DNA from: Carnegiea gigantea
Lineage: Eukaryota > Streptophyta > Magnoliopsida > Caryophyllales > Cactaceae
Length of the DNA: 64,000 nucleotides
Assembly: GCA_029747015.1 (NCBI GenBank)
Contig: JAKOGI010000437.1
Location: 1 to 64,000, forward strand
Reading direction: 5' to 3'
In this document: positions 1-64,000 of the stretch, one piece after another
Layout: the number at the start of each line of letters is the position of its first letter
How positions within the stretch are numbered: position 1 is the stretch's first letter
Program-made: the position numbers and the translations under genes
The notes under the pieces: generated by a model
What the model was told of the DNA's origin: nothing
Seen by the model: only the letters and a program-made list of their open reading frames with translations
The model's database searches: none

Positions 1-1105
1 CACTAATGCAAGCTTTACACATATAAATGATACCCATCACTATAAACATATAATTACTATAAAAATTTCTAAATTACATATATACATTTCTATGCACTCA
101 TATAAAGGTTTACTGAATAACGTTATCATTTCTATGCAATCACTATAAAATATATATACATATATATTAAGCATCATTCAGTTTACTCTGCAATTTTCTC
201 GAATTAATAATAATTGATTTAGATTCAACCTGAACGAACTAAAATCAATAAACCTCTACTGAAATTAACTAAAATTAGGAGGAAGAAGAAACCCACCTCG
301 TTCCAAACTAAAGGACCCAACTCCGGGGCTAATTGGGCATATTAGGGCTAGAGACATACTTCCCCTCCTTTCTGCACAATCCCACTGCCTCTCTTTTCGT
401 CTGCCTATTCAGCTCGCCGGTGAGTCACCGGTACCCGACAAGGGTGTTGATGGTCGAGGGTTGAACCTAACCCGCGACCCACTTCACTAAATTCCTTGCT
501 TAACCCTCTCTTGCACTCCCCTGCCGGCTCGTGGGTGGTCGGCGCCGCTGTCGCTGAGAATCCGTCGGCGCCGTGCCCTTCCCTTCTCTCTCCGGCTCTC
601 GGTGGTCGTCGGGCAGGGGCGAAGGACACCCCCCTTCCCCCTTCGTGATTTTGGCCCAGGAAAAGAACAGGGGCTTCGACCCCTTTTTGCCCTTTTTTTC
701 CCTTTTTCTTTTGCTTTGGATAATTACCTCGCCACATCATAATTAATACGAGTTTATCCACTTATCACATCATAATTAATACAAGTTTATCCACTTGTCA
801 CATCATAATTAATACGAACTTATTCACTTGTCACATCATAATTAATACGAGCTTATCCACTTGTCACATCATAATTTATTCCCAATGTTCGATTCAATAA
901 ATTGCAAGACTAGTTTCAAGGTTCGCCAGTCCAGTTATATTCGGGAAGGTACGCAATATAGTGCCCGATATAATCCTCCATAACAATAAAATAAGAAGAC
1001 TATTCTTTTCAATAAAAACAGCACCTAAGCAGGCACATCGATATTATTTCAATTTCTAACGATATAAAATAGCAGAATAAGGGGGATAAAATCCCGGGTG
1101 TTACA
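1..1105 (-). mobile_element. Probable Ty3/gypsy-type LTR fragment
   Basis: On the minus strand this block opens at 1105 with TGTAACACCCGGG, the kind of TG-start seen in many plant Ty3/gypsy LTRs. It continues to the window edge with no coding potential. A GC-rich stretch (about 400-660) and a 33-bp tandem repeat (733-897) lie inside. On its right the block meets copia-type coding sequence at about 1120, which suggests it landed in an older copia remnant. No internal domain, primer site or second LTR is visible, so solo LTR or truncated element cannot be told apart. The 118-codon minus ORF in it (405-761) is arginine-rich low-complexity sequence and probably not a gene. Confidence 0.4.
733..897. 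repeat. 33-bp tandem repeat, about 4-5 copies
   Basis: The motif CACATCATAATTAATACGAG recurs with starts at 733, 766, 799, 832 and 865, a fixed 33-bp period with one or two changes per copy. It lies inside the putative LTR. Confidence 0.85.
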
Positions 1106-1121
1106 GAGGAGAGCCATATAA

Positions 1122-1445
1122 TGGTGTAATAAGAAGCAAGATTGCATAGCTCTATTGACTATGGAGGTAAAGTATGTCGCATGTAGCCTTGCCACTCAAG
1201 AGGTAATATTTTTTAGAGTTGATGATCCTGTTGAGATGATGTGTAATAACACTACTGCGATCCAGTTAGCTAAGTATCCAAAGTTCCAATGGAAGACCAA
1301 GCATATCAAGATGTGTTATCGTTTCGTGCGAGACATCATTAAGTATATATCCATTAACAAGATGATTGTTGATCCGTTGACTAAGCCAATTCCTAGAGAT
1401 GTTTTCGAAAGTCATATGTTGAGTCTAAGACTTTGTGAGGTTTAG
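1122..1445 (+). pseudogene. Ty1/copia RNase H C-terminal remnant
   Basis: The frame is open from 1122 to the TAG at 1443-1445. It reads as the end of a copia polyprotein RNase H domain: the YVACSLATQE block, then the NTTAIQLAKYPKFQWKTKHI block (the usual D is replaced by N), then the V-D-P-L-T-K-P terminal block. In the family this domain degrades RNA in RNA-DNA hybrids during reverse transcription. Everything upstream (gag, protease, integrase, RT) is missing. A stop lies immediately before 1122, close to the LTR junction at 1105. This is a dead fragment of an element inserted on the plus strand. Confidence 0.75.
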
Positions 1446-2430
1446 TTCTTGAATGTGTCTTATTATGTGATGGAGATGTTTATTCTGTAATGAACATTTA
1501 TGTAATAAAGATTAAAAATATATGTGTTTTATTGTTGCATAGTATGCATATTGAAATGTCATAAACTTCTAATCGTCCTAGTTACATACGTAATCGCCTT
1601 GTCATTGAATAGCGGGCATATGCTATTGAATCCTATTAGCACTAGGTATGTAATAGTGATTCCTCATATTGGAAGTGTATGATATAAAAGGATATAGTTG
1701 CCTTAGTAAGTCTAAGATAAGGCTCAAGGGAGTAGAATATAGAATATTAGATTTCATATTGAAGCCTTGGGAATCGAATCTTGAGTGTCAAGATTAACAT
1801 TGAATGTGTTGATCTAGTAGCTCGGGTTAAATTTTTAGGTAAAATCTAGATTGATAATTCGCATGGCATATAGAGTGAAATGCTTAAGTGAGTGGGAGTT
1901 ATGCCATGACAGACATTTTGTATTGTGCGCACTTATAAGATAACCCATAGAAGGAATGACAATTGACTTTCCTATCTCTTGTCACTGTGTGACCCTATGA
2001 ATGGTGATCTTTTGACTTAAAGCTATGATATGAAGTCGAAACTTGACGATACTACTTTAATGTGTTTCTTAAGGGCTAAGATGTATACATTTCAACAAGA
2101 GCACGTTAGGAAAGTAGTTAAGTTAACATCAAATATCATAAGTGTTCAAAGAAAAATTTATCCATCTTCACCATATCAGCCCTTGCGATTATATCGAGTA
2201 TATAATCATATGATACATCGCATGGCATAAAGGGAGCAAGTATGCTATCGGTGATGCTTGGATGATTTGGGGTATCGTGTTCCACGAAAGTGTTATGCTA
2301 GTTAGATGGTAACTTAATATAACACTATTAGTTAATATTTGGCCACACGCCTTATTCTTGATATGACGCGTAAAGAGTTGTGATTTGTGGAGAGACATGT
2401 GATTTACTACTTATGTGCACGAGTGGTAGC
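1446..2430 (+). other. Non-coding tail of the copia remnant
   Basis: AT-rich sequence between the copia polyprotein stop and the LTR-like block at 2431. Only short chance ORFs are present (for example 2030-2230). It probably represents the decayed 3' untranslated part of the element. Confidence 0.3.
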
Positions 2431-2790
2431 TGTTGGCCGGCCCTCGGCCAAGTGTCCACCGAAGTGGTGGACACCAATTAGGATATTAAACCTATAAATA
2501 AAGAGGCTTAGGGACCTAATTTGTTATCAACGTTGAAAACCTAAAACAGTATCACAAATCTCTCTTCCCCTTCTCTTACAGTAGCACAAATCTCTCTTCC
2601 CCTTCTCTTACAGTAGCCTGGCCATAATTCAGGTTTTGGGTTTTGGGCGTAACTCTACAGCAACTCTAATAGCCACCTCTGGACATTGTTAGACTCTCAT
2701 AGATGATTACCGAGCAGTTGAATCCTGAGCTTCTGTTTTTCTAAAGGTTAATCCTTTAATTGCATACGAGAAGAAAACTTTATAATAGTT
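2431..2790 (+). mobile_element. Copia-like LTR candidate
   Basis: The block begins with TGTTGGCCGGCC. A perfect 7-bp inverted repeat (2433-2439 with 2445-2451) follows at once. A TATA box, TATAAATA, lies at 2493-2500 and a CT-rich leader follows, as expected for the U3/R part of a plant LTR. It is on the same strand as the RNase H remnant 1 kb upstream and could be its 3' LTR. The right edge is not defined and no target-site duplication was found. Confidence 0.4.
2547..2612. repeat. 32-bp direct duplication in the LTR-like leader
   Basis: CAGTATCACAAATCTCTCTT and what follows are repeated almost exactly from 2579 (period 32). A third partial start lies at 2611. Confidence 0.85.
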
Positions 2791-4289
2791 GTACTATTAA
2801 AAAATAATTAATTAATTAGAAACTTAATAATATGATTTATTTATAATCTTTGGAATCAATCTTGATGAAAGGTGAAAGTTAATTTGGTAATAGGGAAGGG
2901 GGAATCAAACCTAAATAATTTATCTAAATAAGATAGATTTAACTAAAGAAGAAGCAAGACGAAATAACTCAAGAACAATACAAACTAAAGTATGATAATG
3001 CGAAGCTTTGACTATGGAGGCAACTTGATCACAAAAAGAATAGAGGCTAGGCATTTTTGGTGAGAGTGACCTTGAGAAGCAATGATACTATAGTAATTTC
3101 TATGCCTTTATCATATGAAGATTAAAAGTCTCTAAAAGGCCATGTTTTCTATTGGGAACAAGTTTAAAGATGAATTATCAATATGACACAAAATGGAAAA
3201 AACCAAAAGAATGAGAAAATTTTACAAAGCCTTAAGAGACTGAGTCACTTGATTAAGATTAAGAGGCCAAGAGCTTTTTCAAAAAGAACAACATCTAGTC
3301 AAATATGGCCTATTAGGTTTAAGAGGGGCAAAGCATGCTCATTCTCTCTATAAGTGTTTTTAGCAATGTAATAGACATTGTGACTCAAGAGTACTTCTCA
3401 GCAAAATCATATCCTATGGAAGTTGTGGCAATTAATGTCGAATTTGTTCATATGATTCGGTGATCTATCAACTTGGTAGAACTTGCTCCAATGAAGTGGA
3501 GTTCATGAGTCCTGACTGGTTGTTTGGCATTGTTGGGAAAATTTATACATTTTCCATCAAGAACATGCAAAGAACTCATACCACATCTTGCTCTCATGTG
3601 AACTCTCTTGGCAGGTCTGGTTAGATTGTGTAGGGAGTGGAGGTAGCAAGTGGTGATACGTGATAAGATCAATTAGCCCTTCGAAACCTGGCTTGGTCCT
3701 TGGTGTGGAATTTGGGAATGAGTTTCAAAGGAAAGGTGAATCTCTACATTATTTTCTATCTTATGATCCCTTTAGAGCTAGATTAACAAATTATATAGTC
3801 ATCAATGGAGGTTTGTGCGGTCTTTATGACGTCTCGGGATTAGCAAAGTTTAGCTTCGTCACTTTGATCAAGTTATATGAAGATAATTTTATGTATAGCC
3901 CTTATGTTACAATGAGGCACTTTGGTCATATTGAGAAGCTGGCCTGATTCTATATGTATTTTCAACTATATCATTTCCTTTGCTTCATCATTTGAATTGT
4001 AATTTCAAGTCTAAATTTAAAAATTCAATATGTGAAAAAGGTAGAAGAATGGAAAACCCATATCTTTATGATTTACATATCAACACACGCTTTCTGTGTG
4101 GATTCTGGGTGAAAAGAGGCTTCGTGAATTGCATGAGTTTAGAAGGACAATGATTAATGAAGATTGATCTTGATCTGATAGCAATGGTGGCAACAATCAC
4201 ATGAGGATGAGGTGAAGAGTAATGGGGAAGAGGAAAGCTGAAAAAAGGAAAATGGCATTTTTAGTGATAAAATGAGTGAGGATAGAGCA
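2791..4289. other. No gene seen; degenerate sequence
   Basis: AT-rich DNA with only short ORFs. The longest, 3660-3947 (+, 95 codons), has no motif I recognise and no intron or promoter context. I see no domain, tRNA or clear transposon end here. Confidence 0.4.
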
Positions 4290-4676
4290 AATATTTTTTT
4301 TTGGATCAAAGCAAAGGGGAATGTTATTATGATAAAGAAACGTCAATAAAAGAACACATATTATCCGATGTCCGGTTCATAATCAACTTCGAAACATCCT
4401 CAACCTACATCACGACTCAAATCTAAACGGTTACCAATGAGTTATCGCTGCTAAATTCCCTCCTCTTTTAATAAACGACCAAGAAACATAATCAAATGGG
4501 CCTACCAAGGCTAAATTATCCTTGACAATCAGACCTACAAAATTACCATAAACTTACCTCTTCTTGAGCAGCTCGATAAGACCAAATAGTGTCCCTCCAT
4601 ACCACCTTTACATACCCAACATTCTAAGCCATTAGTATAGCATACAAACATGCCCTGGCCTCTTCTACTTTATGGC

Positions 4677-4859
4677 TCACAAATCCCCTTCTTTGCCTTG
4701 ATCTGATGACCACATATTCCCCATATAATCACGAGCAATCCATCCACACCGCATGCATGTATCTCCAATTCTCCCCCTATCGAAGTTCAACTTCATAACA
4801 CCCGCATGTGGAGGTTCCCAAAGATAAGGATGTTGTGTGACAAGGATGTTGTGTGACAT
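4677..4859 (-). pseudogene. LINE C-terminal RNase H fragment
   Basis: A 60-codon piece with the PPHAGVMKLNFD motif and a following GWIARD block matches the start of the RNase H domain often found at the C terminus of plant LINE ORF2 products. The rest of the domain is missing or scrambled. Confidence 0.6.
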
Positions 4860-6134
4860 CTTAACCTCGCTTTCCTAAGCCTTACGGTAGCTATGAACAA
4901 AATCAACTGCCTTCTCACATAAGAAACACATGTTATGATAAGGAGATTTGAAGATAAATCCATCCCTCGCATTCCAACACTCCTAAAGAACCATCACTAA
5001 GTCCTCAAACCTCTCACCATCCAACTTGTCCATAATCAAAATCAAGCAATCAAGAAGAGAAAGATACCTTGATTCCCAAATACAAGGCTCAAAGTTACTG
5101 CACTCCTAAATCTGAATGGCTAAGGGACATTCAAGCAAAACATGCACGTCTGACATGATAAGAAACCTACAAGTCATATAGGTAACACCAAAATTTATAA
5201 GCCTCCCATTGATATTAGACCGTGACGCAAGGATATTGATGCACAGTCTCCATGCGAAAAGACATATCCTAAAAGGCACATTCATACTCCAAAGTTTCCT
5301 CCAAAACCAAGTATCACAACTAGAGGAAGAGGCCTGGTTCTGTATATGTCATTCACATACCACATGATAAGTCAACTTGATTGAAAACTCCCCCTTCAGT
5401 TCATAATGCCATACCAATTTGTTCAGGGGCTATGAACAACTAAGAGATGTACTAAGAATCACCTTCTCATCACACTCCAGAATAGTGCTTCGAATCAGAT
5501 CCTTCCTCTAACAACCTTGCTTGTAATCAATAAAATCACTCCCTAAAGCACTATAAGGCAGTCTCGGTTTTGGAGTAATAAATTTAAAGAGCACGTTTTA
5601 GGCAGCCACATGTTGTCCCACACATCAAGCAACCTCCCATCCCCCACCAATCACTGAGAGCCCTATTCCACCACCATCCTCGCCCCTCAAATACTCTGCG
5701 AAGTATAGCTTGGCCTATAACCTAACTAAGTCAAAAAAAAGGTCAAAATTTGGGTAGTATTTTGCTTTAAACAAGCTTGCCATAAGAAAATCATTCACTT
5801 TGTAGAGCCTTCAAACTTGTTTTACAAGAAGTGCGTCATTAGAATACTCAAGCTCGCAAAATCCTAAGCCACCAACGCTCTTGCTAGACCACAACTTGTC
5901 ACAGGAACACCAATGCATTTTCCGCCCATTCCTAGTTTGACCCCATCAAAAACGATAGTTAGAAGCTTGAATGGATTGGCATGGGTCATGCAAAAATTTA
6001 TAAATGCTCATCGCGAAGGTAACATAACCGCTTTTATTAGCACCTCCCTTCCCGCCCAAGACAACAATTTTTTCCATCCACGCCGATAGCCATTCTTTAA
6101 TACAATTAACAATACTTTAAGAAGATTTTCTTTT

Positions 6135-7274
6135 TTATTTGCCAACAAAAGTGGGTAACCCTACGTATTTATCATGTCTCAAAACCTCCCTAATGTCCAA
6201 GCACTTAGTCATATGACACCGCTTATCCACCTTGACACCCTTACTGAAAGATACCTCTGCTTCGTCACAGTTAACCTTTTGCCCCAAAGTCATCTCGCAG
6301 CTAGCAAGCACCCTTTTAACCACTACATCCTTCTTAGTAGCTTCACAAAAATCATTGTGTCGTCAGCAAATAGTAGATGTGTAATCAAAGGTGCCTCACT
6401 ACGAATCCTGACCCCGTGCAGCACACTCCACTCAACTCTGCACCTGAGCAAACTTGAAAACTGTTCCATGCAGAACAGGAAGAGATACAAGGAAATGGGA
6501 TCCCCCTATTGAAGCCCACAGGAGGGTCTTAAATGCCCTTTCGGGAAAAAAAGAAGCCACATGGATGAAACTCATGACCTAGTTGACCCATTCTACTTGG
6601 AATCCTAACTTAACATAATCCTCTTCAGAAATTTCCACTCCACTTCGTCAGAAGCTTTGACATATCAACTTGATTGCCATCGATCCATGCTTGCTAGCAT
6701 TACCCCTCATATGGTGAAAAACCTCATACGCCACCAACATGTTACTCGTGATCAAGCCCCTCGGACTAAAAGTGCTTTAAATATCGGAAACAATCCATGG
6801 CAGTAATGGCTTCAACCTATTTGTCAACATTTTCGTCACTACTGTGTACACCACATTGCACAAACTAATCGGCGTAGCTTGTTCATTGAGGAGGGCCTTT
6901 GTTTCTTCGTTATTAAGGTAACGAAGGTATGGCTGAAATTTTGTGGAAAGGTGTGGGCCCCCAGAATGTCCAACACTACTTGTATGACATCTTTTCCAGC
7001 AATACCCCAATATTTTTTGAAAAAATAAAGGGTTCATATCATCGAAACTCAGTGCCTTATAAGGGTGCATTTGTCAAAGAGCTACTTCCACCTCCTCCCT
7101 TGAGTACGGCCTGCACACTATATCATTCATTTCTTGAGTGACTCTAAGGAGCACATAGTCCAAAATATCATCACAAACTAGCTCCCATGATGTAGCGAAC
7201 AAATTAGTGAAGAAATTTAGCACAATATTCTCAATCTTTTTCTCCCTTGTTTGCATAACTCCATCATAATCCAT
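6135..7274 (-). pseudogene. LINE reverse transcriptase remnant
   Basis: Three broken minus-strand pieces line up with plant LINE RT. 7074-7274 has the linker ending in SREEVEVAL. 6777-7070 carries MNPLFFQK and PISLCNVVYTVVTKMLTNRL, the N-terminal RT blocks. 6135-6323 has KVNCDEAEVSFS and KYVGLPTFVGK, just after the catalytic region. The catalytic box itself falls in the degraded gap near 6320-6400. Confidence 0.7.
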
Positions 7275-7833
7275 AAGTTAGGTAATATGAGTGGACGCTC
7301 GATGCATGGATACTCGTGAGTGGAACCATCTTTACATCGCCACATTTCAGGAAGTCCTTCCTTGCTCTCAGCCACCATATCACTTCCTTCTTCCTCCTCC
7401 AGAGACGGGTGTTACCTAAAATGGATTTGTGAGTCTTTGCATGCCTCCTTTAATTTCATTTCTAGCCCCTTATCCCCACTTAAACATTGCCAAAAGTGTC
7501 ATGGTTCTACTAAGAAAGGGTAACCACACAATGCTCCAATTTTAACATCAAATTTTGAACCACATCCTTATCTCCTATCTTGCTCCAAGCATCCGAGATA
7601 GTGTCTAGACAAGAGGGCTCCGAAGCCCACATATTCTCGAACCTGAACTTTTTGCTGCCAGGACCTCATCTTCGTGGACTTGGAAAACATTACAGCAGAA
7701 TTGGCAAGTGATCCGAAAAATTCCAGTCAACATGAGAAACATAAGCTTCTGGAAACATAAGGGATCATTCCATCGAGCCACAAAATCAATCCAAGTGCTC
7801 CTCCACTGAGGCCTTGTCATCAACCCCTTTCCA

Positions 7834-8395
7834 TCATGTAAAATCATATCCCTCATAACCCAAGTCAAAAATATCATTATTCACAAAAGCGTCCCAGAAC
7901 GAATCAATTCCATTTGGAGATTTTGGCCCTCCCATCTTCTCCTTATGGTAGAAAATCCCATTTGGATCCCCGCCAACCAACCATGGCAAGTCTGAGAGTG
8001 GTTTTAGATTTGACACCATACCTACAATCCTCTATTTATTCTAAGTCTCCAGCAATCTGTACATCCCAGTAAAATGCCACCTTAGTTCTCCCTCACCCAA
8101 GCTATCAAGAGCTTCCATATGTTGCATGGTATAAGAACGTAGCTGCAAGTCCAACGACTTGTCCCTCAGTAAAGCTAAACCCCCAGCTCTACCTCTACTA
8201 TCCACATAAAAACCACAAAAGTTCCCCAGTTGAGGCACTGCCACCTCTATCTCAGTCTTGCTCTTTTTAGTCTCCAAGAGGAAGACTAACTTTGGCCCGT
8301 ACCTTTGTAAGAAATTATGAAGGCACTCCACTGTACAGAACTTGCCGAAGCCACGACAGTTTAAACATAGGATACTTATCTTGTTTAGCTTTTTT
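7834..8395 (-). pseudogene. LINE endonuclease domain remnant
   Basis: The minus frame near 8390 gives an LNCRGFGK-like start, typical of plant LINE AP endonucleases, which nick target DNA. It continues with FLLETKK (8041-8331) and then, after a break, LPWLVGGDPN and a DSFWDAF block (7834-8019), the later endonuclease motifs. At least one stop or frameshift separates the two parts. Confidence 0.7.
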
Positions 8396-9049
8396 TTTTG
8401 AAGGAAATAAAGCTTTTCTACGTCTGCTAATTATTTAAGAAAAAGGGGGCGTTTGGCCTAATAATAGTTTAGCTCCTAAAACACTTCCAAAAGCAAACAC
8501 ACCATTAGTTACACAAACTAGTATGTAAGAACCTTCCCTATGCCTCTCTATCCACCTAATGCCACTGTCTTTTGGTGGAGCCGATTCTAACTTCTTTCTG
8601 ATGATATATGTTCGCACACTGTGTACCTCTTTACTATTTGTAAATGCTTGTTAATTAATCACATTTATTATGAAGTTGCGCGTCATCCTTACGTAGGGGT
8701 CATGCTGATTTTTTTAATGTGTCCTTTCAATTTTGTCAGATATCTTCAAAGAGATATTTAGTTTGAAGGTAATGGAATAGCAAATTGGCATTTCTTATTT
8801 ATATCTGCACCGTATCTATTTTATTTAGGTTGTTTTAGTTCTGACCTTCTTAATAACCTATTCAGTTTTAAATAAATTTATATAAATTTATACCTCTCAT
8901 CTAACTTGATGGGCATATGACATTTTGATTTGTTGGTTAAAATTGAGAATTTATGTTAGACCTCAATCTTCAAGTTTGTTTTTTCCCGTATCCACTCTGT
9001 TTATGGACCTTTGTACTTTATTTAAAATAAAAAAATTAATATTATCAAA

Positions 9050-9215
9050 CAAATAGATGTCAATCTTAGTGTGTGTATAAATTTACAAAAGTGCACGCAT
9101 ACATGAACGCATATACGCACACTATTGCATTATGCCATAAAACCGAGTCTAAGGACCGTAGACATGGCGGTGAACTTTAAAAAAAATAAAAAACTACCAT
9201 ATATGACATTTTATA
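9050..9215 (+). repeat. Direct repeat, copy 1 (copy 2 at about 9740-9965)
   Basis: Both copies share in order AAATAGATGT, TGTGTATAAATTTA, a run of CATA/ATAC steps, a GACCGTAGACATG-like part and GGTGAACTTTAAAAAA. Copy 2 has an extra insertion near 9860-9915. No TIR or TSD is visible. Confidence 0.65.
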
Positions 9216-10154
9216 ACTTGCATAGCATAACTGGCATACTGGTATCCTTTTGCAAGTTATAAAAAATTAACATATATGAAACTCGTTTTACAAAAAGTTA
9301 TAGAGTGTATTGCCTCATCTATAAAAAAAGTATTTTGAGAAATCAAGCCATTTGCATAAATTTCGGAAAATTTTTTAACTGTTAAGAGAATTTTGAGGAA
9401 TAGTATTTCATTATTGTTTTCCTAAATCAGTATTTCTTCATAACTTACATACTGTTATCCTTTTGCAAGTGTTTGTAGAAAACTAAAAGTAAACCGACTA
9501 AGCAAATCAAATTTTGTATCTTCCACCTTCACAAATCCCACTACTTCAAATTTCAATCTTTATCATCAACAACTTAATTATGTTTCTTCAGTTGTGCCGA
9601 AGTTCTCCTGATTCTATAAAAGGAGTCAAAGGCAGGAGGAAAAAAAGGGGGAAAGATTCTTATCAGATAGTTGATAAAGTTAGAATAAAGGTCCAAACAG
9701 CGTCAAATAGAAAAATAATAAAAATCTCTCCTATTATAGTTTCAAATAGATGTTAATTTTAGCATGTGTATAAATTTATGAAGGCGCACACATATATGAA
9801 TTCATATACACTCAGTACAATATTATGACGTAAAGTCGAATCTATAGACCTGCTTACGTGCTGTAATTTGAAGCACATATTTTTCTTTTTCGTTTTTTTT
9901 GTTGAAAAAGACCATAAACATGAGGGTGAACTTTAAAAAAATGGAAAAAAAAAATCACCATGTATGACACGCTAGGTCACTAGATCCAGAACTACCTTAT
10001 AAATTGTACACAAAATTACATGGTTACAAGTATTTCTCATATGGATGTCAATTATATCATATATATAGTAAAATCTTTAGTATTGGTAAATCCATACTTT
10101 AAAAATCCTATTAGCACTAGCAAAAATTTGGGTCGAAGTGGAATTTAGGTCAGA

Positions 10155-10240
10155 CAAATCGAACAATGTTAAAATTTAGACAAAAAATTGACGACTGATA
10201 CCTGATTTTTTTCGAGTTGAACAACCTAGATAGGGCTAAA
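10155..10240 (+). repeat. Dispersed repeat shared with 19480-19565
   Basis: ATCGAACAATGTTAAAATT, then ACAAAAAATTGA, then a T-rich stretch and GGTTGAACAA-like sequence occur in the same order at both places. It is an unclassified repeat. Confidence 0.55.
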
Positions 10241-10559
10241 TTCGAGACAAAATCGAATTCAGACAATGAAAATTTGAAAAATATTACATCCCAATTTAAA
10301 TTTTGAATGAAAAAGTCATGATTGTGTCCGACTGTTTCAAGTCAAACAAATTTAGACATTCGGGTCGGACAAATTTTTACCTCTACCGGCTTCGCTGTGT
10401 AAAAACATACAAATGAATAAATAGTAGTGAAAAAAGTGTTCATTAGAAAAAGAAAATAAAATCATCGTCATTGGGTTGGTAAGGACGAGCCACGACGGAC
10501 GAGTGCGATGAAAAGCAACAGTTTCTGTTACCACATCCGTGAGTTCGCATGTCCATCTC

Positions 10560-13500
10560 AAATTCTTCATTTGATAGCAGGGAATGCCAACACCCGCAGT
10601 TCAAAGTTGATTTTTCAATGCTGAATTTTCTGGGTTCATTTTCATTCTCTTTGATTCAAGGTCGTCTCTCTATCTCTCTCGAATCAACCCTCATATCCTT
10701 GAATTTGATTTGATCATTCACTCTTGCACATTTCTATAATTTTCGGTGCTGACAGATTCAAAATGCTATTGGGTAATGTTGATTGACCGGATTTCGTGTT
10801 TAATATTTCAGGTTTTTAGATATCTGATTGTTTGTGCCCAATCAATTGGTGTTCGAGCTTGATTGATTGGAGTTTCTCATAACCTCGGCGATTTAGGGTT
10901 CAGGGTAATGAAGTTCAAATTCAATCCTAGATTGATTTAGTTTTGTTTCATGCCATCTGGATGTTTATTATGACCTTCCCCATGCTAACCCTTCTCGTTT
11001 GTGTCTGATTTCTATTTTTAGTTCTGATTCATGTTGCCTGACCTAATTAGGCTTCATTAGAATCATCTCTGAAATCCACTGGAATATTTGACACCCGAAA
11101 TTCATGTCTTTTTGGAGGATTATGTGGTGTTGGTTGTCATTTTGTTTTTTGACCCAATTAATTCATGGTAATTGTTGTGATTGCCCTAATTTTCTGATTC
11201 AATTCCAATCCTTCTTCTGTTTACAAAAACAAGTACGAAAATTGGTGACTATGTCTTCAATCTGGGCCCCTGGAATAATGTGTCACACTATCATTGTGAA
11301 CTGGTTTCCAAGAAAGAAGTGTTATCAAGTATCTTGTTTGTTGCTTGGTTTCATACTGGAAGAGTAGAATTCTACTGCCAAACAGAAGAAAATGAGTGCC
11401 GTTCATTAAACGTGCTGGAAGTAGTCAGGACACACTTTTCCTTGTTGAATATAGGCTTTGCTAGACTCTGCTTGTTTCCCTCTTATAGCTGAAGCTAGTG
11501 CTATAGCTTAGCAAAGCTGACCCGACACAAAAACCAACCCAAAACGGACACAAAGTTAACTAAGTTTGGGTACGAATTTTCAACCATTTTATTAAATGGG
11601 TTGATACGTTCAACCCTTTTAATTAAATGGATTAGGTTCAGGTCGAAATTCTCGACAAGAAAAAGTACCTATTTAACCCATTTAGTTAAATGAGTTAAAC
11701 AAGTCAACTCATTTTCGCATTTATCATTTATCCGTTTACCTTTTTATTAGATAATTAAGAATACAAATTTTAAAATAAATATAATATGAATTATGATGAA
11801 TGGAGGGAGTTTTAGAGAGTAATTGCTTAATGTGATGTGTAACCTTAATTTTTAATGCTATATGTAATTAAGTATTAGTTGAAAATATTAAATGAGTAAA
11901 TGGGTAATTAGGTGACTAAATTCTACTTGTTTATCTTAAACGTGTTAAGTAGGTCAATCCGTTTAAATATTAAATGGGTATAGGTCAAAGTTTTGAACCC
12001 GTTTAATAAACGGGTTAGGTTAAGGTAATCAGGTGGAGGGATTCTCAACCCATTTAAGTTCAATACGAACACGAATCCGACCTGACCTGACCTATTTCTC
12101 AGCTCTAGCTAGTCCGTGATGTTTGAGTCTTGTCTTGGTTTTCACCTTTTTTTCCACCCCTTCAATTTAGCTTCCCCCCCCCCCCCCCACAAAAAGGGGG
12201 CTGTGGTTTGGAAGCCAGTGAGCATCCTTTATTATTGGGCGCTCTAGAACAGGTTAGATGAGAAGTTGATAACCACTCCTTCCTACGGCCCCCTTCAAAG
12301 TGCAGCCCTATATTGCTCGTGTTTGTCTAGGCACATTAGTAGTGATAAATCACATGGAGAACCTTGAATCATAGTCTCACAGGATTCAAACTTCAAAGGT
12401 CGTGGGCTTACACCATCAATTTTCAAGGCTGATATGAAGTTAACAAAGAGAAGAACGAAGGGGTCATGACTCATGAAGCAGACACAGTTCTGAGTGGCTC
12501 TTGCTAATTGCTATGCCAAGGCTCACAGGTCTTGCTGTTGAAGGCCTGTGGACTGCAAGGCCAACTGTAGTGTTACCCTTCCCACTTTCCAGGATGTGCA
12601 ATGTAGTTCACGATGTCAACAAGTCATATGTAGTTCAGTATGCCAGAGGCGAGTCCACATGTATGTGCAACTCCCTAACAAGAGAAGTAGAGGACACTTT
12701 TCGGAAAATATTCTTTTGCTCTAGTCCTCTTATGTTAATGCAAGGTTGAAAATTTCTTCAGTAACTCTTCCACCCTACAGTGGACAAGAATCCTATCCTT
12801 TCTGGCCTCGTGAAATTGTTGGCCTTGTTTTTTTATTTGGTGATGCTATTGCCTTCAGCTGGTGTTATGTATCTAAAATTAACAAGAGGGGTTTTTTGCA
12901 TGCTCACCTAGCCTTCAATAATGGACACCAAGATCAACCAAATTACCAAAACTTGTACTTTTTGTGTCTCTGTGCGTTCTCTTTTTTTTTGGGGGGGGGG
13001 GGTAATGGGTAGCTGGATTTGAACTCTAACCTGGCTACACGAATTTTGGCACTTTAATTATTACATCCTGACCTATTACTGGGAATCCTCAAATCTTTGC
13101 TGTCCATATTGCAATCTGTGATGAGTTGCGTACTGCAAAAACGATCAGATTGTAAACTAGACTGATTTAGTCTAAATGCTCACACAGTGATTACCTCCTT
13201 CATGATCTGGTAATATAGTTATTTATTTTGTATGCCATCGCTAATTGATATTTATATAAAAGTGACAGGAAGTTTGAAAGGCTTAATCCCCTTCCACCCT
13301 ACCAAGTCCACCTGTTGGCTTGAACAAATTTAGGGGCTGTGAGTGGATCTTGGTAGCTGGTTACAACATGGAGGACATCTTGATATAAGTTGCCATAAAA
13401 TGTTACTGATGTGTCTAGCCTCCCAGACTTTCTTGTCTTCTAGAGGAGTCTGTTATGGAAGCTTCAGGAGAATAGCAAGCGTTCGTTTTAGAATTTCACC

Positions 13501-15124
13501 TTTTGGATTGACTTTCATAGGATTTAGCTGAATCCATGTCAATAAAATACGATTATCAAGTTTATATCTATTGAAGTAGATACCCCCCACCCCCATAGTT
13601 ATCTTGTGACCATGTTCTGAAATTTGCAGTTATTGCTTGCTGCAAGACCGACCAGCTAGCTATCAATATGAAACATTCTGTAGCAAGTTTGGAAAGAGAA
13701 GATGCCCATAAAACAGATACGTCTTTTGTAATATGAACTTGAAATAGTGAAAGATTATACAAACTAAGGGGCAGTGTTGCCCTTGAGGAAATTCTTGTTT
13801 TGTGGCAACTTCATATTTGTTGGAACATTTTCATTTGAGTTCGTTTCAAATGATTTCAACTTGGCATAAATGTTTTCTGAAAATTTTCCCTAAATCTATT
13901 GTGTGTCAATATTTAATGCTTCTACTGTGTAGCTTGTTTCAAAACTCAACTTAATATAAAATGTTTTTTGGAATTTCTTTGAGGGTTTCCTGGAATTATT
14001 CTGCGTGCTTGTAGAAATGTTTGCATACTACATTTGGATCTTCTCAAACCCTCTGGTAGCGGGACCTACACTGGGAGGAGTTGTTGTATTTGATGTATTC
14101 TATGTAAAAGGTAGGGTCTAGGACATGCCAGGTTCAGTTGACCCCTTCCTTGGGGATGAAATTTTTTTAATTCTAGCATGCTTTCCAGAGATATTATAGG
14201 TTGCCATGATGGATTACTGCAGCTCCCCACTCCCCGGGCCTAGTGCTTTTCTAACTGGTTAAGTAAATAGGTTGGGGTTAACATTGGCCCCCCCGGGGGG
14301 GGGGGTGTTCAGCCCAACCAGGCACGATGGAAACTGGACCTATGAATAATGAGGCCCACAAGGGGGCAAATTATTATCTAAATGGAAACTCTTTTGACTG
14401 TAATTTTAGGAAAAGAAGTCATCTTTGTTGGAAAAGAGAAACCAGGCAAAGAATGCCCCTTGAGACTTGAGTCACTTGACTCATGTTTTTTATGAAATAC
14501 TGCTTCTGTGGAGTCCCTCTACCTTTTTTTTTTTGGGTGTTTTGGTTTGCGGGTAAGGATGTCCCGCATCATAGCCGTTGGGAAAAGTCAACCCTTTTTT
14601 ATCCATATGATGAACTTTCTGGGTAGCCTGAACTCCGTGTTGGAACCCTAAGTACTTAAGCTAGTGTAACTAAGTAGTGAACCGCGTTGCCGTGCCATGA
14701 TCCACACCCTAGTGATTAGTGTGTTTGCTTTTCGCCAAAAGCATCTTGGTCTTTGTAAATCCTCATTTAACTCAATAAGTAATTTTACACTTCCAGCATT
14801 TTAGATTGTCATTTCATATATGTTTGTTATCCAGAACTACATAATTCATTGTTGCATTGCCAGTTTCTTTTGCTGCGTGTGATCCTCTTGAGTTGGAGGA
14901 AGGTATTTGGTGTTCAAATTTGAAGAGGAATTTGTCCAGTCAATGAGATTTGACACTCTGTTCGCTAATACTCTATTTCTTTGCTCCTGCATCTTAACCC
15001 TTAACTTTTGTATTATTTTGGAGAGGACTTTGTTCCCTCATTTCATTAAACATATTTCAATACTGAGTAGTACTCTGTTCATGTATCACTATTTTGAGTT
15101 TCAATTTGTTACTTATGCTTCTAG
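10560..15124 (+). other. 5' UTR and long UTR intron of the RING gene (model)
   Basis: From about 10590 to 10920 the sequence is CT-rich and contains GCGATTTAGGGTTCAGGG, typical of a plant 5' leader. The intron acceptor is well defined: ACTTATGCTTCTAG ends at 15124 and the coding ATG starts at 15125. The donor is not certain; candidates lie between about 10830 and 10915. The intron would be about 4.2 kb and holds a repeat-like insertion (11504-12110), several C/G homopolymer runs and only chance ORFs. Confidence 0.55.
11504..12110. repeat. Repeat-like insertion in the RING 5' UTR intron
   Basis: This segment repeats motifs such as AAATGGGTT and GGGTTAGGTT and their complements, unlike the DNA around it. 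Its ends are weakly inverted (AGCTTAGCAAAGCTGACC near 11504 against AGCTGAGAAATAGGTCAGG read inward from 12108). This resembles non-autonomous hAT-type elements, but I found no matching target-site duplication. Confidence 0.35.
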
Positions 15125-16678
15125 ATGGATGGAGACTTGCAGAATGTTTCGCAGCATTTGTCTCGTGCTGATTTGAACGATCACATTAATAATGACTTGA
15201 CTATGGACCATGTAGACATGCCTGCGGCATGTGGTCTCTGTGGAAGATCTGTTCCATTGGAGGCCGACACTAGCAGCTATATCCGAAGTCTCAGCATATG
15301 TGGTGATTGTAAATTTCTATTGCTCGAAGATTTTGGCACCCCATCACGTTATTCTTACCATAGAAGGCTGCAGAGGAGGAGGAGGAGGTCAACTTATGGC
15401 AGTTCTGGGTCAATTGAAGATCTTTTCTCACAGCAGTTCTCACAGATTATTAATCTAGCAAGGCACATTGAACCTGAGCATGAAGATCTTTCCAGAGATA
15501 CTGATCCTAACCCAAGTTTCTTGCAACCACCCAGCTTGCTTACTACCCCAGATGGTTCCAGACGATGGCAGAGGGTAACATCTGACGCAGAAAGTGATGG
15601 TTTTAACTCAGATTCATTTTATGGAGAGAGTGAATCAAATGTCAGCTTTAGTGCGTATAGGATTTCTCATGTTGATAGTGATGCTGCATCTTTTATTGCT
15701 TACGGAGGTGACTCAGATGCTTCTGTTGATGCGCCTCCTTTCTTTAGTACAGACATATTTGCCCAATCTATGGAAAGAAGTGATGTTGATAGTGATTCCG
15801 ATATTGATCCAATGCACGCTGGTGCTGTGCGGTGGAGTTCTGATGATCATGAAGATGTAGAGGATGACAATCCGTGGGGAGTAGATGCTGAAGAGACTGC
15901 AGTTTTGCTTGCTGAAACTGGTGCTTATGTCAGAAGGAATGATCTTAGACACAGGACTGCATATTCTCCTTATCTTGCTAACCCAGGGGACTATCTTGAT
16001 GCTCGAGGCTTTGAAGAGTTTCTGGAGCATCTTGCCCAAGATGACACTTCAAGACGAGGAGCACCTCCTGCTGCCGCATCTTTTGTTGATAGTCTTCCCC
16101 TCATGGTAATTTCCGAGGAGCATCAGAAATCTGAGGGTTTGGCATGTGCAATCTGCAAAGATTTACTCACAATTGGCACTGAAGTGAATCGACTTCCCTG
16201 CCTTCATCTCTATCATCCATCATGCATATTGCCATGGTTGAGTGCACGGAACTCTTGCCCCCTTTGTCGATATGAACTCCCAACTGATGACATAGATTAT
16301 GAGCTAGAAAAGCACAATGGTGATAGAATGATTATCACCCAACTTCAGCAGCAGGATGGCGTAGATGATAGTTCTTCGGTTACTAGTGATGCAAGTGAAA
16401 TGAATTATTCTCAAGAACTTGGGAACATGTTGGGAAATGAAGGAATTGCTGCAAATTTGTCACACAATGATGGCAGCAGGGGAAGATGGTTATTCCTTGC
16501 AGCTGCCCCCCTTGTTGGCCTCATGGGCGTAGTTTTGGTGGTGTGGTTGGGCAACTCTTTTACTGGAGGAATACATCACGCTGGGCCACACAACTTGCAT
16601 CGTCCGCATCCTCAGCGCATCCACACATCTGACTCAGGTTCGCGCAACCAGCGGGTAAGGAGGTGGTGGTGGTTTTAG
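15125..16678 (+). CDS. RING-H2 E3 ubiquitin ligase, membrane-anchored, 517 aa
   Basis: A single coding exon. The protein has a canonical RING-H2 finger with ligands C341, C344, C359, H361, H364, C367, C378 and C381, preceded by the EGLACAICKD signature. RING-H2 proteins bind an E2 enzyme and pass ubiquitin to substrates; the substrate here is unknown. An N-terminal CxxC pair (C36/C39 with C59/C62) may bind a second zinc. An arginine run lies at 84-88 and a long acidic, serine-rich middle at about 150-255. A hydrophobic segment at about 455-476 (LFLAAAPLVGLMGVVLVVWL) is a likely membrane span, followed by a basic tail ending in WWWF. The start is the first ATG and directly follows the intron acceptor. 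Overlapping ORFs in other frames are shadows. The assignment is firm at family level; I cannot name the orthologue. Confidence 0.93.
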   Translation: MDGDLQNVSQHLSRADLNDHINNDLTMDHVDMPAACGLCGRSVPLEADTSSYIRSLSICGDCKFLLLEDFGTPSRYSYHRRLQRRRRRSTYGSSGSIEDLFSQQFSQIINLARHIEPEHEDLSRDTDPNPSFLQPPSLLTTPDGSRRWQRVTSDAESDGFNSDSFYGESESNVSFSAYRISHVDSDAASFIAYGGDSDASVDAPPFFSTDIFAQSMERSDVDSDSDIDPMHAGAVRWSSDDHEDVEDDNPWGVDAEETAVLLAETGAYVRRNDLRHRTAYSPYLANPGDYLDARGFEEFLEHLAQDDTSRRGAPPAAASFVDSLPLMVISEEHQKSEGLACAICKDLLTIGTEVNRLPCLHLYHPSCILPWLSARNSCPLCRYELPTDDIDYELEKHNGDRMIITQLQQQDGVDDSSSVTSDASEMNYSQELGNMLGNEGIAANLSHNDGSRGRWLFLAAAPLVGLMGVVLVVWLGNSFTGGIHHAGPHNLHRPHPQRIHTSDSGSRNQRVRRWWWF

Positions 16679-17860
16679 TTGTTTTTGTCTTAGGTTTGAT
16701 AATGAACCAGCAACTAGTGTTTTTTCACAAGCGGCTACATGGGTCTTTAGGACCAGAAATGTGGATGGGGAATTGACATCTGGTCCATTTATCAGCTTTC
16801 TTTAATTATGAGCCTACCATTTTCTTGGTTGTGAAGTTTGGAGGCTGTGAATACTAGGGTAATTTGCTGGCCGAGTTTCCAAAACCAGTGATGCGATGCT
16901 GCCGGCAGTATTCGCGTTATATTCTTCACTTGGGAGCTTTTATGATGGGAATGGTCCTTGTGCAAGGGTGGATTCTGCATTGAGCGGTTCGATGTTTAGT
17001 CAGCTAAGCTTGGGTTTTCGGATATGGTACTGACTTTGAAACTCATTGGAGCCTGTATAGACTGATTCTGCTTAGTGAATTTGAGTTTTTATTCATGCTC
17101 CTTTGGTTCGACTTTTTATTGACTGGTGTGCTGCGCAAACTGTCTCAAAATTCACGTTACCTAAAGGTCTGAAGCCTCTTATGCAGTGCGTCTCATAGTG
17201 ATCGTCTATGCTGCGTAGGCTTCTCTCTGTGTGAGTTGTGTCGTTTCTCAATGAACTATGCATGTGAAGGAATAAGTTGTGGGAAGTGGTAGGGTCTTTC
17301 AAATAGGAGGTGAAGCATTCAAATTCCAAGTGAGTATTCCTTTCCCTCCCTATCATCACCCTACAGGCCTAGGTAAGATTAGACCGGCGAAACTGAGCCG
17401 AAACTAAACTGAATAATCTTAGCCTATCTTAGAATTGACATTCGGAATAAGTTGGCTGGTTTCAAATGCGAATGAGTCTTAATCTGAAATTTGAATGTGA
17501 TTGAGACGCTGAGTGAGTCAACTTTCATTGTCAAAGTCGCTTTTATTTGCAAGACAATTTTATTGGCCCAAATATCAATTATTTCGAATTGAACTTAAAC
17601 TGAAATCGACCCAATTCAAATCGGATCCAAATCAAATCCCCTGTCCCGCCAAACACGGCCTGTCTCGAGATCGAATCATACCCAGGGTTCACGGAATCAG
17701 CAAGGAGAGAGGGGAGCGGGTAGTTTGAGAATTAACAACACAACTGGATGAATGTTTATGTAATTTTGAGGTCTAATTTCAGGTTAAAGTGGAACAATAG
17801 GATGCAACTACAATCACAACAGGAAAGAACAGAAAACAGATTTAACACTACTAATTACTA
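16679..17860. other. Convergent intergenic region (3' UTRs)
   Basis: It lies between the 3' ends of the RING gene (+) and the CML gene (-). It probably holds both 3' UTRs. No strong AATAAA signal stands out and no other gene is visible. Confidence 0.5.
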
Positions 17861-18526
17861 CTAAGATGAAGCAGTGGCAAGAACAGAGCGAAGCATCATA
17901 TCTTTGAATTCGAAGAAATCAACACGACCATCGTGATTTAGATCAAACGACGAGATCATGAGCTGAATTTGGCGAAGCTCCTGATTGGCTTCAGGCAATC
18001 CCAACTTAGACAACACCGTCTGCAACTCCATGGCAGAGATGTATCCATCTCCATCCTGATCGAACACCTTGAACGCCTCCGTCAGATCCGACTCAATCAC
18101 CTCCTTGTCGTCCAAATTCGCCGCATCAACCAAGTCATCATGATCATCATCTTCATCACCAGGATGTCCATCGACGCAGTCGAAGAAGGTATCATTCAGC
18201 GACTTGTGAAGCGCTTCGAAATCAGAATACGCAAGACCATCTAATCCAGGCCGGATGAAGGAGGTGATGATGGATCTGAGCTCGGAATGTTCGGCTTCGA
18301 GGCCGAGAAGAAACAGCGCTTGGCTGATCTCCTCGACGGTGATTACGCCATCGCCATTTTTGTCGAAGAGGTCGAATACTCGTCGGAGTCGCAGCGAATT
18401 CAGGCTAGGACTACGAAGGCTGAAACTCGATGAACTCCTCCTGCTCAGACTGGCGCTCAGCTTCTTCCGCTGCTGGTGTTCTTCATCCATGGCCGCATCT
18501 TTAATATTAGCTCTGCTCTCCACCAT
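17861..18526 (-). CDS. CML42: Calmodulin-like EF-hand protein, CML42/43 type, 221 aa
   Basis: An intronless Ca2+ sensor. Three EF-hand loops are canonical: residues 55-66 (DKNGDGVITVEE), 156-167 (DQDGDGYISAME) and 195-206 (DLNHDGRVDFFE). A fourth position at about 91-104 keeps the helices but lacks the acidic loop ligands, so it is probably silent. Upstream, the serine/arginine stretch and the LRSPSLNSLRLRRVFDLFD block are typical of the CML42/CML43 group. An acidic linker (about 120-142, EDDDHDD) separates the two lobes. Such proteins change shape on Ca2+ binding and relay stress or developmental signals; no enzyme domain is present. The first ATG is used; a second one at residue 13 would shorten the N terminus. 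The CML42-type call rests on overall resemblance, not a tree. Confidence 0.93.
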   Translation of the reverse strand: MVESRANIKDAAMDEEHQQRKKLSASLSRRSSSSFSLRSPSLNSLRLRRVFDLFDKNGDGVITVEEISQALFLLGLEAEHSELRSIITSFIRPGLDGLAYSDFEALHKSLNDTFFDCVDGHPGDEDDDHDDLVDAANLDDKEVIESDLTEAFKVFDQDGDGYISAMELQTVLSKLGLPEANQELRQIQLMISSFDLNHDGRVDFFEFKDMMLRSVLATASS

Positions 18527-19980
18527 GATCGATTAGTAGGTATGTTGCTTCGTTCTCTGGCTCTACTTTTTTCGATCTGGATCGTGATTGTGTGATGATG
18601 ATGATGATGAATGGGGGGTATATGATAAGATTAAAGTTGAACGCGGTGTTGAATTTAGACGAGTACAAGTTGAACCCACGATGGAGGAAAATACTAAAAT
18701 CGTTTCATTGGAGAGAGAGGGGGAGAGAGAGTCTAGAGGGAGAAGGGTAGAAGACCACGCGGGTTTAATTTGACCATGGAAGTGCAATGCGCTTCCTCCT
18801 GTTGAATCAGCCGTTGACCCCACGCGCCTGTCCTTTTCGAATACCTTTTTCTTTAAAAATTCCTCTTTTTGTCCTCATCTACGATTTTTCCTACCTGCTG
18901 CAAATTATCATTTTTGCCTGTATTTTTTTAAAATAATTATTTCTTCGGTGCTGGTAAATATACCTGTGATTGACGCGTTGAACGTCAGTTCATTGGTATG
19001 TTTAATTTTTGTAATAATTACCACCCTTTTACAACTCAATTATACTATTTTTTAGAAATTCAATACATAATAAATAATTTTTTAATTCAACTCAAATACT
19101 TAAAAAGTATTTTGTATTAAGATGTTTATCATTTTACAATAATATTTGACCGTTAGGACAAAAATACTTGTATTGTATGTTATGTATCTTTCAACTTGCA
19201 GTTACAGTAATAGTCAGAAGCCTTAACTATTTACATAGAAAGTATTCTAGAAGATAAATTCATTATTTGGGAAATGACTATTTACGCCTCTCTCCACCCA
19301 CACGCCCCATTGGACACCTGATAGTCATATTATCGAAGCCTGATGAGATGAAATATTTATAACTCAAAAAAAATATATATATAGCCGTTTATTACAATTA
19401 ACAGATGCATAAGGTAACTAAGTAAGCTACAAAATAAGACTATACTACACATAAATATTCTCAAATATTATTACATCATAAATCGAACAATATTAAAATT
19501 CGGACAAAAAATTGATGATCGTTTTTTGTTTTTTCAGGTTGAACAAATTTGGATATTTAGAACGAATATATTTTTGGCAGCACTTAAGTCGTGATAGCAA
19601 GGGTCATTCAGTCGAATGAGTCTAGTGCAGAGGCAGCTAAAACTTTCAACCCCGGCCCCCCGCCCCCACACCCCCCAAAAACAAAAATCAGGACCGATAA
19701 GGTAAAAAAACTGGTCACAAATATCTCCATAGGTGGTAGGCCTTCAAAATCACCTTTAATGTTTGTGCTTCCTCCACTGCTGCTTGACGAGAGAGAGCAC
19801 TATCATATGCAAAAGGTGGAGCGCCAACACTTGATGCCTCTGTGCACAGCTTTTCACCTGTATTCCCATGCTCACTTCTGAACCAAACAAAACAAGCCTA
19901 CACACAGGATGAACAAAGAACGGAACACGCAATTAGATGGTCTCTTACTCGATTATTATTTTGGTAGAACAAGGTTTGTT
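18527..19980. other. CML gene upstream region; no further gene
   Basis: 18527-18840 is the likely 5' UTR and promoter of the CML gene (read leftward) and contains GA-rich blocks. Beyond that it is AT-rich, with part of a dispersed repeat at 19480-19565. Small ORFs here show no domain. Confidence 0.4.
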
Positions 19981-20365
19981 TCCAAAGAGAGATATAATTG
20001 AGTCGAGCTGAGATAGGCTTGGGCAGATAAAAGCTCTGCTCGACCTGAAGCTTGCCGAATCTGTAAAGTTTAGGCTTGGGTTCAAGCTCGGACACACTTT
20101 ACTCGGCTTGGCTCAGTTCAGTTTTTTTACGAATTTTTTTTTTTCAAATTCAAGGGTACCATTCAGCCTAAATTTTTTTGCATTGGACAAATACAGGAAA
20201 TAAGGATTGGAATATAATTTTACTAACCTTAATAGTAATTTCATGCTCTCCACACAAGTGCATAAAAAATACAACTTCGGGCTCAGGTCACGCTCAGTAA
20301 GTTTCTGAGTCAACTTGGACTTGGTTCAAGCCAGGTCTTGGCTCGAGCCTACTGCGAGCATGCTT
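19981..20365. repeat. GAGC/GCTC-rich dispersed repeat
   Basis: Frequent GAGCTGAG, GGCTTGGG, CTCGGC and GGCTCGAGCC steps resemble the 'gctcgagct' families common in plant genomes, often hAT-like MITEs. I could not define TIRs or a target-site duplication. Confidence 0.35.
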
Positions 20366-20569
20366 AATTAGTTAATTTTGTTACAATCCCGTATCTCCAC
20401 GCAATAGCGTATTATATAAGCCAAAACGAGGGAGAAAAACTTTCCTATTCCCGTATTCCTATCTCTTGAATTTCATTCGAAGACAAGATAAATTTTCTAA
20501 AACACTAGATTGAATCTTTAAATTTAAATAATAGGCTTCTTGTGATTCTGACGGTCCACAATGTTCCAG

Positions 20570-21330
20570 AATTAATTTTTTAATTTATTTACCCTAAATT
20601 CGCACAAATGAAGAAGATAACTTGCCAGATATCATACATCTGATTTTGAGCTTCCCTTGAGCATTTTAACTTGAAGGTTAACGTTTAATCAAAATGCATA
20701 GCCTCAAATTTGATCAAAATTACTAGTGTAAGCTTTATAACCTCTGATTTAAAATAAGTATAACCCATTGTTAACCGCTTCTTCTTGGATAACTAATATG
20801 GGCCAACAACTCTCTAATACAACATTCATCTCAAGTAAGCACAATCTGCCGTAACATTTTATGTGCTTATCAGATCAACATTCCTAAAAAGATCAAATAG
20901 TTAGCGAGCAAATATTGTAGTCTCGCAAAAGATGAATGTGATGTCAAATTGACATTCTTGACACCCATCTCACTAAAATAAGTCTCAAATGTAGTGGTGA
21001 ATTCCCCACACTGAAATTTCTCTTAAATGCACCTGACTTCACTCTAGGATTAGAGGTGATTGCACATACACTAACACTATTAAACCCCCACCTCCCCCCT
21101 CTTTCCGAAACACCAAACAAAGCAAGAACAGGAAAAGGGAGGTTAGGAGATTCCTTCTTTTTTGGCTTCACCTAATGGTATATAGTACAATAATTTTGTG
21201 GTAATTGCATTTACCATTTGCATATATAGGAGCAAAATAAAATCAGAAAAGCATCATCATAAAACAGCAAACATGAAAATGCCAAAACTGCCTAAATTTA
21301 ATGCTCTTAGAACTTGTGCATACGACAGTC
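20570..21330 (-). pseudogene. Degraded partial duplicate of CDKB1 3' region
   Basis: 20623-20700 resembles the CDKB1 3' flank at 23485-23565 (CAGATAT, TTTTGAGC, GAGCATTTTAA, GAAGGTTAA in order). 20805-20985 resembles CDKB1 intron 5 at 30565-30755 (GGGCCAACAACT, CAGATCA, AGATGAATG, TTCTTGACAC). 20985-21325 resembles 31360-31860 (CTCTTAAATGCAC, TTCCTTCTTT, GCCAATTGCATTTA-like). Exon 6 itself is missing, and about 600 bp present in the intron copy (30760-31355) is absent here. It is non-coding, in the same orientation as CDKB1, and 2.4 kb beyond its stop codon. Confidence 0.6.
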
Positions 21331-23698
21331 ACATTGAGTATCGACGTGGATTTTGAAGATTCCTCAATGCCAATTGCATGCCAAAACAAAAAAGTGATCG
21401 AGCTCTCACCATCATCTATTCATCTCTTCACTCACCAAGCAAGCCTGATGTCAGCCACTATGGCAAAAATCTATATATGACACGTGTATGGCTTAGATAT
21501 TTTTCAATTATGGTCGTTGCTCATAATGACAATTATTGTGGTTGCAGATTTTTTCTTTTTTTGGAGAATTTATATTTGCACCGTTAAAAGTATTCCCAAG
21601 GTACACCGACTGAATGTGATTGATTATATTTCCCATCTAATTGTGTCAAATTATACTAGTGTAAATTTGGTATCAATTATGTTAGTGTATTTAAAATATT
21701 TTTTAACAAAAATCAAGATGGAGATAATAAAATTGGAAAGTAGCAAAACTGTTTTTTTATAACAAGAAGGAACAATTCATTAACGAAAAGTCATACAATA
21801 TCTACAATCAATGTCTGCTACAAAAGTAACTATAAGATATCAAAACAAATCTTTCTCTTCAGAGAACTGATAGTAGATATACTATCGACAAGCTCTAAAC
21901 TTGTAACGTTCTTGTTGCCACCAACCTCATTCTTCAATGTCAACGCATCTTTCCCGAATGTCAGTGAGCTACAGTGTAACTTCATGGAGAAGGTATCTAA
22001 TTGACATTATCAACTATACTTGAAAGGAAGATCGTCACAGTAAAACTACATGAAATTTCATTGTTGACTCATTTCTTAATTAAAAAAGGATATCATCTAA
22101 ATCGTAATCCACGAGAAAATCACTTTCTAAATTTCCAAATGATGATAAATCACACAAAATGTGATGACCCAAACTCAAACTAGAGATGAACACAATCTAA
22201 CTCACACTAATAGTATGAAATATAAACAACCTAACTTTGACGAAATGGAGAAAAAAATTATTGAAAAGAAACAAAAGATACTAGTAAATACCTTGTTATT
22301 GATTAAAACTTTGAGTAGTACGTAAACTGGGGCTTGTCATTAATAATTATGACTGATGGCAATCTCTTATTAAAGTAGATAAAGGCTAGGATCTTTCGCT
22401 GGGGGGCTGGGTTAAAGTCAATATACTACATGTTTATTTGTAAAGTAGCAAACATATTAAAGTCAATATACTACATGTTTATTCTTTTGTTACTTTCTAG
22501 CTCGTTCGTTTTCAGTTAGACGTGAATTTCCTACAAACCCATGAACTAGAAATTTCCTTATTCTAATTGAACTCTGAGCGGACCCAAACATATAGAACAA
22601 AGGTTTTTATCTATTAAAACTACCCATCTTAGAAATATGCATATCTATCAATCTAACCCCCTTCAATTTATAGATCATTAGAATTTTTTGGCTAGGGGTG
22701 TCCATATGCTTCCCCCTCTTTCGGTTGGATATGATGCTCATTATGGTCTTGGCTATAGCCTTTTTGAGTAATGATTATAAAGTTGTGGTGCTTGCAAAAT
22801 CGGTTATGTATACACTTTTAACACCATATCTAGAAGAGAATATACAACTATAGAGATAACATTATCAGAGGAATGTGTAAGGAAGGTATTCTAATGAAGG
22901 GGTGTATATATTGGGTCGCTTTGAGGGATTATATGGTCTCATGTGATGTGAATGAAGACGTGCTTGGATACATTCCATTACCCAGATGAGAATTGTTCAT
23001 GTTGCCTATGGTGACTTTATTGGACTACCAGAGGTATATTTCGGTGATTGGTTCAATTTATGGGTCACCGGGAATGATCAATCTTGGAGGAAGCGCTATC
23101 CTATGCATGTTCAGAAGAGCTCTTCCGTGTTGGGCGTTTCAAAAAAGAATGGCGAGGCGATCTCTGAAGCAGAGAATGAGGTTGTGCAATCAGGCCCACT
23201 TTGAGAGCAATCCATCTCTTATTCCATTACATATTCAACACTGTACAAGGAGTTTCGTGCTCCTATATGGCGTTTTGTTTTTACATTGTTGATGCATGGC
23301 TGAAGCAGCAACCACAGTCGGCACCAGCTCCTGTAACTTGTAGAAAACACCTACAGGTGAGAATATTGAAGAATAGATCATTCAGCACAAGTTTAATCGA
23401 TGTTTCGAGCTTTCCGCCATAATTCCTGCATCAATATATTTTTACTTTATGGTAAAAGCCAGTAAGCCACGGATGAAGATGTCAGATATTAATAATAGAA
23501 CATACACCAAATTTTGAGCATTCCTTACAGCATTTTAAAGAGAAGGTTAAAAGTCTAATCAATGTGGAAGCGTGGACAACAATTTTGACAATAAAACGCT
23601 TGATAATGTCCTCAAATATAAAATCATCAAGATGATGACGCATTCCACAATGACCATTAATTGGACGACTCTAATTATCAACAGCTCCCCATGTCATC
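21331..23698. other. No gene seen downstream of CDKB1
   Basis: AT-rich. About 23450-23698 is probably CDKB1 3' UTR. A 46-bp direct duplication (AAAGTCAATATACTACATGT at about 22415 and 22461) is the only clear structure. Overlapping ORFs at 22986-23292 have no recognisable domain. Confidence 0.4.
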
Positions 23699-34510
<10,812 letters not shown>

Positions 34511-34738
34511 TGTTGACTGATTGAAGGTTTGATCAATCTGCGATTGTGATGAACGGGAAACCCTAGGAGAGAGATTAGTGGGAGTGTTAGTGAGAGATAG
34601 TGAGAGAGAGAAAGAGTGAGAGTGATGTGTGTTTTATTTTGAGTTCCAATCTCATTTTGAATCTCATTCTCCCTCCCAGAAACGGCTTAATATTCTGCTT
34701 TAAAAAAAAAAAAAAAAATCTGAGAGTAGGATGATCTT

Positions 34739-34750
34739 CTTACCGTTGAG
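34739..34750 (-). promoter_or_regulatory. MSA-like mitotic element of the CDKB1 promoter
   Basis: On the minus strand the sequence reads CTCAACGGTAAG, with the AACGG core of the M-specific activator bound by three-repeat MYB factors in G2/M genes. It is about 230 bp upstream of the ATG. A second AACGG core, on the plus strand, lies at 34681-34685. Only the core plus some flank matches the longer consensus. A telo-box-like AAACCCTA (34558-34565) sits in the presumed 5' UTR. Confidence 0.45.
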
Positions 34751-35939
34751 GATTCGATCTCGCTTTGTTAATGGAGAAACATTGGCCGTCGGATCAAGTC
34801 CCGGTACGCTCCCTTCCCATACTGTTCGCCCTTCTACTTTCTTTTGAATTTCCAAGTCTCAGGTTGTCCGTTTTTATTTTTGCATTTTACATCGTTTTCT
34901 GGTCAAGAAAAAGGAAGACTTTATTACTTAAAACTAAAAAAATCAAAATGACAACTGTACTTTGTTAAAGAAGTCAAATCATAATTATCATGTTATAAAT
35001 TTTTCATAGAGACAAGGCCGTGTCAATTGAAGGTTGTATAAATACTTATATGTAATTAATTAGCTAAACAAAGATTGTCAGCTTGTAGAGTTATGTAAAT
35101 CTCATCAGGTCAGTATAGTTGTGTGCATGATCTATAATGCATTACTATTTAATGGTCAAGGATAACAGAATTATAACGAATGGATTATCTCAGAGTAATT
35201 GTATAATTTTTATGTTACTTCACTGCTATTTACGATAACAAGGATAAGAAAAAATAAATAAATACTCTGAAAATAAATTTAGTCAATTTTTCATATTAGT
35301 ATTGTGGTTGACTTAATAATTGTTGCAGGGAGTTAAATAAAATTTTGCAGTATACTGATACATTGGCTAGACGGGTCTTTACAATATCAAATAAGATTGA
35401 CTCGGTCATTTTTTGCAGTAATATTATGATTGTCATGACAATTCATATAGGAAGCTTGACAATTTCTGATACACATTAAAATTTAAGATTTTTGGCGTGA
35501 GACATGAGACTGTTATATAAGAAGCACAAGAACTCACATTTATGATATCAAAAATGTGATTTTCCTGGATCTAAAATTAAGTAATATATAACCATAAATC
35601 TAAATGTTAAATGGGATTATCTAACAATAAAGTTTTATAAACCAACTAATATTATTTTTTTGGTGTGAATGGTTGATATTAATTATGTGTAACAAAAATA
35701 AATTAATTTCAACCAACGAAGCCTGGACCTATCAATTGAGATTGAGGTTATAAGTAGAGATAAAAAGGTGTAAAACATCACACAACAAATATTTATAAAG
35801 TCTGTAGACTTGATACCAGAAAGTTCAAATCTTGCATATATTGAATTTCTCGTCTCACTTACACCCAAAAAAAAAACCCATTGCACAACATATATAATAG
35901 TCATTCCAAAATGATTATTGCAATCTTATAGGTGTGAAA
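34751..35939. other. CDKB1 distal upstream region; no gene
   Basis: AT-rich, with only chance ORFs. No further regulatory motif is strong enough to name. Confidence 0.4.
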
Positions 35940-36632
35940 TAGAGCTGGCAATAAAACTCGTATCCGCTTAAAATCCGCCCCGATAGGTATGGGTATGTGT
36001 ATGAAATTTTTTAAAAAAAATGGGCATGGGGTGGGTATTGCTAAATAGGTATGGGTATGGGTATAGGCTCCACTAGCCCCATACCTATGTTACTAATATC
36101 CTCCCTGTACTCGCCCCGTTTAAAACCCATACCCATTTTTTATTTTTAAAAAAATTAAAATTACCAATACTATTCACCTATTGCCTTTGACTCTTTGTAA
36201 TTTCATTTAGAACTCTAGTTGTTGTGAACTGTGAACTAAGTTTGTGATTGGTTTGAACTTTAAACTATTTGCTATGTTTTTAGACTCTTGTCATGTTATG
36301 GGAAATTGACGATCTTATTTAGATTACATATTTGGAAGCTTCTACTTGTGGATGTTATAAGACTATCATAGTCTTATACTCTTATGATCATGATGTATTG
36401 TTGGAACTCAAAAGCTTTGTATAAATGTGACGTGTTTTCTTCTTTGGTTGAATATGGGTATGAAATGGGTTCGATTTTTTTTATATATATGTACTCGAAC
36501 AAAACCTGCAGTACCCGGTGAGTATGGGTATGGGTATGATTTTATAATACCCGGTGAATATAGGTATGGGTACTGATTTTTTAAATGGATATTGGTGAGG
36601 GTACTGCAAAACCCACCCTATTGCTAGTCCTA
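35940..36632. mobile_element. hAT-type MITE (693 bp)
   Basis: The ends are TAGAGCTGGCAATA at the left and, inverted, TAGGACTAGCAATA at the right (11 of 14 match). They are flanked by 8-bp duplications GTGTGAAA (35932-35939) and CTGTGAAA (36633-36640) with one mismatch. An 8-bp TSD and TAG-start TIRs are hAT traits. The interior has many GGGTATGGGTATG steps near both ends and no transposase. Confidence 0.72.
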
Positions 36633-36640
36633 CTGTGAAA

Positions 36641-37099
36641 CATGACAAACAACTACAACACAACAAAATACAATCCATGTGATTTAAACAACTCTCCAAT
36701 GCAGCCCTATTTTGAATTTATGACGCCACCACTACCCCCGACCCCCCCCCCCCTCTCTATGGCCATCATTACCATTGACATGTCTTTGCGAGTATGCAGA
36801 TCTAGAAATTAACCCATTAACTCACCACAAAGGCTCCATCCCGAGCCTCAATGGCCTAATTTGACCACCATAGGTCAAGTTGTTGCTTATTGACCGTCAC
36901 AACTCGACAATCTACCATCACCCTCTTTGATTTAATTTTTTTTTAAAAAACAAGGGTAAAGAAAAAATAACACAAATTTCAGGCGCCTCTTCTCGTAAGA
37001 GTATGCCCAACTACATCATCCTGTAAAATTGTCCTAAGACAAGGTGAGAAATACAAATTAACAATGAACGAGTCCGTAATAGAATGCTCAAATCTAGAA
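36641..37099. other. No gene seen
   Basis: Short spacer between the MITE and the LINE remnant. It includes a C-run near 36740-36752. Confidence 0.4.
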
Positions 37100-38720
37100 A
37101 GCCAATCTGCTACCATGTGTTGCCTCTCTGAATATATGGTTAGTGAAAAACTAAATGTCTTGCTCTCGTCAAGTAAGAATATCCTTGATGATATCCTGAA
37201 TATGCCGAAGTATTTGTATCTTCCCTTCTAAAACCTGAATGACTATCTTGTTGTTGCCTTCTACAATTAGATTATGGTAGCCTGCTTGTGTTGTTGCGCT
37301 TTCTCTCAATGCTCTAGCCTCTGCCACTAGGATTGTGGTAGTGCCATAGTATGTTGTTCCTGCCTTGAGTATCCCATAGAATAAATTCGCCCGTTGTTGA
37401 GGAGTTGATGAACGACCTGTCAAAGTTGAATTTGACGAATTTAGGAGGAGGGGTGTGCCACCTGACATAATGAATTGAGGTGGAAGGAGAAAAAAGGAAC
37501 CCCCCTAAAATTAATATCAACCGACATGCAAGTTAGGACTGTCCATTCTGCTGTAGCTTTTGTTTTGCTCCGTATTAGGCAAGCAAATGGACTGAATATT
37601 TCATTTCTAAAAATGGTTGCGTTTCTGGATTTCCAAATACTCTATAATAGGAATGCAAACTGATGTTTTAACTTCGGGTTGCGGGAAGAGTGAATCCTAC
37701 CCAAACTTTGTGACAAGTCTTGGCATCCAACAGGAGAAACATTAAATGAGAGCCATTGACGCTTATCTGCCGCCTCTCAGACCTTACTGACTATTATGCA
37801 ATCTTTGAAAAGATGTTCTACAGATTCAATATCATCAAGACATAGAAGGCATATAGGCCCCTTTTATAAAGGGTACCCCTCAATGGTAGGGCTTTATTGC
37901 AAAGCTGTCACAGGAAGATTTTGATTTTGGGCATTGTATCTACTTTACAGATCCAACCAAAAGGCCATTTTGAGTCATCATGTTGATGAATTCCATGAGC
38001 GGCCCATGTAGCAGATTTAGTGGAGAAATCGCTAGAGTTGTTCAATCCCCAATAGAAAGAATCTTCTCTTTCATGAATGGGTATAGCTAGACCCAATTTT
38101 TTTTTTAACAACAAGGTAATTATTAAGGATTGAAATAAGAAGTGGAGTATCCCACTTTGATTCTTGCATGATGAAGTCACTGACTTTTGCATATGGATGG
38201 GTGATATTAGATTCATTAGTGCCTATTATATCCACCAGGCCTCTATTTTCTATCCAATTGTCAAACCAGGAAAAAATTTGATCTCCTTCGCCTACTTTTC
38301 AGGTCAAACCTTCTTTGAGCAGCTCCCTACTTCTCAAAATATTTTTCCATATTGGTGAATCAGTATTTCTTCGTTTGCAGTTAAGAAGATCCAAGTTGTG
38401 AAGGTATTTTGCCCTCATAACTTGTACCCATAAATTGGGTGATCCAATGAGAATTTTCCAAGCTAGTTTACATTGGAAAGCTTTGTTTGTGACTTCTGTT
38501 TTTCGCAGCCCAAGTCCTCCTTTACTTTTAGGCATACACATCTTATCCTAAGAGATCATAAGAAAACCTTTTCAATGCCTGACTTTTTCCAAAAGAAATC
38601 TCGATTGTATTTGTCTAAAAATTTGCTAGTATTAGGCAGAAGTTCAAAACATTCATCGTGCAGGCTAATAGCGATTCTAAGTGAGATTGAATCATTACAA
38701 TCTACCTGCTTTGGATAAAC
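37100..38720 (-). mobile_element. LINE 3' remnant (zf-RVT and RNase H domains)
   Basis: Minus-strand pieces: 38299-38541 has MCMPKSKGGLGLRK, then AWKILIGSPNLWVQVMRAKY, the post-RT block of plant LINEs. 37908-38216 has WPFGWICKVDTMPKIKIFL, the RT-associated zinc-binding region. 37169-37520 has PPPKFVKFNFDRSF and later GNNKIVIQVLEGK, an RNase H domain. Stops and frameshifts separate them, and the endonuclease and RT core are absent. This is a 5'-truncated, dead insertion distinct from the LINE at 4.3-8.4 kb. Confidence 0.72.
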
Positions 38721-39364
38721 AATTGGCTTGGGGAGCAGGTTAGTTCCCCGAAATAACTAGACACAATGAAATATCAAGTAACTTGATTCATTACTTCCAT
38801 CCTTGGCTCCATTTTCTTGTATTTATCTCCCTGGTTAAATTTACAATCTCACATAAAACTCACTGAATTCTCCGCATATCAAACCGAATGGCTCCAAAGC
38901 TAAGCTCGTCATTGGATCAGGTGTGAAGAGTCAATTGTTTTCATCTCGGTCCAAGAACACATTAGGCAATTACTACGCACCGCGCAGCAGCCAGTAAGCA
39001 TAGTCAGAAGCATAATAGTCAAACATCAACCCACAAATGACAAGAATTTCACATTATTTGACAAAGTGCAACTCGTATGACATTCCTGAATCCTGCGTAC
39101 AAAATCACCAATATTTGTTATTATTCCAAGCTTCAATAAACCTTGCACCCAACGCCAATTTTCTCCGCTATTATCAGCAAAGAAAAAATTGTTTATTTTC
39201 ATGTTCAAACCACAAGGAAAAATCCGCAAGACCCCCAACAAAAATCCACAAAAATAAAAATAAAACATACGCTTGAACATGGAGTAAGCTATCAGATCAC
39301 TGAATGCAATCGCAGAGCAACCTTGAAATTCTGAACCCTAAACATCATGGACAGCAATAAGCAT
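38721..39364. other. Pur-alpha 1 3' flank
   Basis: It probably contains the 3' UTR of the minus-strand Pur-alpha gene. No other feature is visible. Confidence 0.4.
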
Positions 39365-41277
39365 TTATCTTTGCGGAGGATCCACAGTCCGAACATTTGC
39401 ACTAGCCATTCCTTCTATTCTGTCTTTAGTGATCTCCACAAAGTGCCCCACCATTTCATAAAATTGTTTAAGACCAGACAGTGGGAGAATGATGGATGAA
39501 CGATCAGAGCCAGCAACCTTCACGTTGAAGCCAATTGCCAACGTTTAACAAATAAACAATGTGTGACAAACGAAAGAGGGAAAGAAAGAAAATGACAGTA
39601 CCTCAGAGATTCTCAAAAAATGGCCCCTGTTATTGCTGCCAAGATCAAAGAAAAACCTCTTCTGGTCGACCCTGATAACTTTAGAAGCTCCCACGTTGCC
39701 ACTAATTTCATCCTGAGCTGGCAGCTCAGCAGATCGGTCTACTGTTATTTCAGATGAAGGGGCAGTCTGAGTGCTGTGACCAGCAATAAAGCCAGCACCC
39801 ACATCATCTGAGAGCCCAACAATACGTTCTGAGGCTTCAGAATTTTGCTGTCAGCACACACACAGTAGAATTAGGCCAAAAAAAAAAAAAAGGACTTCTT
39901 TCCAGGACAAAAAAAGAATTTATCAAAAAGAAACCTGATTTGACATGATGAAAATCCTTAATGCTTCATTAATCTCTGCCAAAATGTTACGGAAAGCAGC
40001 CCATCCTTCATCTCTGGTGCTTCCTGCAGGAATGATGATAGTGCTGCGATTTCTACTCATGGAGGCTTCAGACACCTGGAAAATTTATCATGACATTACA
40101 ACCAAAAACTAATGAAGCAAAATCATCCAAAATTGTACTTGAACTTTGATTTACTCAACAACCACGTATTTAACACATGAACAATTATTTTAGTGTCACC
40201 CCACCTTAGAATTAATCAGTCAAGGGAAAAATATCATGTAAATGATGTTGAAATTAACATGAATAAAAGCAGGGTCAATTAGTTTTTATTGCCTTAATCA
40301 GCACAGGGGTGACAATTCTCGCATCTTAAGTTCATTTTTCTCAGTGCTCCCCCCCCCCCCCCCGCGCGTGATGGTGCCAGGAGCTATGAAAACATTAGCC
40401 TGAAGATGAACATTTTCGTGATCTCGCACGGTCTGGGTTCACCCCAAAGATAAAAACAAAAGAAAACATGCATAGCATGACAGCTGAACCATGAAAAAAC
40501 GTTTCTAAAGCAATTTAAACAAAAGTGAAATGAAAAAAGAAAAATCATCTAACATTGTTTGTCCCTTAGGCATCAAATGGAAATATGTAAAACATCTTTT
40601 AAGCTGTAAGGATCAAAACAATGAGACAAGCTAAATCACAATATGCAACAAGTTACTAGGCTTTTACAACTCTACATGAGATTCAATTGCCAGTGGGACA
40701 TAATAAAGCAAAAGTACCCTAATGCAATCGTTACTTCAGTACAAATTTCCGGTTCCCATCATGCCTCAAAGGGCAGAGAATCTTTATCAAAATCAACTGG
40801 TTGCCATTTGCACGTTGAACCAGGAGCAGGTTTCAGCAATAACAAGGTCAACGACAAATTTGGGAAAGAGAATAGGATAATGAACCTTCAAAAAGCGCCC
40901 CCTTCGATTCTCACCAACATCAAAGTAAAACACCTACCAAAAAAAAAAAGGATTAGTGTTCAAAAATTTTGGGGGGGGGGGGCACTAAGGAGGAGAATAT
41001 AGAAAAGAAAAGAGAAAACTACCTTAGCATCAAGCTGCAATTCCTTGCTAAAAAAATCCTGTTCATCAGAATTAACATAATAGTTGAAGAGATCCAAAAA
41101 CCACGATATCCCATTGGATGGGACAATGATGGTAGAACGAGTGGCAGATGTCTTCTCAGAAATCTTCAGGTATCGACCCCTGGGATTTTCTTTGAGATCA
41201 AAGTAGAATAATTTGTGTTCCACCTGAAGCGTCTTGCAAAGCAATTCCACATCATTCCCACCTGAATTACTCTCCAT
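39365..41277 (-). CDS. PURA1: Transcription factor Pur-alpha 1, 280 aa, 5 coding exons
   Basis: Model: complement join of 41023-41277, 40886-40933, 39935-40075, 39602-39847 and 39365-39517 (843 nt). All introns are GT-AG and all exons are in phase 0. Three PUR repeats are visible: about 9-68 (LQVEHKLFYFDLKENPRGRY), about 77-147 (VFYFDVGENRRGRFLK) and about 201-262 (KRFFFDLGSNNRGHFL). PUR repeats pair to bind purine-rich single-stranded DNA or RNA. In plants the protein is linked to telo-box promoters of translation and cell-cycle genes. The C terminus (VRTVDPPQR) is complete. The N terminus, MESNSGGNDVELL, lacks the long glycine run of some orthologues, so the protein is slightly short. The ATG lies one base after the acceptor TACAG at 41279. 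An open frame continues upstream to 41490 but belongs to the intron. Confidence 0.94.
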
Positions 41278-41278
41278 C

Positions 41279-44200
41279 CTGTAGTATAAATAAAAGTCAA
41301 CTTGATCATTCTCGACACATTGACAACACAAGATGCAGAACTCATCTACAAGCTCACTATCATTCACAACGGCTGATGGGCCTTGATTGATTTCTAGTAG
41401 ACCAAATAGTATAGTGGTTTGAAACATTGCAGGTACATCATAAATGGGTAGCGATGGTTCTCTGACTATATTTCTTATGAGTTTGCACATGGCTCCTCAA
41501 TCTATTTTTGGCATATAAATGGTAAAATGATATTCAGATGAGAGACCTTCTCCTCCTGTCTATGCACCTGCAGTGAATAGAGATGCAGCTATTTCTGATC
41601 ATTTGTCATGCACTTTTGGCTCTAGCTTCAGTCTCCTGTGTTGCACATGATGCCTTCCTAGACAATTACTAACTTAGTGGTTTGTTTAGCAAGGTCGACG
41701 AACATCCATAAGGAGCTCTCCTCCAGGCATGGTTAGATAAAACCGAATTGTATGAGAAAGTTCGCTTTCAAATGATACTTTCAGAGCTATTAAAGCCTAG
41801 AAGCTCATTTGCTTCTAATGGGTTAGTAGGCAATCAAACTCAGGCTCCTATGAAGCATCCTTTGTTTCCTCTTTATAAAGAGGTAGGCAGTCAATGGTCT
41901 TTAATCTAAGAGTAACCAAATCAACCTATCTGCATTTCACGGGCAAGGCGGCTACATTAATTCGTAACCGGGAAATCTTAATTCGTAACCCGGATTCCGA
42001 ATGCATTTATCACCAGGTATTTTAATACCAATTGGGAGCTCGTCGGGCTTTTCCTCTGCAGATAGATCTTTTAAACCCGTTATGATTTGGGAAAAGTTTT
42101 CTTCGGAAGAAAAGTTCTTAAAAAAAATCATTATGGCTCTAGCTTGAAACATTATTTTTAAATTCTTTGGACGAGGAGCAATGCAGATGTTCCAGTGATA
42201 TAACCACACCTCAAGGAGCAAAAAGGATAAGTCATGCAGACTTTCTGCAAACATACACCTTTATTTTCTTCACTTAAATGAAGTTGATATTATTGGTAGT
42301 CTTTTCCAAATATCAGATTAACTTTTTTCAGGATACGTGCTTGCATCAAAATCTTCAGGTTGATTTAATAAAATGGATCTCTTTATAAGAAAAGAAAAAA
42401 AAGAAGAGATCATATGCACACCATAAATGATGTCACGGACGAGATTACATTATTTATATGCTAAAAACTTCTAAGAATACAACGTAAATGAAGAAAGTGA
42501 GACAGCCATGCTCAGATTTAACCTCCATAATGGCCAGCATCATGGATTTCCTCTGCCTTCAGGGCTTTAAAATAGAAATAAATAATTGTTGAGAAGGCCA
42601 CCCCTCAACATAGGAAAATTTGCACCAAAACTATATTACTAGAAATTCATATCAAATTATTCTATCAAAACACCTCAAGTTTCCTTACAATTAAAAAAAT
42701 ATATATCAAGACATTTTTATTTGCAGAAGTTAGCAAAGACACTGTCTTTGCAAAAATAAAAATATTAGTTTAATGGCACAAATAATGATAAAAGTTACCC
42801 TAATCATCAACCTGCTGCCATGAAAACTGAGCTCAATATTTATTACAATCAAGCACAATCTCATTTTCCATTTTCCAAAACTTAATACCTAAGAAAAGGG
42901 CACCCGGTTAACTGACATTACTTTTCCTTCAAAATGTTCTTTTAGCAGGGGAGGGGGGCTTGATAAAGTTCTACGAATTAACAAAGTCAAAGGAGAGAGA
43001 TAAAAGTCTGCTCCATCACTTTGCTAGAGTGACACAACAGGTCCAGTATTTTAGACTTCTTGTCCCTGAAAGCTATGGCTATACAGGTAGGTTGTGAGCT
43101 TTTTACCACCCCCCACACAAATTAGCTGCTGCTTATCCTACTCTAGTCGGTTGTCCCTGCTCCGCTTATGGGTGAAGCCGTCTGTGGAGGTGCTGGGATC
43201 ACAAGACCTTGGTCTTTAGTTCAGAATTAAGTTGATTTCAGAGGGAGATTAGGGTACTTCTGCTCTGGGCTACAAAGAGTTTTGTCCTGCCCTGCTGTTG
43301 ACCAATTGTGACGAGTGGAAATGCTAGGATCTTTTTCAAGCACAGGGCCAAACCTCTAGAGGCCTAACATCCAAGTGAATTAAGGTACCCTAGAAACCCC
43401 AATCATCGATCAACTAGTCACGTACATAAACTCCTTGAGGCTTCCAATTCCCAATAGTTAAAGCATCAGAACTTCAATGGAGTCTTGAAAGAAAACCACA
43501 TCATAGAGATGTGTCACAGATATGTCTAACTGAATTGCTATTATCCCTACAATCCAAGCTTTGTGGGAAACGATGCGCACACCTATCTCTGCATCATTCC
43601 AAAGTCATAATTAAATTATGTCATGACTAATGATTGATTTTATATCCCAAGTTCTGAAGCGCCTTGTCTTTGTCTTTCTCTCACCCATATTTCAATCCAC
43701 CTTTTCTTAAATACCTTTCTGACAATGTCAACAAATTCAATTTCATTACCCCTTAATAGCAACTTAATCCCCCTCCTCTATTGCCTGTTCTAGTGCTTTC
43801 CGGGTCAATAGATGGAGTTTCTCCCTTCTAAATTCTGTCACATCCACAAATCCCTATGTTTAACTGTATTGTTGGAGTCCAATAATCCTAAAGTGAATGC
43901 TTGAATTGGAGACATTATTATTTTTCATGATTCATGCTTAGAACCACTAACAGGTGGTTTCATTTGATACATAATGCATCTTAACAGCTATTCAAATATT
44001 AAAGCTTATTAGGTGAAAAGCTACAATTCAATTCCCACATACTGAATAATTCATTTGTCCCCACATTGCTAATTGATCACCTAAATCATTTTGTATACTC
44101 AAATGATGTTTACCAATCCTAACAGGAATGAAAAGGAAAGAGCTCGAAAATCCAGATAATCTTCTGTTCATTTACCCTTTCTGATCAATTGGCCACAGTG

Positions 44201-45600
44201 GGATTTTCTTCTTATTACAAGATAACTTCCCAGAACCTTTTTCCCTAGCATCATCACGGAGAATAGCATATCTCATTATACTGCACTATTCCTAGGAGTT
44301 ATGAACAGTGCAATATTTTCTTTCTTGTCCGTAAACACGTCTTTTATTATGAAAATGACTTAAAAGAAAAGTGAACTATATATGAGCTTATGTCAATTGC
44401 ATTCATGTCTCATCATCCATTCACCTCTAGAACAACAGAAAGCAACGGAAGGAAAAGATTGGGAGAGAGGAAAGGAAAAAGACCTCCTTTTTTCTAGAAA
44501 CATTCCAAAGCTTTAAGTAGATCACATAACCAATTGAATAATCATGAAAACCTCGCTAAAGGCTAGCCGCTTTCCAAGAAACAAAAATCCATTAGAAAGA
44601 AAAGGAAAGCACAGTGGGTGACTTCCTAAATTTTTGGCTTTTCATATAAGTGGCGCAGGAGAAAGACCACTATAATCCTTACAGTTATTCCACACCGTGT
44701 GAAAAGGAGATTCGAAGGGAACAGCTCCATTCAGCATATTCAAGTTGCAACATTAACAGTGCATGAGCCCTCTTTCATGAGGAATTCTAATTACTGCGAT
44801 AATTGGGAGGGCAAAATAAATTGCATTAATTTGAAGATTAGCATACGAATCAATCACCCAGGTCTAAAAATGGGTCGGATTTGCGATGGGTCTACAACAC
44901 CCCTATTGTCACCCAGAAAATGCCCAGTCCATATCTGATCCCGCATTCACAGTTCAACCAAGTGGATCCAGTGGTTAACTGGTTATTAGGGATCAAGCAC
45001 AACTCCATATGTGAAAAGTCTCTAACCTATTTCCACAATTCCTCAAAATTGTTTATACGAAATTCAGTATTCACATGTGAAGTAAAAGAAGGGCACCCAA
45101 CAACAGTGAGCCCTCACTGTGTAATTGAAAACAGCCAACCAATTCAATCACACTGAAGACCCAAATTCCATAGCACAATTTTAGTTTTCACAGAAGTGAG
45201 ACAACTAACAGCTAAGTAACTAATAACAAATAGAGCATCTACCGATTGGAAATCTGAGATGCAGTTTCTCCAAAATGCATCATCAGATACACTATGTCCT
45301 CGGAATTTCCGGGAAAAAAGACAAAACAAAAAAAAAGGAAAATCATAACAGTGACGCGGCAAGAAGAAGCTTACAGAGAGATTTGTGCGAGCACTCAGTC
45401 GACGGTGATGATTATATTGGTGGTGATGGCGGCGGCGGCGGCGGCGGAAGCACCGGCGATAAAAGAGAGAACTCAGTGGCCGGCGCCGGAATTGCAAAGT
45501 CGCCGGCGGAGAGATCGACGGGGGAAATCCGGAAAGAGAGAGCGAGCGCGTGAGTTTTGGCGGCGGGCGTGGGAAGGGAGACCGAATGAATGAGTCGACC
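41279..45600 (-). other. Pur-alpha 1 5' UTR exon and 4.1-kb UTR intron (model)
   Basis: The UTR exon is about 45375-45600: CT-rich and GCC-rich on the minus strand, ending CTCTCT before the donor GTAAGC at 45374. The intron runs to the acceptor at 41280-41279. The 152-codon ORF at 45144-45602 is a read-through of this leader (low-complexity Arg/His/Pro) and is not a protein gene. Within the intron I see no gene and no defined transposon. Confidence 0.6.
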
Positions 45601-46786
45601 AAGAGCAGAAGGAAAGGAAAAAAGCTTTTTAGGTAAATGCAGCTATTGGTCCAACACGCAGAGGGTTATACCTGACTCCAATAAATTTGCCCCATTTTCT
45701 ATATTAAAAAAAAACGTATATATAAATAAATTCGCCAAAAAAATTTTCTTTTTCCTCGGAAAAAATGCCAAATATTTATCGCAAAAGAAAAATAAAGGTC
45801 ACATTTTACAAAAAACACAAAGAAAAATATCATTTAGTACAGTACTCTCTTTAAAAGTGTTACTAAAAAACAAAATTGCCTTTTTAATTTGTGGGCTTAT
45901 TTTTTTCCAACTTATTTTAACTAGTTATTATTAACTTTTAGCATTTGTCAACGCCCATGAGCATTTATCAACATTCATCCGCACTGCTCATCGTTGATCA
46001 ATATTCATCAAGAAATCAATTTGGTAATTATAATTTCTTCAGCATTACTAGCAATAATCACCATTCATTATCGCTCATCAGCATTAGTCAGTAGTAATGA
46101 GCATCGATCGACACTTATCATTATCAACAATACTGATCAACAATAAATTACTTATAATAAAGTTTTAAAAATAGACTCTTACTAACATTGATAATCATTT
46201 TAAGGATTTTTCGACACTCATAATATGAACTATTTGGGTTTAGACATCAATTATCTGATATGGAGAAATAGTTGCGAGCAGTATGACCTTTTGATATATT
46301 TATTTTTAATAGTACATGCATTATTTTAGAATATTTTTTAGGCAATTGAAACTTTCACATGAACGTGTGTGACTTAAATTTCACGTGTTTGTATTATTTT
46401 AAGGGCACTCTCATTTGGAATTATTAGAAAAATACAATATAAAATCACTCTTGTCTGGTACTATTGAAAATAAATATTAAAAAAAGAATAAATCTTTTAA
46501 AACTATTTCTCCATATTAAATTATTGGCATCCAAATTTCAAATAATTTAGTTTGTTGGAATTCAAAACCCAGTATTTTAACGGCAATTTTGGAACATTCT
46601 TAGAAGTAATATTTATCTAGCTTTATGAGAGTGATAGAATATGTAAAAAATAGGATCAATTTTAGAGGAGCAAGGATAGACTTTTCACGATAATTTGAGG
46701 ACATATGACTTATGGTAATAATTTGGCATTGGCACTAATTAAAATGTCAAATGACATACTTGTCCTTCAATATATACACATAGACA
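45601..46786. other. Pur-alpha 1 upstream region and viral flank
   Basis: Likely promoter. A CCAAT motif lies near 45640-45650 (minus strand). A loose array of CATT(C/T)ATCA and its variants fills about 45950-46140. AT-rich DNA leads to the TIR at 46787. No gene. Confidence 0.4.
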
Positions 46787-46852
46787 AGGGGTGGCAAAAT
46801 GCACAAATCCGTACAACAAAGACAAAAAAGTTTTGTTTTTTAGCGTTAAAGT
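46787..46852 (+). repeat. Left 66-bp terminal inverted repeat flanking the viral palindrome
   Basis: It begins AGGGGTGGCAAAATGCACAA and ends AGCGTTAAAGT. It pairs with 62496-62561 at 63 of 66 positions by eye. The start resembles hAT or Mutator-type TIRs. ACATAG lies just outside both ends (46778-46783 and 62564-62569), possibly part of a decayed target-site duplication. Confidence 0.75.
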
Positions 46853-46913
46853 GACAAAGGTGCTTGCAAATTTTAAAATTGTTTTGTAAACTTCTATATG
46901 GTGTTGGTTCTAA

Positions 46914-47273
46914 TTATTCTTCTTCGTCAAATGGCTTGAAGATTTGATGGTTGTTCATATTCATATTAAGATTCTACCATATAGTGTATTCAAAAGTTTT
47001 TTCTAATAATGCAATATTATCTTTTATTAAGTTTATTGTTATAGAATGGACTAGTTCAGTTATAGTTAATAAATAGTTTAACCTGTTTTTATATTGATTT
47101 AATAAGTTTTGTCTAATACTTCTGGATGTTAAATTAAAAGATCTTAGATAATCCCATACTCTTTCTTGCGTATATTAGTGTAGTTCTGGAAGATTAAAAG
47201 TTTGTCCAGCTACATAATTTCCGTCTTTGTCTATCTTAGAGTTTGATTGTAATTTGTTTTTAAATAAATTCAT
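46914..47273 (-). pseudogene. EPRV left arm ORF-A (119 codons)
   Basis: The first ORF after the primer-binding site. A TAA within the YAQER neighbourhood interrupts it where the right arm has a tyrosine codon. Its right-arm counterpart (62074-62433) has the same 360-nt length. It has no motif I recognise. Its position matches the small leader-proximal ORF of caulimovirids. Confidence 0.6.
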
Positions 47274-47319
47274 TGTTTAAGAGTGACCCTATAGTTGTAC
47301 TTACTTTGTTCAAGGTCTA

Positions 47320-47332
47320 GACTCTGATACCA
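47320..47332 (-). promoter_or_regulatory. EPRV left arm primer-binding site (tRNA-iMet)
   Basis: TGGTATCAGAGTC on the minus strand matches the initiator-methionine tRNA 3' end complement used by caulimovirids, with the last bases drifting. It starts minus-strand DNA synthesis from the pregenomic RNA. Confidence 0.85.
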
Positions 47333-47814
47333 TTTTATAGAAGTCGAGTGGTTTTTATGAAAAAATCGATAAAACCATTGGTTGAATTAGTTAGGTGATT
47401 CACACAAAGAGATTTATCAAATTTTAACAACGGTACTCGGATACTAGATTATCAGATGAAACTTTAAACTTAATGTCAGATAATCCTATTAAAACAAGAT
47501 TGAATTAAAGAAATTATACCTTCAAGAGTTGGATCTGTCTTACTCCTTCGCGCTCGTCTTACTCCATCCTGATGTGAGACTTACCTACTCGTTCAGACCT
47601 TCTCCTTCTCTTTGATAGTATTTTCTCTTTGATCAAAGTTGTAATCACATTATTATAGACACAAAGTTTTGAAAAAAGATTTCTCTTTTTATTTCATTGA
47701 TAATTGTTCTCCTTTCCCTAAAGGGAGGAAATCATAACATTTTTTGAGAGATTTCTTACAAAGAGATTATTTTACTTACAAAATGCCGATGCCCTCTACT
47801 GAAATCGGCTAACT

Positions 47815-47822
47815 TATTTATA
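47815..47822 (-). promoter_or_regulatory. EPRV left arm promoter TATA box
   Basis: TATAAATA on the minus strand, preceded by an as-1-like TGATGTAAGCGCATATGTCA region just upstream (about 47840-47865). It would fire leftward, through ORF-A, the TIR and on toward Pur-alpha 1. An AATAAA lies about 130 bp downstream, as in the right arm. Confidence 0.75.
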
Positions 47823-48016
47823 GGGGATGGGAGTGCGCTATGACATATGCGCTTACATCATCAGAAATCTAAAAAGATAAGATTACAAGCTAAAGGATGA
47901 GCTTTGTAGATAAGGTTTTCACTGTTCTTGATAAGGTTGCTGCATGTTCATCGTCTTATTGTGTCGACAAAGATAAGAGTTGATAAGGTTGTGGCCCCTT
48001 GTATCTCATATAATGA

Positions 48017-49138
48017 CTAGGTGAGAATCTGCTTCTGCATTTTGTCTCGTTCTTCTTTATAAAGTTCAGCAAATTTGGTGCATATAGCTGGACTTCCTAG
48101 AAATTTTTTGGACTCCAGTGCATAGGTAAAGTCAAAAAGTTGTTCATCGACTGAGATGTTTTCAGCTCCTTCAGTTGTGACTAGAATTAGATTTTCGTCA
48201 GAGTAAAGAGTTCTGGCTCCTTTAGTCATTAGTCGCTCGCTTTGGCATTTGATGGTGAGAGCGCCTGTTGAACGTCTATAATTGATCCATCCTTTGTCAA
48301 AATGTGGAGTTTTGTAGTGTTTGTTTTTCTCTGCTGCAATTGTGGGGAGTTTTGTAGCTGTTCTAGCTCTGGTAACATGGGTGACTTCAACTAAATGAAT
48401 GGAAGGGTAAATGGTGTCCTCATCCTTTTCAGGAGAGATGGTAAAAATACGAAGACAAATATATTCTTGTTGACTATATTGCTTAATAGCATATTTAAAA
48501 TTGGCTGGGAAATGTTGTAGTTCAATAAGACTGAGGCTTGGGTACAGATAATTTAAATGTCCATACTTAAAGAGTTCAAAAACGATATCAGGGTTGGCTC
48601 TGGTGAAAGCAAGGATTCTGGGAAAAAGAGAGTCTCTTGGGTTGTAGTAGAGTTCAGGTAAACTAGAGATCTTCTAGTAAGCAAGCACTGTAGCTTCATA
48701 ATAGTTCTTGTAAAAAGAGTCCGATACATCAAGAGTTCGAATGCCAGTATTTTGAATAACTGGTCTTGAAGCTAATAGCTTAGCTTTTAGTTGTTGCTTC
48801 TCTTTCTCTTCTTCAGAGAGGGGGTTTGAAGCGTTTTCCTGATTTGGTCGAAATGACAATTCAGAGAGTTCAGAGCGGACTTTCGTCAAATCGACCTTTG
48901 GAGAGTTCAAAGAGTTCGATTTGAGCTGTTCAATAGTTCGATGGAAATATGTTGTTAGCTCTCGAGCTTTTCCAAGATCAGCTCTGAGGTCAACAACAAT
49001 TTCTTCAATAACTTCAATTTTCTCATTAACAGCTTCACAGTATTCATTAACATTTATAAGAATGTCTTCAAAGTTCTGGATTAGCTGGGTGCTATCCACT
49101 TGTTCTATTGGTGCTTTGTCTTTACTCATTGAACTCAT
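48017..49138 (-). pseudogene. EPRV left arm 3' ORF (position of TAV/inclusion-body protein), 373 codons
   Basis: Starts 17 nt before the RT ORF ends. The N-terminal third is predicted coiled coil (VNEYCEAVNEKIEVIEEIV). The rest has LPELYYNPRDS and KKFLGSPAICTKFAELY. A TAG near 48674 splits it where the right arm has CAG. In caulimovirids the ORF here encodes the translation transactivator that permits polycistronic translation. I assign that role by position only; I see no diagnostic TAV motif. Confidence 0.65.
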
Positions 49139-51001
49139 GTTCTCTTGTTAAATAGTCTGTAATAAAATTGTTTTTACCTGCAACATGCTCATACACAGCA
49201 TTAAACTGAGATAAAAATAGCTGCCATCGATGTAATTTACACATGTGAGGTCCATTGTCTAAAGCTTATTTTACGAAAGTAGTTGCTGCTTGATTATCTG
49301 TTAATACCTTAAATGGTTTAGGGAGCAAAAAGAGTCTCCATTTAGTAATTCCCCTAATAATCACTAATAGTTCATTTTCCATAGTATTATAATTTTCTTC
49401 TCGTTCAGAAAAAGTTTCACTGTGATAACCACAAATTTCATTTAAATATGTCCTTAAAACTGCTGCCCATGTTTTATCAGATGCGTCTGTTTGAAGAATT
49501 AAGTTGTCTTCAGGTTCAGGGAGTCTAAGACTGGGAAGTTGTTGACATTCTTCTTTTAGTTTCTTCACAATTTCAGTATGTTTTTCTGTGCAACCAAGAG
49601 TGTTATTTTTTCTAAGTAGACTTTGCAAATCTTTTTTCTTTTTTGCTAAGTCTGGGATATAAGAGCTTGCATAGTTTAATAGTCCTAAGAAACCTTGAAT
49701 TTGTTTCTTTGTTCTCAGTTGGTTTGGATACTCCATAATTTTTCTAGAGATATGAGGTTGTAAGCTGATTCCGTTTGTACCAACTTCAAATCCTAAGAAT
49801 TCAATTTTCTCTTTTTCAATTACAGCTTTTTTCTCACTTAAGCAAATGCCTTCTTTAATAGCTGTTTCCAGAAATGTGTTGAGATGTATTCGATGTTCTT
49901 CAAGAGTGTCTGAACTTATTAAAATGTCATCTAATACACGACAAGAAAACTGTTAAGGTGTTTAAAGGCATCGTCCATTCTTCGTTGAAAAATTCTTGGT
50001 GCATTTTTTAGTCCAAATGGCATAACAAGCCATTCATAAAATCCTTGAGGTGTACTAAAATCTGTATATTTAATACTTATTTCTCCCATTTTAATTTGCC
50101 AAAAGCCAGATTTGCAATCAAATTTTGAGAAGAATTTTCTATTTTTTTCAAGGTTAAGTAATACTTCTTTGTTGGGTAAGAAATAGTTATCTGTTTTTGT
50201 AAACTAATTTAGCTTTTTATGGTTGATAACCGTTCGGGCTTTGCCTCTTCGACGTTCTGCTTCATTAACTACCATAAAAGCTGGTGAAGAGTATGCTCCA
50301 TTTGAGGGTCTAATTAGTCCTTTTTCATATAATTCTTTTATTTGTATAGAGAATTCTCTAATGTCTTCTTCAGAGTATAGCATTGGTTTTTCTCTGATAT
50401 AAATTTCCTGTGTCAGTTCTATCTCAGCTCGACGATGTTCAGGTTTCCAAAATTGTAATGAATTTTCAGAACAAATTTGTTTGAATTTTGCTAAAAGGTC
50501 ATCTCTTTTAATTATACGGACTGTAAATATAGGTTTTTGTGTTTGTATTTGAAGTGCTATGTGTTCATATCCATGTCCCCCACGCTTCACGCGTACTCTA
50601 TAGGGTTGTTTTAGAGTGGGAATTTTCAAAGTATAACCACATTTTGTAGTTAAATAGACAGTACAAGGGGTTTGTGTAAACTTAGCAAACTGTTTTAAGA
50701 AGTCATTTCTGAGGAGAATATCATAACCAGAATTATATTGTAATACAGTGGGTATAGTAAGGATTTTGTTACCTAAAATAATGCAAACATTGTTTTGAAC
50801 CAAGTCTAAATAGGTAGGAATGGGATAAACACCTTTGATTCGAATTTTACGATCATTTGGGAGTTTATCCCAATGTGGAAGTAAAAATTCTTGAAAGAAA
50901 GTTACTTCAGATCCGGTATCAATTAAAGCAGTGGTAGTGATATCTAATTCTTTGACAGTTACATCTATATATGTAAGAATCGGTACTTCAAGTTGCTTCA
51001 T
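49122..51001 (-). pseudogene. EPRV left arm protease 2, reverse transcriptase, RNase H
   Basis: The ORF begins in an ATGA overlap with the upstream protease. Domains in order: retropepsin (DTG at 50920-50912, later ILLRNDFL); RT with KFDCKSGFWQI and VMPFGLKNAPRIFQR; RNase H with TDASDKTWAA, MENELL and TDNQAA, all three acidic residues present. Lesions: TAG at about 50202 (CAG in the other arm) and a one-base deletion at about 49933 inside the catalytic Y-V-D-D codons, which shifts the frame. In a virus this protein processes the polyprotein, copies RNA to DNA and removes RNA. Confidence 0.9.
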
Positions 51002-52284
51002 ATTCTTTCAAGAATAATGGTAGTGTGTTGATTTACAAGAGTTATATGAGTAAGACCAATTTCATAGTTTGTATATTGGTCTAGGAAATTCATTCCTAAG
51101 AGTATATGATAAAAGTCATTCTTGATTGAGTGATCAATATAGCAATCAAATTCTAATAAAGTGGCATTAGGAGTTTTCATCATTATTTTAGAAATTTGAT
51201 TTAGAGTTGCTTTCTGACCATTATAAGTGACAAAGTTATATTCTGACGCTGTAGAGACTGATATAGGCAAAGGTATGCAATGGCTTTGAGATGCTCCAGT
51301 ATCTATCAGGATTTTATTAGAGATCCAAGTTTGTCCATTAAAATAGTCCAATTTTACTTTCTAGGTACTACTTTGAGTATTCGTTAGAGAAGGAGGTTTT
51401 GATCTAGGGATTGTACTATAGCTTTGTTTTAGAATGGGTTGATTCGCTATTTGTATTCCTTTTTCAGTATAAGAGAGTCTCGGTGCTTGATAGCTAGTTG
51501 ATGCTTTATCTTCTTCGACTAATTGAAAGTCTATTAATGCGGGTATTTTAGCTTCTTGCATAGGGGGAGAGATTATGGAGCTGATGGTTGAAAAAATTAG
51601 ATCGACAGTTATTTTTCCTATTTGTTTTACATCTTTGATAGGAAAGTTAGTATTGGAAAAAATGTATAAACCTCTATAATAAAAGGATAATGCATCATTT
51701 CCTGGTTGTAATTCGATATCTGTTAAAAGTTTAAATTGCAAATTTAAGGTGTCTTCTATATTTTTGCTTTGTAGAGTTACCGAGTAATTCGGGTAGCATT
51801 CAAAAATTAATTTTTTGTAAATTAGATTTCCTTGTAGTGTTCCTAGATGACTGTTCTGAATATTTCGAAATCTTTGATCATGTAGAGATAGAATTATAGG
51901 TGAGTCGATGCCTTCTTTGAAGCATGCGTTTACAGCAATTTGTATTCCTTGTAAATGGACATACTTAATTAATTTTCTGCCTTTAGAGGGAATTTCTACT
52001 AAAAATTTATCAATTATCTCTTGAGTCATTAATCTTAATCGGATATTTCCCTGTAAATGTTGAATTTTAATAGGTTGTTCTGTAGTATAGAACTTAAAAT
52101 ATCTTATTAATTTTCGAGTTAGAAGATCATCTAGTTTTTTCATAAAATTTCGAGGATCTTTGAGAGATAACTCAGTTGCTATAATTTTTTTATAAAGTTT
52201 TTGGTTGAAAGTAATTATTCCAGTATAATTTTCATGATTTTCTTGTTCTTGTTGTTGGATAATTTCTGTTTCTTCAGTATTCAT
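50998..52284 (-). pseudogene. EPRV left arm movement protein with protease 1
   Basis: The first 307 codons are a 30K-superfamily movement protein (ITFNQKLY, GIQIAVNACFKEGIDSPI), which in the family opens plasmodesmata for cell-to-cell spread. A TAG at 51363-51361 ends it. The frame continues without a shift into a retropepsin domain (DTGAS at 51303-51289, LLGMNFLDQY) to 50998. The right arm has a tyrosine codon at the TAG, so I infer one fused ORF. Read-through of a native stop is the alternative. Confidence 0.85.
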
Positions 52285-53764
52285 CTTCCGTATCTGAGGA
52301 ACTTTCTATTTCTGATGTACTTGTTTCATCTTCTGAGCTAATAGATTCATAGCAACTCGAAATTGCTTCATGTATGTTAGTGGTTATTGGATAAAGTTCA
52401 TCTTGAATTTCTTCAAATTCTTCTGAAAAGAGTTTTACTATATTTGCTTTTCTTTTGTTACAATCAATAGATTTGTGTCCTATTTCTCCACAATTCCAAC
52501 ATTGACAAGCAGTAGGTTTTTTATTTCTTTTGTAATATCTATTATGGGAGTTAAAGTTTTCTTGAGTTAAACTTTCGTGTCGAAAATGTTTACTACTTTT
52601 TTGTGATTTATTTACTGATTTTTCAGTCTTTACCTTTTCAGTTTTTGTTTTCTTAGATGGAAGTTTCTTTTTCTTAGAAAATTTTTTCTTTGGAGTTTTT
52701 CTAGGAATAGTTTTCTTGGTATATTGTTTTGGAGTTCTCTTTCGTTTTGGCCGAAAATTTGGATAATTTTCACATCCATATTGTCCTGGTTCTTTTATAT
52801 CTTCACAGCAAAGAGTTACTTCTTTAATATATCTTCTTCGACTTTCTTGGAAACAAAGGTCCATCATTTCTTTATTGATTAGAGATTGAACTGCAGCTAC
52901 TGATCTAAAGATAGTAGGATGTTTTGCGTAAACTTCAAATTTATCCGAAAAATATTTATTCTATGGATGAGGAAATTTATTTAATAGTAGTTGAATATAG
53001 GGTTCTTGACTTTCTGTAGAATCATAAAGTTCGTAATAGTATTTGTCAAATTCACAAAAGAAACTTTTATAGTTGCATAAGTTACAAATTCTTAAATTAG
53101 TTAATTTGTACAAAGCTTCCTTTTTTCCTTCTAGTCTATTTGATTCTGGGTTTTCAATAAATTCATACCCTTGAAATTATCCTATTAAATATTTTTCAAA
53201 GGTCCAAACACCATGCTTAATAGATATTCCCAAGTTTCATTTTACATCTACTTCTATTATATTTCTTAGTGCTGGAGATGATCCACTATACCAATTTAGT
53301 ACAATTCCTTGTAAAGAGTAAATTATTAAATTATAGATCGCATTAATATCTCTAGCTTCCGCAGCATAAGTTGGTTCTTGCATTAAAGATAATATTATTG
53401 AGGTTCTCCAAGTGTCCAAAGCTGCTCTTTTATCTGTTACACAATCTATATTTAGAAAATATTCCCATGCAGGTACTGGTTCTAACAGCAAAAGATTTTT
53501 TTGTTTAAATTCTTCATTGATATATCTTTTTCTTATTGGAGGTCTTCTTTTGTTTTGAAAGTTATCTGTATGTTTATTCTTATGGATTGACTCAGTTCTG
53601 AAGGGACTAGAAGGTTCTCTAGTTTCATAATTATTTGGATTATTACTTCCTACACTTCTTGTAGTTGTTCCTGCTTGCATATTAACCTGTTTAACTAGTT
53701 CAGTTAATTGTAGGTTTTCAAAGTCATTTAACAATTCTTCAATAGCTTTATTGTATCCTCCCAT
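52274..53764 (-). pseudogene. EPRV left arm coat protein (496 codons)
   Basis: Domains: Asn/Ser-rich N terminus, conserved core (DINAIYNLIIYSLQGIVLNW), basic Lys-rich tract and a CCHC zinc knuckle (CWNCGEIGHKSIDC, intact in this arm), then an acidic tail. It packages the genome. Stops: TGA near 53237, a TAA about 50 nt later, and TAG at 52963-52961 (codon 268). The last is shared with the right arm. The end overlaps the movement-protein start by 11 nt. Confidence 0.88.
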
Positions 53765-54093
53765 TATTGGCTACTCTCTGCTTCTTCTTGTTTTTCTTTA
53801 GCTTTAAGCAGTCGTCTTTCTTCAATAGTCTTTTGAATAACTTCTTCGTGTTCCCTTAAAATGTTATTTTGATAACGTTCAATATATTTAGCATCATCAC
53901 TGTTGGGATTGACCTTATCGGGAAGTTTAATTTCTATTGGAGTATATTCTCTTTTTTGTTTTGATTTTAACATTCCTTCAAAAGTTAAATTTATAAGTTG
54001 TATCTGTATTACTAATTGTTTAATAGAGTTACTTATTTCTCTAATTTCTTCTTTCACAGCCTTTAGTTCGTTTTCTAGTTGTGGAAAGCTCAT
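53764..54093 (-). CDS. EPRV left arm 109-aa coiled-coil protein
   Basis: Intact. The N-terminal half has heptad-like spacing (LENELKAVKEEIREISNSIK) and the C terminus is charged. Its stop shares one base with the coat-protein ATG. By size, coiled coil and position it resembles the virion-associated proteins of caulimovirids; that is inference. Confidence 0.7.
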   Translation of the reverse strand: MSFPQLENELKAVKEEIREISNSIKQLVIQIQLINLTFEGMLKSKQKREYTPIEIKLPDKVNPNSDDAKYIERYQNNILREHEEVIQKTIEERRLLKAKEKQEEAESSQ

Positions 54094-54099
54094 TGTTTA

Positions 54100-54411
54100 T
54101 TAATCTTCATCATTAAACCAAAATTCTGTATCAAATTGATCTAAGTTGTTATCATCATTGTTGTCTGTATTTTCACAAATTTCTAAATACGTTCTTCTCT
54201 CTTCTTCGTAAAATAAGAGATCTAGTCTATCTTCATTTAACCAAATTATTTCTTTTGAGACATTATTTTTTCTTAGTTGTTCAATTTTTTGTATATAAAA
54301 TTTTTCTTTTTGTAATATTTCTTTTTTAGAAAAAGTTTTATATAAGTTGAGAACAGATTCATAATTTGTTTGAGTCATTATTTTGAGTTTGGGCATTTCG
54401 GGTTTTTCCAT
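54100..54411 (-). CDS. EPRV left arm 103-aa protein
   Basis: Intact. Acidic C terminus (NTDNNDDNNLDQFDTEFWFN). Function unknown. It sits 6 nt upstream of the 109-aa ORF and differs from the right-arm copy at very few residues. Confidence 0.65.
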   Translation of the reverse strand: MEKPEMPKLKIMTQTNYESVLNLYKTFSKKEILQKEKFYIQKIEQLRKNNVSKEIIWLNEDRLDLLFYEEERRTYLEICENTDNNDDNNLDQFDTEFWFNDED

Positions 54412-54425
54412 TTTGCTAGAAAATG

Positions 54426-54676
54426 TTACTCAATTAAATAAATTTTTATAAGTCGGTTGAGTATAATTATTATTTTTCCTTCAAAAAATAAACAGTTATT
54501 TTTGTTTTGACATAAATATTTTAATAGTTGTAACATATCTGTGTCCCCATACATTCCTTCATCTAATTCACGCTCAAATGCCTGAAAATTCAGCAGCACA
54601 GTGTTGTGATAATTCAGCAGCACAGTGTTGTGAAAAAGACGCTTTTGTTCTTTAGCAACCCAAATTTTCCAAAATT
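54426..54676 (-). pseudogene. EPRV left arm ORF-B, truncated at the centre
   Basis: Codes for FERELDEGMYG and LLKYLCQNKNNCLFF-type sequence of unknown function and ends at 54426. Near the palindrome centre it has a 24-bp tandem duplication (about 54586-54633) that the right arm lacks. The 5' end is cut by the junction. Confidence 0.6.
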
Positions 54677-54696
54677 ACTAGAAGGACTAGCAAAGC
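54677..54696. other. 20-bp loop between the two viral arms
   Basis: ACTAGAAGGACTAGCAAAGC separates perfectly inverted sequence on each side (AATTTTGGAAAATTTGGG and its complement). The loop reads as a continuation of the right-arm virus, so the left arm ends about 20 bp shorter. Confidence 0.9.
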
Positions 54697-54923
54697 AATT
54701 TTGGAAAATTTGGGTTGCTAAAGAACAAAAGCGTCTTTTTCACAACACTGTGTTGCTGAATTATCAGGCATTTGAGCGTGAATTAGATGAAGGAATGTAT
54801 GGGCACACAGATATGTTACAACTATTAAAATATTTATGTCAAAACAAAAATAACTGTTTATTTTTTGAAGGAAAAATAATAATTATACTCAACCGACTTA
54901 TAAAAATCTATTTAATTGAGTAA
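54697..54923 (+). pseudogene. EPRV right arm ORF-B, 5' truncated
   Basis: Open to the TGA-side stop at 54923 and similar to the left copy. The longer frame from 54606 begins in antisense left-arm sequence and is an artefact of the palindrome. Confidence 0.6.
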
Positions 54924-54937
54924 AATTTTCTCGCAAA

Positions 54938-55249
54938 ATGGAAAAACCCGAAATACCCAAACTCAAAATAATGACTCAAACAAATTATGAATCTGTTCTC
55001 AACTTATATAAAACTTTTTCTAAAAAAGAAATATTACAAAAAGAAAAATTTTATATACAAAAAATTGAACAACTAAGAAAAAATAATGTCTCAAAAGAAA
55101 TAATTTGGTTAAATGAAGATAGACTAGATCTCTTATTTTACGAAGAAGAGAGAAGAACGTATTTAGAAATTTGTGAAAATACAGACAACAACGATGATAA
55201 CAACTTAGATCAATTTGATACAGAATTTTGGTTTAATGATAAAGATTAA
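54938..55249 (+). CDS. EPRV right arm 103-aa protein
   Basis: Intact counterpart of 54100-54411, with only a couple of residue differences by eye. Function unknown; acidic end. Confidence 0.65.
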   Translation: MEKPEIPKLKIMTQTNYESVLNLYKTFSKKEILQKEKFYIQKIEQLRKNNVSKEIIWLNEDRLDLLFYEEERRTYLEICENTDNNDDNNLDQFDTEFWFNDKD

Positions 55250-55255
55250 TAAACA

Positions 55256-55585
55256 ATGAGCTTTCCACAACTAGAAAACGAACTAAAGGCTGTGAAAGAA
55301 GAAATTAGAGAAATAAGTAACTCTATTAAACAATTAGTAATACAGATACAACTTATAAATTTAACTTTTGAAGGAATGTTAAAACCAAAACAAAAAAGAG
55401 AATATATTCCAATAGAAATTAAACTTCCCAATAAGGTCAATCCCAACAATGATGATGCTAAATATATTAAACGTTATCAAAATAACATTTTAAGGGAACA
55501 AGAAGAAGTCATTCAAAAGACTATTGAAGAAAGACGACTGCTTAAAGCTAAAGAAAAACAAGAAGAAGCGGAGAGTAGCCAATAA
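55256..55585 (+). CDS. EPRV right arm 109-aa coiled-coil protein
   Basis: Intact counterpart of 53764-54093. The stop overlaps the coat-protein ATG by one base (TAATG). Virion-associated role inferred only. Confidence 0.7.
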   Translation: MSFPQLENELKAVKEEIREISNSIKQLVIQIQLINLTFEGMLKPKQKREYIPIEIKLPNKVNPNNDDAKYIKRYQNNILREQEEVIQKTIEERRLLKAKEKQEEAESSQ

Positions 55586-57075
55586 TGGGAGAATATAATA
55601 AAGCTATTGAACAATTGTTAAATGACTTTGAAAACCTACAATTAACTGAACTAGTTAAACAGGTTAATATGCAAGCAGGAACACCCACAGGAAGTGTAGG
55701 AAGTAATAATTCAAATAATTATGAAACTAGAGAATCTTCTAATCCCTTCAGAACTGAGTCAATCCATAAGAATAAACATATAGATAGCTTTCAAAACAAG
55801 AGAAGACCTCCAATAAGAAAAAGATATATCAATGAAGAATTTAAACAAAAAAATCCTTTGCTGTTAGAACCAGTACCTGTATGGGGATATTTTCTAAATA
55901 TAAATTGTGTAACAGACAAAAGAGCAGCTTTGAACACTTGGAGAACCTCAATAATATTATCTTTAATGCAAGAACTAACTTATACTGCGGAAGATAGAGA
56001 TATTAATGCGATCTATAATTTAATAATTTACTCTTTACAAGGAATTGTACTAAATTGGTATAGTGGATTATCTCCAGCACTAAGAAATATAATAGAAGTA
56101 GATGTAAAACGAAACTTGGGAATATCTATTGAGCATGGTGTTTGGACTTTTGAAAAATATTTAATAGGACAATTTCAAGGGTATGAATTTATTGAAAACC
56201 CAGAATTAAATAGACTAGAAGGAAAAAAGGAAGCTTTGTACAAATTAACTAATTTAAGAATTTGTAACTTATGCAACTACAAAAGTTTCTTTTGTGAATT
56301 TGACAAATACTATTACGAACTTTATGATTCTACAGAAAGTCAAGAACCCTATATTCAACTACTATTAAATAAATTTCCTCATCCATAGAATAAATATTTT
56401 TTAGATAAATTTGAAGTTTACGCAAAACATCCTACTATCTTTAGATCAGTAGCTGCAGTTCAATCTCTAATCAACAAAGAAATGATGGACCTTTGTTTAC
56501 AAGAAAGTCAAAGAAGATATATTAAAGAAGTAACTCTTTGCTATGAAGATATAAAAGAACCAGGACAATATGGATATGAAAATTATCCAGATTTTCGGCC
56601 AAAACGAAAGAGAACTCCAAAACAATATACCAAGAAAACTATTCCTAGAAAAACTCCAAAGAAAAAATTTTCTAAGAAAAAGAAACTTCCATCTAAGAAA
56701 ACAAAAACTGAAAAGGCAAAGACTAAAAAATCAGTAAATAAACCACAAAAAAGTAGTAAACATTTTCGACACGAAAGTTTAACTCAAGAAAACTTTAACC
56801 CCCATAATAGATATTACAAAAGAAATAAAAAACCTACTGCTTGTCAATGTTGGAATTATGGAGAAATATGACACAAATCTATTGACTGTAACAAAAGAAA
56901 AGCAAATATAGTAAAACTCTTTTCAGAAGAATTTGAAGAAATTCAAGATGAACTTTATCCAATAACCACTAACATACATGAAGCAATTTCGAGTTGCTAT
57001 GAATCTATTAGCTCAGAAGATGAAATAAGTACATCAGAAATAGAAAGTTCCTCAAATACGGAAGATGAATACTGA
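55585..57075 (+). pseudogene. EPRV right arm coat protein
   Basis: Same 1491-nt length as the left copy. TAG at 56386-56388 (codon 268) is shared with the left arm. A private TGA near 56869 and a Cys-to-Tyr change (CWNYGEI) destroy the zinc knuckle. The core and basic tract are otherwise kept. Confidence 0.88.
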
Positions 57076-58348
57076 AGAAACAGAAATTATCCAACAACAA
57101 GAACAAGAAAATCATGAAAATTATACTGGAATAATTACTTTCAACCAAAAACTTTATGAAAAAATTATAGCAATTGAGTTATCTCTTAAAGATCCTCGAA
57201 ATTTTATGAAAAAACTAGATGATCTTCTAATTCAAAAATTAATAAGATATTTTAAGCTCTATACTATAGAACAACCTGTTAAAATTCAACATTTACAGGG
57301 AAATATCCGATTAAGATTAATGACTTAAGAGATAATTGATAAATTTTTAGCAGAAATTCCATCTAAAGACAGAAAATTAATTAAGTATGTTCATTTGCAA
57401 GGAATACAAATTGCTGTAAACGCATGCTTCAAAGAAGGTATCGACTCACCTATAATTCTATCTCTACATGATCAAAGATTTCGAAATATTCAGAATAGTC
57501 ATCTAGGAACACTACAAGGAAATCTAATTTACAAAAAATTAATTTTTGAATGCTACCCGAATTACTCGGTAACTCTACAAAGCAAAAATATAGAAGACAC
57601 CTTAAATTTGCAATTTAAACTTTTAACAGATATCGAATTACAACCAGAAAATGATGCATTATCCTTTTATTATAGAGGTTTATACATTTTTTCCAATACT
57701 AACTTTACTATCAAAGATGTAAAACAAACAGGAAAAATAACTGTCGATCCAATTTTTTTAACCATCAGCTCCATAATCTCTCCCCCTATGCAAGAAGCTA
57801 AAATACCGGCATTAACAGACTTTCAATAGTCGAAGAAGATAAAGCATCAACTAGCTATCAAGCACCGAGACTCTTATACTGAAAAAGGAATACAAATAGC
57901 GAATCAACCCATTCTAAAACGAAGCTATAGTACAATCCCTAGATCAAAACCCCCTTTTCTAACGAATACTCAAAGTAGTACCTACAAAGTAAAATTAGAC
58001 TATTTTAATGGACAAACTTGGATCTCTAATGAAATCCTGATAGATACTGGAGCATCTCAAAGCCATTGCATACCTTTGCCCATATCAGTCTCTACAGTGT
58101 CAGAATATAACTTTGTCACCTATAATGGTCAGAAAGCAACTCTAAATCAAATCTCTAAAATAATGATGAAAACTCCTAATGCCACTTTATTAGAATTTGA
58201 TTGCTATATTGGTCACTCAATCAAGAATGACTTTTATCATATACTCTTAGGAATGAATTTCCTAGACCAATATACAAACTATGAAATTGGTCCTACTCAT
58301 ATAACTCTTGTAAATCAACACACTACCATTATTCTTGAAAGAATATGA
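57065..58348 (+). pseudogene. EPRV right arm movement protein with protease 1
   Basis: Interrupted by TAA at 57326-57328, then by a one-base and a nearby two-base deletion (about 57827-57875) that together restore the frame. The boundary to the retropepsin domain (DTG at 58043-58051) is open in this arm, supporting a fused movement-protease ORF. Confidence 0.85.
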
Positions 58349-60232
58349 AGTAACTTGAAGTACCGATTCTTACATATATAGATGTAACTGTCAAAGAATT
58401 AGATATCACTACCACTGCTTTAATTGATACCGGATCTGAAGTAACTTTCTTTCAAAACTTTTTACTTCCACATTGGGATAAACTCCCAAATAATCGTAAA
58501 ATTCGAATCAAAGGTGTTCATCCCATTCCTACCTATTTAGACTTGGTTCAAAACAATGTTTCCATTATTTTAGGTAACAAAATTCTTACTATACCCACTG
58601 TGTTACAATATAATTCTGGTTATGATATTCTCCTTGGAAATGACTTCTTAAAACAGTTTGCTAAGTTTACACAAACCCCTTATACTGTCTATTTAACTAC
58701 AAAATGTGGTCATACTTTGAAAATTCCCACTCTAAAAGAACCCTATAGAGTACGCGCAAAGCGTGGTGGACATGGATATGAACACATAGCACTTCAAATA
58801 CAAACACAAAAACCTATATTTACAGTCCGTATAATTAAAAGAGATGACCTTTTAGCAAAACTCAAACAAATTTGTTCTGAAAATCCATTACAATTTTGGA
58901 AACCTGAACTTTGTCGAGCTAAGATAGAACTGACACAGGAAATTTATATCAAAGAAAAACCAATGCTATACTCTGAAGAAGACATTAGAGAATTCTCTAT
59001 ACAAATAAAAGAATTACTCGAAAAAGGACTAATTAGACCCTCCAATGGAGCATACTCTTCACTAGCTTTTATGGTAGTTAATGAAGCAGAGCGTCGAAGA
59101 GGCAAAGCCCGAATGGTTATCAACTATAAAAAGCTAAATCAGTTTACAAAAACAGATAACTATTTCTTACCCAACAAAGAAGTATTACTTAACCTTGTAA
59201 AAAATAGAAAATTCTTCTCAAAATTTGATTGCAAATCTGGCTTTTGGCAAATTAAAATGGAAGAAATAAGTATTAAATATACAGGTTTTAGTACACTTCA
59301 AGGATTTTATAAATGACTTGTTATGCCATTTGGACTAAAAAAATGCACCAAGAATTTTTCAACGAAGAATGGACAATACCTTTAAACACCTTAACAGTTT
59401 TCTTGTCGTGTATGTAGATGACATTTTAATAAGTTCAGACACTCTTGAAGAATATCGAATACATCTCAACACATTTCTGGAAACAGCTATTAAAGAAGGC
59501 ATTTGCTTGAGTGAGAAAAGAGCTGTAATTGAAAAAGAGAAAATTGAATTCTTAGGATTTGAAGTTGGTACAAACGGAATCAGCTTACAACCTCACATCT
59601 CTAGAAAAATTATGGAGTATCCAGACCAACTGAGAACAAAGAAACAAATTCAAGGTTTCTCAGGACTATTAAACTATGCGAGCTCTTATATCCCAGACTT
59701 AGCAAAAAAGAAAAAAGATTTGCAAAGTCTACTCAGAAAAAATAACACTCTTGGTTGGACAGAAAAACATACTGAAATTGTGAAGAAACTAAAAGAAGAA
59801 TGTTAACAACTTCTCAGTCTTGGACTCCCTGAACCTGAAGACAACTTAATTCTTCAAACAGACGCATCTGATAAAACATGGGCAGCAGTTTTAAGGACAG
59901 ATTTAAATGAAATTTGTGGTTATCACAGTGGAACTTTTTCTGAACGAGAAGAAAATTATAATACTATGAAAAAGGAACTATTAGCGATTATTAGGGGAAT
60001 TACTAAATGGAGACTCTTTTTGCTCCCTAAACCATTTAAGATATTAATAGATAATCAAGCAGCAACTACTTTCGTAAAACAAGCTTTAGACAATGGACCT
60101 CACATACGTAAATTACATCGATGGTAGCTATTTTTATCTCAGTTTAATGCTGTGTATGAGCATGTTGCAGGTAAAAATAATTTTATTATAGACCATTTAA
60201 CAAGAGAACATGAGTTCAACGAGCAAAGATAA
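58345..60232 (+). pseudogene. EPRV right arm protease 2, reverse transcriptase, RNase H
   Basis: TAA is the third codon (58351-58353). The retropepsin DTG (58426-58434) and DILLGNDFL are kept. TGA at 59314-59316 precedes the MPFGL block, and an extra A in the run at about 59337-59343 shifts the frame. The YVDD codons (59411-59422) are intact here. TAA at 59804-59806 and a later TAG at about 60125 break RNase H, and its glutamate region reads MKKELL. Confidence 0.9.
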
Positions 60233-61331
60233 AGCACCAATAGAACAAGTGGATAGCACCTAGCTAATCTAGAACTTTGAAGACATTCTTATAAATATTA
60301 ATGAATACTGTGAAGCTGTTAATGAGAAAATTGAAGTTATTGAAGAAATTGTTTTTGACCTCAGAGATGATCTTGGAAAAGCTTGAGAGCTAACAACATA
60401 TTTCCATCGAACTATTGAACAGCTCAAATTGAACTCTTTGAACTCTCCAAAGGTGGATTTGACGAAAGTCCGCTCTGAACTCTCTGAACTATCATTTCGA
60501 CCAAATTAGGGAAACGCTTCAAACCCCCTCTGTGAAAAAGAGAAAGAGAAGCAACAACTAAAAGCTAAGCTATTAGCTTCAAGACCAGTTATTCAAAATA
60601 CTGACATTCGAACTCTTGATCTATCAGTCTCTTTTTACAAGAACTATTATGAAGCTACAGTGCTTGCTTACCAGAAGATCTCTGGCTTACCTGAACTCTA
60701 CTACAACCCAAGAGACTCTCTTTTTCCCAGAATCCTTACTTTCACCAGAGCCAACCCTGATATCGTTTTTGAACTCTTTAAGTATGGATATTTAAATTAT
60801 CTGTATCCAAGCCTCAGTCTTATTGAACTACAACATTTCCCAGCCAATTTTAAATATGCTATTAAGCAATATAGTCAACAAGAATATATTTGTCTTCGTA
60901 TTTTTACCATCTCTCCTGAAAAGGATGAGGACACCATTTACCCTTCCATTCATTTAGTTGAAATCACCCATGTTACCAGAGTTAGAACAGCTACAAAACT
61001 CCCCACCATTGCAGCAGAGAAAAACAAACCCTACAAAACTCCACATTTTGACAAAGGATGGATCAATTATAGACGTTCAACCGGTGCTCTCGCCATCAAA
61101 TGCCAAAGCGAGCGACTAATGACTAAAGGAGCTAGAACTCTTTACTCTGACGAAGATCTAATTCTAGTCACAACTGAAGGAGCTGAAAACATCTCAGTCG
61201 ATGAACAACTTTTTGACTTTAGCTATGCACTGGAGCCCAAAAAATTTCTAGGAAGTCCAGCTGTATGCACCAAATTTGTTGAACTTTATAAAGAAGAATA
61301 AGACAAAATGCAGAAGCAGATTCTCACCTAG
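60210..61331 (+). pseudogene. EPRV right arm 3' ORF (TAV position), 373 codons
   Basis: Overlaps the RT ORF by 23 nt and has the same length as the left copy. Several stops lie in the first 115 codons. 60660-61301 is open for 213 codons. TAA at 61300-61302 replaces CGA of the left arm, a change at both bases of a CpG. Confidence 0.65.
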
Positions 61332-61525
61332 TCATTATATGAGACACAAGGGGCCACAACCTTATCAACTCTTATCTCTGTCGACACAACAAGACGATGA
61401 ACATGCAGCAGCCTTATCAAGAACAGTGAAAACCTTATCTACAAAGCTCATCCTTTAGCTTGTAATCTTATCTTTTTAGATTTCTGATGATGTAAGCGCA
61501 TATGTCATAGCGCACCCCCATCCCC

Positions 61526-61533
61526 TATAAATA
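61526..61533 (+). promoter_or_regulatory. EPRV right arm promoter TATA box
   Basis: TATAAATA with an as-1-like TGATGTAAGCGCATATGTCA about 20-40 bp upstream, the arrangement of caulimovirid full-length transcript promoters. It points right, out of the palindrome. Confidence 0.75.
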
Positions 61534-61653
61534 AGTTAGCCGATTTTAGTAGAGGGTATCGGCATTTTGTAAGTAAAAAATCTCTTTGTAAGAAATCTCT
61601 CAAAAAATGTTCTGATTTCCTCCCTTTAGGGAAAGGAGAACAATTATCAATGA

Positions 61654-61659
61654 AATAAA
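61654..61659 (+). terminator. EPRV right arm poly(A) signal
   Basis: AATAAA lies about 125 bp after the TATA box. In this family the signal is passed once and used on the second pass around the circular template. Confidence 0.65.
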
Positions 61660-62014
61660 AAGAGAAATCTTTTCTCAAAACTTTGTGTCTATAATGCTAT
61701 TATTACAACTTTGATCAAAGAGAAAATACTATCAAAGAGAAGGAGAAGGTCTGAACGAGTAGGTAAGTCTCGCATCAGGATGGAATAAGACGAGCGCGAA
61801 GGAGTAAGACAGGTCCAACTCTTGAAGGTATAATTTCTTTGATTCAATCTTGTTTTAATAGGATTATCTGACACTAAATTTAAAGTTTCATCTGATAATC
61901 TAATATCCGAGTACCGTTGTTAAAATTTGATAAATCTCTTTGTGTGAATCACCTAACTAATTCAACCAATAGTTTTACTGATTTTTTAATAAAAACCACT
62001 CGACTTCTATAAAA

Positions 62015-62027
62015 TGGTATCAGAGTC
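62015..62027 (+). promoter_or_regulatory. EPRV right arm primer-binding site (tRNA-iMet)
   Basis: TGGTATCAGAGTC, same as in the left arm, at the end of an approximately 450-nt leader and 47 nt before the ORF-A ATG. Confidence 0.87.
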
Positions 62028-62073
62028 TAGACCTTGAACAAAGTAAGTACAACTATAGGGTCACTCTTAAACA

Positions 62074-62433
62074 ATGAATTTATTTAAAAATAAATTACAA
62101 TCAAACTCTAAGATGGACAAAGACGGAAATTATGTAGTTGGACAAACTTTTAATCTTCCAGAACTACACTACTATGCGCAAGAAAGAGCATGAGATTATT
62201 TAAGATCTTTTGATTTAACATCTAGAAGTATTAGACAAAACTTATTAAATCACTATAAAAGCAGGTTAAACTATTTATTAACTATACCTGAACGAGTTCA
62301 TCCCATAACAATAAACTTAATAAAAGATAATATTGCATCATTAGAAAAAACTTTTGAATACACTGTATGGTATCAGCCTAATATGAATATTAGCCGCTCT
62401 CAAATTATACACGATACCGACGAAGACGAATAA
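62074..62433 (+). pseudogene. EPRV right arm ORF-A (119 codons)
   Basis: A TGA at codon 40 stands where the left arm has TGG. Otherwise open to TAA. The acidic end reads DTDEDE. Unknown function. Confidence 0.6.
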
Positions 62434-62495
62434 TTAGAGCCAACACCATAGAGAAGTTTGCAAAACAATTTTAAAATTTGGACGGTACGTTAGTA

Positions 62496-62561
62496 ACTTT
62501 AACGGTAAAAAACAAAACTTTTTTGTCTTCGTTGTCCGGATTTGTGCATTTTGCCACCCCT
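62496..62561 (-). repeat. Right 66-bp terminal inverted repeat
   Basis: The inverted partner of 46787-46852, with three differences by eye. Between it and viral sequence lies about 15 bp (62481-62495) that does not match the corresponding left spacer, so the TIR and viral homology blocks are separate. Confidence 0.75.
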
Positions 62562-64000
62562 AAACATAGTAATTTGGTTGTCTGCCTAACTGTAAATAGG
62601 AACCCGACGAGTAATGGATGCTCAGTTCCATATATATTAAACAATTTTAAAACATTTAAAAAATAATACTCTATACATAGTTAAACCGCATACATATTGA
62701 TCACTTACAAACCATAGCGCACAACTTTTTATTCCTGTAAGTGGTTGTTGTAAATTAGAGACGACGTTGTCGCTGACTATCCACGATTAAGCCTGGGTAA
62801 TGTTAAATGTCGTTGAAGTCGTGCCAGTTCAAATGTCATTGAACTTTTATCATTATATGTTTTTTTAAGTTTTTTCAAGTTTTTTCTTTTTTTTTTGGTA
62901 ACAAATTTCCTTCATCTATCAGCTTCCTATTGCGTAATTTATGCTTCAAATGTCCATTAGCATAAAAAAATAATAATAAATTAATTGCTCAAAATCCTAG
63001 TTGATAATCTCAAATGCTATTCAATACTCTCAAACGATATTAAACTCTCCCAAACTCTCTCAAACACTGCGAATTGCTAAGCTTTAAACTTAACCATGGC
63101 TAAATGCTAGGCTTAACTACTAAAATGAGCACAACATCAAGGACATTCACGAGAGAAAATATTTGTAAATTTTACAGGACGAAGAAAACATGAAGAGGAT
63201 CCATACCAAAGGAGAATAAAAAGAAAGAAACATTAGTCTTACACAAATTTTCTCATATAGAAGTAACGGCTTAGACTATACTCAAAATAAGTTGGTGACT
63301 AACTCCTAACTTAAAAATATTGTTTGGATAACAAAACATTTGGATAATTGGGTGGGGGGAAGGGGGGGACCTTTATCAAGACCTAACTCTCAAAAATTTG
63401 AAATGTCGAAATCAATATAGTCTATGCAAACTATTTTTTAAAATAAGAAAATAACATCCTGTCACCAATAGTATTTGCAATTAGAAAAAAAATCCTGTCA
63501 CCAATAGTATTTGCAATTGTCTACATTTTTGGTTCACCATCATGGGCCCAAGTGATATCCTTATCCTTATATCTATTTTTTAAAACCTAATAAGGGGAGT
63601 TATTATTGAAAAAAATCCTTTCTGATCTCCTAAGGTTTGATATAATTATTTACTGATCTCACGTTTCTTGAAAAATATTTTTGGGACTCCTAAATTTAGT
63701 GTAAATGCTTTTTGGGGTGCAACCCTTTACGTTGAATGATTTCTCAGTGATAAATATTTTTTATGAACTAGAATTTTATAAAATTTCTACTTTTCACCGA
63801 CATAGGGTTCAAAGTGCAAATACTCAAATTTTTGGGCTTTTTTTACAAAACTAAGCTTATATTAATATTTGAACTTCTTATAATGACTTTACTGGTATTA
63901 GTTATCACAATCTACTACTTATATCATAAATATTATATTTTCTATAGTTCGAGATCCACCATGCTTATCAAAATATTCAAAGCTTAATTAGAAGATTTTA
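62562..64000. other. No gene seen; right flank
   Basis: AT-rich host DNA. A 41-bp direct duplication (ATCCTGTCACCAATAGTATT at about 63449 and 63490) and a G-run near 63352-63369 are the only structures. Confidence 0.4.

What the first reader, a model, noticed from the sequence alone, without database searches (positions are those of the whole stretch)
46867..62480. Two full-length pararetrovirus genomes as a head-to-head palindrome with a 20-bp loop
Seen: two colinear viral copies of about 7.8 kb on opposite strands, mirrored about 54677-54696, with matching ORF lengths. Known: caulimovirids have no integrase, and EPRV loci are often rearranged. Inference: any host transcript crossing the locus would fold into a very long hairpin and could feed 21-24 nt siRNAs against related virus, so this could act as a heritable antiviral locus.
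Basis: partly seen in the sequence, partly recalled or inferred. Interest (0 to 1): 0.9.

Follow-up and report, generated by a model that had tools for sequence, protein, structure and literature searches.

The report
Palindromic fossil plant virus pair
A plant chromosome carries two mirror-image copies of a decayed DNA virus fused near their starts, an arrangement already reported in cotton; it could in principle make a hairpin RNA, but whether it does cannot be told from sequence alone.

Summary
The palindrome is real and slightly longer than reported: 46787-62561, arms of 7.89 and 7.87 kb, 280 mismatches in 7862 aligned columns (3.6%), 20-bp spacer. Both arms are decayed Caulimoviridae: CCHC capsid-type ORF, movement protein, aspartic protease, RT, RNase H, Met-tRNA primer site, TATA box. 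The host looks like a Caryophyllales plant. Apart from one 320-bp patch, arm differences carry no codon-position signal, so the arms appear to descend from one viral sequence and to have diverged as non-coding DNA. Both copies are opened within the same ~30 bp of the viral circle, and the symmetry seems to run ~66 bp past the virus, which favours inverted (fold-back) copying over joining of two genomes. By the usual caulimovirid layout the viral promoters point outward in both arms, so they would not transcribe the hairpin; that needs a host transcript entering from a flank. A head-to-head full-size pair of ~15 kb is published in cotton, and inverted-repeat EPRVs feeding 22-nt siRNAs in tomato. 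This is a new example of a known kind; the antiviral function is neither shown nor excluded.

The parts
46787..54676 (-). Left arm: decayed unit-length caulimovirid copy, viral sense leftward from the centre (outer ~80 bp probably not viral)
   Evidence: blastn self-hit, Pfam on ORF pieces, arm alignment
54677..54696 (.). 20-bp spacer between the arms; seems to continue the right copy (with it, the right start resembles the arm ends) and holds CTAG-AAGGA-CTAG
   Evidence: sequence; overlap alignment
54697..62561 (+). Right arm: decayed unit-length caulimovirid copy, viral sense rightward from the centre (outer ~80 bp probably not viral)
55579..57075 (+). Capsid-type region of the right arm, interrupted; left counterpart about 52274-53770 (-) with CCHC zinc knuckle
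   Evidence: ORFs; zf-CCHC E=3.5e-4 in left piece 52277-52960
57329..57829 (+). Movement protein piece, right arm; left counterpart 51361-52305 (-), where the MP domain is open
   Evidence: Pfam MP E=1e-24 and 1.6e-29
57830..58348 (+). First aspartic-protease-like domain (DTGAS); left counterpart 50998-51360 (-)
   Evidence: PF13975 E=0.0035 and 8.8e-4, below the curated cut-off; translation
58354..59316 (+). Second protease (Peptidase_A3, DTGS) and start of RT, right arm; left counterpart 50204-51007 (-, protease)
   Evidence: PF02160 E=4.9e-15, RVT_1 6.5e-8; PF02160 8.2e-13; translation
59339..60127 (+). RT and RNase H pieces, right arm; left counterpart 49266-49952 (-)
   Evidence: RVT_1 4.5e-13; RT_RNaseH 2.5e-20; left RT_RNaseH_2 9.4e-20
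60510..61301 (+). ORF in the usual transactivator position, right arm; left counterpart 48017-49147 (-); no family match above cut-off
61526..61531 (+). TATA box of the right viral promoter, pointing outward; left one starts at 47822 (-). A second TATA-like match per arm lies just before the primer site (62008; 47339)
61654..61659 (+). AATAAA after the TATA box, right arm (another at 61988); left at 47693 (-)
62015..62026 (+). Met-tRNA primer binding site, 1 mismatch to TGGTATCAGAGC, right arm
   Evidence: motif alone is not above chance: 5 matches found, 3.75 expected; position and context support it
47321..47332 (-). Met-tRNA primer binding site, left arm
62159..62482 (+). Patch where the arms differ by 13.0% (42 of 323) against 3.1% inside; left counterpart about 46865-47188
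62496..62561 (.). Outermost 66 bp, mirrored by 46787-46852 at 95.5%; apparently not viral: co-duplicated flank or transposon-like end
46778..46783 (+). ACATAG just outside the left end, also at 62564-62569 outside the right end; not in register as a clean target-site duplication
   Evidence: 87 of 5000 random pairs of 12-mers share a word as long

Best explanation
One caulimovirid genome, opened about 0.5 kb downstream of its primer binding site, was captured in a plant chromosome (no integrase; break repair is the usual explanation) and exists as an inverted duplicate because one copy was copied in mirror image. The likely route is fold-back priming at a broken end, whose tip remains as the 20-bp spacer. 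Both copies then decayed as silent DNA. Shown: the palindrome, the caulimovirid identity, the broken ORFs, the lack of coding constraint in the interior differences, the outward order of promoter signals. Inferred: the fold-back step and its timing. No present function is needed to explain the locus.
For: Interior differences spread over codon positions 55/57/42; 31 of 139 single-change codons are synonymous against 38.8 +- 5.1 expected without selection (1557 codons). C/T-type differences per site are commonest at CG (7.6%) and CHG (6.1%) against CHH (3.7%), as expected of methylated DNA. Both copies begin and end within about the same 30 bp of the viral circle. Symmetry continues ~66 bp beyond the point where the arm stops resembling the viral continuation. 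The tip carries CTAG-AAGGA-CTAG.
Against: The outer 66 bp could be viral after all: no related genome was found to settle it. The overlap test is modest (5 and 9 of 500 shuffles) and two of its four pairings gave no signal. The 320-bp patch at 13% (26 mismatches in the densest 100 columns, 0 of 2000 random placements reach this), with a third-position excess (20 of 44 against 42 of 154, p=0.027), is not simple neutral decay and suggests sequence from another viral lineage in one arm. Arm-to-arm gene conversion could have erased an older difference. Interior mismatches are somewhat clumped (variance/mean 1.5, permutation 0.029). Two CTAG words so close can be chance; no control was run.
Confidence: 0.6

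Rival explanations
1. Two separate viral DNA molecules of one strain were joined head-to-head, as a concatemer, and inserted together.
For: Review PMC10377300 names concatemer integration as a source of multicopy EPRVs (section 12). The spacer is asymmetric, as expected of an end-joining seam. Neutral differences fit two copies of the same strain as well.
Against: Needs inner and outer ends of both molecules at the same viral site, and does not explain symmetric, apparently non-viral 66-bp ends.
Confidence: 0.25
2. The palindrome works as a heritable antiviral locus: a host transcript crossing it folds into a hairpin that Dicer-like enzymes cut into 21-24 nt siRNAs against related virus.
For: Hairpin geometry with long perfect stretches; published precedent for inverted-repeat EPRVs and 22-nt siRNAs in tomato (review passage).
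Against: Viral promoter signals face outward; inward AATAAA signals lie close to each edge; no relative in four scans of viral contigs. Inward host promoters, transcripts and small RNAs were not examined, so this is weak evidence.
Confidence: 0.1
3. Assembly artefact: two unlinked viral copies, or a fold-back read, joined by the assembler.
For: Palindromes are a known trouble spot (recalled); no reads could be seen.
Against: 280 differences and unrelated flanks speak against a simple fold-back read; a comparable cotton locus is reported in all 12 G. hirsutum datasets that its authors analysed.
Confidence: 0.05

Closest known systems
eCPRVE locus on chromosome A04 of upland cotton (PMC10458927; passages and sections 13 and 14 read)
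   Same: About 15 kb, two full-size caulimovirid copies on opposite strands, head-to-head, both with interrupted ORFs, slightly different from each other.
   Different: Cotton copies 98.98% identical against 96.4% of aligned bases here; the cotton locus is delimited by Met-tRNA primer sites, this one ends ~0.55 kb beyond them; different host order; genus not compared.
Rearranged inverted-repeat EPRVs of tomato (TSAs) with 22-nt siRNAs (Valli et al. 2023, seen only through passages of review PMC10377300)
   Same: EPRV-derived inverted repeat that could form hairpin RNA.
   Different: siRNAs were measured there, not here.
Endogenous banana streak virus loci with inverted pieces (review PMC10377300, passages)
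   Same: Viral pieces in opposite orientation in a plant chromosome.
   Different: Those are called replication-competent; here the capsid-type and polymerase ORFs are interrupted in both arms.
Dioscorea nummularia-associated virus (PMC6135502, passages)
   Same: Unit of ~8 kb, TATA and poly(A) signals upstream of a Met-tRNA primer site, two small ORFs before the large ones.
   Different: One polyprotein with MP ahead of CP; here the CCHC capsid-type ORF precedes an MP-protease-RT region, and two protease-like domains lie in a row.

Membership tests
Endogenous caulimovirid (EPRV) | Caulimovirid MP, aspartic protease, RT, RNase H | tested here: met
   Pfam matches above cut-off in pieces of the arms
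Endogenous caulimovirid (EPRV) | No integrase | tested here: met
   No integrase domain among the 24 viral ORF pieces scanned; not every short ORF was scanned
Endogenous caulimovirid (EPRV) | Met-tRNA primer site downstream of TATA and AATAAA | tested here: met
   both arms (not independent of each other)
Endogenous caulimovirid (EPRV) | Embedded in host chromosome | tested here: met
   Host-type genes in the same window: RING protein, EF-hand protein, kinase piece, PurA
A named Caulimoviridae genus | RT phylogeny with reference genera | not tested
   No relative came from the collection scanned; broken RT not joined
Head-to-head full-length EPRV pair (cotton eCPRVE type) | Two near-complete copies, opposite strands, head-to-head | tested here: met
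   compared
siRNA-producing inverted-repeat EPRV (TSA) | Inverted-repeat conformation | tested here: met
siRNA-producing inverted-repeat EPRV (TSA) | Transcribed, dense 22-nt siRNAs | not testable with these tools
   No RNA data
TIR DNA transposon (hAT-like) | Terminal inverted repeats | tested here: inconclusive
   66 bp at 95.5%; no other full copy in the window, though the 15-base end motif has 5 further matches with 3 mismatches (7 in all, 1.4 expected; 1 of 100 shuffles reaches 7); hAT likeness of AGGGGTGG is recalled
TIR DNA transposon (hAT-like) | 8-bp target-site duplication in register | tested here: not met
   Only ACATAG shared, out of register

The most novel reading that the evidence does not exclude
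The mirrored 66-bp ends are transposon termini, so that a whole viral palindrome has become a TIR-bounded element that host transposase could move, giving an integrase-less virus a way to spread in the genome.
Probability: 0.05. Interest if true: 0.75.

Novelty: new member of a known kind. Interest (0 to 1): 0.33.

Why it matters
It adds another plant lineage to the published head-to-head EPRV pair of cotton, which suggests that inverted full-length pairs recur. It also makes a point that bears on the siRNA idea: in a head-to-head pair the viral promoters face outward, so hairpin RNA depends on host transcription into the locus, which small-RNA and long-read RNA data could test directly.

Tried and rejected
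Search for relatives of MP and RT in viral contigs: 0 of 4 scans gave a relative, so genus and the exact viral map stay open. Protein searches found 6 MP and 26 RT relatives, without names given by their sources. The genome search 'own' did not complete in 8 tries of the same request, so copy number, an empty site and other copies of the 66-bp ends were not tested. Valli et al. is not held. A fold of the first protease-like domain was too poor to use (pLDDT 41.5), and a PDB sequence search with it gave nothing. Rfam at gathering thresholds found nothing in 46000-64000. The idea that the arms are two different viral strains over their whole length was rejected for the interior on codon positions but not for the 320-bp patch. 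In one search one segment (54948-55322) was put in the wrong frame; one search repeats the test without it. Dates from substitution rates were left out, because the rates would be recalled and methylation and gene conversion bias them. TATA and AATAAA positions, and AATAAA counts, have no chance control.

Full report
Observation. The window compared with itself has one long inverted pair, 46787-62561, at 96.0%. Aligned arm to arm (7890 and 7865 bp) there are 280 mismatches in 7862 columns (3.56%), 216 transitions and 64 transversions, and seven gaps, the largest a 24-bp repeat unit near the centre. The spacer is 54677-54696.

Identity. Pieces of both arms match Pfam models of the viral movement protein, Peptidase_A3, reverse transcriptase and RNase H, and the left arm a zinc knuckle. 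From the centre outward the order is: end of ORF1, two small ORFs (109 and 110 aa in both arms), the capsid-type ORF with CCHC, movement protein, a first protease-like domain, Peptidase_A3, RT, RNase H, an ORF in transactivator position without family match, then a TATA box, AATAAA, the Met-tRNA primer site and the start of ORF1. The capsid-type and polymerase ORFs are interrupted in both arms, partly at different places; the MP domain itself is open in the left arm. Relatives of 64-93% identity exist among proteins that bear no source name (6 MP rows; 23 of 26 RT rows; the other 3 RT rows are 30-36% identical).

Host. The RING protein at 15125-16675 has its best named relatives in Beta, Chenopodium, Spinacia, Saponaria and other Caryophyllales (57% and less), with closer unnamed proteins at 96, 91 and 66% (120 of 545 rows listed). 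The species is not known. The nearest host gene recognised on the left is a PurA gene on the minus strand with a match at 40963-41496, more than 5 kb from the palindrome; not every flanking ORF was searched.

One sequence or two. In 1557 codons read in the frame of whichever arm is open, differences fall 55/57/42 on positions 1/2/3. Of 139 single-change codons 31 are synonymous; 38.8 +- 5.1 are expected if changes are placed at random. There is thus no trace of protein selection between the arms, which favours divergence after the virus was silent DNA. C/T-type differences per site are higher at CG and CHG than at CHH. Gene conversion between the arms could give the same picture and is not excluded; divergence rises weakly from centre to edge (rank correlation 0.36, p=0.052).

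The patch. Columns 7490-7813 (62159-62482 and 46865-47188) differ at 42 of 323 sites, 13.0%, against 230 of 7460, 3.1%, inside (Fisher p=6e-14); the last 57 columns differ at 3 sites. No random placement in 2000 gives as dense a cluster. Codon position 3 is over-represented in outer ORF1 (20 of 44) compared with the interior (42 of 154; p=0.027), although its synonymous count is at expectation (7 against 7.2). I read it as sequence from another viral lineage in one arm, by ectopic conversion or by recombination before integration. This remains unexplained in detail.

The ends. The right copy's start, spacer included, resembles both arm ends over about 30 bp (5 and 9 of 500 shuffles reach the scores), while the same test with the left start gives nothing (171 and 73 of 500). 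So each copy seems to be about one genome unit, opened near the same site. Beyond that overlap the arm ends do not continue like the virus, yet 66 bp stay mirrored at 95.5%. This suggests that flank or transposon DNA was duplicated with the virus; without a related genome it stays an inference. The 6-bp word ACATAG lies just outside each end but out of register; 87 of 5000 random pairs share a word as long. The 15-base end motif AGGGGTGGCAAAATG occurs exactly only at the two ends; five further matches with three mismatches make 7 where 1.4 are expected (1 of 100 shuffles reaches 7).

How it works. TATA, AATAAA and primer site lie near the outer edges in the usual viral order and face outward (only the viral-sense strand was scanned for TATA). 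Viral promoters would therefore give two transcripts of the same viral sense leading into the flanks, not a hairpin. A hairpin needs a host promoter reading inward; I did not search the flanks for one. In that sense AATAAA occurs about 281 and 477 bp inside each edge. If such a transcript exists, its arms contain a 236-bp perfect run and 3321 perfect 24-nt windows of 7870, ample for Dicer-like enzymes (established knowledge, recalled).

What is known. A ~15-kb locus of two full-size head-to-head copies, 98.98% identical, is described in upland cotton (PMC10458927: passages and sections 13 and 14); its authors leave transcription of it open, and the words siRNA, small RNA, hairpin and silencing had no occurrence in its main text. 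The siRNA role of inverted-repeat EPRVs is summarised in PMC10377300 (passages and sections 3 and 12). One paper search for 'endogenous caulimovirid' with 'head-to-head' gave nothing; one with 'pararetrovirus' found the cotton paper. The finding is thus a new member of a known kind.

Noticed in passing
51001-51360 (-), 57830-58345 (+) and 58354-58713 (+): Two aspartic-protease-like domains in a row between movement protein and RT, each with DTG(A/S) and an ILLG-type motif; the first is below the Pfam cut-off, the two share 9 of 19 residues in the best stretch, and a relative (P0001) has the movement protein and first domain in one frame. One paper search found no caulimovirid paper on it.
   Followed up: partly
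54583-54636: A 24-bp unit is present in 2.2 copies in the left arm and the right arm lacks one unit.
   Followed up: no
25324-26157: AT-rich tandem array, unit about 88 bp, roughly 9 copies.
   Followed up: no
37908-38547 (-): ORFs that look like a decayed LINE-type retrotransposon (recalled likeness, no family search run).
   Followed up: no
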